Source: Bryoerythrophyllum caledonicum
Taxonomy: Eukaryota > Streptophyta > Bryopsida > Pottiales > Pottiaceae
Length of the DNA stretch: 64,000 nt
Assembly (NCBI GenBank): GCA_963971425.1
Contig: OZ020515.1
Coordinates: 4,332,678-4,396,677, forward strand
Direction: 5' to 3'
Under the pieces are notes generated by a model that made no database searches, was not told the origin of the DNA, and saw only the letters and a program-made list of their open reading frames with translations. How positions within the stretch are numbered: the stretch's first letter is position 1; every line of letters begins with the position of its first letter. Positions 1 through 64,000 of this stretch are shown here, one piece after another. A program made the translations under genes and the position numbers.

Positions 1-583
1 GCACATTGTCGGGCAAGGTACCAAAAAATACTTCTTCTTTTTCACATAAAACTTCGAGACCATCATATTTTTTACTTGTTATTTTCTCTGCAGCATTATG
101 TGGTGTAAACCTACTTACTGACCATTCGGATTCTCATTCTAAAACATACTAAGTTCACAAAAAATTATAACGCAAATTGACAATTTTTGAACCTCCACTC
201 CTTCCACAATTTTTTTGAATATGCTACACCCTTTCTCTACCTCTAAACATTGAAGTTCAAGGAACTCATTCCATGCTTAACATGATGGAAATGAATTTAG
301 ACCTTGTGTAGTGCAAAAATTTGACACCAAGTGAAGTCAAAGTCTGTTGATCCACTAAATGTTGGAAAGAGAATGGACCTTTTCTTTACTTCAAACACTA
401 TAATATTACAATCCGTGCGGTCAAATGATATGATTTTTTTAATGTAAATTTCCTAATAAGTCTTAATTGAGATGGTTAAAACTAGAAGGAAAAGTTTTTT
501 GTTTTGACCTTAGTCATTGCACTAAAACAAGCAGTTTTGAAGTGTTTTTGGTGTGAAGTTGTCAAAGAAGTTTAGGGGTTAAA
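1..583. repeat. Right-hand part of a 'TTTAACCCC' terminal-repeat element
   Basis: The segment ends in TTTAGGGGTTAAA at 571-583. Its last 200 bases resemble the right half of the complete copy at 50,781-51,863: both have 'CTATAAT', then 'ATCCGTGCGGT', then 'TTTTGRAGTGTTT', then the same terminus. The left end lies outside the window. No coding potential was seen. It is probably a non-autonomous DNA element; the superfamily is unknown. Confidence 0.55.
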
Positions 584-1036
584 GATTAAAATAAGGCAAT
601 GTGGCATGTATGTATGAGCCAAAGAATTCATGGCTATTCAAAATATGTATTCACGTTTTCTTCAAAAAATCAAAATAATTTCATATTTTCACCAAAAAGT
701 CTATGATTTTTGTGACAAACAAGACATGTGATCTCAACTCTAAAAAAACTGAAATGAAAAATTTCCACTTATATTTAATGAAAAATTAGAACACACAATA
801 GAATGGAAATTGGGATTGATGCCATGGTCATAGGCTCCATTGTTCTAGAATTAAATACGATACCATACATGTAGAATATTGTAGCCACCAATAGGTCCTT
901 CTCATGTTTAAGGGTTAAATGATCTGCCTAGAATTGTGGACCTTACTTTGTTTGCACAGAAATAGTGACGTCGGTTGTGACAGAGCACCTGAACATATTC
1001 GAGCATGGCCACCGCGCCAAGAGGCATGCCGAGAAT
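584..1036. other. AT-rich spacer, nothing recognised
   Basis: I see no open frame or repeat end here. If the TNL relic kept its leucine-rich repeats, decayed LRR sequence may extend into the right side of this stretch, but I cannot align it by eye. Confidence 0.4.
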
Positions 1037-3049
1037 TTAGTTGACGGAGAGCTTCTTTGGAAGAGACAGTGAAGCCATAGGATCTAACCAACATCTCATT
1101 GTGCGCAACTCTTTCAAACTATATAAATTAATTTGAATTGGAGAATTATCCATCTTATCATTGAAAGACTCCAAAGTGATGACCAAAGTTTGCAAGAACT
1201 TAGGCAAAATCTGCACATTCAAACATACCACAATCAAATACAAGTAGAGCTTCAAAAAACATCTACAATGAAGAAAAATCCCACGTATACAACAAAATCC
1301 ATATGTGCCTATGAGGGAAATATAACATGATTGAAAGTTTAATAATCATGGTACGGATCATTAAGTCCATATTTACTAATTATCAATTTATAATCAATAG
1401 ATAACATCAATAAAATTGTCTATTTATCTAAAAATTCATGTATCCAGAACTACATTCATGATTGAGTAGAACAGAGCCTATCCTTATTATCACAGGTTGA
1501 TATACAAATGGACCTTAACATTGATTAACATACCTCATTACTCCTCAACAATTTTGAAAATTTGGGTTCCCATAGGCATCTAGCGACTACCTCTCGTGCT
1601 TCTTCCTTTTTAACAATTGCACGTCCCGTGTCTTGCAAGTGGTCATGCATGCTAAAATATCCATTTTCACCCACTACCACCAATGCCTTTTCTACAAGGC
1701 TTCAAATACCTAATGCGGCAAACAACCCTTGAGACCTCCAAACTTTAATGGCCAAATCTTTTGACTCTCCAAGTAGAGCACATGCAATGTCAAAAAACAT
1801 CTCCTTTTTGTTGTGCTTGAAGAGCATCATAGCTTATCCAAAGGCACTCAAAGATCATCTTCTCATCCACTGTACACCCACACTCAAGTCTCTTCACTAC
1901 ATCTTTCTATGTATCCTCTTCATCCTTCAAAAGAACTCTACAAACTTTTAGAACCAATGGAACTCCACCGCATCCTTTAGAGATATTTGACACTAGTTCA
2001 TCAAGTTTCTGGTCATGCTTCTTTTTGATATCATTTGCGAGATAATAAGAACTCCATTTCAACTTTGTCACAAACATCATCCAACACCATAAGGATCTTC
2101 TTCTTGCGTAGTTTCTCCTAAAGAATAACTTTACCCATTGATTTGTCTTCAATTCTGCTTTATTCTTTCTTACTCAAGTCCTTCAAAATGCAGCTTTGCA
2201 CTTTTTCTATGCCACCTTGCATCACCGTGTCTGTCACATCTTCAGCAAAAGTACTTGCTGCAAACCTTGTATTCAAACGATTATATAACTTCCTTGCTAG
2301 AGTTGACTTTCCGATTCCGCCCGTTCCCCATAGCCCAAAATCAAAACACTCTTCTCTTGGTCAAGTCTTTGAATGGTCTCTTGTGCTAATATATCAACCC
2401 CAATGACATGTTCTCCAACATCCAATGGAAGTGGATTATTGGCCCATTCAAATATCCTTCCCACAATTCCATTCACGACATCTTTTACCAACTTACAAAT
2501 CAAAAACATCATATGAAATCCATATTGAAATATCAAATCGGCGTATTGTATTCTCCCTCATCTTAAAAACACTCCCTACCTTTTGTTGCCTTTTTCATAA
2601 TTCCAACCATTCAACATTGAGGCTCTCTCCAAATCCTTCCTCCATTGATCAATGAAGGTTGCATTGTGTCTTTCCTTCAACTTTGCATATCCACTTGACA
2701 ATCCACCTTTTTCCGGAAGCCACACTTTCCAAGGCTCAATCTTGTAGAACATTGAAAGAATTTTCACACCATGAGTCTCCAATATGACATGTAGTTCTCT
2801 CAGACACTACTCCAATTGGGCATAATTCTTTGAAAAGATGACAACTACAATTGGTGTTGTCTTGATGGCATGCTCAATGCATGTCCAAGAGTCTTGACCC
2901 TTATCAATGGATACACATTCAAGAAACGATTGCAACCCAACACACTCCAAGCCATCATATAGAAATCCCACAAAGCTAGTCTTTGTGTTGGGACCTCGAT
3001 GACTAATGAAAACATCATAGTTCTCAAATAAGTCTTCTAAAGACAACAA
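1037..3049 (-). pseudogene. TIR-NBS-LRR (TNL) disease-resistance gene relic
   Basis: Intact TNLs are intracellular immune receptors: the TIR domain signals, the NB-ARC binds nucleotide, and the LRRs sense. On the minus strand, 3,049-2,580 encodes a TIR domain (YDVFISHRGP near the start, then VVVIFSKNYAQ, then a 'WRKDLERASMLNGW' end). A GT/AG-bounded gap at about 2,580-2,505 fits the usual intron after the TIR exon. The NB-ARC follows: P-loop GTGGIGKSTLA near 2,320, kinase-2 KKILMVLDDV near 2,090, and GCGGVPLVLK near 1,965. An ARC2 segment with MHDHLQDTGRAIV lies near 1,640-1,600. A leucine-rich fragment at 1,255-1,037 may be the first LRRs. The domains fall in different frames with several stops, so the gene is dead. 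Family assignment is secure from the motif order; exon limits are approximate. The HRGP signature differs from the angiosperm FRGED form. Confidence 0.85.
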
Positions 3050-3296
3050 AAGATTGAAGATTAGTTTCAGTGTGACATCAATTCTACTTCTACAATCACA
3101 TGTCTAGAATGACTACAAGACATTGATACCAAGAGGTTTTCCCTCTATTCCAAATCAAATAAGCAAAATCAGCTCTAATCATCTCTTAGTATCTATTGGT
3201 ATTATCAGTTCAAAGAGAAAAAAAAGGCGGCTCAAAATTTTGGGACTACCCTTCTTCACTTTCAAGACAAGTTCTATATTAAGTTTAGAGACTACC

Positions 3297-3643
3297 GCCT
3301 TGGTGTAGTGGTTTGGGTCATGCCACACCGGTGAGGTGGTTGTGAGTTCAAGTCCTATTGCCGGCGTGGTGCCTACCACCATAGTCCACCCAATTATGGT
3401 GGGGGTTCCCAAGACCTCGTTGTATGGGCACCCACAAAGCCCTTGGGGGAGATGACATGTCGGTTGTCTCTAAGGCAATTAGTGTAGAGAAGCACTTAGT
3501 GTAGAAAAGTCTTTACTCTCAAGAGGGGGAAGTAGTTCTATAACACTAGCCTATGTCCCGTGGCCATATGCTTAGTGAAGAGAATGAACAAACACTATAT
3601 TCACGGTGGTCTCCTTCGGAGACCGGAGTTCTTCTTCTTCTTC
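3297..3643 (+). mobile_element. tRNA-derived SINE with perfect target-site duplication
   Basis: The 5' end carries RNA polymerase III promoter-like boxes: an A box in TGGTGTAGTGGTTTGGG and a B box in GTGAGTTCAAGTC about 35 bp later, as in tRNA-headed SINEs. A tRNA-unrelated body follows and the 3' end is a short (CTT)n tail. TTAGAGACTACC occurs at 3,285-3,296 and again at 3,644-3,655, a 12-bp duplication with no mismatch, which fixes both ends. SINEs do not code for protein and move with LINE machinery. The perfect duplication suggests a fairly recent insertion. Confidence 0.85.
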
Positions 3644-3655
3644 TTAGAGACTACC

Positions 3656-4911
3656 AAACTCCTCTAGGCCTAAGTAGGATTCTCATCCATTCACCACCAA
3701 GCTATTCTATCAATATAGAAACAATGAATATGGGTAATATTGAGAGAAAGGAAAGGGTAGTACAATGAATTTGAAGATTGATTTCCTATTGAAACCAAAA
3801 GTGATCATACAAAAAATAAAATGGAAAGTAGAATAATCCCCTTACCTTCACTTGTGCGCAACCTTTTTGAGGGCCTAACATCACTCGCCATGGCTGCCGT
3901 CACACTAACACTAGTGTTGCACTACCATCAATAAAAAAATTAGAATAAATTGACAATATCGACAAGAAATCATACAAGCCTATGATTCTCCAACCCCTCA
4001 CAAACCATGCACTTCATATAGTATGGAAATCATCATCATCTAAGTCATGAGCTATTATTGTCAACATCATTCAAATGTGGTCAACGATAGGGATGGGCAA
4101 GTGATGAAAACACACAAATTATCGACTTGCCTCTTTACTACATTACTTTTTGCAACAAGCAAGTCCCATTCTCAATCACACTAGTCTGATATTGTCTTCA
4201 TGATTATTAGAATGAGAACAAACTCATAATAACTAGGTAGCAATAAATGCAACAACCATCATCCTATAAACTGAAAACGACCCGAACTTTGAGAATATCG
4301 ATCTCATGATAATCTCAAATACAATTGGATATGCAAAGACAACAACACCGACAAACTGAAAAGAAGATAACTTGAGTAGAATAAGCCCCCCCAAAACCGA
4401 CAAGTTAAGGAATGTGCATATATGGAGAGAGGAGATAATTATACTGTTATTTTTCAGTGATAGCCAATAGAATTACAATTCCAACCCAAGTGATTTCATA
4501 TTTTTTCGATGAAAACTGAATTAGTAATGAATTTTCAAACTGTGCTGCCATGTATAGTGGGTGGCCAGCAGTAGGTACCCAAGAACCAACGACCGAAAGT
4601 AAGGGTCTTGACTAACAGCAAACCTCCATTTGGAGCTGAGTTGGTGGTAATGGGATGGAAGAGGGTTGGATATACCCCAATTTTATAGGCGTTGGCTATG
4701 GGTTTTCGTTGGTGGGGGCTTACCTTAATGGTTAGGGACGTACCATACTCGCCAACTGCTCCAGTTCTCTTAATCTGCAACCACAACTACAGATATTAGT
4801 GCAGAAATCACGATCTGAACAAAAAGAAAGACCAAAGAAACTCCCTCTTCACCAACACAGACCGGTGCAGCTAAATTTCATCTAAAAAAAGCTAGAAAAC
4901 CCACCAAATAT
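3656..4911. other. Intergenic, nothing recognised
   Basis: There are short frames only, none with a motif. The stretch at 4,535-4,790 is less AT-rich and has an 83-codon minus frame that I do not recognise. I found no inverted or direct repeat ends. Confidence 0.4.
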
Positions 4912-6610
4912 ACCCTTCCATGAAAACCCCATGTAAACTTCACTAGGCCATCCCAACTGCAAGCCCCATCCATCAATCCAACGAGGAACATTTCATATCA
5001 TGTATTACATACACTCTCACGAAAGATTGAGAAGAAGCTCACATGGTACCGACAAGTCACCCTCGACGAATCACCTGAAGTTTGTGGAAGAAGAGAAGTG
5101 GTGGCAGTTCAAGTGAGAGGAGAGCGATCTGTGAGAGAAGTTGAGAAACGCAGAAGGCAGAGCAGCAACCTGAAGATGACGATCTTCTGAGAAGGTAAGT
5201 GAAAGAGTGTGCAAATAGATCGATTGAAGCGTACTTGAGACTGGGTACTGGACAAAAGCAACTGTACCAGTGGTTTAGATGATGTTCAACGAATTCTGTG
5301 AATTTAGTGGATTATGCAAGGCAACGTCTAGATCAGAGGTACACTTGGGTTTTGTTAGTCACAAGGCTTGACCGGTTCTAGAGGACGTCGGTTCTCGGTC
5401 TACAGTGCATTAATGTCATGTGTCCAGTAAAAGCAAGAAGGAATACCGAAGGTCCACTTGAAAGAAGTGACTCACAATGTAGTGATATCTAGTGACTACA
5501 CCTTGCATGGCAGAAGGAAAACCAGTTTGTTGTTTCCACATCTCACATGAGAGGAAGATACAAACAAGCACTTCCAAAACCAACTGACCAGCAAAGCGTC
5601 CGAGAGCCTATCCAAAAAGTTTTCATAACTCCACACATGAGAAGGCCAAACCCTAACCATCTCAAACCAACATGGAAACCCTAGAACCAAGCATCCACGT
5701 AAACTCCACCAGTGCATCCCAGCTGCAAACGCCATCCATGAATCTAACGAAGAACAGCCCAATCCACAAGTTACTACACTCTCACGAAAGCATGAGAAGA
5801 AGCTCACATCCTACCGACAAGTCACCCTGAAGTTTCTAGAAGAAGTGTAGTTGTGGCACTTCAAGTGAGAGGCCGAGATCTGTATGCCCGCGCACATGAG
5901 GCAAACGAGGAGTGTGCAACGTCCTATGTGAGGACGCGGAAACGTGGGTTTTCTATGGCCAACCCTCATGGCCCAAAGCAAATATTTCATGAAACTTGAG
6001 TCCTCACGAATTGTTCACCTCACGTTTTGCCCCTAGGATTAATCAGCCAAGCCCAAAAACTTAGACCTGTCAGGAAGTCACCACGCAAGTCTACCCGTCT
6101 CTCTCCATAGAGCAAGTTATTGAATTCCGCATAATAGGGATAGAAAGAGAATTCTTCCTTGATGGACCCAAAAACAAGCTTGAAAAGTCAACATGGCTGT
6201 AAAAATTGGGTGGCTTGTTGGACGAGGATGGGGCCCGCCGTGATTAAATGGACGTCCAACCCGGCCCTCACAGCTCGCAGGTGCGCTAGCCTACAAGAGA
6301 AGTTGAAAGACGCACAAGGCGGAGCTGCAACCACGAGAAGACGCCATGGAGTCGATGTTCGGTGAAGGAAAGTTGTGGTGTGTGCAGAAAAATTGAACGA
6401 ATTGTTCTTCACACTAGCGACCGGGCAAATGCAAATGTATCAGACGCATTGATGATATTCAACGTAATCTGCAAATTTAGTGGATTATGCAGGGCATCGT
6501 CTAGATCATACGTACTACACTTGGTTCGCGGTGACCGCGGGTGCATTACTGTGATGTGTCCAGTAAATTCAAGAATGAATTTGGAAGGTTCACTTCATAT
6601 CGGCGACTGG
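4912..6610. repeat. Diverged tandem duplication (two units)
   Basis: Unit 1 (about 4,912-5,470) and unit 2 (about 5,669-6,610) share, in the same order: 'CATGTAAACTTCACYAG' (unit 2 CACGTAAACTCCACCAG), 'CTCTCACGAAAG', 'GAGAAGAAGCTCACA', 'ACCGACAAGTCACCCT', 'TTCAAGTGAGAGG', 'TTTAGTGGATTATGCA' and 'GTCTAGATCA'. The copies differ by many substitutions, so the duplication is old. No coding sequence is conserved between them. Unit 2 is longer because of an extra block at about 5,884-6,295. Confidence 0.7.
5884..6295. mobile_element. Candidate insertion inside duplication unit 2
   Basis: Unit 1 reads GATCTGT directly into GAGAGAAGTTG. Unit 2 has GATCTGT, then about 412 bp absent from unit 1, then AGAGAAGTTG. 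Unit 1 therefore behaves as the empty site. The block's ends share only a weak inverted match around GCGCAC and no clear target duplication, so it could be a decayed MITE, filler DNA or a deletion in unit 1. Confidence 0.45.
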
Positions 6611-7111
6611 ACGACTGAGTAATCGACAAATCTAGTAGATTACCTAAAACATGGTCTAGGTTGATGAAACCCTTAGCCAAAAGTTGAGTGCCGCCAATTG
6701 ACCTGAACGCATTGCTACTGCATAACTAATCACAGTTCAACCGCTCACTTTACGACACTCATCTTTTTGAGATGTATAACTAGTATTTATCCCCCAAGAG
6801 TTGCAACTAATGAAGTGTTATAAATGAAATGAACAACAAGTGTTTTTAAATGCTTCTAACCATGTTACAATCGATCCGCATGTGCATTGATTTAGACAAG
6901 GATGAGGACTTTATTGCTTTTTAATTTAATATAGTTCCTTGTCATCAGATCATCGACGGTGAACCTGGAAACCTTCAATTGTGCATGTTCTCACATCCCG
7001 AGAATTGTTTTCGCCACGTAAAGCAACAGGAACCATAAAATTATGCGAATCATGTTTGTTGAGATAGAGTAGAAGAAGAATACTTATTTTGAACAGATGT
7101 GTCAATAATTC
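6611..7111. other. Spacer left of the Harbinger transposon
   Basis: AT-rich sequence with no open frame, RNA gene or repeat end that I recognise. Confidence 0.4.
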
Positions 7112-7368
7112 TTAGAGCATCTGTACCGGCTCTCGCCAAGCCGGGCTGATTTCGTCGAAGTTGGCAGGGCCCGCTGTTGAAGCGGAGTGGCTCCGACCTG
7201 TGGACCCGTAGCGAGCCGCGGTAAAAATCCACGTGCCATCGGCTATCTGCGACGTTGTGGGAAAAGTACCCTAAAAATACAGTGTCCAGCTCTTCTGTCG
7301 ACAATAGGTGTTCAGCAGCTCTGTCTACGGTAGTGTGTGGGACGTGGTTTTTATGGCTTGGCTCAAAA

Positions 7369-8661
7369 ATGGATGCTTGGAGGGAGAGTTTAGAAGTATG
7401 TTGGACGGCTATAATGGAGGATGAAGAGAGCGAGTTTGTCGTTGGCATAGTCTTTGGTGCAGGGCAAGGCAGCAATGAGGAGTTTTTGACAAGCAGCCGC
7501 AGAGGTTCTCGTTCAGGGAAAGCTCCAAACATTGATAGAGATAGGCATGCAATGCACCGCCGTATGATGAGTGACTACTTTTCCGCCACTCCCGTTTTCG
7601 GTCCGCGCTTATTTCGACGGCGATTTCGAATGCGGCGGTCTCTTTTCTTGACGATCTTGGGAGCAGTTTGTGAGCACGATGCATACTTTGTTCAAAAATA
7701 GGATGTTGCGGGCGTTTTGGGATTGTCTCCTCACTAGAAAATCACCGCTACTCTACGCATCTTAGCCTACGGATTATGTGCCGATGCAACTGATGAGTAC
7801 TGCCGCATGAGCGAGGCCACCGCGATGGAGTTATTGAAGAGGTTTTGCGTAGCTATCCGTGAGAAGTACGGGGCGATTCATTTGCGACAACCTAATCAAG
7901 GTGATTTTGAGAGGCAATTTGCAATTAATCGTGAGCGTCGCTTTCCTGGTATGTTCGCATCTTTAGACTGTATGCATTATTAGTGGAAGAATTGTCCAGT
8001 TGTGTGGCAAGGGGATTATGGGAATAGAAGTGGAAAGAAATCTATTATTCTTGAGGCTACAGCGGATCGTGACTTGCATTTTTGGCATGCGTTTTTCGGC
8101 TTGCCGGGATCCAATAATGACCTAAATGTCCTGGACCGCTCACCTCTCATTCACAATATGCTCACTAGTGTAGCCCGTGACCATCACTTTGAGATAAATG
8201 GAAAACATTATGATCGATTCTACCTACTCACGGATGGCATATACCCCGAGTGGTCATGCTTTGTGCAAACAATACACTTGCCAGAGGACGAGAAGAGAGC
8301 GCATTTTGCTGCACGACAGGATGCGGTGCGAAAGGACGTGGAGCGCTGCTTCCACGTCCTCCAAGCGCGGTTTGCCATCATCAAAAATCCCTGCCAACAC
8401 TGGAACATGGAGGTCATTGCGGACATCATGTTCACCTGCTGTATTCTGCATAATATGATCATAGATGATGAGAGAGATGTGGAGGGGTTGGAAGACTTGA
8501 TTCCAGAGTTGATGGAAGGGGCGATTCCTGTAGAGCGGGGACTGACATTTGACAATTTGGTGTCAAATACTATAGCCGTAGAAAATTCAGACACACATTT
8601 CTCTCTTCGAGATGACCTCATTGAGCATCTGTGGGAACTGAAAGGGGCCAGCTTGGCTTAA
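7369..8661 (+). pseudogene. Harbinger transposase (DDE_Tnp_4 / ALP1-like), three in-frame stops
   Basis: A single frame from ATG 7,369 to TAA 8,661 gives about 430 codons, the normal length. The DDE catalytic residues are visible: D in FASLDCMHY (about 7,965), D in YLLTDGIYPEW (about 8,235) and E in VERCFHVLQARF (about 8,345). The N-terminal part has the helical 'LFLTILGAVCEHDAYFVQK' region and 'LRILAYGLCADATDEY' typical of plant PIF transposases. TAG stops occur at 7,699, 7,735 and 7,981, each where relatives have Q or a similar residue, which fits CAG-to-TAG mutation. I chose ATG 7,369 because the frame upstream has no transposase similarity. The protein would cut and rejoin the element ends with the Myb-like partner. 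Confidence 0.9.
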
Positions 8662-8675
8662 TTGTTGTTAATTTT

Positions 8676-9673
8676 TACATTTAAAGGTGTCACCCGCCAT
8701 TTGCGAGGCATGGCGGATGGAGAGGATGTACAGACCAAGCGTGAGGTCCGCAATGCTCCACTTCTGAATCTGCATCCGAGAAGTGCTCCTTCGAATGCTG
8801 GCCGCAATATCCACCAACGACACTGTATTCGCCATTGCAGCACTCGCATCTGATGAAATCGCATGGGATAAATTCAGTATCCCACTGAAGAACCTCACAC
8901 CTCGAATCACAAAAGCTACAAAACTTCCAGTCACATGCTACCCAAAAACCAAACTTAATCACACATTCAGCATGGTACTTGCAATACTGCCTGAACAATC
9001 ATGCTTCTTATCATAAAAACAATTGAGATTGCATTATAAGCAAGTATCCTTATCAGTCAAGAAGCACCCAAACCAACTAATCCACATACTCTGACAACTT
9101 AGTTGTGGTATTCAGTGAATGGAGGGAGTCAATAACAGACCTTTCCTTAATGCAATTGAATTCCTAATACATGAACCTAATTGCAACGAAAGCAAAAACC
9201 AGAGCAAGACACTCACTAAAGGCGATATCAATGATGGGGAGAGACGAACATGCATGCCTGCGGGCAATGCTCGTCTGTAGAGCTTCATCGCTGGCTCCAG
9301 CAACCCATTCAACCAAGTCATGTGCCGCCCATTCTTCTGCTCCTCCAACTCCCACTCTTTCTCCACCTCTGCCAACAATAAAAAAGGGAAAACAGTCATC
9401 AAAACCTTCACTCCGCAAAAAAAATCCAACAACATCGTAGAACCCAACAACAGCCATCGATAGCACAAGACCCCATACAAATCTATGGCTGGCTCTGGAG
9501 CTTCAGAAATAAAGCAGGACATGGACCTCGTTCCTCGCCAAGTGCCCTGGCATCTCGCACCTGCGACGCCGCAAACCAACACTTGACCCACCTCCACAAC
9601 CCCACTCGCCCTACCACACACAACCAACCCAATCACAACTCCAATCACAATTCGCAGGACCAAATCTCATCTA
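8676..9673 (-). other. Foreign segment in the Harbinger element, possible captured host-gene fragment
   Basis: Just after the transposase stop the sequence changes character. It ends where a copy of transposase bases 8,582-8,628 recurs at 9,674-9,720. On the minus strand an open stretch (9,663 to about 9,222) encodes a hydrophobic, membrane-like N-terminal region (GVLCYRWLLLGSTMLLDFF, then EKEWELEEQKNGRHMTWLN) and closes at a GTGAGT donor. A second stretch (about 8,955-8,680) follows an AG acceptor and reads WSIADLTLGLYILSIRHAS. This looks like two exons of a host gene. The second has a faint resemblance to class-3/diacylglycerol lipases, but I cannot confirm that. Confidence 0.4.
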
Positions 9674-10339
9674 AAAATTCAGACACACATTTCTCTCTTC
9701 GAAGTGACCTCATTGAGCATGTAAAAGTTCTGGTTTAGGGTAAGCCCTATGTCGACATTTTCCTCTACTACCACTTCCTATCCCTCTATTGTGTTCGAAC
9801 ATGCAAGTACCTCCCATCGTGTCTGCATTCAATGATCTACGTGCACTAAATTGTCCCATGATTCTGCATACCCAACTGAACCTGCTGTGCCATTGCCGGC
9901 AACTTCGGAGGCTTGCTCGTCATGTCGGACCCATCTGGAGCTGAAGTCGTGCTCGTCTGCTGCAGCGGAGTAGTGCTCATCGGGTTCGACGCCGTTTAGG
10001 TCGGCGGGAGTGGAGTAAGGCTCTTCGGGTGTGCCTGCGCTGTATTCTATGGGAGTCCAGTGCTCATGCACATCAACTCCGACATCGAGATGCGCGCCTT
10101 GATGGACTGCCGCACGAGCCAACTCCGTGGAGCTGAAGGTGAACTCCGATGCCAGTCCGGTGTACTACAACGGAGGTTCTTCATCGTCGTTCCACTGTTG
10201 CTCTCCCTCGTCTTCCGGCTGGTACTGATCATCTTCTTGGTACTCGACCACTTCGTCATCTGGCGATGCATGGGGACAAGGACGAGGCCGCGGTCCTCCT
10301 GGGCCGTTGTCCATCTGTGGTCGAGTCTCCAAATTCAGT

Positions 10340-11314
10340 AGCATGTTAGCCTCCCTTGCTGCCTTCGCGGCTTCTCAGGCTGCCTTCAAACTCTCCTCCT
10401 CCTCACGCTCACGTCGCTCATCTTCTGCCAATCTCCTACGCAACTTCTTTAATTCCTCGGTTTGTTGAAGACGAAGATATCCTTGTGCCTCCGGTGTATC
10501 AATTCGACTTGGCAACGTCATGAGCATGATGTTGTTGTGCTCCTCCATCTGTGCCACTTTCCTCACCGTGGCTTGGGCCATGATTTCTTGAGCTGCAGCC
10601 TGTGCATAACCCGCGCCTTCTTTCAACTTCAGCAGTTTGTGTTGCTCCTCGCAGCCTTGCAGCCATGGGGCTGGACTTTCAAAACAGGGCGCACCTCGTC
10701 CTCATTCGACTCCTCAATGATGGACCCGGATTCGGCAGCTTCATTGGACTCTTGCTGGGAGAGGTTGCCCCGACACTTTTGTGGTGAAATCTGCTTGCCT
10801 TGACTCCAACCATCCGCCCACCAAGGAAAATCTTTGGTAAGCAGCCAGCAGTGCTCAAACATGAAGTCCGTATTCTTGGAGCTCTTCTGTCGCCACAGAT
10901 CTTTCGACATTTGCAACAAGTCCGCTGCACTCCTTCCACTTGGATTGAGACTCTATACCTGTTGAAAAATACCAACAAACTTGCTTAAATCATGTTTGAT
11001 TTGCCCCATTTGCTTTCCAGTAATCACGCCCCTCTGAAACCCATTCCTACAGGCCGATGTTCTTCATAATGGCTGCCAATGCGCTCCCAAAATGCAGTTG
11101 CCCATTGTTGATTGCCCACAATTGGATCCTGGGAAATGACAAGCACGCTCCGTGTCAACTGCCGCTCCTCCTCAGACACATAATTCTGCCCCTTAGCACC
11201 CCGCAATGAAGGTGAAGCTGCACCACGTCCCCAACTGCGCGTTGCTGCTCCACGTCCACGACCCCTACCAATACTTGATCCACCATTCCGTGGCTCTATA
11301 TCATCCTCAAACAC
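10340..11314 (-). pseudogene. Harbinger second protein (Myb/SANT-like DNA-binding) relic
   Basis: The minus strand reads NYVSEEERQLTRSVLVISQ, then DPIVGNQQWATAFWERIGSHY (11,190-11,060), the trihelix/Myb-SANT pattern of the PIF/Harbinger partner protein that brings transposase to the ends and nucleus. Further on, WLLTKDFPWW (near 10,835) matches the conserved 'W..LK..PKW' region, and 10,626-10,375 encodes a charged C-terminal coiled coil (EELKKLRRRLAEDERRERE). The three parts lie in different frames, so frameshifts or unrecognised introns are present. The start is probably the ATG at 11,314, after an open run upstream. The gene points towards the transposase gene. Confidence 0.75.
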
Positions 11315-11980
11315 GTCGCAAGGAGGTTTTTACATTCTGCGACCCCTGTGCGGTGTTGGATTGTGTCGTGATTTGCTATGATTCTGTGACACTTGCTAAG
11401 CTTGCTTCGACCCTTGCGCGGTGCCTGCTTGCTGGCCCTCCACGACGTTGCACGATTCCTCTCCGTGGGCATCGACCTCGCACACCCTCCCGCGCGGTGA
11501 AGTCCAGTGCTCCTGTATCAAGGGGCTCACGACCCCTCCCCTGTCCTCGCCTCACTGCCATCACAAAAAACAAAAGTCAAAAACGAATCTAAACCCTAAA
11601 CGTGCCTCAAAATCCGGTCCACAGACCGTTTCTAGACTCTCTGCGTTGAAGAGCGTTCTCTAGTTTTTAAGGAGCCCGGAACCCCCTAAACCCGGTCCTG
11701 CGCGCCAATGCGGGATGGTGGAGGCTCCGGCCCCGTCAGATTGGCACCGGTCCCGGCTTGGAGAGAGCCGGTGCGGATGCTCTTACAGATGAACAAGGGA
11801 CGTAGCAACTGTGATTCTCGCGTCGTGTACATCTTATCCTCAAGCTGCCTTGTAAATAAATAAATACATATATTATTAGTAATGTATTTTATTTGTGGAA
11901 CTTGTTTGCTCTCATCTTATCATGTTGAAACTGGAGTGGTATGATCATTGATTGCAGGGATGATCCGAAATGCTGACTGA

Positions 11981-12458
11981 GAGCATCGCCAACACTACAA
12001 CGCGGAAGTGACGCAGTACATCCCTTTACAGCGTTAGTTTGCGTGGCATGGGGAAAGATGTGGCGGGGCAAACTAGCTGCTCCACAACACCACTCTCTAC
12101 TTTCAACGCGGCACATAAGTGCAAGCTGCCACGTCATCAACGAGCTGCCATGTGCAAGAACGAGAAACACAACTGCTTCTCTTCCTCCTCAAAAAAATTC
12201 TTCCCCTTTTTCACTCTCTCGCCATCCACACAAACATTGTCTATTTCAGCCATAGTCAAAAGTTGACCAACATACAGGTATGGTACTTCCTTACTCTACA
12301 AACCCCCCTCTTTGCCGTTCATTTGTCAATGTATCGTGGAAAACTGCAAAAAATTCAACTTGCAGTGGAGCTGTTGGGGCTATTTTTCGGCCAAAGAGCA
12401 ATGAACCTCTTTCTGTTACCGTTGCCGTGATCGTTTTGGCGCTGTGATGGCGATGCTC
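11981..12458. mobile_element. Tourist-like (PIF/Harbinger) MITE
   Basis: The left end GAGCATCGCCAACACTAC and the right end, reverse-complemented, GAGCATCGCCATCACAGC match at 15 of 18 bases. TGA flanks both ends (11,978-11,980 and 12,459-12,461), a slight departure from the usual TWA duplication. Length is 478 bp with no transposase. It sits only about 200 bp from the full Harbinger element but has different ends, so it is not a deletion copy of it. Confidence 0.7.
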
Positions 12459-12461
12459 TGA

Positions 12462-14027
12462 TCAACAATGATGAGAAGGCCATGGAATGCTGATGGGAGT
12501 ACCCAATTTTTGCAGGGGCAAAGTGCATTCCTGTCAATAAAGTTTTCCTAAAAGTGCTTCCGGAAGAGGCAAGTCAGGAGGAATATGGTGCCAAACAGTA
12601 TGAGATGTATAAACGGAAAGAAAGAGAGCATGGGGAAATTTCATATTGCCTTTTTATGCACCAATGAAATGCTTTTCAATTAATGTTCTTGGGCCTTACC
12701 CCATGCAAGCTAAAGTTCCCCCATAGTATCCTGAGTTCTCAAAGGGTTGACCAATAGTTCCTCCAAACCTTTCCCAAGCCAAGACATCATGTGCATGTGG
12801 TCCGGGTTACTAACATAAGAACCTAAGATTCGGGGTACTTTTCCAGTGTATTTTGGTGACTTTCAGGAAAACTCTAATGTTGTATACATGTGTACAGGCC
12901 AGGGTGACTTACGCTCTCACCCTAAAAGGCTGTATACTTTATTGGAGAAGGTTCTGTAGACTGTTGCGGTAGTTTGAGGTCGCTACAATAGTTGGAAGTC
13001 AATTAATTCACATTTATCTCTCATATATGCGGGAAGTATGAAACATGGCTTACACTTACCAAATAAGGACCATCCAAAATTATTAACCCCTAAAGGACCG
13101 GGCCTTGTGTTTAACCAAAACCACCCCAAGCCTGCCACTTTGAAATGAGATATTATTAGATTTATTCAAATGCCTTTTCACTATTTTTTATCTTCAACGT
13201 ACTATATCGAGAAGACACCCTAAATTTTTTGTAAACTTTGACGGTATGTATCGAAAGATAAATGTATTTGAAGACAAGGACGCTATCTTGTGAGCGGGGA
13301 GCAGAAAAAAGCCTGAAAATAGGGAAAAAACGTGGTTTTAAAAAAAAAAAGAATTTTGAAGGAAATTAATGGTATAACTGTAGTATTTGACAGAAAAGTT
13401 GGAAAATTTTATTATTTAAGAAAGTATCCTACAGCCATAGATACATTAACCATTGGCAATTTTTTTTCCTTCACTTTTGGACTTGAATTGTAGTCATGAG
13501 TTTTGAAATTTGATTTCCTCTAAAAGATAACATTTATAGGGGCATCATATGCACAAAATTGAAATAGTTTTATGGGGGCCACAAATGGTTTTAACTTTTT
13601 TTAGCTCTTCATGCACCAACCAATATCATCAGCACAAAATCAAAACTCAACGGAAGTATTTCGAGGTGATCAATATTCCTTTTTCCTGCCAACATATGTT
13701 GGGGTAGGTGTACCATGGCTCCTATGCCCAACTCTAGCGTCACACTTCTCACCAGTGTGAGCCTGCAATGCCTGACATTTTTGGTGAGAGGTCTTTGAGA
13801 GGCGGGCAATGTGCCACTTTGACAAATCACAGTCGGATTCCAACACTGATATTGTGTGTCGAACTCCAACATCTTCTTCACTTAGGGCCTCTTTAATCCG
13901 CGCTCAAATCACCCTTGTGCCAAACTGTGGAATTGAGCGGTTCACCGTATTGGACTGATGGGAGTCGTGACTAGAACTGGGTGGCATGTCAAGCATGCGT
14001 GTGGTAGACCCAAAAATCTCCGCCCCT
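12462..14027. other. Spacer left of giant element B
   Basis: AT-rich, no gene recognised. TTAACCCCTAAAGGACC at 13,084-13,100 recalls one end of the 'TTTAACCCC' elements but I found no partner. A 90-codon minus frame at 13,881-13,609 has no known motif. Confidence 0.4.
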
Positions 14028-14453
14028 ATGCCACATTTAACTACATCTGGACTTTAGGACAAAATCTGGACTTTGGATCAAGTATTGATATTTGAAGCAA
14101 GACCGTAAGATCCTACCAAGATAAGATTGGGACAAGGTATTGTGACTAGGAATCTAGGAATCTTCTATTTATTTGGAAGTGAGCCTAACAGAATAGGGAC
14201 AACTGTAACTTTCTTGTAGGGATGAAGTATAGAAAGGCATCAAACGACGTAGTTGGATTTGGTGATCCAAGATACATTGCTTACATAGTGGGATCCTACA
14301 GTCCACGGACACATGTAGGGGCAATGAATGTAGTGCAGAAGAAACAAAATAAGCATCCAAATAGGCGTTAAGAATGGAGGTAATAACAAGTGACTATTTT
14401 ATTCATAGAATAAATTGAACGACAACCAACGGCTGGAGAACTCAATGTAGAGA

Positions 14454-15095
14454 TTACTCGTAAGTATGACCTCGTAATACTCGGTCCATGTGCCATTGTT
14501 CTAGCAGTCTACGTTTGTACTTTCCATCCATGTGGTGCCCACGCACGTAATCTTTTACCGAGGCGTAAGAGCGCAGTGGAAGGATGAACGGAAGCAATGC
14601 TGTTACAAGGTTGGGTATACATTTGATGCGTTGGATAACATCATTTGACCATGCCATGACTGTGGAAAGTAACAAGCAAAGTCTCCATTGAAGACATGTT
14701 GCATTGGCTCGTCATCAACCATCAATACTTTGAAGTTTGTCAGGAAGGTAGTATTGCTCCAACTTCCGGTCCGTTGAGAGTCTTGCAAGAACCTTGTTGC
14801 AGAAAGGATACAATTGTGGCCTTGAACACTTGCTTTGTCCGTAAACAAAAAGAAGTCTCAACCTTATGTCCTTAGGAAGGATGACTTCAAGGACCTTTCT
14901 CAGGCGTGCTTGGACTATGGACGACCATAGTCCAATTTGGAAGGACTTCAAAAGTATTGTGAAGAACTCTACAAGACAAGGCCAAACTATAATCTTGTTT
15001 TGATTGAAGCGTCCTAGGGTGCAGTTATCGTATTGCTCAAAACAAAGCAGTCCGTTCACACACAATACGATAACTTTTGGTGAGTTGTTGCAGGC
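14454..15095 (-). pseudogene. FCP1/NIF-type HAD phosphatase-like domain, element B copy 1
   Basis: After an AG acceptor at about 15,096 the minus strand reads KVIVLCVNGLLCFEQ. This is the HAD motif I position, but Cys replaces the first Asp (the nucleophile) and Asn replaces the second. Then come WPCLVEFFTILLKSFQIGLW with SS (motif II region), LLFVYGQSKCS, KVLMVDDEPMQHVF (motif III/IV, two Asp) and FPQSWHGQ. FCP1/SCP proteins dephosphorylate proteins such as the RNA polymerase II tail; with both motif I Asp lost this one could not use that chemistry. At least two frameshifts break the domain. It is transcribed towards the left end of B. A GGATCCTAC palindrome lies on each side (14,291 and 15,224). 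Confidence 0.7.
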
Positions 15096-16183
15096 TCGCT
15101 GTGATTATAGAAAACGACAAAAGTTATAAACAACACCAATGGATCATAGGACATCCCTACACCCTGCCATCCCTACCACAAAAAGCACATAGTATCCTCA
15201 GCTAGTGCAACCGTGTGGATCACAGGATCCTACTATCCCAAGGATAATTGAGAGTGACAATTCAAGCGGGATAATGAGATCAAGTAATTACAAGTAAGAC
15301 GATGGCTACTCCATGAAAGAGTATTTTATATAATAGAGGTATCACCTACAAGTTTATATTGAACCAAAAGATACAAAATATACACATCACTAATGACAAT
15401 GAGTAGTCAGACAAATACGTCGTGATTCAAATTCCATTATTGAGAACATCCAAGAACAATATTTTGAGCCAATGATGTCGATCTAAATTCGCCAGAGCCC
15501 TCTGTGAGCCAAATAAACCCCCCCCTAGGAGGTGGCTTATCTTGAACACAAGACCCTAAACCAAGGATACAACCATTTGTTCAACCACCATTGAGACCAG
15601 CCATACATACCACACACGAAGCATAGTGACTTATGTTGTGGTTACTTGGAATTTTAGTAAACAACTGGTGTTGTTATGACTGAATTCAGCCTTAATTTAT
15701 ATCCAAACTTCAACCATGCATAAGTTCTGCCTTAGGGCTTCGTTTTCAACGTTTTGGCTTCAATGGGTTCAACTCAGCCTTATGAACTTGACTAGACCCT
15801 TCAGGACTAGGTTTAGACCCAAGTACGACCCTGACAGCAGTGGACAGCAGACATACCCTTTTCTTGATCCTAGAACTTATGTTTCCCTTATCTCCTTGGT
15901 TACAACTTCATTTCTCATGTTTTCTTCTTCTGACCTCACTAGTTTTTTGTGCTTAATACAATGGCAACGTTCAATTACTCATCCGACTTAAACCTAGATT
16001 CACAGCCATGCGACCAACAGTGCAACGCTCAACCCATACATTTACTTAAGCCATGCACCATACATCACATGCATGCATCGTGCACTTCACATTCAAGAGT
16101 CTTACTCATGGACCCTGCCATACATATCTTTCCAGCTGCGTTTAATTCCTTGTATTTATTTAGAACCGATGTTTAAGGGCTAT
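15096..16183. other. Interior of element B up to the LTR insertion
   Basis: Apart from the palindrome at 15,224 (AGGATCCTACTATCC) I recognise no gene. A 91-codon plus frame at 15,716 has no motif. GCTAT at 16,179-16,183 is the left half of the LTR element's target duplication. Confidence 0.45.
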
Positions 16184-18948
16184 TGTGAGTGGCCAAAGTG
16201 GGCCCTCACTCTTTTTTCTTCATTTTTTCGAGTTTTTGATAGTATTAAGCCAATTTTAGTTAAAGTAGCGGTCAATCCACCTATTAAAGTCAAAATTCCT
16301 AGAGTAATAGGCCTAGTGCCATGATGCGACACTAAGTTCCTATTTTTTCCTCTTCCCTACTAATATGCTTGAAAGTGTAGTGGAAGTGGAATGGAAATGA
16401 AGAGAAAGATAAAAAAGGGGAAGAAAAGTCCTTGGAAAATGACTAAAAATTGAGAAATGGGTAAAAAAATTTGGGAAAAAATTGGAAGAGTGTCTCCTAG
16501 CAGGTAGAAGTAGTGGTAAAATTTCTAGAATTTTCCGAGTTGAATTACTATTTATTTCTAGGGGTTGACTAGTTAGTCGACGGTTTGACCACTCGGGAAA
16601 AATACTTAATGAACTCCAAAAATGCTAGGAAAATTTGGGTAGACTAACTAGGGTGCTGGGAGTCCAGCTGTGTGGTTAGTTTTTGAAGTTAGAAGTAAAT
16701 TGCAAATCATCAGTAGTTAGTACTAGATCTAGTGTAATAGTCTTTAAAAAGATCAAAAGAAAAAGAAAAGGGAAAAAGAAGAGAAAAAGGAAGTGGGTGG
16801 ATGTGCTTCTCCATGCACATGCCACATGACAATTTTTGCCACCATGGATTTAATTTTAGAGCGGCTCGTCAAGAGCAAGGCGGCGAATTAATGCGTGATA
16901 AACCAAAAACATGCAAAGACGGCTGTAAGAAGCCAATTCTGCATTTCTGAGAGAGGTTATGGGCTGCCTCATTAAGGTAAGCTAGTCTGGTCGGGGAAGA
17001 AAAAGAGAGAGGCAAGGAAGAAAAGGAAAAAGAAAGGACCCGGCCAGGCGGAATTCCTGGGAGCGAGGGAGCGAGGGAGCTGGGGAGCGAGGGAGCGAGG
17101 GAGCTGGGGAGCTCGGTGTGTGTTTTTTTTTCTGTGAAGAGCTGTTGGGAGAAGAGCTCCTGGAGCTCGCGAGCTGGAGCTCTCGGGATTTTCGGGGGCC
17201 GGTTTTTTTTTGGAGAAGACTGTTCTTGTCGAGAGAGCGCCGGAGTGCGCGGGGGGGGGAAGAGAGCCGTTCGTTTTTGGAGGATTGGTGTGTGCGAGAG
17301 GAGCTCCTCCGAGCAAGCGAGCTGGAGCTCGCTGTTTTTCTTTGTTGTGAGAAGGCGGTCCACGAGGGGCTGCTGGGTTCTTGTGGGAGACTCTGTTTTT
17401 TTGGGTGTTGTGTTTTTTTTCTTGCTCGCGCCCGAGTGCGCCGAGAGTGTGTGGGCTGGAGATTCGGAGGTGGGAGTTCGGTTAGGCTCCGGTGGAGAAG
17501 AGCCGGCATCTGGAGAGCGCGCCTGAGCGTGTGAGGCTGCTGCGAGCCGGGGCTTCGGGCGTAGAAGTTCGGTGGAGAGGCCGCATCGACGTGTGCGAAG
17601 GAAGCTCCTGCGAGTGAGTGCGCGGCGGTCGACGTGCGCGGGAGGAGCTCGCACGAGCTGGGCTCGGTTCGGGAAGCAGTTCGGCGGAGAGGGCGCATCT
17701 GTGTGCGCAAGGTGCGAGGTGCGGTTGTTTTTTTTTTATTTTGTTTCCCTTGAGTGTGTGAGGCGGTCGGTGTTGTGGCTGCCTGGATTGCGGGGTCCGT
17801 GATTTCGATCACAAGGTCTGGTTTGGAGCTCGGGAGAGAGAGATGTTTTTTTCTTTTGGTTTTGAGAGAGCGTGCTGGAGTGCTCATTCGGTGGGAGCTC
17901 CGGTGTCGAGGCGCTGTTGATCGCGGAGCCGTGTGTGCGCGCGGTGGTGTGAATGTACCGCGAGCTGGGAAGACTCGAGGAGGAGGATCGATCTGGAGGG
18001 GTGCCGGCGTTTGTGAACGCCTCTGACCACAGGTGGTGTGTTTGAATGTGAGTCTGGTGTGATTTGCTGGAGGTCGTCACCCGGTTTGTCGCGGAGCTGC
18101 GCGCGAGGGCTGTGGAGCTGGAGGTGTTTGCGCGAGAGATCAAGAGCCTGCGCGCGCGGTGCTCTCTGGAGAGAAGGTGCGGGAGAGCTGCGAGGAGCAA
18201 GGTGTTAAAATTCCGGTGGCCGAATCTCATGCGGAAGCGTTGGTAAATTTTTGCCAGAATTAGGTATTTGGCCACAAGTTCCATCAGAGCTAAACCGGTC
18301 CACAGCCCATTGATTCCATTTGATATGCATAAGATCGTCTTTGGGATCATAATGTTATGTTGAGATCGTTGGTGCATGGAACTTGCTTGTGATGGTGGTT
18401 TCTATGTCCTCGGCCTGCTGATTTTGGTTCTAAGTGGTTCATTCAAGTTGGAAATGAGTTGCTGATCATTGTGAGAGGAAATTTTTTTGGATTCGGAGTT
18501 CCAAATCAAAAGATAAGTGCTGCTGAAGTTGCTGCCACAAAACAGGGTCTGGATCAGGCCTGATCAGCCGACCTAAACTAAAAAAAATAAAATAAAACAA
18601 GTAAATTAAAAAATAAAAATAATATAAAAATAATAAATTTAAAAAAAAAAAATCATAATAAATAATAACCGTAATAATTAGATAACAAATAATTAAATAA
18701 TTACCTATACCTAATTAATTTATCTGGAGTTAAGTGTTTAAGTTCCAAGAAAAAGTTAATCGAGTCCACTTAACTGGGTTAAAATAATAGTATTATTAAA
18801 TTCTAAATATATAAATAGATATGCCAAAGATCCAACTCCAGTAAATTAGAATCTATAGTTAAGCATAAGGAATGGTTAAGTGGTGTAACAATAGGACCTT
18901 GTAGGTCTAAAAATTGATTCTCTTAGGGGGTCTATTTTTGGGCTTACA
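16184..18948 (+). repeat. Left LTR (2,765 bp)
   Basis: It begins TGTGAGTGGCCAAAG, ends GGGCTTACA, and is nearly identical to 47,308-50,042. The middle (about 17,040-18,240) is strikingly GC-rich and rich in GAGCTC and GGAGCT runs, while the last 400 bp are very AT-rich. Long frames on both strands here are a by-product of that composition. It contains one more block of a short GGGAGCGAGGGAGC tandem repeat than the right LTR. Confidence 0.93.
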
Positions 18949-19482
18949 TTTGGTGCGTCCGCCGGGAGGAGCTTTTTGTTTGGTTTGTTGCTTGGAAGGT
19001 GTATGTCTTGCTGCTGGATTGCTAAATTTAGGATTTCTAGGGTTCTGAATTGTCTATTTCTGACCCAAACCGTGAGTTGAGTAGTTTTTGCCACATGTGG
19101 GGAGTGGAGTGCGCTATTGCTTGAGGTAAGTTGCTAAACCTACCTTTGTGCATGTATTCTTGTATGAGGTGTTTTGTTCAGGTTGTAATGGAGGTGGGGA
19201 GTTAGAAGGGTGTGTGGAATTCCCGACCTCCTAACACAAGCACATTGTGTTAGGCGGACCACCTTCTAACTTTTGTGCTTTGGTTGAGTAAGGGGGCTTA
19301 GGGGTGAAAGGTTGAGGCCCTCCCACGATTGCTTGAAAGCAATCAGTGAGCTTCTAAGCCGAAGAGGGAAGGTGCATGTGCCCGGGCATGGGACAAGGGT
19401 GCCCTTCCCTTCCCCTCCGAACTTGATCTACCACCAAGGTAAGGGCAACTTGTGTGTTATCGATAGCCTTGTATGTTGAATG
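18949..19482 (+). other. LTR element leader, first part (primer site onward)
   Basis: It starts with TTTGGTGCGTCCGCCGGGAG, a primer-binding-like start just inside the LTR. A hairpin formed by CCTAACACAA and TTGTGTTAGG at about 19,229-19,253 is the only structure I see. The leader is interrupted by element A and resumes at 40,158. Confidence 0.6.
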
Positions 19483-19511
19483 AACACCATATTCGTTATA
19501 TTGGGAGATTT

Positions 19512-20463
19512 AGCGACTCCCAAATTAACACATGTAGATCATAAGACCTAAAATGCACATCTAAACTCTACAATATAGAGGGATATGAGTTTCCATTAAA
19601 TTGGGAGGTAATGTTCACTACAAAAATCCCTAAAAACATGAGTACTACGGATAACATTACAAATCTAACTATAATATTGAAAAGAAGAACACATTGGTCG
19701 ACACTTCTTTCATACTACTTGTGCATTGTGCTCATTGAATATGAATATCTAAATATTCACACACGATCCTATTAACCTGGATAATCCCATGCTTCAAGTT
19801 ATCTAAAAGTGAGCTAAATGACGGACAAATATCCACTTGTAACGAATTAGCTAAACACATTTTGATGAGCCTTTTTTAATTTCAAAGAATTTCAGTTTAA
19901 CTTGTGGAATACACATTGGCTAAAAAAATATGTAACGCGTTTCAAATGATGATGTTCAGAAGTGGAAAAACAAATGCACACACATTAGTTTACTTTGAAC
20001 TAAAGTGTCCCCATCACTTAGAAGTGTAATGAACTCAAAAAGGCAATTCCACACACTTTAGCTCCACTTGACCTAAAGTGCGCACCATTACTAAGTGCAG
20101 TGAACTAAATAAGAAGATTTGCTCACACTTTAGCTCTACTGGAGCTAAAGTGTGAACCAGCATTTACTATCTATCATTCACCATGAAGGCAATTATTGGG
20201 ATTATTGGTTTCAAGATTAGAAGCAATTGACGACATTGTTATTTAAAAAAGAAAATAAACCATACTGCAAATTATCACCGGTACGCAAAAACATTAGAGA
20301 ATATTTCATCGCAATCATTGGCATCACATATGGTCGTACAGAGTGTAATCAAATACAAATATTATCTATAATCTTAGCACCAAGACATCTAACCATACTA
20401 CATGAAGTATTAAGCAGCAGAATCCAAAATCTAGGAAAAGGAAAGTCCATTGATCTAAGTCCA
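19512..20463. repeat. Left subterminal region of element A with degenerate palindromes
   Basis: There is no coding sequence. Palindromes of a looser type occur at 20,058-20,085 (CACTTTAGCTCCACTTGACC) and 20,128-20,153 (CACTTTAGCTCTACTGGAGC), spaced by 'CACCATTACTAAGTGCAGTG'. The same unit with small changes recurs at 26,140-26,330 and 28,505-28,595, so these are subterminal-type repeats related to the main array. Confidence 0.6.
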
Positions 20464-23296
20464 CTACGACTCGGACCTGGCAAGTGCTTCCAAGGAGGCC
20501 TTGATAATCGCTATTTGCCCCTTCGGAATTTTTGTAGTTGAATCTTGCACATGACCTCCATCCCTCTTTGAAGACCTAGGTTTCCATGCTGTCAAGATTG
20601 AATCGGTACTCTCCCACGTTATGGCTATCCCCTTTTCAATTGTCCAACGAAGGTTGCAATCTATATTCCAATCTTTATAGAACTTCAGAACATCCCAATT
20701 GCGCGATATAAGGCGGAAGAATTGGATACGCACGGTGTTTGGCATATCCGGGTTAGAATTAGGATCTGAAACTGCTTGAGCAATCCAAAATGGGCCCTCG
20801 TCCCCATCACAAGGCCGCAATGCAACAAAATAGCCAGCAAAAAGATCAACACCAACTCTAAAAGAAGGAGGTGGACGATCGCGTCTCTGGCCAACAAAAT
20901 GCTCATCTTCACGATACTCCTCGCGAACCTCACCCTCCGCTGAGAACTCATCTTCAATGGCATGGGCAATTCACGTCGTTGGCCAAAAGCCGTCTTCCAA
21001 TGATATCGGTGTATCCATTGGAATTATCAAAACATCTCTAACATTGCGCCAATAATACGATAGCGGCTCAAAACGTGATCTGGCTTCAACAGACTCCCGC
21101 GATGATTGCTCCCAGTGATCGATGAATCCTGAAAGTCCCTTCACCACCTCATTGAGATGCCGCATCATAGAAGGCTTCAATGCATCAGGTTCTCCGCGAG
21201 GCCATAAAGCCCTTCCTTCAGAATCCTCCTTCCACAATTTGATGCCACTACCTTCTCCTCCCTTAGGAAGCCAATCCTCATCATGACAAAGGATTTTATA
21301 CTTCATTACCGGACAACCACTAGAGTCCACATAAAACTTGAACTGATGAGCCTTCGTATGACCCTGCAAAGCTTCATCACCGTCCGCAATCATATCCCCA
21401 ATGAACTTCTTAAAGTCAGGAACCTCTTGGATGAGATGTGGGATTGTGGGAACACTCTCAATTTTTCATAAACGACCTCATGAGCAAAAGAATGGTTAGA
21501 AAACTCTCCTTCCTCAGTGTCATACTCCAACGTCCAAATAATGCGTCTATATCATCATGTGTATAACCAACTAGCATAAAATTAACATATACCTCGCGGA
21601 AGATGCGTTTTGCAACAAGGAGAGACCAAAAACAGAAAATAAATCTATTTTTGTTATCACCAACTGCATTGTCCATTTGCACGTTCAATATTGGAGGCAA
21701 AGGCCTCCCTGAAACTGGGACATCTGGAATTGGCCCTAATGGATCCAAACACATATCTACACCTCGTAATACCGCCACATACAATGGATGAGAACTAGAT
21801 TCTGGAAAGAGTTGCCGGGAAGATGACTTCGGAGGCGCCTCCAGGTCACGCAATAGTTTTGCAAACGACCCGACCGTGTAATTGGCATCATGGGAGTATA
21901 AATCAAGGCCGTAATGGGCGTAACGTTGGTCCACATGACCATGGGCAAGCATACCAGTGACTGCAAGAGGCAACTTCATAAGCCCATCTAAGTGCTTTGT
22001 TTTATGTGAAAAAATTGGGGAGGCGGTCTTTGAGTGATCCATCTTATCATGCATGATGGTTAGAACCTCCAGGGGCGACGACTTTGATCGAAATCGGTTC
22101 AGATAGTACAAGTCCCGATGTACAAAAGCTGAATCGATGTGAACCTGCATCTTCTTTTGCCATAGCAGTGATGCTTGTGTTCCAGGTTGAGTAAGCTTCT
22201 TCTGATCCTGGTATTTGTCACAAGTAGAACAACGAGCAAAGTTGTCTCCACCTTTCTTGGCATAGTACTCAGGGAAGCTCACTCGCCGAATCTTGCTCAA
22301 GCTTGAGGTTGAGATCGGCGGCAATCCACAATCAGCGAGATGATCATCAAGAAGCGGTATCTGATCCTTCCTCTTAAAACTTGAAGGTAAGACCTTTGCC
22401 ACAGCCTTCTCGCCAGATACGAGAACACAAGACTTGTGAGGCATGTGGTCCGCATGTCTATCAAGGATGGCTCCAAGAGCGGCAGTAGCCACAACCGTAT
22501 GACCTCTAGGCTTATGCAAACCGGTATTCCCATGGTGTTGAGCCGCATGACCAGCGGTAGCGTCCTTCGCATTCCGATAGAAAGTACTCGAACTTACACC
22601 CATGATTTTCATCCAAGTATGGGCACAAACGTCCACACCCTCTAGGGTCACAACCTTCCTACCCGAAGAGTTTCTATGAAACTGTCTATGAATGTCGAGT
22701 TTGATATGATTTCTAAACTGCACAATGGTCTCACTGTACAAGCGCGTCCGAAGGGCTTTTATTTTATCTCTAGGGTAGTGTTGAACAGAGTTTTGAGAGC
22801 AACAACTATTGCACGCAACTGCGTTAATGGAATGAGGAGTCATGAGGAATTCAACATTCCTGGACACTGTTGGACGAGCATTCCTTGAGGAATTGTCGTA
22901 TGAACGGGAGCTCCCACCTAGAGGTCTGTTACGCTCAACCAACCAGACATTGTAAACGTCCCTAAGGCAATGATGGAAGAGACTCACACCGTTTAAGAAG
23001 ACTTGTTGAATAGGCCAGGACTTAAACGAGTATCTCCATTCATCTGGAGCTTCCTCTTGAACAAAAGTACTGGACACCTGTACTACAACATTAGAATCCC
23101 CAAGAGGAACAGAGGAACCTAGAATTGCACTAGACCGGACATTCCGAACCAACCCCTCCGCAATGCGAACACCAAGACCATTGTGAAGCGAAACAGTCAT
23201 CCCGACCCAGAGACGGCGCGGAATAACATCAAACTCAGGAAGGTCTGGGTTAATAGGAGCGTCAACATGAACATCATCGCCCTCCGAAGACGACAT
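20464..23296 (-). pseudogene. DUF7869-like protein, candidate transposase of element A (nearly intact)
   Basis: From ATG 23,296 (MSSSEGDDVHVD) one frame runs to about 21,460. After a single-base shift (an extra A) it continues to the end at 20,464, giving about 943 codons; a TGA at about 20,971, probably from CGA, interrupts it once more. Counted from that Met: a Cys pair C356-x2-C359 (CSTCDKY), IMHDKMDHSKT with D420, LNVQMDNAVGDNKNR with D542, and VGYTHDDIDALF near residue 577. The spaced Asp residues resemble an RNase-H-fold DDE/D recombinase, and the pattern is what I know as DUF7869. The C-terminal 150 residues hold a separate GYFVALRP...GPFWIAQ domain of unknown role. An AG/GT pair at 23,297 and 23,358 suggests an intron in the 5' leader. 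The element B copy shares the whole order. Confidence 0.8.
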
Positions 23297-23580
23297 CCTG
23301 CATTCCAATAAGATAAATATTAAATAATCCTGCCAAATCAGAATGGGTGAATACCTTGTAGGAATAGACATCAACGAAGAAGCATAGGAAGTAGGAAAGT
23401 AAGCTCGCATCGAGGTAAGGTATGGCGCTTGAAAAGAACTTCCAATCGATTGAAATGACATTGTAATACAGGCAAATTTAGCTCGATTCGAGGTAAACAC
23501 ATATAGTATTATATGACAAGAATGCAATTTCATGTGATTAGTTTACATCCAAAAATAAAATAATCTCATCCTTGACAATG

Positions 23581-24032
23581 ACATTTTAGCCCGGCCCGAC
23601 CTAAAATGTTGACTATTAGACGGTATGACAATTTATCTCGAGTCGAGGAAAACAAATATAGAAAATAAGGTATGACAGTTCAGCTCGACTCGAGCTAAAC
23701 TGTATTAGCTAATATCTGATGACAGTTTAGCTCAAGTCGAGCTAAAATGTATTACCTAATATCTTATGACAATTTATCTCGAGTTTAGGAAAACAAACAT
23801 AGAAAATAAGGTATGACAGTTTAGCTCGACTCGAGCTAAACTGTATTAGCTAACATCTTATGACCGTTTAGCTCGAGTCGAGCTAAACTGCATCACCTAA
23901 TATCTGTTGACAGTTTAGCTCGAGTCGAGCTAAAGTATAGACAATAATATGTATTGACAGTTTAGCTTGAGTCGAGCTAAACTGTAGATAGTATACTAGA
24001 ATGACAGTTTAGCTCGACTCGAGCTAAACTGC
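23581..24032. repeat. Family A palindrome array upstream of the putative transposase (47-bp period)
   Basis: Ten copies, two of them degenerate, are centred on TTAGCTCGASTCGAGCTAA. From 23,676 on they begin at 23,676, 23,722, 23,769, 23,816, 23,863, 23,910, 23,957 and 24,004, almost exactly every 47 bp. Linkers are similar to one another (TATTAGCTAATATCT type). Arms outside the core stay paired: CAGTTT with AAACTG in most copies, and ACATTTTAG with CTAAAATGT at 23,581. The array lies between the transposase start and its presumed promoter, so it is in the 5' leader, perhaps in an intron. Possible roles are a binding site for an element protein or a chromatin signal. Confidence 0.85.
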
Positions 24033-24475
24033 CCTTCCGTGATTCTCGGCGTCATTTTCGGGATTCGTTTGGGAAAACTCTTCAGCCAATGAATCTGTCT
24101 CTTAGTATTTTACAATCCAAATCTTTGCGTTAGCCGTGAAGATACTCGTACTGATGCTTCAAAATCATAGTAGCAACTGGAACCAGCGCAATAACCCTAA
24201 ACACTATCACATCCTAATTGCTAGAGTGCACAGAGAATGCAAGAAGTATACATTGTGTACCTTGTGAAGAAGACAACCGGTGCGTTGTTGCCTCGCGCAA
24301 GCGCCCTACTCAACCGTGCACAACCTATAGATGTTGCCCACCTCAACCTCCGACAGTTGTACTACCTCCAAGCCTCTCCACAACAACCTTGCACAGCAAA
24401 CAAAGTGAGAAGGAAAAAATGAAGAAAGTTTTTGAGGATCGGCGAGGTCACTGACGGACACACGACCGTTTCAGA

Positions 24476-24537
24476 ATTGGCGGGAGGAAACTTCAGATTT
24501 GGCGGGAGGAAACTTCAGATTTGGCGGGAGGAAACTT
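24476..24537 (-). promoter_or_regulatory. Three tandem E2F-like sites upstream of the putative transposase
   Basis: ATTGGCGGGAGGAAAC is followed by two exact TTTGGCGGGAGGAAACTTC units, spaced 22 bp apart. TTTGGCGG matches the E2F consensus (WTTSSCSS), which in plants drives S-phase genes. They sit about 1.2 kb upstream of the transposase ATG, past the palindrome array. If the promoter is here, expression would be tied to DNA replication. This is inferred from sequence alone. Confidence 0.5.
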
Positions 24538-24682
24538 TTCCACAGCCCCTGAAAAACTGCAAATTCAAAATCTCAGCGGGAAACTGAATCAACTATTTCC
24601 CGGTTGACTAAAATAAGGAAGAGTACCTACCTCGAATTTACTCGCACATGCGAATAATATACACGGTTTTACTGTAACGCTA

Positions 24683-24800
24683 AGGGTTAGGTTTAGGATT
24701 TAGGGTTTAGGGTTTCTGGTCAGGATTAGGATTTAGGGTTTCGGGTTTGGAATTTCGGTTTAGGTTTTAGGGTTCAGGGTTTAGGGTCCTTGGTTTAGGT
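24683..24800 (+). repeat. Degenerate telomere-like repeats (TTTAGGG type)
   Basis: About a dozen variants of TTTAGGG or GGTTTAGGGTTT in one orientation, too degenerate to be a recent telomere addition. Similar patches occur in element B near 55,200 and, inverted, near 56,090-56,255. Confidence 0.7.
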
Positions 24801-26479
24801 GGAATCTTCTTATGTCATTTCATTTCAATTTAATAATACTTTGAAGGTTCATGATACTGACAATTCAACTAAGGTATAGGGAATTGTAGAGAACATATTG
24901 AGTTGATTAGAAAGAATTTGTATTACAATCCAAATAGGACTAATCGATGATGTTGAAAGCGAAGACCTCAACAAACGAGGAGCATTTAAAAAAACAAAAA
25001 AACATATTACATGTGCACGTGTATTTTGAACCAAAAACTATGTATTAAAACATGCTTTGGACATCATTTCTTCGGGGTTCAAAAAATGTGCATAATGATA
25101 CTATATTGTAATCAAATTAGTATGTTCATTCCTTTGCAAGAATACCAAGTGTCCCCATGGTCTGGATTTGGAATTGAAATTGGTTACTATCCATTTAGAG
25201 GTACTCGAAGGCTTGAAATGTGTGCAAACTAATAGTTGGATTAAAATATCTTATTCTTGAGTTCACATTGTATTATCAATTTATCATGAGTTTAGGGTGT
25301 GGCAATCTAAGCATGACATGAAAGATGGAAGAATTCTTGACCATACACAATGTATTTCATGTTTTGACGTGAAATTAAAGACTTTGTCATTTGTAAAACA
25401 TAGAGAGTGGAACAATATTATAAGATTTAAACAAAATACGGAGAGACCTCCTCATGACAAAAAAAGGATAATCAAAATATATTATATAACTAATACAAAG
25501 TGTATCACTTAGTGCATCAGGCATAATATAATGTTCGTAATGTAAGTAATTTTGAATTTATTTATACATGCAAAAAAAGAATAATAAGTTTTTGAGCACG
25601 TTCCAAAGGTTGCAAATTATATTTTAAATTCTCAGAATTTTGTAGAAGGATGATAAAAGCCATGAGGCATATTTATAAGTATTTTATTTTCTCACTGAAC
25701 GTCTTTAATAAAAATAATGCGAGCCAAGAGAGAAACTTCTTGATTGCCGACACGTCGTGCAACCTAAAAAACCTTTTGCTATGACATAGTATGGAATATG
25801 GTATTTTCAATATATAGAAGTAATATTAGAATGAATGATATTGTGGAAAAACAAGTTATTTTTCTATTGAAAAATAAGATTATATCCCAATTCATACATT
25901 TTCACACATTGTCACATATTATTGATATAGGGTACCAATAATACTTAGACTTCATATCCATTGAAGACTAGGGGATTGTTAAATTTTGTTCCTTTTTAAT
26001 TTTACTATTGGAGATTAAGGTCCACATATTTTGAAAATCCTTTTAAAATTCAAAAGATTAGTATTTCACTTGTGAAATACTTAACCATAAAGAGAAGTAC
26101 GGAGTTCAAAATGATTGTTTGAAGAAGTGGAAATACACATTGCACATACATCAGCTCAGTTTTTAGCAAAGGTGTGCACCATCACTACGTGCAATGAACT
26201 AAAAGGAGTGTGTGCACAGACTTTAGCTCCACTGGTGCTAACGTGTGCCTCATCACTAGGTGCAATGAACCAAGAAGAAAATATGCACAGTTTAGCTCTA
26301 CTATAGCTAAATTTTGCACCATCACTAAATGGAGTGGATTAGAAAGCAAAAATGCACTATGTAGCTCCAGTATATAGAAGATGGCTTCTAGTGTAGTGGA
26401 CACTAAATAGGAATCCATATAGTAATTGTAAAATTCACAATCAGTGTAGTGACAAAACTATCTAACACTAAATGTCAAC
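24801..26479. other. AT-rich interior of element A with degenerate palindromes
   Basis: No gene recognised; frames are short and motif-free. At 26,140-26,330 three looser palindrome units (ACTTTAGCTCCACTGGTGCT, CAGTTTAGCTCTACTATAGC) repeat the left subterminal pattern seen at 20,058-20,153. Confidence 0.5.
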
Positions 26480-27038
26480 TACACCGTTCACTGAATATAG
26501 TGTAGAGGTATAGGTAATGTGGATGAAAATTGATGTGGACCACATCAATTCTAGTTTTGGATGAAAATTAGGGTAGACCACATCAATTTTGGTTATTGTA
26601 TATAATATTAATATGTTATTAGTTTATGTTAATATTATGTTATTATTATATTATTATTTTATTATGTTATATTCTTATGTTAATATTATTTTATGTTATA
26701 TTATATTATATTATTATGTTAATATTCTTATGTAACTTATATTCTTATGTTATAAAATAATAATCTTATGTTATATTATGTTATTATATTATTATATTAT
26801 TATTACATTCTATTATTATCATGTTATTATATTATAATTTTGGTTTTGAGTACAATTTGTAAAGACTTATCCACAACAATTCCCGTGTCTTTTATTTTGA
26901 AACAAGCCACACTATTTCTCATGGACATGATTTGATGTGGATGGAAAATTCAAGTGGACCGCTTTAATTTGCCATTATTGAAATTACTGTAGGAAATTTC
27001 AAATAGTCTAGTCTACACTATATTCAGGGAACGGTGTA
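26480..27038. mobile_element. MITE with AT-rich (TTATTA)n core
   Basis: The left end TACACCGTTCACTGAATATA and the inverted right end TACACCGTTCCCTGAATATA match over about 26 bp with one difference. CTAAATGTCAA lies beside both ends, directly on the left and after 5 bp on the right, so it may be the duplicated target. The core at about 26,590-26,840 is a long TTA/TAA microsatellite. No coding sequence. Confidence 0.55.
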
Positions 27039-29129
27039 CTACTCTAAATGTCAATCCTAGTAAATAGTGGAGCATAAAGTTTTTTACTTGTGGACAGTTA
27101 CTGTAGGAAACCTTAATCATGATTTGATTACATCTTGAGCATTCTAGTAAAGAAGGGTTTAGTGCATGTAGAAAAACGAGAATTTGCAAGAATGAGCTTG
27201 GGGATAATTGGACGTAGGTATGGAGCAAAAGGAAAATATCAAAAATTGGACAGAGTAGAATGTAAAATATGGAGGGAAAATGAAACTACAAGTAGAAGAT
27301 AAGAACATTCTTCTGGTAACGAAAATGAGGAAAAAAAGGAATATTGGAAAAGGAAAAAACATAAACATACAATAAATATAGAAATACAAGTAAAATACTC
27401 ATTAGATATCCATCACATATGCATTCAATGTGAACTACATATTCAGTAAATATTCATTACATACTCATTGAATATTCAAATACACAATGATTTTACATTA
27501 GAAATTTATGCACTATTCATTAACTCTTCATTAACAGTACATTAAATACCCTTTAAATAATCATTAAATATACGAATATTAATTAAACTATCATAAATTA
27601 TAGTTTTAAAACTTCAAACATTCAATAAATAATGTTTAGATTTTCTTTAAATATTCTTTAATTAAAAAGTTACAAATATACAAATATACATGAATTATCC
27701 TATAAAAAATCATTACAAAGTCATTAGTTATTAGCTAATATGATTACACATTATATATTCATTAGAGAATATTAAATGATGAAAAGGAAATAATGCAAGA
27801 GATGGGAATGAGAATAATTGTGGATAAGATGATAAGAAATTGAGGTTGAAGATGAGACGAAGAATAAATGCCTAGCGACCGGTATGCAGAAGTTTCTGAT
27901 CTAATACTATTCATTGAATATTCAAGTTTGTGTGCTAGAGTAGAGTTTTGTTTGAAGGCTATTACGAAATGAACTGCAGTAGGTGAACGAATGAGGGATA
28001 ATATTCAGGACAATGGTGGCTAAAAATAGTTCCCAGATTGTTGACATATAGTGTATTAGAAAAAGCGAATCTCCACGGTGGCAAAGGGACCGGGTTGCAA
28101 GAATAAACACGGTAAAGCCCACTCCGCGAGGCGTAGGCTGGTGTCTCGGCACAATGAATTGGCGGCGCCGGTTCTTCTAAACAATAAATTTACGAAAAGT
28201 ACAGGGGACACCAAAACTCCTCGGGAGCATGTGTTCAATCATGTAATGACATGAGGGAATTTTTAAAAATGAATAAAAACCCCCAAAACAATTAGCCTAC
28301 TATGGCGTTAGTGCTGGGAGCTGGCGTTCCCTCAGAGTGGCCAATTTAGGGACAGTGCGGGGAGAAAAGGGTAACCCCCCTCCCTTCATCTCAAACTTGG
28401 GCACCTTCCCGCTGGCCTGGGAAATTCTCCGTCAGGGGTGGAGATACTCTAACTACAGTATTTGTACCGTTACTGTAAAAGCAAAATGTAGTGAAAAAAA
28501 AGAAAAAATTCACAGTTTAGCTCTATTAGAGCTAAGTGTGCACCATGACCAAAGAAAATATGCACACTTTAGCTCCAATAGAGCTAAAGTGTGCACTGGC
28601 ATTTATTTTAAATTTATACAATTGCAAGATGTGGTCTTAACATACTTATTGTATGTTCGATTCTCATAGTAAATAATATCAAACTCGCAAAAAAGCAAAT
28701 CTTGAATTAAAAGTAATAGAATCTTAAAATCGTAGCTTTAAAACTCTCTTAAGTGTGCTTAACCTAGAAACTGGTGTAGGAGGAACTTATATATATCGAT
28801 GATAACGAATTTACTCCTTGTGTAAAGCAGAAATTGAAATCGAGTCAAATAAAAGCCTGCTGATCCACTGAAAGCATTAAAGAAAACTAATCACTATAAC
28901 ACTAAACACTAAAAACTAAATCTGACACTAACACTAGAATCGTTAACTTCTATGCAATCCAAGTTTGTGTATTATTGAGAAAATGTCAATTTAAAAGTTA
29001 TAATTTAGATCATACGAATGAAATTGGAAAGAATCACTTTTCCTTAGCCAGCTGCTTGTTGCCCCCAAAATAAAAAAAAATTGTAGTGTAAATGGCTCAG
29101 ATAAATTGTGCAGGAAAATAACGAGTACA
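27039..29129. other. AT-rich interior of element A with a GC-rich relic
   Basis: 27,039-28,050 is simple AT-rich DNA. 28,055-28,455 is abruptly GC-rich and ends GGTGGAGATACTC-TAA, which resembles a PIF/Harbinger terminus, but I could not find a convincing partner end. Two degenerate family A palindromes follow at 28,505-28,535 and 28,562-28,592. No gene. Confidence 0.45.
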
Positions 29130-30660
29130 TACAGTGACAAACAAAACTGAGTACAGTTTTTACTCACTTCCTTTCAAAAAATCATACCATGAATATAGGT
29201 GGGCAAAACTGAAATGTGTACAAATCAAAGTTGTAGTACATGATGTATTAAACAATGCTGGAAAGTTTGAGGTGGAGTTGAATTGTGGTTTGGAAGATAT
29301 CAAATGCCAAAATAGAGTGCCTTCATACTCACTTTTGTTCAAGATTTTTATGAGAGCTTTCAAAATATACAGAATTTAGAATGAAGCCAATTTTCTTTAG
29401 TGTTGTCTTTATGGTATTGTAAACCATCATCTTGAACATGTGTATGCCTTTCATCAATGGAAATCAACCTTTGTGTGCTTGAGATAAATCTCAAATTGTG
29501 GAAAATAGGTGTTTTCTTGTGAGAATGGCATTTGATAATCCTTTGTAGAATTGATAGCATGGAATATTAGTGGACATCATAAGTGGCAAACGTGAATCAA
29601 TATTGGCCATTATTGCATGTATTTCATTTTGTATTTGAATTTTTTTAGTATTCAATAAACTCCTTTGTAAACTTGATTATTTATTTTGGAATGATGTGAT
29701 AGTTTTCTTCTTCGACCAATTTTAAGTGACAATGCTCATCAATGGAAGCTTTCCATCCACCACTTTCATTTCACTTACTTGCATTTTGATGACTTTGTAT
29801 CATAAAATACTCGACGCTCCATTTGGCCCCTTCTTTGATTTTCATACCAAAAAAAGTTTTAATTGCATTCTTGGTATATATTGATGTTATTCTTCTTATT
29901 GAACATCAATATATACCAAGAATGCAATTAAAACTATTTTTGGTATGAAAATCAAAGAAGGGGCCAAATGGAGCGTCGAGTATTTTATGATACGAAGTCA
30001 TCAAAATGCAAGTAAGTGAAATGAAAGTGGTGGATGGAAAGCTTCCATTGATGAGCATTGTCACTTAAAATTGGTCGAAGAAGAAAACTATCACATCATT
30101 CCAAAATAAATAATCAAGTTTACAAAGGAGTTTATTGAATACTAAAAAAATTCAAATACAAAATGAAATACATGCAATAATGGCCAATATTGATTCACGT
30201 TTGCCACTTATGATGTCCACTAATATTCCATGCTATCAATTCTACAAAGGATTATCAAATGCCATTCTCACAAGAAAACACCTATTTTCCACAATTTGAG
30301 ATTTATCTCAAGCACACAAAGGTTGATTTCCATTGATGAAAGGCATACACATGTTCAAGATGATGGTTTACAATACCATAAAGACAACACTAAAGAAAAT
30401 TGGCTTCATTCTAAATTCTGTATATTTTGAAAGCTCTCATAAAAATCTTGAACAAAAGTGAGTATGAAGGCACTCTATTTTGGCATTTGATATCTTCCAA
30501 ACCACAATTCAACTCCACCTCAAACTTTCCAGCATTGTGTAATACATCATGTACTACAACTTTGATTTGTACACATTTCAGTTTTGCCCACCTATATTCA
30601 TGATATGATTTTTTGAAAGGAAGTGAGTAAAAACCGTACTTAGTTTTGTTTGACACTGTA
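29130..30660. mobile_element. Foldback element: near-perfect 759-bp inverted repeat, 13-bp loop
   Basis: Bases 29,130-29,888 recur in reverse complement at 29,902-30,660 with no net insertion or deletion and only a few substitutions (for example near the tips, GAGTAC versus AAGTAC). The ends are TACAGTG and CACTGTA, so a TA target duplication is possible. Frames in the two arms are mirror images and do not look like genes. Transcribed, it would fold into a very long double-stranded hairpin, a likely small-RNA source. Confidence 0.9.
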
Positions 30661-31371
30661 AATACTACACGCACATAATATTTTGAATATTCTAGTAAGA
30701 TTAAATTGAGTTCTGGAAATTCCGGGTATCAATAACGAAGGTGTGGGGCGTCCACTGTTAATAACCGAGGGTCTCACCTCAATCTCGCAAAGGGTATCCC
30801 GAGGGTATCTCGGGAGCACCGCACGGCCATAGGGTTTCGACTTACGGCTTTAGGTGCCCCAGGAAGTACGCGACCAAATCGTGGCGCGACCTTTTGTTCT
30901 CCCTCTTTTGGTTGCTGTCCGAGTCTTCTCTTTTGTTTTGTGAGTCTTGCTGCGTAGGTTTGTCGTTGCGTCTTTGTGGTTTGTGTAAGAGTCGATATCT
31001 ACAGGGTTTGTTAAGTTCGTGTATATTCTAGCGCTGTAGTTGAGGCTTTCGTGCGCAATTTACTGGAGTTTAGGGTTTTTTTCGGATAGGGTTTGTTGGA
31101 CGTGCGATTCTGGTTGTGTGAGTTTGTAAGCACGTAGATAAGTTTGTGTATATTGTAGCGCTGGAGTTTAGGGTTGTTTGTGTGCGTTTGTGTGAGTTTG
31201 TGTGAGTAAATTGTAAGAGTTTGTGTGAGTTTGTGTAAGTTTGTGTGAGTTGCTGTAAGTTTATGTGAGTTTCTGTGAGCACGTCGACTCTGAAACGGCC
31301 GTGTTCGGAGGATTGACGTGAACGAGGAAGAAGATTTGCAGCTCTAGCAGTCGGATTTCAGAGTTTTAAAG
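30661..31371 (+). promoter_or_regulatory. Probable promoter and 5' leader exon of the ParB/methyltransferase-like gene
   Basis: The sequence turns GC-richer after 30,720. The last part is pyrimidine- and TTTGTGTGAG-rich (31,160-31,280 is a GTTTGTGTGA microsatellite). It closes at TTTTAAAG followed by GTAAGT at 31,372, a strong donor. I place the leader exon's end at 31,371. The transcription start is not identifiable by eye. Confidence 0.45.
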
Positions 31372-32025
31372 GTAAGTCAACTCATTCACTCTTGCATTTC
31401 TTTTGATAGATGTGTAGTATTGCTTTTGATATAATGTGATGAATCATTATTTATGTGTAGCATTGCTTTTCATGTATGTGTGAGCACGTAGATGAAATTG
31501 TGTATTCAATGTGCTGGTTTGAATGTGCTGGTTTGAATGTGCTGGTTCCAATGTGGTGGTTTAGAGTGGTTTGTGGTTGTCTGTGGTGATTTGTGCTGGT
31601 TTATGCTAGATAAAATGTGCTGGTTTGTGTTGGTGTCAAATGTGGTGGTGAATGATAGTTTCAATGTGCTCGTTTGAATGTGCTGGTTTCAATGTGGTGA
31701 ATTCAATGTGCTGAATTCAATGTGCTGATTACAAAGTGCTGATTTCAATGTGAATGATTTCAATGTGTTCGTTTATTTGTGCTGGTTTGTGCTGGTTTAT
31801 TTGTGCTGGTTTGTGCTGGTGTCAATGTGCTGCTTAGTGCTAGATTCAGTGTGCTAGTTTCAATGTGCAAGTTTCAATGTTCTCCTTTCAATGTGCTGGT
31901 GTCAATGTTCTCGCTTCAATGTGCTCGTTTCAATGTTCTCGTTTCAATGTTTTGGTTTCAATGTGTTGGTTCCATGTGCTACTTTGATTGATTTTGTGTG
32001 TGTGGATTTGTTATTGTTTGTGCAG
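31372..32025 (+). repeat. Leader intron made of TTTCAATGTGCTGG minisatellite
   Basis: Bounded by GTAAGT at 31,372 and TTGTGCAG at 32,025. Most of 31,510-31,980 is a degenerate tandem of about 14 bp (TTTCAATGTGCTGG and variants such as TTTGTGCTGG). No coding sequence is expected. Confidence 0.6.
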
Positions 32026-32183
32026 GACAGCTAGTTCCAGTAGAATTTGTCTGGGATTAAAGTTCATAACCAATGGCTGAAAGGTGAAACCATACTCACC
32101 CAGGCGCCCTAAACCCTGAGCCTTGAATATCATATAACGAAAGACACATATGCACAAACTGCAATAATTAGCTTTTTAATGAA

Positions 32184-32989
32184 CACAATTTAGCTCGACT
32201 CGAGCTAAAGTGGGCCCTTCATATTACACCATTGGCCACACTTTAGCTCGGGTCGAGCTAAAGAGGGATCTCCAGTGTGCTCTTTTGACTGCACTTTAGC
32301 TCAACTCGAGCTAAGGTGTGGCCCAGAGTGCACATTGGATGACAACTTTAGCTCGACTCGAGCTAAAGTGTGGCCCATTGTGCGTTTTGGCGTACAGTTT
32401 AGCTCGACTCGAGCTAAACTGTGGCCCAGAGTGCACAGTCGAGGACAACATTAGCTCAACTCGAGCTAATGTGCAACTCAATAGAGAATTCTGGAGAAAA
32501 AGTAATCATAATTTCTACACTCAAACTCAATAATTTAAACAATCTAAATCTTTTCATCAAAGCCCACACACCTTACCTCGAATCGAGCTAAACTGTAAAA
32601 CAAAGGACCGAATGCACATATCGAATACCTCCACGTTCAGACCTAATGACAATCCGAAAGTAAAAGTTGACAACGTAATCAATGACTTAACACTAGTCAA
32701 CTTCTCGTTCACCATTCACAAGTGTCGAAGAGCTTTAGTCCCGCTCCAACCACTTGAGAACCTTGAAGAGCGAGGTTCGTGAGTGATTAGAGCGTAACTG
32801 AAGCTCTTCCACAGATCTGAGTGTTGAACAAGATGTTGATGGAAATTAAAAAACGTCCAAAATGATAGACGTCCAAATTATTTTTGAAAGCGTCAGAACT
32901 TTAAAGATTTACATTTTATGGAATAGCACTTTAGCTCGAGTCGAGCTAAAAAAATCGGTTACACTTTAGCTCGACTCGAGCTAAAGTGA
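32184..32989. repeat. Family A palindrome array in intron 1 (53-bp period)
   Basis: Copies begin at about 32,184, 32,238, 32,291, 32,344, 32,396 and 32,449, then a degenerate one at 32,572 and two more at 32,927 and 32,960. Linkers contain TGTGGCCCAGAGTGCAC. Arms vary in matched pairs: CACTTT/AAAGTG, CAGTTT/AAACTG and ACATTAGC/GCTAATGT. The whole array lies inside the GTGAAA...TGTGCAG intron at 32,084-33,057. Confidence 0.85.
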
Positions 32990-34528
32990 TACCTCTCCTT
33001 CCTATCTGGATTCTCAATGCATCAATCTAATATGTTTACTCACTCTCATGTGTGCAGATCTGAGAGGGACAGGATGGTGACTCAGCTGTAGCACTTCTTC
33101 CAGCCAAAGCCCGTCGACATTGATGATGACGATGGAGACGACAACAACCACCTAGATTGCTGGGAGCTCAAGGACCCTTCGATGATTTTGAAGTGGACGC
33201 TACTGTGGGCAACCTATACGGATAATCTAGTGTTTGGTGAGACCTTCGCTGGTGATATCGCTGTACCCCAGCACATCGACTTCAAGACCAAAATTACTGA
33301 TGTTATCCACGAAGATAACGATCACGTTAAGTTGTCATGTGAGACAACCAGTAAGTCTGTAGAGCCGTATTTGTTTACTATTGTAGTGAACAACAGCTCA
33401 TCTCCCTTCTATATCAACGATTTAGTCGAATCACTCAGGGGGTCCAAGTTTGATGAAATAGTGGCTCAGATCGACCACGAAATCTCTCTAAAGTAATGGG
33501 AGACTAGTAGTGGTCAGCCACTGAAAGCAAAGGCTGTAGCTAACAAACTCCGCGTCATTCTATCAAGAATAAGTACCTTTGCCGCTCTAGATAAGGCCAA
33601 GAATATCGCGGCAAGACGCCCGATAGAGCTTTCAACGGTTTCGGGGGCCGTGACCGGTAGCGAGGATATGAGTCAAGCGTCGGTCCCAGTTAGAACACCT
33701 GGTGCAAAGACAAGTCGAAGCACCCTGCGCAATACGCTGTCTGCTTCCCCCGTCAAGAAGCGGTCAGCTGCCAAGAAGCCGGAGACATCTTCAAGAAAGA
33801 AGTCGAAGCTCGTATCAGAGGAGGAGTTAGTCAATTCGATGGCCTCTGCACTCTCGGAGCTCCCTAAGGCGCTCGGATACGGAGAGACAATCGACTACAA
33901 CAACGTCCAACAGATTTACCAGAAATTCTGGACGGAGTGTCAGAGCTGCTTCTTCAAAGGCGACAGAGAGATGAAGATCGAACTTGACGTGATGAGGTTG
34001 CATAATGCTCCTCCAGAGTGGACGATCCGTGCCTTCGAACCTCGGGGCATGGAGGAGTTGAAACATTACTACTTCCAAATGCCCGACAAGACTCAGAAGC
34101 AGACTCTTTGCGTCATGCCCAAGCTCGACGCTATGCCGACGACCCTTGAGGAGCTCAACGACTGTGACTACTACATCATTAATGGCCAGCACAGCGTTGC
34201 TGCCTCAAAGGAGATGATAAACGGCAACGTTCCGGAGGTTATGAGGAGGCACTTCCGAACATGGCAATGTTACATTGTCTGGACTCAAGATCCAGAGAAG
34301 CTGAGGAAGATATCCGTGTATTATAATCGCGTGAATCACTTGGTCTAGTTCAAGCCGACGTGGGCAACCAATATCCTTGGCTCTCGTGCTTTGTGGATCC
34401 AAGCTGGTAGACCAATGCCCAAGCACTCCGCCACGGGCGTTCGAGGGTCTCACAAGTCAGGTCGGAGAACTGCAGCTGAAATGGCCAATGACAAGAGGTT
34501 TGAGGTAATATATCTTAACCAAGGTCAT

Positions 34529-34653
34529 GCACTTTAGCTCGAGTCGAGCTAAAGTGTAAATTTGCTCTGTATCTGTACAGTCATTTGTATAGATATATAG
34601 TTGTCATTGTCTGCGCTTGGTATGCAAGTTAGCTCGAGTCGAGCTAACTTGCA
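34529..34653. repeat. Two perfect family A palindromes in intron 2
   Basis: GCACTTTAGCTC/GAGCTAAAGTG at 34,529-34,556 and TGCAAGTTAGCTC/GAGCTAACTTGCA at 34,623-34,653, the latter 31 bp and perfect apart from its centre base. The arm bases differ between the two (CACTTT versus CAAGTT) but each pairs fully with itself. The intron is 34,505-34,731. Confidence 0.85.
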
Positions 34654-36109
34654 GTATTTGGACTGTAATGGACATGTTTATATTCCTGCTTTAATTGTAA
34701 GCTCAAACGACCCTTTTTATATTCTGCGCAGCCATTTCTTAACGCGGTTCGTGAGCGATTCGCAATGATCGACGTTGCAAAGAGCCAGGCAGCGCTCAAG
34801 AAAGCCGGGAAGGCAAAGGAGCTCTCAATTACGAATGAGGTGAAGATCATCACCGCGACAGATGAGACCTTCAAGCTCTGGTCGGACGTCATCTCTTCCG
34901 CGGCGCATGGCGACCTCATCAACGTGGATTCGACTTCGATGCCCTTAGCAAAGTTCAAGGACGCGAAGTCTTGGGTGCCGGAGAAGGATGGGGTCCTGAC
35001 GCGCGAGTTCTTCAAGTTTCTCGGCAACATGACCGAAGCCGATCACGCGAAAATGTACAAGCACATTCTCAATCGATCAGGGCCATCTCGAAAACTGCCC
35101 TACCCTAAGGTGGTTATAAAGATGCCGAATTCTGCGCTGGAGGATTGCTACACAGCCCGGGACTGGGTGGATCGGAGGAAGAGGAAGGAGGTCGCTCGGA
35201 TGGAGCTTCAACTGATCAGGCCGGAGCTGGCCTTCTTCAACAGCACTGGAGGGTACAGTCGTTCAAACTGGCGGATGTTCAAGAAGAACTACAACGTCAG
35301 CAAGGCCTCAAAGCGTGCCCTCTTGGATTGGGGACCACCGGATTCGTACTACGCAAACTCGAGGCAGACGCAGTTTTGCAAGTGCAAATGTGAAGATCTT
35401 TCTCCGTATGCAAAGGAGTTCTTCAGAGTCTTCATCGATGTGCGGTCGCGGTTCGTTGCACCTATTGGAGCCCTGCACTTCCGTTCTTACAAGGCGGCAA
35501 CGAATTCGCTCGGGACGTGGCCTTCGGATTCGTGGCGCAACCTGGGGTGCAATGTGAAGCTCGGCATCATCGACTTTCGGAACATCCCTGGATTCTCTAT
35601 GACGGCAACGTCGTCGTTGGAGAGGCCCTTCTTCGACGAGTTCATGACGATGTTCGCATCAAAAGGGCAGCCTCCCCTCACCAATCTTCCAGCCTGGCTC
35701 TTCATTTGCGGCAACGAGCAGTCGCACCTTCAAGTGACAACGTTTGCTGAGGACCCGTCCTTGTGCCATGCGTACGATTTTCTGCAGTCAAAGTATCTTC
35801 CCTCCGAGAACGAGCGCCTGCGAGGTTACCAGCCAAAGACCAACAACGCTGTCGACCCTGTTCGGCTCCTCTTTCTCTTCAAGAAGGAGCTTACGGTGAT
35901 CCCGGCCGTTAAAAAAATCTACGCACCACCAGAGCATGTGTTGTACACGAAGCTGCGCAAGTACAACGAGCTGGCGTACTCCATGAATTTGAACGAACTC
36001 AGGATGGAGTTCTTCATCAAGGTCCTCGAGCTGTTCTGCAAGAGGGGGGATTCTGTTGTCCAGCTATTTGGCGGGACGAAATTATTGACTGCGAGTGGTA
36101 AGAATCCCT

Positions 36110-36345
36110 GCAGTTTAGCTCGAGTCGAGCTAAACTATTGATACCTTTTCTGACTCGTGCATAGTTACAATGAGGTCATGTCTATGCTGTTGCGTGACAC
36201 TTTAGCTCGAGTCAAGCTAAAGTGTCGGCTTTTACTTGTGTATTTTCCAGAAGTCATCAACTGCGTTCGTATCCTTTATAGCTGTAATAGCTGAGTTTTT
36301 GTGCCAGCATTTGATTGAATTGAGTTTAGCTCGACTCGACCTAAA
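36110..36345. repeat. Three family A palindromes between the methyltransferase-like and FCP1-like genes
   Basis: At about 36,110-36,137 (CAGTTTAGCTC), 36,196-36,226 (GACACTTTAGCTC, paired to GTGTC) and 36,318-36,347 (imperfect). The first two lie within intron 3; the third lies after the predicted stop at 36,294 and before ATG 36,376. Confidence 0.8.
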
Positions 36346-36375
36346 TTGAATCTTGTTCAACCCATTGGTGTGTAG

Positions 36376-38747
36376 ATGTTGGACCTGGAGGCATTCTGCA
36401 TTTCCCACGACACCGATGAGCAGGATCTCGACGACGCCTATGAGGTCGCGTTGACGTTGGATCGGGCCGATTTCGATGTTTCTGCGTATCACGTCAACGC
36501 GGAGATCTTCCCCGAGCTTGGAGAGGCCGTTGGAAAGGGGAAGGAAAAAGCCATTGTTGACCTCGGCAAAGAGGAGGAAGATGCGGAACCGAGCGTTGGG
36601 ATTACGTGCCCGATCTCGAGCACCGCTACTCCGGAAAATGAGTCCCAGGACGACTTTGTTGACGCTACTCCGCCTGAATATCAGAGTGCCTCTCAATCTG
36701 AAGCAGGAGACGCAATCGCTTCCTCGCGACAACGACTCGACTTCCCGGAGTTGGATTCGTTGGAAATTTCCGACAGGCCTCATTCAGCTCCTACCTTGGG
36801 CGCCTCATCCGCTCGTCCGGCGGCCAAGAAGAGGAAGGTCGCCAGCGGGAGCGGACGCTCTCCGTTGGCTGTTGCGAGCAGCGCTCAGGATGACAGCAGG
36901 TTGATCTCCCTTGAGAAGAAGCTCAAAGAGGAGGCCACCCGAATGAGGTTGATGGAGCAGCGGCTGGCGGAGCGCGACGAGGAGCTCAGGGATCTGCAGC
37001 GGAGGCGTGACGATGAAATGAAGAGGGACCAAGATCAGAGGCATGCCGAGATGATGCTCATGATGCAGAGATTCATGTCGGCTAATTTGCCTGCTGCCGT
37101 CACAACACCACCCGTAGTTAATGCTGCGATCCCCTTGCCTCCCGCCTCACCGGACGGCGGGTCTGGGAGTTCGTCTCGCGATTTGCAGCTACCATCTCCG
37201 CCGGGTACCTCCCCCGTCTCCAGTGGGGCTCAATTGCTTCATGTTCTCCCATCCCCTTCGATCCGTCCCTCTTCCCCCCCGAAGTCGCCCGCTCGGGACG
37301 AATCTATCCATGATGTCCGCAGCTCATCGTCAGGTTAGTGTAACGTAGTTGCGAGTGTACATAGGCAGAACATTTTGTAAATGTCCAATTTTGTACTCCA
37401 GTATTTTTTTGTTAATATTACAATGCCGGGCGAGCACTTTAGCTCGACTCGAGCTAAACTGCTTGAATTCTAACCGCTGTAACTGCGTTGTGTCCTCTGT
37501 GCGCATCCTCTGATAGGGTGCAGTTGTTGAAATTTTTCAGATCTAAGTTTCGGTGATGACGCGATTGCTCACCCAGTCATAGATGAGGTCGTCCAAACTG
37601 CAGTCCCAGTCATAGAAGAGGTCGTCCAAGTTTCAGCCATGCTCGTAGACGAGATCAATCATGATTCTGCTGTCCCGGAGCCTCCTCTTCTTGTCCCAGA
37701 ACCGTGCCCTCACATGGATGTCGGCCACTGCGGATCCCTTGACATCATGTAGGGTTCGTTGGGATCGATGGGTGCCCGAGACGAAATACTGCAGGACGAT
37801 GAAGTTCTCGAGGTATTCTTCTAACTCTTTTCGAACTCCACTCTTTTCCCATCACTCCTTCCCCCATTTACCTCTTTCGTTCTACGTATTGTTGATTTGT
37901 CGTTGTTAATGAATCTGTAGTAATATTGGTCGTTCTCCTGGCGTTTCTGAACCAGGTCGGCGAGGCATCAATAAGTGGTGCCAATAATTTAGAAGAAATA
38001 CCTAGAGTCCGTTCTGATTCCGAGGGCAGGTGGTTAAATATTGTGCTGGACCTCAATGGGGTTCTATGCACGTGTGAGCCGTCGTGGCAGGCCAGAGGGT
38101 CCAGGAACTCAATCCCGTCCATTCACTCGGCTTCGCTGCCGGCCGAACTAGGCCCTAAACTAGTTCGAGTGCGCCCTGGTTGTGCTGAGTTCCTCACGAA
38201 GTTGTCTAAGATTGCCACCATCACGATCTGGAGTTCGATGATGGAATCTACAACACGTCAGATATGTCAATATCTTTTTTAGCATAATTCTTCGTACCCT
38301 CTCAGGATCTTTGGTCAGGAGAGTTGCGATAGGGTTCCCGAGCGTAGAGTCGGTAGCAGAACAATCTACATGAAGGAGTCTGGCACTCAGAAGGACATCT
38401 TCTTGAAGACCTTATCGAGCCATCTCTTCAATAGGTTGGGTCGTGAGTATACTCCGGCAAATATGCTTGTCATTGACGACAGCCCGATTAAGCACATGCT
38501 CAATTTTCCGGAGAACGTCCTTCTTCCATCATGGTCGCACAAACATGTTGGCGCGAGAGACGATTCTGTATTGTTGGAGGAATTGTTGCCATATCTCTTT
38601 GACCTTCAGGAGTTTCCGGGTGGCCTAGCACAATACTGGGCCGAACATCCCTCTAGCCGGGAGATATTTTATAATGATCAGAAGACGTGTGGTCGGTCCG
38701 TGAGTATCTGGAACGCAATCCAAGCCTATCAGAATCTCCGCTCTTAA
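36376..38747 (+). pseudogene. Acidic/coiled-coil protein with C-terminal FCP1/NIF HAD domain (element A, three exons)
   Basis: Exons 36,376-37,333, 37,541-37,812 and 37,956-38,747 join in frame (phases 1 and 0), about 673 codons. The N-terminal part is acidic; a basic KKRKVASGSG stretch (nuclear-signal-like) precedes a coiled coil of about 70 residues (EKKLKEEATRMRLMEQRL onward) and a Pro/Ser-rich linker. The last exon holds the HAD domain: IVLDLNGVLCT (motif I, D then N), ITIWSSMME, MLVIDDSPIKHML and LLPSWSHKH. FCP1/SCP relatives dephosphorylate Ser on proteins such as the RNA polymerase II tail; Asn at the acid/base Asp should weaken or abolish this. Stops at about 37,749 and 38,280 both read TAG where Q fits. 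An AG acceptor sits just before ATG 36,376, so it might instead be spliced to the gene before it, though the phases do not fit. Confidence 0.75.
37434..37463. repeat. Family A palindrome in the first intron of the FCP1-like gene
   Basis: GCACTTTAGCTCGACTCGAG followed by CTAAACTGC; the core is perfect and the outermost arm bases are mismatched. The intron is 37,334-37,540. Confidence 0.8.
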
Positions 38748-39040
38748 TTCCATTGGAAACGCTTAGATGCCTATTATACTTTAGGTCGGATAGAGCTAAA
38801 CTGTATCGATTGACTGCAGCTCGATTTTGTAAATTTTGTAGGACCAGTTTTTGTGTATATTTTTTTTTATAAATGAAATTGAGATGTTTCACCACTTTGT
38901 TTGTTGTGGGGATTGGATACCTACTGCTGATGGAATGTCGTGTTATTTTGAATGATTTGAATTTTCATCTATTGTTCTAAGGTATGTGAGTGTCGCTGTG
39001 GTTAAAATTTCTACAAGGCTGTGAGTGTCGGGCGTCCATG

Positions 39041-39866
39041 GATTCCTTGCTGGGCCCAGAGGAGTTCGTCCTTTCTCTTCGGAGTAAAGGGCTTTTGTTG
39101 CACTCTGCTGCAACCGCGCAATCAACCATGGATTATTCGACCATGGCAGTGGACGACGGAATTGTTGAGAGCCCTATTGCGCGGGAGCCAATTCATGAAA
39201 GGAACAACTCACCTTCGCCGCAGTGGCCTCGTTCAGTTCTTGGGTCCCCGCCTTTAAATCCGGATAAATGTACTCTAGCAAAGCGTATTCTCTATGACGG
39301 TTTAAGGGATGGTACTTCCCAACGCTTGCTTGCGGTGTGTGTTGTGATGACCTCCAATTTATTGCAGTATTGAGATGTTTTGGCCTAGACAATTTTGGTT
39401 TGTTGTTGAGCTACATTGCACTAATGTAGTTTTGGTTCATTTGAGGTTGTTTTTTTTGTTGGAGGTTAAATGTGCTCTGTGGATCTTTCCTTCTGCATTT
39501 TAGCTCCATTCGACCTAATTTGCGCTAGGATGTATCTTAATGATTCAATTTTCATGTGTGCTGTGTAGGATTGTTCGACCTAAAGTGTATTTCTTTGGAT
39601 TGTGTGTGGCGCCTACTGTGCAGGAACCATCCGTTAAATGTCTCCGTCCCCGTACTATCTCAGGAAATGCTGCTAGAGGCAAATGCTCTCCTTCCTCCAC
39701 CCGCCGGCACTCGCTGCCCAAATCAAACAGTGACGAGGTGCGTAGGCGGAGTTTGCAGCGTCTTCTTGAGAGTCCATTAATGCAAGAGAATGGCGCAACA
39801 TGGACAAGGCAACGTCAGAGGGCTTTTTTGAAGACGCGTATAGAGGCTTATGGTGGAACTCCGTAG
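39041..39866 (+). CDS. Small basic protein, two exons (element A), function unknown
   Basis: Exon 1 is 39,041-39,334 (MDSLLGPEEFVLSLRSKG onward) and exon 2 is 39,624-39,866, joined in phase 0 across GTGTGT...TGTGCAG; 178 codons with no stop. Exon 2 is strongly basic (RRHSLPKSNSDEVRRRSLQR, then TWTRQRQRAFLKTR), as in DNA- or RNA-binding tails. An imperfect family A palindrome sits in the intron at about 39,493, as in the neighbouring genes, which supports the model. I do not recognise the family. It is the last gene before the right end of A. Confidence 0.45.
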
Positions 39867-40157
39867 ACCATTTGATTAGTGATAGGACGATTATGTTTTG
39901 CCTCAGGGTGAATGAGTGTTGTTTGTAACTTTTTTCATGAAGTTTTGAATAAAGCTTGGAATAATGGTATATGCTTCTTTTACGGTTACCATTTTTTGGG
40001 GCATTCGGCTAATTTGGTCCATCCATGTAATGATATATAGTATTCTTGGTGCATTGTTGATATGCTTTGCACCTACAATTGTCTATATATATTGATACTT
40101 CAAAGATCATATATATTCAAAATCATGGAAATCTCCCAATATAACGAATATGGTGTT

Positions 40158-40681
40158 AATAGGATGAATGTCGTATACATGGAATGGTATGCATGTTGAA
40201 GGGGTCGTGAGGAAGGAGCACAACATAAGGTGAGTATACAAACCTTCCTCACTACACCAAACCCTACACTAGACACTTAAATTCGGTTAGGGATCGAACA
40301 GGGAAGGTGAATTTGCAGCCAGGTACGTTCTCCCCTTCTTAATGAATGAATTATGATGAACCAATGAAGGATTTTTTTGTACATGTTGGTGTCGTTTCTC
40401 TTAAGTTGGTAATGCCACCCGTTGGAGAGAAATTGGGGATACCTTGATACCAAGGAGAAACCTCCAGGTAGGTGGTAAGCCCAACTAAGAGTCTGTATCG
40501 TATGGAGCATAGTGGGTATACCTCGTCCGAAGGTTAGCCCTACATGTAATCTTCTGTTTTGTTTACTTCCCAGCATGGGGGAGTTTGGGAGAAACTCGGG
40601 ATCATTTAAAGTCAATTATTTGTATTTACGAAATGTCTTCACATAGGTCTAGAAAACTAAGAACGGCAACTTAATCGTTAG
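40158..40681 (+). other. LTR element leader, second part
   Basis: Sequence between the right end of element A and the gag start. No gene; it contains the expected untranslated leader only. Confidence 0.6.
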
Positions 40682-43552
40682 ATGAGCCCTGTGACTCGAT
40701 CTGGAAGATGTTATAGACCGCTTCCCCTTCCCCTAATCTCTACTACTCCAACTTCATTTCCCAATCCTGAGACATTAGGAGGAAGACCTAGTACAAGAAC
40801 CCATTTGGGAAGCCCCAAGAACCTTACAACCGTTGAGGAATCGAGCCTTGGGTCTTTCTCCTCTTCTCACTCTTCTCCTCCTCCTAGTCTTGGTGACATG
40901 GAAGATCCAATTGTCAACCCACCTCTAAACCCCTTGGTTCAACCAAGGGGTTTGCCTATCGTAGTTCCTGAAGGGCTTCAAGCTGCCCCTATGCCCCCAA
41001 ATCTTCCTAGTTTCAAGGGAACTAGGGATGAGGATCTCTCGATGCAAGTGGAGCGGTTTATAGAGTTATTGACAACGTGTTTGATAACCGACAACCGTTA
41101 CTACTTGGTGTGGTTTCCAACCACACTCAAGGAATCGTCTTATGAATGGTACCGCAATCATGCGGCATCCACCTTTCGTGATTGGGATGGCCTCATGAGG
41201 TCATTCTTGGAACAATATAGACCCGAAGTAGGCCAGAGTGCAGCCTTGACGGCCCTGGCAAGCTTTAGGCAAGGGAAAGATGAAGATATTTCATCCTACA
41301 TTCGTAGATTTGAGCAAGTTGTCACCCGGTTCGTGGGTGATTTGCTCACAGATGATACCTTGAGACACTTTTTCCTTCAAGGATTTTATCTAGAGAAAAC
41401 GATACGGGAAATTCTCCAGACAAGGCGCACCACCTTAGAGGAAGCTAAGGAGGTAGCTAGGACCGTGGCAGCGGTGGCAATAGAACACGAGAAACTATGG
41501 AGGAAAGAGAATGAGAGCATTCCTAACTTTATTCCCATCCATGCCCGGGAGAAGTTTGACTTAGTTGAATCTCAACCTGGCCCAACAGTGTATTCTCCAC
41601 CGGTGGTGAATACCATTCCTCTTAATGTCAGGCCACCCATTCCTCTACCCGCTCTTACATATGGACCCACTTGGCGTCACGAGATGAAGAAGGAGATCCA
41701 CGACGCTCAGCAAGGGTTCCAAGACCAACTCCAACAACAATTGAGGGCAATGACAGATCAGGTGGCTCTCCTACTCAGGAACCAAAACCCTAATGCCCCA
41801 CCTCCTCAGATAGAGTCAGGTAGACATTCTTCTGGTATGTGGTGCACTTCATGCGGCGAGAATGGTCACACCATGCAGTTTTGTACCACCTTCCCACACC
41901 ATTCAAACGTCTACCAACCCCCACACCGGAATCAACAATTTAATCGTAGTCAAGGTCCAAGGCCCCAACCTCGTTGGGAGATCTGTCAGTCTTGTGGGAG
42001 AAGACATCCACCTGGGAGTTGTTGGTTGGAGAATGGGGTAGTGTGTGGGAACTGCGGTGGTAATCATCCCACAATTAGGTGTAGGGAGAAGGACAAAGGC
42101 ATTCCTATGAGGCCAATGAGAGGGAATTTTGCCCAACAAGCCATGGATAACCAAAGAGGGGCTCGAAACCCTTTGAATGACAATAGTCTCCATCCTCCCA
42201 ACATGTACTATGATTATAATAATCATCGTCAAAACCACCAACCTCCTCAAGGCTTGCAAACCCAACAAGGTTTTGTGCCCTTTGGCCAAAATCAAGCGCC
42301 TAACCAAGATGCTCGATTTGCATCTCCTGCTTCTTCTTCTCCCTCTACCACAGTCACGTTGACAGAATTGGGGACTCAAGGAGCTCCCCAAAGTTCTACT
42401 TCTTCCCAATCTCATTTTGTTTCGCATGAACCTGTCATTCCACATCAAGTGGCTTACCTTTCACTTCCCGTAAATGCGGTATTGACACGAGACCAAAAGG
42501 CCAACCAACCCTTCGTAGCTCAAGAATCAGAGGGTAGCTTCGAGGATTCACCACACTTATCAGAACTCAATGATGTAGTTCATGAAGCCTTGAAGTCCAC
42601 AAGGAAAGCCAACCAGAAGGTGCCTCCAGTTAATCCGTTGATGTTAGATTCCACCCCTTCTGAAGGAGGTGAAAAACCCCATGAGCCCCACACACCCAAG
42701 CCAACTTGGGAGGGTCCAACAATTTCCATTCCAGAAATGGGAATTAAAAACCCTTCATCCACCTCCACGTTTAGACCATATGATCTTTGGGAGGACTTGA
42801 ATAGGTTGAACGCCAACATTACCATTGCCCAGCTCATCCACTTGGCTCCCTTGGTACGAAAAGAGTTGCAGAAAAAGATCCCTCTAGCCAAAAGGGTGAA
42901 GGTTCAGGCTAATCTAGCTGCTAGAGTGAGCTCTTCTAGGAAGCCTTCTAAAAAGGCATTTGAGGTTCGTGCGGTAGAAATTGAAGCCACTGTAGTGGAT
43001 AAGGTGTTGCCTAAAGTGTTGGTGGATGGTGGTAGTGGTGTAAACATCATGCCTCTTCACACCATGGAACAATTAGGGCTAGATATCACAGAGCCCTCAC
43101 CTAATGTGATCAACATGGCCAACCAGATTCCAGAAGCCCCAATAGGCCAAATTTCTGGATGCAAGATGAACACACGAGGGGAGGACTACACGGTCACCTT
43201 CCAAGTGCTTCGAATGCACTCGAACAAAAATTCCTTTCCCTTGCTTCTAGGAAGACCGTGGTTAAGGGCAGCCAATGCTAAGGTGGATTGGAGTGGTGAA
43301 AAACCTCACATCACCTATGGTGTGGGGTCGAATCTAACCAAGGTTTATATTCAACCTAGCTTCCCTAAGACCGTAGGATCTTCTAGCTCGTCCTCAGAGG
43401 AAGAAGACCACGTGCCACGCGGAGCTAGAAAGACAATCAAGGGGGTCAAGCTCGCGCTTCCAGAAGTAACAAAGATCACCACTCCTTCCCCATTGAGTTA
43501 CTTGGGGCCTAGCCTATACGAATGGGAGGACGATGGAGAATTCTCTACTTGA
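40682..43552 (+). CDS. Retrotransposon gag-protease
   Basis: This fossil element's gag and protease region is about 956 codons long. The capsid-like core (ESSYEWYRNHAASTFRDW, FRQGKDEDISSYIRRFEQV) matches the plant retrotransposon gag domain. Three zinc-knuckle-type clusters follow: CTSCGENGHTMQFC, CQSCGRRHPPGSC and CGNCGGNHPTIRC. The protease has LVDGGSGVNIMP in the DSG-like position. Order and composition fit OTA-type Ty3/Gypsy elements. Confidence 0.9.
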   Translation: MSPVTRSGRCYRPLPLPLISTTPTSFPNPETLGGRPSTRTHLGSPKNLTTVEESSLGSFSSSHSSPPPSLGDMEDPIVNPPLNPLVQPRGLPIVVPEGLQAAPMPPNLPSFKGTRDEDLSMQVERFIELLTTCLITDNRYYLVWFPTTLKESSYEWYRNHAASTFRDWDGLMRSFLEQYRPEVGQSAALTALASFRQGKDEDISSYIRRFEQVVTRFVGDLLTDDTLRHFFLQGFYLEKTIREILQTRRTTLEEAKEVARTVAAVAIEHEKLWRKENESIPNFIPIHAREKFDLVESQPGPTVYSPPVVNTIPLNVRPPIPLPALTYGPTWRHEMKKEIHDAQQGFQDQLQQQLRAMTDQVALLLRNQNPNAPPPQIESGRHSSGMWCTSCGENGHTMQFCTTFPHHSNVYQPPHRNQQFNRSQGPRPQPRWEICQSCGRRHPPGSCWLENGVVCGNCGGNHPTIRCREKDKGIPMRPMRGNFAQQAMDNQRGARNPLNDNSLHPPNMYYDYNNHRQNHQPPQGLQTQQGFVPFGQNQAPNQDARFASPASSSPSTTVTLTELGTQGAPQSSTSSQSHFVSHEPVIPHQVAYLSLPVNAVLTRDQKANQPFVAQESEGSFEDSPHLSELNDVVHEALKSTRKANQKVPPVNPLMLDSTPSEGGEKPHEPHTPKPTWEGPTISIPEMGIKNPSSTSTFRPYDLWEDLNRLNANITIAQLIHLAPLVRKELQKKIPLAKRVKVQANLAARVSSSRKPSKKAFEVRAVEIEATVVDKVLPKVLVDGGSGVNIMPLHTMEQLGLDITEPSPNVINMANQIPEAPIGQISGCKMNTRGEDYTVTFQVLRMHSNKNSFPLLLGRPWLRAANAKVDWSGEKPHITYGVGSNLTKVYIQPSFPKTVGSSSSSSEEEDHVPRGARKTIKGVKLALPEVTKITTPSPLSYLGPSLYEWEDDGEFST

Positions 43553-46500
43553 TTGGCTGAGCACCCGCACACTGAGTCTGAGCAATCCATGGATACGTTT
43601 TTCATGGAAGAACTTAGTGGTGATCCTCTCCAGGACATTAGCTTAGTCATTCTCGTAGATGACCTACGTTACGAGGATGTTTGTGGTATTACCTTAGATG
43701 GCACACAATTATCCAATGTAGACCCTATCTTGGATGAAGAAGTCCTCGTTTCTCCATTGCATTTCAAATCCACTTCGTCGGGAATACAAGTGGGAAGTGA
43801 TCTACCCATCTATCCGCCAATTCCCCATGACTGGTACAAGGGGCCAACGGAACAACCACATGCGAGTCCAAAAGATTGGCAAGAGATAGATGTATCGTTT
43901 GAGAGAGAAGAATCGCGAATGATAAAGGTTGGGAGCCAACTCACAAAGGAAGAACTAGAGCCCTATAGAGCCCTAGTCATGGAGTATCGCGATGTGTTCG
44001 CATGGTCTTATAGAGAACTCAAGGGCATCCCTCCAGAAGTGGTGCAACATCAAATTCCTTTAATTCCAGGCTCAGTGGCCATTCGCCAAAATGAGCGCCG
44101 AATGAATCCACAACTCCAACTTATAGTTAAGGCGGAGTTGGAGAAACTCCTTCAAGCTGGATTTATCCGCCCAGTAGAGATTACCGACTCGGTTTCCCCT
44201 ATGGTGATAGTCAAGAAGAAGAATGGGAAGTTGAGAGTTTGCATAGACTATCGCAAACTTAACCAAGCCACATGAAAGGACCACTTTCCTCTTCCTTTCA
44301 TTAACACCATCTTGGAAGAAGTGGCTGGTCATGAACTTTACACCTTCATGGATGGTTATTCGGGTTATAACCAAATATCCATACACCCCGATGACTACCA
44401 CAAAACGGCCTTTACCACTCCTTGGGGCACCTTTATCTATGTAATCATGCCATTTGGATTGTGCAATGCACCATCCGTCTTCCAGCGGGCTATGACCCAT
44501 GCCTTTTCTGATCTCTTACACACATCTATGACAGTGTTTATAGATGATTTTAGTACCCAATCATCAATTGAGGAACATTTGGCATGTGTTCGAGGAAGCT
44601 TCGAGCGGTATAGAAGGACGGGCATCGCCCTCAATCCAGACAAGATCTTTTTGGCCGTTGAGAGGGGTGTCTTGTTGGGCTATGTGGTTTGCAAAGATGG
44701 TAGGGAACCAGATCCGGAGAAGGTCAAGGTGATAGCTGAATTGCCTCCACCCACAGATGTTAAAGGAGTCCAAAGGACTCTTGGTCACATGGGATAGTAT
44801 CAGGAATTAATTCCCAATTATGCGACAATTTTGTTACCCATTAATCGGTTGCAACAAAAGGCGGTAAAGTTTGAATGGACTCCAGAGTGCCAAGGGGCAT
44901 TTGATATCCTTAAAACCAAGCTTAGCACCTTTCCAGTGTTAAAACCTCCAAACTGGAACTTGCCCTTCCATGTTTATTGCGATGCCTCCTCCATAGCGGT
45001 AGAGAGTGCATTATGCCAACCAACTGATGAGAAGGAGAAGGACTACCCCGTGGCCTTTGCTAGTCGCCAGTTAAACCCGGCAGAAAAAAAATTACACCAC
45101 CACGGAACGAGAATGTCTAGCCATGGTGTTCTCTTTGAAGAAATTTCGCCACTATCTATTACTAAATCGGGTGGTCTTCTTCGTAGACCACATGGCCATC
45201 AAATACTTGGTGAACAAAGCCGACCTTAGCGGTAGGATTGCTCGATGGGTACTACTGTTGGAGGAGTTTGATTATACCGTGCAATACAAACCGGGTAGGA
45301 AGCATTTGCAAGCAGATCACCTATCTAGACTATCGGGAGATCCAATGACTACGCCCATCGATGATAGTTTGGTAGATGAGAACCTCTTCTTGGTCTCTTC
45401 TTCTCCTATTTGGTACCAAAACATTGCGGAGTTCCTCAAAACCCAACAAATGCCAGACAACTTGGGCAAAAATGATTCTTCGGAAGGTGCGCATTAATAG
45501 CCGCCATTTTGCTCTTGTAGGTGGTCCTCTCTACCGCCGAGGTATTGATGGCATTTTGCGAAGGTGTGTAGAGGCCACTGAGATCCCAGCGATTTTGGCT
45601 TCTTGTCATGAAAGTGCATGCGGGGGGCATTTTTCTGGTACCTTAACAGGCCAGAAGGCCTTACGCGTTGGTTACTATTGGCCCTCCATGTTTCGAGATG
45701 CCCACGGTTACACTCAACGTTGCGATGCTTGTCAACGTTATGCTAGAAATGATCTACGCATAGAGATGCCACTTCATGTCTCTCTTCTTCTTGTCCCATT
45801 CGAGAAGTGGGGAGTAGATTACATCGGAGAAATTCATCCCCATTCGAGTAGAGGGATGAAGCACATAGTAGTGGCGACAGAGTATCTCACCAAATGGGCA
45901 GAAGCCAAAGCGATAAAAGCAAATGATGCTAAGAGTGCTGCTACGTTTTTGTTTGAGCAAGTGATAACACGATTTGGATGCTCTAAAATCCTCGTTAGTA
46001 ATCGGGGCAAACATTTCCTCAATGAGGTGATCGAAGACTTGACCGATCGGTTTCAAACTGACCACCGTAAAACTACACCCTATCACCCTCAGACAAACGG
46101 CCACACTGAGAGGGTCAATCAAACCTTGGCCACAATCTTGAGGAAAACGGTCGTAGACTCGAAGAGAGATTGGGATATTAAGCTCCCCGCTGCGTTGTGG
46201 GCTTACCGAACAACGTTCAAAGTGACCACCCAGGCCACTCCGTTCTCACTAGTCTATGGTGTAGAGGCTGTACTTCACATAGAGTTTGAAGTACCATCAC
46301 TTCGAATAGCGATAGACACTCGATTGACCACCAAGCAGTCCTTGATCTATCGATTGGAACGGTTGGAGAAATTGGACGAAGATCATAAACTGAGCGCACA
46401 ACACATTGAGGTTGTCCAGAGGCGCCGAAAAATTGCGTTTGATAAACGCCACAAGAAGCGAACATTGTTGCCAGGAATGTTGATTTTGCTTCAAGATGCG

Positions 46501-46640
46501 AGAAGGCTAGAATTCCCTCGGAAATTTGATGCGTTGTGGTTGGGTCCCTATCTCGTTACCTAGGTATTTCCCAACAACTCGGTCCAACTCGAAACCCTGA
46601 ATGGTGAATCATTTCCAACACGCACGGCTGGGAGTCGTTG
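43553..46640 (+). pseudogene. Retrotransposon pol (reverse transcriptase, RNase H, integrase), broken
   Basis: Recognisable in order are the reverse transcriptase (LRVCIDYRKLNQ, then FIDDF at the catalytic box), RNase H (YCDASSIAVESALCQ), the integrase zinc-binding region (GYYWPSM, CDACQRYA) and the integrase core (WGVDYIGEIHP, YHPQTNGHTERVN). The 'DVFAWSYRELKGIPPEVV' start is typical of Tat/Athila-type plant elements. The region is broken in about half a dozen places and cannot be functional. No chromodomain or envelope gene was seen after integrase. Confidence 0.9.
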
Positions 46641-47307
46641 CAAGGAATACCGAACGTGATAGAGTTGGATTGGGTTCATTATCACTAGCCCACCTCACTT
46701 CGTGACAATTGGCCTCACAACGGGAAGGACATGACTCTTCCGATTCAACTAGTGCCTTCTGACCACTAGATGCAGCCGGTCATGTTTTCTCCATCGGTCA
46801 ACCATACTAGTCTCATCACTACACTAGAGACAAGTGTCTTCTTTTCTCCCAATTTCCTATCAAAAATAATTTTGACTCCTTGCTTCCCTTACCTTCCACT
46901 ATAATTGGAACTTCTATCTCTCTGTAGTCCAAGTTCATTCCGATGAAGGCGGAAGGCGGTTTTGAAATCTTTTTTGGCTGTAGATTCAACCTGGGTCCGT
47001 CCAGGACAAATGGGTTTAACTCAAAAAGTTGGGACACGCATCCATTCTACTAATCTTCCAATTCTTCCTAGTCGAATGCTATCTCCATATCATCTATTTT
47101 TTATCTCATTTTTTCCCCTTCCCTATTGTGATTTCCTAGCTTTTCTTCAAAACCATCACTTGTTTTTAACTTCCTAGTTTCTTCTTCCAAATTCCTTAAA
47201 TGTTTTTTTTCATCTTTTTACTTTTTCGTTCTCCTCACCGTGTGCCGTAGTGAGCAAGAGGTCTAGGTCTACTCTCCTCTTACGAATCGGCCCAGATGGT
47301 CGCCATG
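46641..47307 (+). other. LTR element 3' untranslated region
   Basis: About 670 bp between pol and the right LTR without coding potential. I could not find an obvious polypurine run next to the LTR. Confidence 0.5.
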
Positions 47308-50042
47308 TGTGAGTGGCCAAAGTGGGCCCTCACTCTTTTTTCTTCATTTTTTCGAGTTTTTGATAGTATTAAGCCAATTTTAGTTAAAGTAGCGGTCAAC
47401 CCACCTATTAAAGTCAAAATTCCTAGAGTAATAGGCCTAGTGCCATGATGCGACACTAAGTTCCTATTTTTTCCTCTTCCCTACTAATATGCTTGAAAGT
47501 GTAGTGGAAGTGGAATGGAAATGAAGAGAAAGATAAAAAAGGGGAAGAAAAGTCCTTGGAAAATGACTAAAAATTGAGAAATGGGTAAAAAAATTTGGGA
47601 AAAAATTGGAAGAGTGTCTCCTAGCAGGTAGAAGTAGTGGTAAAATTTCTAGAATTTTCCGAGTTGAATTACTATTTATTTCTAGGGGTTGACTAGTTAG
47701 TCGACGGTTTGACCACTCGGGAAAAATACTTAATGAACTCCAAAAATGCTAGGAAAATTTGGGTAGACTAACTAGGGTGCTGGGAGTCCAGCTGTGTGGT
47801 TAGTTTTTGAAGTTAGAAGTAAATTGCAAATCATCAGTAGTTAGTACTAGATCTAGTGTAATAGTCTTTAAAAAGATCAAAAGAAAAAGAAAAGGGAAAA
47901 AGAAGAGAAAAAGGAAGTGGGTGGATGTGCTTCTCCATGCACATGCCACATGACAATTTTTGCCACCATGGATTTAATTTTAGAGCGGCTCGTCAAGAGC
48001 AAGGCGGCGAATTAATGCGTGATAAACCAAAAACATGCAAAGACGGCTGTAAGAAGCCAATTCTGCATTTCTGAGAGAGGTTATGGGCTGCCTCATTAAA
48101 ATAAGCTAGTCTGGTCGGGGAAGAAAAAGAGAGAGGCAAGGAAGAAAAAGAAAAAGAAAGGACCCGGCCAGGCGGAATTCCTGGGAGCGAGGGAGCTGGG
48201 GAGCTCGGTGTGTGTTTTTTTTTCTGTGAAGAGCTGTTGGGAGAAGAGCTCCTGGAGCTCGCGAGTTGGAGCTCTCGGGATTTTCGGGGGCCGGTTTTTT
48301 TTTGGAGAAGACTGTTCTTGTCGAGAGAGCGCCGGAGTGCGCGGGGGGGGGAAGAGAGCCGTTCGTTTTTGGAGGATTGGTGTGTGCGAGAGGAGCTCCT
48401 CCGAGCAAGCGAGCTGGAGCTCGCTGTTTTTCTTTGTTGTGAGAAGGCGGTCCACGAGGGGCTGCTGGGTTCTTGTGGGAGACTCTGTTTTTTTGGGTGT
48501 CGTGTTTTTTTTCTTGCTCGCGCCCGAGTGCGCCGAGAGTGTGTGGGCTGGAGATTCGGAGGTGGGAGTTCGGTTAGGCTCCGGTGGAGAAGAGCCGGCA
48601 TCTGGAGAGCGCGCCTGAGCGTGTGAGGCTGCTGCGAGCCGGGGCTTCGGGCGTAGAAGTTCGGTGGAGAGGCCGCATCGACGTGTGCGAAGGAAGCTCC
48701 TGCGAGTGAGTGCGCGGCGGTCGACGTGCGCGGGAGGAGCTCGCACGAGCTGGGCTCGGTTCGGGAAGCAGTTCGGCGGAGAGGGCGCATCTGTGTGCGC
48801 AAGGTGCGAGGTGCGGTTGTTTTTTTTTTATTTTGTTTCCCTTGTGTGTGTGAGGCGGTCGGTGTTGTGGCTGCCTGGATTGCGGGGTCCGTGATTTCGA
48901 TCACAAGGTCTGGTTTGGAGCTCGGGAGAGAGAGATGTTTTTTTCTTTTGGTTTTGAGAGAGCGTGCTGGAGTGCTCATTCGGTGGGAGCTCCGGTGTCG
49001 AGGCGCTGTTGATCGCGGAGCCGTGTGTGCGCGCGGTGGTGTGAATGTACCGCGAGCTGGGAAGACTCGAGGAGGAGGATCGATCTGGAGGGGTGCCGGC
49101 GTTTGTGAACGCCTCTGACCACAGGTGGTGTGTTTGAATGTGAGTCTGGTGTGATTTGCTGGAGGTCGTCACCCGGTTTGTCGCGGAGCTGCGCGCGAGG
49201 GCTGTGGAGCTGGAGGTGTTTGCGCGAGAGATCAAGAGCCTGCGCGCGCGGTGCTCTCTGGAGAGAAGGTGCGGGAGAGCTGCGAGGAGCAAGGTGTTAA
49301 AATTCCGGTGGCCGAATCTCATGCGGAAGCGTTGGTAAATTTTTGCCAGAATTAGGTATTTGGCCACAAGTTCCATCAGAGCTAAACCGGTCCACAGCCC
49401 ATTGATTCCATTTGATATGCATAAGATCGTCTTTGGGATCATAATGTTATGTTGAGATCGTTGGTGCATGGAACTTGCTTGTGATGGTGGTTTCTATGTC
49501 CTCGGCCTGCTGATTTTGGTTCTAAGTGGTTCATTCAAGTTGGAAATGAGTTGCTGATCATTGTGAGAGGAAATTTTTTTGGATTCGGAGTTCCAAATCA
49601 AAAGATAAGTGCTGCTGAAGTTGCTGCCACAAAACAGGGTCTGGATCAGGCCTGATCAGCCGACCTAAACTAAAAAAAATAAAATAAAACAAGTAAATTA
49701 AAAAATAAAAATAATATAAAAATAATAAAAAATTTAAAAAAAATAATCATAATAAATAATAACCGTAATAATTAGATAACAAATAATTAAATAATTACCT
49801 ATACCTAATTAATTTATCTGGAGTTAAGTGTTTAAGTTCCAAGAAAAAGTTAATCGAGTCCACTTAACTGGGTTAAAATAATAGTATTATTAAATTCTAA
49901 ATATATAAATAGATATGCCAAAGATCCAACTCTAGTAAATTAGAATCTATAGTTAAGCATAAGGAATGGTTAAGTGGTGTAACAATAGGACCTTGTAGGT
50001 CTAAAAATTGATTCTCTTAGGGGGTCTATTTTTGGGCTTACA
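47308..50042 (+). repeat. Right LTR (2,735 bp)
   Basis: Nearly identical to the left LTR, ending GGGCTTACA, followed by GTTAT (50,043-50,047), which is the right half of the target duplication. Confidence 0.93.
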
Positions 50043-50214
50043 GTTATGAAACCCTAATTTTCTTGTAATTTGGGTAGCGCTTCCGCTCGATCGTTGTAGC
50101 CAGTAAAATTAGGGTTCCTTCCTACTACATGCAACAAGAGGATAGTGAACAAGTTTGAGAGAGGAAGGAAGCTCCCTAATCCCGCTCAATTCACCCTCTG
50201 CCTTTGATGGTGAC

Positions 50215-50520
50215 TCCGACTTGTGTTCGTCTCTGGTGATCTTCTCGCATGTCGTCTTCGTCTCCCTGATGTGATCTTCTGCTTGCTCGTGATCGTGCTC
50301 GACTTCGTCTCCCTGTTGTCTTCGTCTTCCTGTTGTCTTTGTCTCCCTGGTGTGATCTTCTGCTTGCTCGTGATCGTGCTCGCCTTCGTCTCCCTGTTGT
50401 GATCTTCAGTTTGCTTGTGATCGTGCTCGCCTTCGTCTCCCTTTTGTCTTCGTCTCTCTGTTGTCTTCGTCTGTCTCTTGTCTTCATCTCCCTGTTGTGA
50501 TCTTCTGCTTGCTCGTGATC
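50215..50520. repeat. Minisatellite (CTTCGTCTCCCTGTTGTGAT unit)
   Basis: Direct repeats built from CTTCGTCTCCCTGTTGT, GATCTTCTGCTTGCTCGTGA and TCGTGCTCGCC in varying order. This lies in element B just right of the LTR insertion. Frames on either strand are by-products of the repeat. Confidence 0.75.
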
Positions 50521-50780
50521 GTGCTTCGTTGGCCGGGGCTTCCGGCTCTCTCGATTCGTCTCCTCACAAAAACATTCCCTGCTGGTCGGGTCTTCCGGCT
50601 TTCTCGCTCAGTCTCTCCAGTCCACACTCTTCTTTCCCCGCTGTCTCGCTTAAAAATGAGCTCCCCTCGCAGGGGGATAACCCTCAGGGCCTCTTGCTCC
50701 TATTTCATTCCCCAAGATCGTTCCCCTGAATATTTTGGCATGCTTTAGCCGCCATCTTGGCTGCCACTACTAATGGCACC

Positions 50781-51863
50781 TTTAACCCCTAAGAGCCCAA
50801 GTGTACTTGGGAAGTATGTTTTGGATTTTGGGCATGTACCTTGAGTGGAAAAATACTCCGATTCTTATGAAAATTTTACACAACATTGTCCTTGATGAAA
50901 TCTATATGGGAAATTTTTCAAATATGATTTTGGACTTTTGGTTCAAAAGTTACTAGCCTTCAAAGGTCAAAATGGGGAGTCTGGACTATAGGGGCACCCA
51001 TGTCAACCAATGCAATTTGAGGAGAAAAAAGGGACAAAATTTTGGGACAGAAAAGGCGAGGAAAGGAATCCAGATTTCTATGCACGAAGTCCAAGTAGAA
51101 AAAGCATTGAAAAAGAGTTATTAAAACAATTTTTTAAAGACAGCAATCAACTAGCCGTCAGCTGGACTGCCAGCATCCCGCACCAAAAGCGGGCCTGCCA
51201 AAATAAATAAATAAATAAATAAATTTTGTTTATCCTCTCCCTTTTCCGTCCAGTGGTCAACAACGGGACAAATTGGCCACCCAATTTCAAGCATTGCCCT
51301 TTCCCAATATTCATAAAAATTATGGATTTTACTAATTTTAGTCCTTTTTTCTAAATTAGTGAAAATATAAATTGAAATTTTCCACCATTGGGATTCTCAA
51401 ATGCAACAACTTGTATGAAATAAACAATTTCATATCACTTATGTAGTAATTGTCATCATTTTGTACCCCCTTTCACTAAAGTGTATATTTTTACATCTAT
51501 TACCCCTCGAATTGACCTCAAATTTTGCACACAAGTAGCTAACAACATATAAGTCATATTGGTAAAAGATTTGATCACATTTCAATGAAAAAACTAGAAG
51601 ATATGCCTAGTCAAAGTAGGCTGACCTTGCCGGGCAAGGGGGGAAAAATAATTTTCTTTGCACTTCAAATGCTATAATCTTCACATCCGTGCGGTGGATT
51701 GCAACCAAATTTGTATTGTAAGTTCATATACGTGTTTATTTTAAGATTGTATGGTTAAAAGTCTAAAATTAGATTTTAATATTAGATTTTGTTGCCACTT
51801 GTTGATGATGGCAGTTTTGGAGTGTTTCATGAGGAAAATGCCTTGGGCTTTTAGGGGTTAAAA
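50781..51863. mobile_element. Complete 'TTTAACCCC' terminal-repeat element
   Basis: The left end TTTAACCCCTAAGAGCCC and inverted right end TTTAACCCCTAAAAGCCC match over about 21 bp with one difference. Length is 1,083 bp, no coding sequence. Its right half is shared with 1-583, and its termini with a short copy at 55,401-55,541. No clear target duplication. Non-autonomous; superfamily unknown. Confidence 0.65.
51201..51224. repeat. (AAAT)n microsatellite
   Basis: Six AAAT units in a row. Confidence 0.9.
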
Positions 51864-52516
51864 AACATAAACCTACCCACTAAATCCTTGTAAGGCACCC
51901 TTGCAATAACTAGGGAGGTGTCACTACTAACCTAGGAATACTCTACTTATATTTTAACCTCATGCGACATGATGTGCACATGATCAATAAATGAGCCCTT
52001 CTAACTAATTCAAGGGTTCTAAACTCACCTCCAACTACCTAACTTGAATTCCACTTACGTGGGGTTATATCTAATTTAATTAATGATTGGTGGGGGTTTT
52101 GCCTAAGCCTTTTTGACCCCTTTTGATTAATTTTTAATGGGCTTTTAAAACCTCATTCTTTTTTCTTCCTCCTCACCATCATTCTTCCCTCCTCTCCTAT
52201 TTTTATCGTGGTTAAATCACCGTGGCTACTTCGCGGTCTGTGAATTAGTAGGAGGTAGATTCTTCTCCATCCCTTCTCTTCCTAATTTTTCTATTGTTTT
52301 TATTTTTTAACCTTTTATTTATTATTTTTTCTTTCTATTCATTTTTTTGGTTAACCACATAAAAATCTTGGTTGCCATAATGTGGCTCCCAATTTAAGAA
52401 TTAGTGGATGAAAAAGGCCAATTGGCCATTTTGGTCAAAAATTATGGGCTAATCCAATTGGATAACCCATTTCTACTACTTATTAACCTCAACGCATTCA
52501 TTGTATGATCCATTTG
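51864..52516. other. Spacer within element B, nothing recognised
   Basis: AT-rich with pyrimidine runs (52,150-52,340). No gene, repeat end or family B palindrome seen. Confidence 0.4.
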
Positions 52517-54211
52517 TCACCGTGAACCTTTTTTGTGGCTCACACCCTGGCATCCGGCAAGGAGATGGGTACAAACAAATTCCGCCACAAGTAGATTTGA
52601 GTGAAACATATCCTCCAGCCATGGAAGCATGGCGGTCATGAGGAACGTGTCCTTCATGTCACTTGTCCATGTTTTAGGATGAATCGCACTGAACTCATCA
52701 TTGAGGAGGTTCTTTTCCGGGCTGTCATCAATGAGCAATGTGATACTAAGGTCCATGTGGTCAAGAGTATTTTTTTCTTTTTTGAGGTCCTTTAGCATGT
52801 ATTCTTTCTCAACTTTGTCCCCCTTCTCTCGGAAAGCTAGACTTTGTAATTTCAGATTGGGACATATCTACCAAGTCCTTTTTCTGTATTGAAGAACTTT
52901 TCAAAGCAAACCGTAACATGTTATTGACGTTTTTCTTTATGGCGCAGCTCCATATCACAACAATAGCCTTATTTGTCAACACCTTCAAAAAGTTTGCACA
53001 GTCGGGTCTAGCGACAATTTTGTGCACCTTATCAAATGATCTGTGAACCAAAAATTCATTCAAGTCCAGGAAAACAATGTACGAGGTTCCCATATCTTTG
53101 CTGATCTTGGTGCTCCTCTTTTCGCGAGTGCACCAAGTATTACTGCAGCAAATCAACGTTGCAAGTACGAGTCAACAATACATTGTAAGAAAACACACAA
53201 AGTAGTGGTGGAAGTATAATCGTACAAACGACTACCTTCTTTAGAGGGAGGAGGGACTTCATGTGGTGCGGATGAGGAAACCTTTTCACCACCATCAGCA
53301 GACCCTGTCATATCCCCTGCCCATATGTATAAAATCGTTAGTGAAGAATGTAGGACCTCAAAGCTATTTGCTAAAGAGCATGCTTGCGGACTGTAGGATC
53401 CTACTATCTTCTTGAAGATGGTTGAGCCGGATACCCCCTGAGGATATTAGTATGAACATACGGAATATTAAATACACGCATAACAACAAAGTGGTAGAAA
53501 CATACCTTTTCCACTGGATTCGTGACCGGAGGTTGTTGCTAATGGATCATCCCTCTGAGTATCATGTAATAGACTAACAGCAGGTCTCGGGATGATCCTA
53601 AAGCTTGATAGCTGACTATCATTGCTAAAATTTAGAGGGTCGTCAAGGTAGTTGTCCGGCGCAGGAGAATTGATAACCCTCCTTGGAGGGCTAAAGGACT
53701 TCAATCCCTGAGCGGCCTCCTGAAATATGCCAACAATAAGCTCCATGGCAACCGTCGCATCATTTGGTGAAGGTGAAACAATCCTATCCATGGATTATAA
53801 ACTAGCTAGTACATCTGCTGCCAATTCTTCTTCAGAGTCCATAGTAAACACCTTGAAGGCTTTGCTATAGGGAGGCTGAGGTGATGGTTCTACCTCCATC
53901 GGCATAGGAGGAACATAGCTAGCTAAGTTAACTAAATCTTCATCCATTCGTAACACAACCTCCTCCTCAATTTCTATCCTCCTAGCATCAGCCTCCAAAG
54001 AACTCTTATCCCCAACCTCACCTCCATGAGAATTCAATCCCACTCCGCACTCATCGGGACAATTGTCAACTATAGCATGGATGGTGTCATATTCTTCATC
54101 ATAATCGGTACCTTGATTAACATGATCGATGACATACGTTGTTAAAATGCGCTTGTAGTTGACATGCTCCACCGTAGCCGAAATAGAAGGCTTGTCACTG
54201 CAATCATCCAT
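52517..54211 (-). pseudogene. Acidic protein with C-terminal FCP1/NIF HAD domain, element B copy 2
   Basis: The first exon runs from ATG 54,211 (MDDCSDKPSISATVEHVNY) to about 53,506 and is acidic, with one TAA at 53,795. A small exon at about 53,316-53,236 and the HAD exon from about 53,142 follow. The HAD domain reads YIVFLDLNEFLVH (motif I, D then N, as in the element A copy), ARPDCANFLKVL, VVIWSCAIKK and TLLIDDSPEKNLL, then FSAIHPKTW. A frameshift separates the two halves of the domain and my splice phases do not all agree, so the gene is broken or the model is imperfect. A family B palindrome (TGTAGGATCCTACTATC) lies in the intron at 53,394, and another upstream of the start at 54,329. 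It is transcribed away from the putative transposase, as in element A. Confidence 0.7.
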
Positions 54212-55197
54212 CCTGAGAAGCTGCGCCCATAAAACAAGGTCAATGAAGTCCTTGTTCTAGTTGTCAAGTACACACGGACAGCAAATGATGAAGATGTATG
54301 GACAAAGGGTATAGGTAGAAGGGATGGACCGTAGGATCCTACCATCTCCTTGAAGATGACACACATAAATACCAACGGCGGCCTTATTTAGAAGAATTTC
54401 TTCCAAGGAAAGACAAGTAGGGATAGTAGGATATTACGATCCTATAGTATCCACCTAGCGACAAGCAAGGAGTGAATCACGGACAAATGGATACATTCAT
54501 ATATATATATGGCAACTTGCAAAACCTATTGGAAGAGCATCATAGATCATACCATTCTCTCCGAAGTGGTTGTACGCACGCGGTCATCATGTACTGCCTT
54601 AGTTGCCTGCAGGGGATGTGATTTAAAAATAAAAATTCAAAATATCCGTTTAAGAAATAAATCGCAGTACATCACCGATCACTTAACATTGTTATAGTTG
54701 TGTACAATCGTCTGAAGAATAGTGTGTCCCGTGATACAGTTTGAAGTTAGCATTCACTTAACATTGTTACAGTTATGTCCAATTGTCTAAACAATAACAT
54801 GTCCGGCGATAGAGTTTGGACTTAGCATGTGCATCATACAGGGTTCTGTGATGGGCCGGGAGGGGTCATGGGAATCTGATGAGCTGGCATTTGTAATTGC
54901 CTCTGGGCCCAAATTCTAGGTCACAAAGTGTACTAGCGCTGACTTAATCATAATATTAGTTTGTAATACTTTGGTGAAATTGGTGCTAGTATTTGACTTG
55001 GATTAACTTGCAATAATATAATAAAGGAAAAAATCTTTTCACAATATCTAGTATGTTAAAAATTTCAAGAATTGGAAATCTAAATGACAAATACAGAAAT
55101 TAACGCAAGATTTGCATTTGCCAACTTCAAGAATTTTGCCATTTCCAATTTCAATCAAAATTAAAATGATTGGTCTATTCTATATATGTTTTTTATG
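54212..55197. other. Upstream region of the element B FCP1-like gene
   Basis: It contains the family B palindrome CCGTAGGATCCTACCATC at about 54,327, a diverged one at about 54,427, and a short (AT)n run near 54,500. No gene recognised. Confidence 0.5.
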
Positions 55198-55400
55198 TAG
55201 GGGTTTCGGTTTAGGATTTAGGGTTTAAGGTTTTGAATAAATGGAAACAAACTTTTGATATAAGCAAGAGGAATTGAAAAACAAGTTCAAAGGCTTCTTT
55301 ACAGAAGCATTAGAATTATTTAAAGACAAGTCCCACCAATTTTTAACTACATGCAAAGGAATTTTTGAGACGTTAAACCGGTTTAGAACACAGGAAAACG

Positions 55401-55541
55401 TTTAACCCCTAAAAGCCCAAATGTACTACAGGGTACAAAAAAATTCACTTTGATTGCAAATACCATTCCATCTGTACGGTCAAAATTTATGATCAATGGA
55501 GTAGAGATTCCTCTAAAATGCTTTGGGCTTTTTGGGATTCT
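55401..55541. mobile_element. Short 'TTTAACCCC' MITE
   Basis: The left end TTTAACCCCTAAAAGCCC and the decayed right end GCTTTGGGCTTTTTGGGA match the ends of the 50,781-51,863 element; about 141 bp. Confidence 0.55.
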
Positions 55542-55556
55542 TATTTGAGACAAATT

Positions 55557-55790
55557 CAAACAATTGTTCAATATCCTTACGTAATCATTGTTTATCCAAG
55601 CAAAGGAATTATTTTAAGAAGGAAAACAAGTTTTATTAGTTGTTTAATATCCTTATGTAATCATTGTTTATCCAAGCAAAGGAATTATTTTAAGAAGGAA
55701 AACAAGTTATAATAATTGTTCAATATCCTTACGTAATCGTTGTTTATCCAAGCAAAGGGACTATTTTAAGAGGGAAAACAAGTTCTAATA
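55557..55790. repeat. Tandem repeat, about 79 bp, three copies
   Basis: Each unit contains CAATATCCTTACGTAATC, TTGTTTATCCAAGCAAAGG and TTTTAAGAAGGAAAACAAGT. Differences between units are few. Confidence 0.8.
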
Positions 55791-56451
55791 CAAGAAAATT
55801 TGGCATTATTTAGACACAGCAAAGGTGTTTTTTAGCTAAAGCAAAGGAAGTACTTAAACAAGTCGATGGTTTAGGATAATATTTGGTAAAGAGTTTAGGT
55901 TTAGGTCTAGGAAGTTCTTCCACAAGCAAAGGAAGTTCTTTATACAAGCAAATGACATACTTAAACAAGTCAGACGGTTTTTAATACAACCCTAGAAATT
56001 TGTACTGCATGTACGGGGAATTTGGAGACAAGTCAAAAAGAGTGTTTAACAACCTCAGAAAATCATTCATACAAAGGCATTACTGAATATTACCCTGAAC
56101 CTTGAATCCCAAAACCCTAAACCCATAAAAACTAAACCTTGAAACCTAAATCCTAAACCCAACACTCAACACCCTAAACTGTGAATCCTACATTCTAAAC
56201 CCTGAACCCTAAATCGCAAAATCTTAAAACATAAAGACTAAACCCTGAGCACCAAAATCCAAAACGTCGTATTCCCACTTTGAAATCATTAGATCGGAAG
56301 GGGCACTAGTACATTTCTCCAACTCCTAAGAAATGATTGTGATTATAATCCCACAAAGATGGAACCGTTCTTGATACAATTCCCGCTCTGTTTTGAACAA
56401 AGAGTTAGCACCACTTTATCAAACTGAAACCATGATCTAACTCTTTTTTTC

Positions 56452-56786
56452 AGCACGGTTACAGTGAGAGCTCATCTAAGACCTAGAATGTAAGCGTGAG
56501 GATCTTCAGGCGTCCTATGAGCGACTTCAAAGATTATACTAGCGTGAGCGTCAGTAGGTGGAGCATGAGCGTGAGCAGCTCGAGCGCGAGCGTCTTGAGC
56601 GTGAGAAGGTGGAGCATGTGCGTGAGAAGATCAAGCGCGAGCGCCTTGAGCGTGGGCAGCTGGTGCATGAGCGTGAGCAGCTCGAGCGCGAGTGTCTTTT
56701 CCAAGAACGTGACCTTGAACAACTTCACAGTGAGCGTCTGTCAAGTGTCAGCAAGATTAGCCTGAGCTTTAATATGAGCATAAGCT
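56452..56786 (+). pseudogene. Glu/Arg-rich coiled-coil exon of element B
   Basis: A polypyrimidine tract and CAG at about 56,451 look like an acceptor. The frame that follows encodes a charged heptad-like repeat (HEREQLERERLEREKVEHVR, then KIKRERLERG) ending at TGA 56,786. Upstream of ATG 56,558 the same frame continues with stops at about 56,478, 56,537 and 56,552 that fit Q codons (TAA, TAG, TAG). The DNA is correspondingly a GAGCGTGAGC minisatellite. Element A has a coiled coil fused to its FCP1-like protein; here it is on the other strand. Function unknown. Confidence 0.5.
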
Positions 56787-57356
56787 GAGCTTCATGTCCA
56801 TCTTGAGTGTGAGTATAGTTCGAGTGTGAGCACTTAGCTTTTGGATTTTATATGTTTGACAATCCCAAGACTCTAAGCAACATCGTGACCCTGGATGTTG
56901 TCGCGCTGCCAGTTGTGATTGTTCTTTCGACCTTTCAATCATATTCTCCAGTACTATCTTCTTTTTCTACTTTGTATGCTTTGCTGATATGAAATGTTTT
57001 AGAATTCAATGCTCATGTTGCAAAGGATCTAAGCGTTGTTGTTATAAGTCTGTCAGTAGCATATTCTGTATAATGTACTTCTGATCTTCATAGTGTTGCG
57101 GTGCTTCGGAGCTTTGTTTCTGATGGAATTAAATCAGTATGCTATGTTGTAAAGTACTCTTGATTGAGGTAGAATAGCACTTCTTTGTGGCATTTTTGTT
57201 GTTAAAAGTACGTCAATTATCTATTCTGTAAGGTACACCTACTTGTGAAAGAAATTACTACTTAGATTATATTCATAATTTGGTTCGGTATCTATTATTG
57301 TGTTCTTAATCGTACGGACAATGCAAACTTCCTAGATCCCACCATCCTAGTGGACC

Positions 57357-57592
57357 GTAGGATCCTACCATCCAGAGACACCGTAGAATCCTACCATCCT
57401 AAAATACCGTAGGATCCTACCATCCTAAAATACCGTAGGATCCTACCATCCTAAAATACCGTAGGATCCTACCATCCTGAGACACCGTAGGATCCTACCA
57501 TCCCAAATGAGCAATGTTTCTGACAATCTCTAGTTTTTTCTATCAGGGGATCTAAGAACGTTGATGATCAAAGGATTGTAGGATCCTACCAT
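57357..57592. repeat. Family B palindrome array upstream of the putative transposase (26-bp period)
   Basis: GTAGGATCCTAC (one copy GTAGAATCCTAC) begins at 57,357, 57,383, 57,409, 57,435, 57,461 and 57,487, exactly every 26 bp, with another at 57,578. The linker is CATCCTAAAATACC or CATCCTGAGACACC. The last copy ends about 20 bp before the transposase ATG at 57,608. Position and regularity parallel the family A array although the sequence is unrelated. Confidence 0.9.
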
Positions 57593-59002
57593 CTCTTGGT
57601 GCCTTCAATGTCTTCATGTCGTGGACCTGACAATGAGTTTACTGATCAAGAGACCGGAAGCCCTGATGTTGACGCCAGAGACAATCGTAACCGATTTGAA
57701 TCCGGCAAGACCGTTTTCCTATCATGCCGCGGACATGGCATTGTTGGACATGCCATCGTCATTGAAGCTGCGCCTTCAGGATCTTGGCTTGGCATCAATA
57801 TTGATTATACGTATGCCGAGATGACTCTTGTAAGACCATTTGAGATATATCCAGTGGCTCGAAGTCTACTCATTCATCCAATGCAGGAGGGCATCTCTGT
57901 CTTGGCTGATGCGGCTTGTAGAACAATTCTTTGGAAGACATCAAGCCTTGTCCTAACTTCCGACTTAGACGACACGTCCGGACTCAGAGACACTCCTCCT
58001 TTCGTACCTCTGGCGAAATGGTTGAGAAAGGTCGTGAAATGCTTCAATTGCAATGGGGATCTTATCGCATCTGGTCTCATCAACTGCGTCCGTCCGGATG
58101 AGCCATTCAAAAACGGGACATTGGGGGAGGGGAACATTGGTGTCACCGTGTTCGATGTGTTATTTGGAGATCCTAATGAAATCATGAGTCATTGGAGGTG
58201 GCCCATTGGCGAATGTAAATTTGACGGGGGATGTACACTAAAGGATGCGCTAGACCACTTCAACCGACTTCCGGATGCTGCGGACCTTGAAGCGCGCCTT
58301 GGTGGCCGCCCTAAAACACCATACCAATTCATTTGTCATAGGAAACGGGCTGAAGAAAAGGTTGACGTGTTTGCTAAGAAGACTCTCCCCGAAGTTATTC
58401 AAGCCGTGAGTTCGCAGTCATGTTGTTTTGACAAATGCGTCCAAATATTCAGGCCCCAAGATACCCTCTACATTCGGACGAAGTTCTGGCTGAAGAACTT
58501 TGACGAACGTCGAGATCATGCGAGGTCTGTAGGTGGACAATTGCGTTATTTGGAAAATAATCGGAAACGCAAGTATGTCACTTTGCTAGATCAAGATATC
58601 TGCGCTACAACGTGGTACAGAATCCATGGCATACCAAAGTCAACATTTCACGAATATATAGACCAGTACCAAAAGGGCATTGTGTCCTCAATACACGGGA
58701 ACAAAGACGTCAAACGTTCCCACCTTGGAATCGTGCAAGCACTTGGAACAATTATGGCTATCGTCAACGAGACTGCTGATCACATGCCTAATAAAATGCG
58801 GACGGCGGTACCAGGGCGGATGGACACACTCAAGTTTTTGCCGTCCGGACATAGGTGGAAGATGATCCAAGCTACAGCCATAGAGGTAATACTTTGCACA
58901 ACACACCGCATATGCCTCTTTTATGCATTTACGTGTGCTTTTAGCACCTAATTATTTTAATATTGTTTGATATTAGAACCGCGATGTTTTTTAGAGCCAA
59001 TT

Positions 59003-59075
59003 GATGGTAGGATCATACCATCTCCAAGGGGATGGTAGGATCATACAATCTCCAAGGGGATGGTAGGATCCTACA
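59003..59075. repeat. Family B palindromes in the putative transposase intron
   Basis: Three copies: GATGGTAGGATCATACCATC, GATGGTAGGATCATACAATC and GATGGTAGGATCCTACAGTC, about 27 bp apart, with linker TCCAAGGG. Confidence 0.85.
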
Positions 59076-59203
59076 GTCCTACAATAATTTGTAGTTCTCC
59101 AGAATCTCAATGAGGTTTGCTAAGTAGTGGAACATTCACCTGATGCTCTTTTGTTTATGATAACTGATGTTTATCGTCGTTTGCAGACAAATTTACAATA
59201 CTA

Positions 59204-59420
59204 CACTAAATATCACTTTTAGTATAGCGCCCAGTAAATGACTTGTAAATGCTATAAGTTTTTACCTTAAGTGAATATTTTTACCAACTATGTTTATAAT
59301 GATCCTTTTATTTGAATACTATAGAGAGTTGTGCTCTTGGTAAAAATTGGCATCAAGAGTCAAAACTTATTGCATTTACAAGTCATTTACTAGGCAGTAC
59401 ACTAAAAGTGATATTTAGTG
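59204..59420. mobile_element. MITE inserted in the coding exon of the element B transposase gene
   Basis: The ends CACTAAATATCACTTTTAGT match inverted over about 60 bp with several differences; TA flanks both sides (59,202-59,203 and 59,421-59,422), as in Tc1/mariner-type MITEs. Coding sequence on the left ends TNLQY and resumes at LPPVSQSAVS, which aligns with LPPISTSSLS in the element A protein, so the MITE interrupts the exon. Confidence 0.8.
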
Positions 59421-61417
59421 TAATTGCCTCCAGTTTCCCAATCTGCTGTTAGTAGAATGAAGAGGGAGCACTTCAACAATGTTGCGGTTAAATCCGTTAG
59501 AAGTTCATTTGCAAAGTGTACCCTTTGTGACACTCTATTGCAGGACATCGACAGGTTGGTCAAGGGTTTGGCCGAATATAACTCGTTTGTAAAACAAAAG
59601 TTTGCCCACTGCAACCTCCAAGTTTTGTGTAGGCGTGTGTACCATACATGGCAAGAGGAGTCTAAGCTGAAGAAGGGAAATATCCTCTGTATAATCCACA
59701 ATAAAATGGATACAGCCAAGACCGCTATCCCTTGTATGCGAGTCTCCACCAAACTCACTTCACCTCTTGGTCAGTTCCTAATGAACGTCACCGGTATGGT
59801 GCCGCACGGACATGGAGATGGTGCCTATGCACACTACTCCTCTGACTTGTGGCGAGGAGACTCTAATTATACTATTTCCTCCCTTGCAAGATTGTATTGG
59901 CGTCTCGAGGAACCATCCATTCGTGAATCCGGTAGAATGTTTCCTCATGAGCCTGCCAACTCTTTCTTTGAGGCTATGCTTAGAGGAAATTCGAGATGAG
60001 CTCTTACCTCCCGTAACAAATAGTCCATTTGCACCCGTCTCCCTTCTAGAAAAGTTATATTTGCAGCTGGACAACTCTGCAAAGGACAATAGAACCAGTA
60101 CCTCATGGCGTTCTTATCTGTGTTGACTTATCGAGGGGTGTTCAAGGAAATCTAAGTTGGTTTCTTATTAGTGGGCCATACGCATGAGGATATTGATGCT
60201 TACTTTAGCCACTTGTCCAAGACCTTGAAGAGTCAGAATACTTATATTGTCACGGATTTGATGATGGCCTTTATGAATTTGCAGGACTTCAATTTTATTC
60301 CCGAGTTCGTTGAGGAGGTTGCTGATTTCAAATCTTTTGTCCAAGGTTACATTTGCGATGGTTCTGACAGGCTTATGGGCCTAGAAGAAGTGCACCTCTT
60401 CAAATTCTATGTAGATGAAAATGGATGGCCTATCATGCGATTCAAGGAACTTGCAATTGATGGGCACTGGCTACCTAGAGATAAGCGTGGTATTCGACTT
60501 TGGAAGCAAGATGCCGACGGTAAACCAATGATACCCTTCGGCCTTCCAAATCCAGTACCTTTCACGTAGTTGTGGGGCAATGAGGTTCTTTCTTCCACAG
60601 GCAATCGAGAAAAGGCAAGAGAAAATGTTTCTAAAGCTCTTAAGAAGAGATTATTTTACAGTCGTCTAGAATTCAAGGTTATATAAAATTTTGGCAAAAC
60701 GGGATGCTTGAAAGATTGGATTTTGCAAAGGATTTTCTACCTTATATTGAATACTAGAATGGAATATTGGCAAAACTAGAGAAACCTCTACCTCCCGCTC
60801 CTTTGACGTTGGTAGAAGGCTTGTGGCCAATTTTAGATTGGAGAGCAAGAGATTTAGCTCCATTAGGCCTCATCACTGGAGGAGATGTCACACCTGAAGA
60901 TGACAAACTTGAACCTTATTGCGGCCCAAGAAAGGAGAGACCAAAGGACACCTTGGATCCATGGCGAGATGTTGTACCGGGATCATGAGTTTATATCCAG
61001 CCTTCAGATCCCGATATATATTCCGTCTGGATGGGGAGAGCATGTTCAACAGTCAATTGTGAAAGAAGACATGCGGAGTATGGTATGTTCATTATCCATT
61101 TCTGGGAGCCAAAAAATCCATTCAAGAGCCCGAAGAAAAAGTATGAAAATTGTTGGGAAGAGATGTGGGTTCCAGAAAATCGATGCCCACTTCAAACTCA
61201 TGTGAATTCAGTTATTTTTGCCTCTTTGTCAAGTAGAACAAACCCCAAGACTCGAACAATTCCACAAAGGAACCAAATTGCAACATTGGCTAACCTTGAA
61301 GCTGCAAATGCAGCAGACCCTTGACCGTAATAGGGTTCTCCAGCAAGATCGTAGGATCTTGCAACCTTCACAACCTGGCAACCCAGCTAGGAATTTCCAC
61401 AACACAGTTGGCCCATG

Positions 61418-62224
61418 ATTTTGTAGTAGTTATTTAGCGGGGTACTACAATTTTTCTAATTCTAGTATTTTTTTAGAAAACTTCCAGCCATATAGTAGGA
61501 TCCTACAATCTTGTTCCTTTGTAGATGGCAAAGTTAAATTTTGACATCTTTCGTAAATTTCAATCCCATTATTCGGCTTTGTCATTAACTAACCACGATG
61601 TATGAGTCTTCTTTAGATACTTCTGTTCTACCCTAAACGGCTTGGGTAATGCGTCACTTTCCTACCATTTGATTTAATTTATACATTAATCTCCTTTGTT
61701 TTGACTTCATAACTGTTCTAAAGAGATAGTAGGATCCTACGGTCTTGCATCTTCGAGCCACCTATGGGAGATGCTTACATATTTGGTAACTTCTATACAT
61801 AACCTAGGTGTGGTTATATTCTTTGTACAATGTTTTTACCCTCTTTGAATACTCCTATTTCTACACGAACCACCTACATACTACGTTTGTTTCTCATCGT
61901 AGGTTCATTTATATACATTATTCTTCTTAAATCTATCCCTACCATTTAATGGGCTAGTAGGATCTTGCTATCTTGTAACACCCGGTCATTTCTCACTTCT
62001 ACTATGATCCTTCTATCATTGCGTGGTCACTTGATACATCACACATTCATTACATTTATCAAACGATTCTTTCGTGAAGTCTCTAACTTTCAAAATTTAT
62101 CACCATCTTTATTGAATCACAAGATCATACGAAGTGTGCCATAATCTGTTGGATTTTCCTTGCCTAAATCTGGACTTTGACCAATCTCGACTTTCAAAAG
62201 TCCAGATTTAGTTAAATGTGGCAT
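61418..62224. other. Right subterminal region of element B
   Basis: It holds family B palindromes at about 61,495 (TAGTAGGATCCTACAATC), 61,727 (TAGTAGGATCCTACGGTC) and a decayed one at 61,950. The last 60 bp form a hairpin of CTAAATCTGGACTTT with its inverse and end in the inverted terminus TTAAATGTGGCAT. No gene. Confidence 0.7.
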
Positions 62225-62241
62225 CCTTTCAAGCCCGCCCG

Positions 62242-62580
62242 TCACTTTGTGGAAAGATCCTTCGTCCCTTGGAAACTCCTGAAGGCTTCTACTATGAGTT
62301 TAAAATCACTAGAAGGCTGTGAAGATCTTAAACAAAGCGTACCTTTGTCTGGAACTTTCCCGGAGGTACCCCTCTTTAACCATGCTCGATAGGAAGTGAT
62401 TTGCATGAAAGCCCGGATGAGGTCATCGACCGTGGCTGTGTATAAACACGTCATGGTATTTTTGGATTGTTGGAGCCAATAATTGTGGACTCTCTCCGCA
62501 AGGTTGCAAGATGACACGTCAGTTCGCTCGTCGAGTGTGAGGTTTTGATAAAACACACCCACTCTCATTAGTGGGTTCAC
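62242..62580 (-). pseudogene. Conserved-looking C-terminal fragment, family not recognised
   Basis: A 112-codon minus frame just outside element B reads NLAERVHNYWLQQSKN, then YTATVDDLIRAFMQITSYRA and PDKGTLCLRSSQ. The amino-acid composition looks like real coding sequence, and I have an impression of similar 'NLAE..H..WL' stretches in plant transposase-like proteins, but I cannot name the family. No start or upstream exon was identified, so it is probably a fragment of an older element. Confidence 0.35.
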
Positions 62581-64000
62581 TAATAAGTCATTCTAACGAA
62601 CAAGATAAATTAAAAGAGGCATGGGAAGAACCCTCGGTGCTCGAGCATGAGGTGATCTATGATCTTTGAAAATTTGATCTGGGATCTAGACCATGAGCAT
62701 GAGGTGATCCTTCTTGTATTTGTACATGCCTACCAAGCTGATTTTAATCGACATTGACCATGTTTGTGGCCCTATTCTTGCACCATGTCTATTAAAGGTT
62801 GTCTTGCTTGATATTGTGATCTATGACTTTGTAGTTATTCTGGGAATTGTGACGAGCACATTATATTGCTCTTGTATTAGATGGATTTGCGCCATGGAGG
62901 TTTAGGATTTTGGAACTGAGGCTTTCTAATGAATACAATCGATGTTGAAGATCCGAGGCAGTGACTGCAATAATTTTAAGGTTTCTAGGATTTTAGAAAC
63001 ACAACAGCTCCAAATACGTTCAAAGTGCTATGCAATCTCTTGTAGGAATTGGGGGGGATTTTGGCAAAGGTATAGGGCAGTTGCAAGCGGACGAGGTTCC
63101 ACAAACGAGTGTTGGGGTGAATCTTCACGACATACTGAATTCTGTCCAAAATTTGCTTTGTTGTTTTTTGAAGATGTACTCTAGTTCATCTATGCATTTG
63201 TAAAGATACCTTTGTTTTCAATTGCCTTGTGCAATTGTTGGATGAAAGCCGATGATCATGCTTTTGTTAGATTTACGGTTTCAATAAAATTTCAATTTAA
63301 GATGTAGTGTGCTGAATATGTGGCGTGACCATGTTCATGTCACTAGAAGACGGGACATTGCTAACCAACTCTCGACCGGACGTGCGGAAACTCTAGAAAA
63401 TCAAGTTTAGGAACTAGTACGATCCAAGGTGAGTAAGCATATGCTCGTCGACATTGTCAAACATGATTTGCATAACATCATTGATCCTTGAAGGAGCATT
63501 GAATTTGGGCACTTGGTAGGGCTAGACTTGTGAATGCTTGAGTTTTGCTGTGCGTTAACGGTCGTGTTCCATGTTGTGCTCCTCATGATTGTTGGGGTTG
63601 GTGCATGATCCTGCTCGTGAAACTAGCATGCACATGAGTGGCCTCGCGATGCATGCTGAACCAATAGGCTCCAAATCTGTACACAACCCTGGAATTTGAT
63701 ACTTTGTTTTCTAAACTTGCAGTTGTTGTCATCTTGAACTATGGTGCCTTTTAACAATGCACCGTGCATTCTCTTGCTTTTGTTCATGGCTTGTTCACAA
63801 TAATATTTGCTTCTGCTTCTATTCGTATGGGCACCTTGTTGTGGGCGGCCAGTGATTATTGGTGGAATTTCTGGTTTCCTTGTCATGCTACAGCTCAAAT
63901 TATGGTGTGGATATGTGATGGTCATTATGTTGTGGTATCTCTGATGATCCACATGAGAGACTTCATTTTAGATCTAGTTCCAGCATGGGAGGATTAGGGC
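62581..64000. other. Right-hand spacer, nothing recognised
   Basis: Short frames only. GAGCATGAGGTGATC is repeated at about 62,643 and 62,696. The 77-codon hydrophobic frame at 63,764-63,997 has no motif and I do not call it. Confidence 0.4.

Follow-up and report, generated by a model that had tools for sequence, protein, structure and literature searches.

A giant moss DNA transposon with a predicted DUF7869 transposase, probably of the Sola type, and its dispersed palindromes as proposed protein-binding sites

Passages of PMC10741241 and PMC9033089 describe Sola, a plant transposon superfamily that uses a DDD transposase, duplicates 4 bp of its target and is represented in the moss Physcomitrella; those of PMC10741241 give terminal inverted repeats (TIRs) of 11-1124 bp and lengths mostly of 2-9 kb, with some above 15 kb. 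Passages of PMC12477816 describe a giant member, Sola1-1_Ec32 of Ectocarpus (21.5 kb), in which a gene with ParB-like and N4C/N6A methyltransferase domains lies opposite the transposase, and suggest that such accessory proteins of giant transposons may bind and modify their own element. They also record giant KDZ elements with accessory genes in fungi and giant EnSpm elements in red algae. In Arabidopsis, VANC proteins bind family-specific motifs in the non-coding parts of VANDAL elements (passages of PMC5735166).

Two elements nested with a young retrotransposon

The 64,000-bp stretch of Bryoerythrophyllum caledonicum DNA analysed here (the window) was found to carry a unit of 20,675 bp, element A (19483-40157), with the perfect inverted ends of 29 bp that had been reported in an initial annotation. 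Beyond that annotation, a gypsy element surrounding A, the full extent of a second element (B) and dispersed palindromes (dyads) were observed.

16184-50042, forward strand: gypsy LTR retrotransposon with gag, RT, RNase H and integrase domains, hosting A and interrupting B
16184-18948 and 47308-50042, forward strand: gypsy LTRs
19479-19482, no strand: candidate 4-bp target duplication of A, left copy AATG (3/4 identical to 40158-40161)
19483-19511, forward strand: left TIR of A (29/29 bp identical to 40129-40157)
40129-40157, reverse strand: right TIR of A (29/29 with 19483-19511)
40158-40161, no strand: candidate 4-bp target duplication of A, right copy AATA (3/4 against AATG)
14028-14055, forward strand: left TIR of B, 28 bp (27/28 with 62197-62224)
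62197-62224, reverse strand: right TIR of B, 28 bp (27/28 with 14028-14055)

A lies inside the gypsy element and the gypsy element inside B, the ends of which were placed at 14028 and 62224, leaving 14,338 bp of B's own DNA. The gypsy LTRs differ by 11 substitutions in 2733 aligned sites (0.4%) when gaps are excluded, and are 98.3% identical by BLAST, which counts gaps. As A is broken in several genes yet sits inside a very young gypsy element, it was probably moved recently and in trans, by the proteins of an intact relative.

At other flank lengths A showed a 1/3 match at 3 bp and at best 5/9 among 7-12 bp. The flanks of B agree in 3/4 positions at 4 bp (CCCT/CCTT), in 3/3 at 3 bp (CCT/CCT) and at best in 3/8 among 7-12 bp. 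The ends of A start with AACACC and those of B with ATGCCA. A TTAA target for A was abandoned because it requires a shortened TIR, after which the flanks read TGAA/TTAA, a mismatch.

Genes of elements A and B

20470-23296, reverse strand: DUF7869 gene of A (predicted DDD transposase), single exon (PF25273, E 2e-32)
33074-37338, forward strand: gene 2 of A, three exons, read by eye as one spliced gene
33074-34507, forward strand: gene 2 exon 1, basic region with the motif IINGQHSVAAS
34508-34734, forward strand: gene 2 intron 1, splice signals by eye, 2 dyads (34533, 34628)
34735-36098, forward strand: gene 2 exon 2, weakly methylase-like, 38 homologues
36099-36375, forward strand: gene 2 intron 2, splice signals by eye, 3 dyads (36114, 36201, 36325)
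36376-37338, forward strand: gene 2 exon 3, acidic, NLS-like, coiled coil (by eye)
37896-38747, forward strand: NIF/FCP1-like HAD gene of A (PF03031, E 1.1e-9 and 4.5e-5 in two ORFs)
38990-39866, forward strand: small basic protein gene of A, two exons by eye, from ORFs
57608-61255, forward strand: DUF7869 gene of B, decayed, with a dyad-bearing intron (tblastn; alignment A2)
52809-53171, reverse strand: NIF/FCP1-like fragment of B (PF03031, E 3.4e-7)
14715-15104, reverse strand: second NIF-like fragment of B (PF03031, E 0.06, below cut-off; tblastn from the NIF gene of A, E 0.002)

The DUF7869 copy of A is disrupted twice, near 21465 by a frameshift and near 20971 by an in-frame TGA; tblastn of the homologue P0001 onto it gave 82% and 75%. 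Between A and the relative L001, the one relative given by a scan of genome contigs, dN/dS was 0.12. The predicted structure of the window's own shortened ORF (pLDDT 52.6) was set aside and that of P0001 was used, which displays the RNase-H-like core expected of the annotated recombinase, with Asp residues at the positions of an acidic triad, for which D420, D542 and D584 of P0001 are the candidates. Transposases or integrases filled 47 of the 50 rows of the VIA table for this model, the remaining three being Pol II, MutYX and Argonaute entries; throughout the table Z stayed below 8. In PDB and BFVD no Foldseek match reached E 0.001, the top PDB match being an Argonaute MID-PIWI chain at the weaker value of E 2.6e-3. 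Comparison of DUF7869 with PDB sequences gave nothing significant, a Pfam scan of DUF7869 proteins disclosed no other family above cut-off, including no other transposase family, and no relative was found in the viral contigs scanned. DUF7869, to which Pfam assigns no function, is likely to be a DDD transposase; genes of this family are also present in Physcomitrium patens.

Three further multi-exon genes had been annotated in A. The extra genes are present, with the ParB/methyltransferase-like and coiled-coil parts now read as one spliced gene, gene 2. Its exon 1 has stops at codons 6, 141 and 425 in this copy and contains IINGQHSVAAS, which we take to be a ParB-like motif. No ParB HMM match was obtained for gene 2, and a weak match of exon 1 to HTH_Tnp_Tc3_2 (E 0.005) lay below cut-off. 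PF01555 was matched in 2 of 29 relatives of exon 2, in both below cut-off (E 0.0035 and 0.029), and not in the window's own exon 2. Against PDB sequences nothing significant was found for exon 1 or for exon 2, the latter giving arginine methyltransferases at E 0.27 and 0.34 and a TNF-induced protein at 0.3; the viral contigs scanned with gene 2 held no relative. A contig of 224,779 bp is perhaps common to the gene 2 match P0062 and the DUF7869 match P0082, a suggestive co-occurrence among the matches listed (120 of 651, with one contig per cluster).

The NIF/FCP1-like gene of A has DLN as its first motif and one in-frame TAG, and its comparison with PDB sequences gave nothing significant. No Pfam match was found for the first exon of the small basic gene, and searches of PHROGs with three proteins and of phage DNA found nothing.

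B repeats the core of A, as had been annotated: its DUF7869 pieces (24-36% identity to five moss relatives by tblastn) lie in a unit with inverted ends and a layout that mirrors that of A. The inverted ends, the nesting, this mirrored layout, the RNase-H-like predicted core and the dN/dS value support the earlier view of A as a giant DNA transposon carrying a DUF7869 recombinase and further genes.

Sola or a superfamily of its own

The RNase-H-like core with an acidic triad predicted for the transposase and the TIRs that bound A and B are features of RNase-H-fold DDE/D TIR transposons, and the TIRs (29 and 28 bp) and lengths of A and B fall within the printed Sola ranges. A resembles Sola1-1_Ec32 and the Sola1 of Physcomitrella, as far as passages on these describe them, in its predicted DDD transposase, giant size, opposite-strand accessory gene, moss host and possible 4-bp duplication; broken transposase genes that imply help in trans are likewise described for giant Sola copies in passages of PMC12477816. 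It differs in that the ParB and methylase domains of gene 2 are weakly indicated, by matches below cut-off and the motif of exon 1, and in its extra FCP1/NIF-like gene. The part of PMC7466625 on Physcomitrium DNA transposons names Mariner-like elements and no Sola, and the words Sola and moss are absent from PMC6431247.

EnSpm/CACTA, KDZ and PIF/Harbinger elements also have inverted ends, but the DUF7869 proteins scanned have no Pfam match to another transposase family, and the ends and flanks of A and B are presumably unlike those of these groups. EnSpm/CACTA elements begin with CACTA-like sequences and make 3-bp target duplications, and VANDAL elements are Mutator-like. The end sequences of A and B speak against EnSpm/CACTA; the TIR-edge flanks (AATG/AATA in A, CCCT/CCTT in B) speak against piggyBac and Kolobok, with their TTAA target. 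Mutator-like elements, VANDAL included, make 7-12 bp target duplications (passages of PMC10741241) and are disfavoured by the flank matches at these lengths.

The new superfamily that had been put forward for A is unsupported, because its host, size, layout and near-4-bp flanks (3/4 in both A and B) agree with the named Sola. A separate superfamily for the DUF7869 elements, with no relation to Sola, is unlikely: the word DUF7869 was not found in the literature searched, the proteins scanned match no other Pfam family above cut-off, and Sola was set beside these proteins by description, which leaves this reading some room, but the host group, the DDD pattern and the traits just listed, together with the opposite-strand accessory gene, match those printed for Sola. 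Far less probable still is that a small repeat present in two inverted copies happens to enclose ordinary host DNA or a cluster of unrelated genes. One copy with A's ends was seen and gene 2 is multi-exon, as this would have it, but against it stand the young age of the gypsy element around A, the restriction of the dyad to A and the recurrence of the layout in B. We favour, with reasonable though not high confidence, A as a giant cut-and-paste moss transposon with a DUF7869 DDD transposase, most likely a Sola of the Sola1 type, with dyads as proposed protein sites; from printed descriptions of Sola, we infer that DUF7869 is the Sola transposase. This enzyme, whose fold is predicted, would cut at the 29-bp ends, which are observed, and by a presumed cut-and-paste chemistry the 20.7-kb unit would then enter a target of presumably 4 bp.

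Dispersed dyads in non-coding DNA

What looks new in A, beyond the Sola-type layout, is its dyads of ~21-29 bp, which passages on Sola in PMC12477816 and PMC9033089 do not mention. All 34 lie inside A and none (0/34) within the approximate coding map; they occur in introns, upstream of genes and elsewhere in non-coding DNA.

23477-24028, no strand: cluster of 11 dyads upstream of DUF7869, including 10 at a 47-bp spacing
32189-32985, no strand: cluster of 9 dyads upstream of gene 2 (dyad search)

B has its own, different dyad, of which 16/16 copies (0-1 mismatch) lie within B's own DNA. The viral contigs scanned with the dyads of A and B held no relative, and Rfam at gathering scores gave nothing.

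The dyads recall VANDAL/VANC, where passages of PMC5735166 likewise describe a family-specific motif, differing per family, that recurs in non-coding DNA (introns, intergenic stretches and the termini), in places as tandem arrays. They differ in that VANC21 motifs are of 9 bp with arrays in one orientation, and a VANC-like gene was not identified.

We propose that the dyads bind an element-encoded protein. Gene 2 is first among the candidates to encode it; bound at the 34 dyads, the protein may keep the element expressed or marked, by analogy with VANC on VANDAL. Somewhat doubtful is the alternative that the dyads, rather than binding such a protein, form hairpins, either in intron RNA or as cruciforms in the DNA, or that they arose when template switching perfected near-palindromes. 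Their outer arms vary among copies and are yet complementary within a copy: at a distance of 11 bases from the centre, for example, 24/41 copies are paired against 12.5 in shuffles, with four pair types, and 19/32 against 10.2 once 9 tandem copies are left out, the shuffles ignoring the relatedness of copies and the 25 positions tested being uncorrected. Against this, 39/41 copies are paired at positions 4 and 7-9, counted from the centre, with one pair type at each, a sequence conservation needless for a pure hairpin.

A wider form of the protein-binding proposal is offered tentatively, as a possibility that we rate well below the Sola assignment. Giant Sola-like moss elements may tag themselves, each through its own protein, possibly ParB/methylase-derived, that would bind a family-specific dyad in introns, intergenic parts and promoters in a parS-like manner and keep the element open, marked or clustered. 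In A and in B a separate protein would be matched to a separate dyad, which would make this a plant counterpart of VANC assembled from parts of prokaryotic type. The dyads are candidate DNA sites for accessory proteins of the ParB-methyltransferase type of giant transposons, and Physcomitrium patens, as a tractable plant with DUF7869 genes, would allow self-targeting by a transposon to be tested.

Last, dyads of the A type also surround a homologous gene in another record, and dyad-derived peptides occur in the intron read-through tails of gene 2 homologues.

Placement, age and classification of the DUF7869 elements

Element A (family A), a 20,675 bp unit at 19483-40157, carries the perfect 29-bp inverted ends that the initial annotation had ascribed to it. 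A gypsy retrotransposon hosts it in its leader, with the 5' LTR on one side and gag-pol on the other:

16184-18948, gypsy 5' LTR
40682-46563, gypsy gag-pol (gag, RT, RNase H and integrase domains)

The gypsy LTR pair shows substitutions at 11 of 2733 aligned sites (98.3% identity by BLAST, gaps included). Plant substitution rates are about 7-9 per billion sites per year, at which the gypsy copy would be about 0.2-0.3 million years old. Because element A sits in this copy, it should be younger still, unless the LTRs were homogenised, and appears to have moved recently.

The gypsy element itself interrupts a second DUF7869 element, B (gypsy flanks GCTAT and GTTAT, 4/5 bases equal by inspection), the nesting order being A in gypsy in B. 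A 28-bp sequence at 14028-14055 is present inverted at 62197-62224 with 27/28 matches, and we take these to be the ends of family B, whose own DNA amounts to 14,338 bp. The DUF7869 gene of B occupies the right part and is directed outward; its pieces share 24-36% identity with five moss relatives (tblastn). NIF-like fragments, also directed outward, lie toward the left part:

14715-15104, NIF-like fragment of B (E 0.06, below the cut-off)
52809-53171, NIF-like fragment of B (E 3.4e-7)

When the NIF/FCP1-like gene of A (NIF, 37896-38747, + strand) was compared with 52809-53171 and 14715-15104, tblastn gave E values of 0.004 and 0.002, respectively. DUF7869 and the NIF-like fragments thus form a mirrored layout of A, in agreement with the earlier proposal that family B repeats the core of A. 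Searches of B with 8 of the 38 relatives of gene 2 of A (33074-37338, + strand, three exons) and with the exons of A itself revealed no gene 2 homologue.

Plant reviews describe Sola elements as having a DDD transposase, 4-bp duplications and Physcomitrella members, with sizes mostly of 2-9 kb and some above 15 kb (PMC10741241, PMC9033089). At length 4 the flanks match at 3/4 bases in both A and B, and among lengths 3-10 only this one gives a match of at least 75% in both; at random positions, both reached at least 75% at one length or another in 0.4% of trials. The B flanks alone are also compatible with 3 bp. The near 4-bp flank match and the printed traits favour Sola over the candidate new superfamily of giant DNA transposon with DUF7869 and cargo proposed at the outset, which now seems rather unlikely. 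The elements probably belong to Sola, being likened to it through its published descriptions.

Dispersed dyads

The dyad of family A, TTTAGCTCGASTCGAGCTAAA, has 34 copies in the window at <=5 mismatches, every one inside A, against 0 or 1 copies per shuffle in 20 single-base shuffles of A; its half-sites are found outside A too. None of the 34 overlaps coding sequence on an approximate map (8,199 of 20,675 bp coding) drawn up manually using ORFs, homologues and splice signals, and those in gene regions lie in introns and downstream of NIF. The copies fall into 10 clusters and hence are not independent sites, and several non-coding stretches of A have none. A moss-type DUF7869 gene, 75% identical, is carried by a 4.3-kb contig (L001, 1-4327) recorded under a cyanobacterial genome (uncultured Synechococcales, AVDCRST_MAG81), apparently as contamination of that assembly; at <=5 mismatches the raw count was seven dyads across the 1.5 kb of flanking DNA and zero across the 2.8 kb that is coding.

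In the 41 dyads of A (34) and L001 (7), co-variation is seen at the outer positions: at a distance of 11 bases from the centre, 24/41 are paired versus 12.5 when shuffled, with four pair types, and 19/32 versus 10.2 with nine tandem copies left out. Over the full set, p < 0.05 was obtained at 9 of 25 positions, uncorrected and with the relatedness of copies ignored. The dyad of family B, GTAGGATCCTAC, differs from that of A and has 11 exact and five one-mismatch copies, all 16 within the own DNA of B; its half-sites likewise occur elsewhere.

Gene 2 relatives that read past the end of exon 2 have tails, FSSSRAK and LARIEL, matching what translation of the dyad would give. Such tails were recognised in 9/38 relatives by a pattern composed after the tails had been looked at, and in a tenth protein (P0072) by eye; many others terminate before or shortly past the exon end. 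Among DUF7869 proteins the pattern occurs in 1/125, in the N-terminal extension of P0014.

Candidate dyad binders and the proteins of gene 2 and NIF

In Arabidopsis VANDAL elements, family-specific motifs recur in introns and in intergenic and terminal non-coding DNA; VANC proteins bind these motifs and counter silencing (PMC5735166). The dyad motif is similarly family-specific, and non-coding in A and L001, and its symmetry suggests recognition by a dimeric protein. ParB proteins are dyad binders. For this reason, and because ParB-methyltransferase accessory proteins are suggested in PMC12477816 as possible binders and modifiers of their own element, the gene 2 protein is the first candidate for the putative dyad binder. 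The dyads of B, present with no visible gene 2, make it less likely that gene 2 alone supplies the binder, which could also be DUF7869 or another protein.

Gene 2, whose 38 relatives are those of exon 2, had been called ParB/methyltransferase-like. For the methyltransferase part, two of 29 aligned gene 2 sequences match PF01555 (N6/N4 DNA methylase; E 0.0035 and 0.029, below the Pfam cut-off), the window's own exon 2 giving no such match, and two arginine methyltransferases were returned at E 0.27 and 0.34 in a PDB sequence search with exon 2. The ParB label is based on IINGQHSVAAS in exon 1, which we take to be a ParB-like motif; no ParB HMM matched gene 2. Exon 1 also matches HTH_Tnp_Tc3_2 (transposase helix-turn-helix) weakly (E 0.005, below the cut-off), and this region could be a candidate DNA-binding part. 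DPPY is the catalytic motif of such methylases; by eye, DFRNIPG apparently stands where it is expected, and catalysis may have been lost. FCP1-type phosphatases carry a DxD motif, and the first HAD motif reads DLN in NIF of A and in 52809-53171 of B, and CVN in 14715-15104, which makes NIF activity doubtful and suggests, from these motifs, inactive or altered phosphatases in A and B.

Damage in element A and neighbouring repeats

In this copy of A, DUF7869 is interrupted by a frameshift near 21465 and by a TGA near 20971. Stops stand at codons 6, 141 and 425 of gene 2 exon 1, and NIF contains a single TAG; by inspection, C-to-T changes could account for all five stops. Five stops in ~8.2 kb are more than would be expected since so young an insertion, and A was therefore probably already defective when mobilised by proteins supplied in trans. 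The same was inferred for giant Ectocarpus elements (PMC12477816).

Element A also contains a near-perfect 1.54-kb hairpin (29124-30666; 765-nt arms separated by a 13-nt spacer, with nine substitutions over 765 aligned sites) without dyad copies in it. This hairpin may be an insertion of later date or an inverted duplication, and could serve as a small-RNA source. GT-rich tandem arrays with 14-bp spacing (31498-31992) lie ahead of gene 2. In B, an imperfect hairpin with 86-nt arms (59202-59422) is near the 3' end of an apparent intron of the DUF7869 gene, and two short stretches (50782-51861, with TTAA flanks, and ~55401-55535) have similar ends, TTTAACCCCTAARAGCCCAA, and by eye resemble MITEs from a family that targets TTAA. 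To the left of B, the ORF at 7984-8661 (Plant_tran, E 2.3e-67; DDE_Tnp_4, E 5e-12) has a predicted product that is a Harbinger-like transposase.
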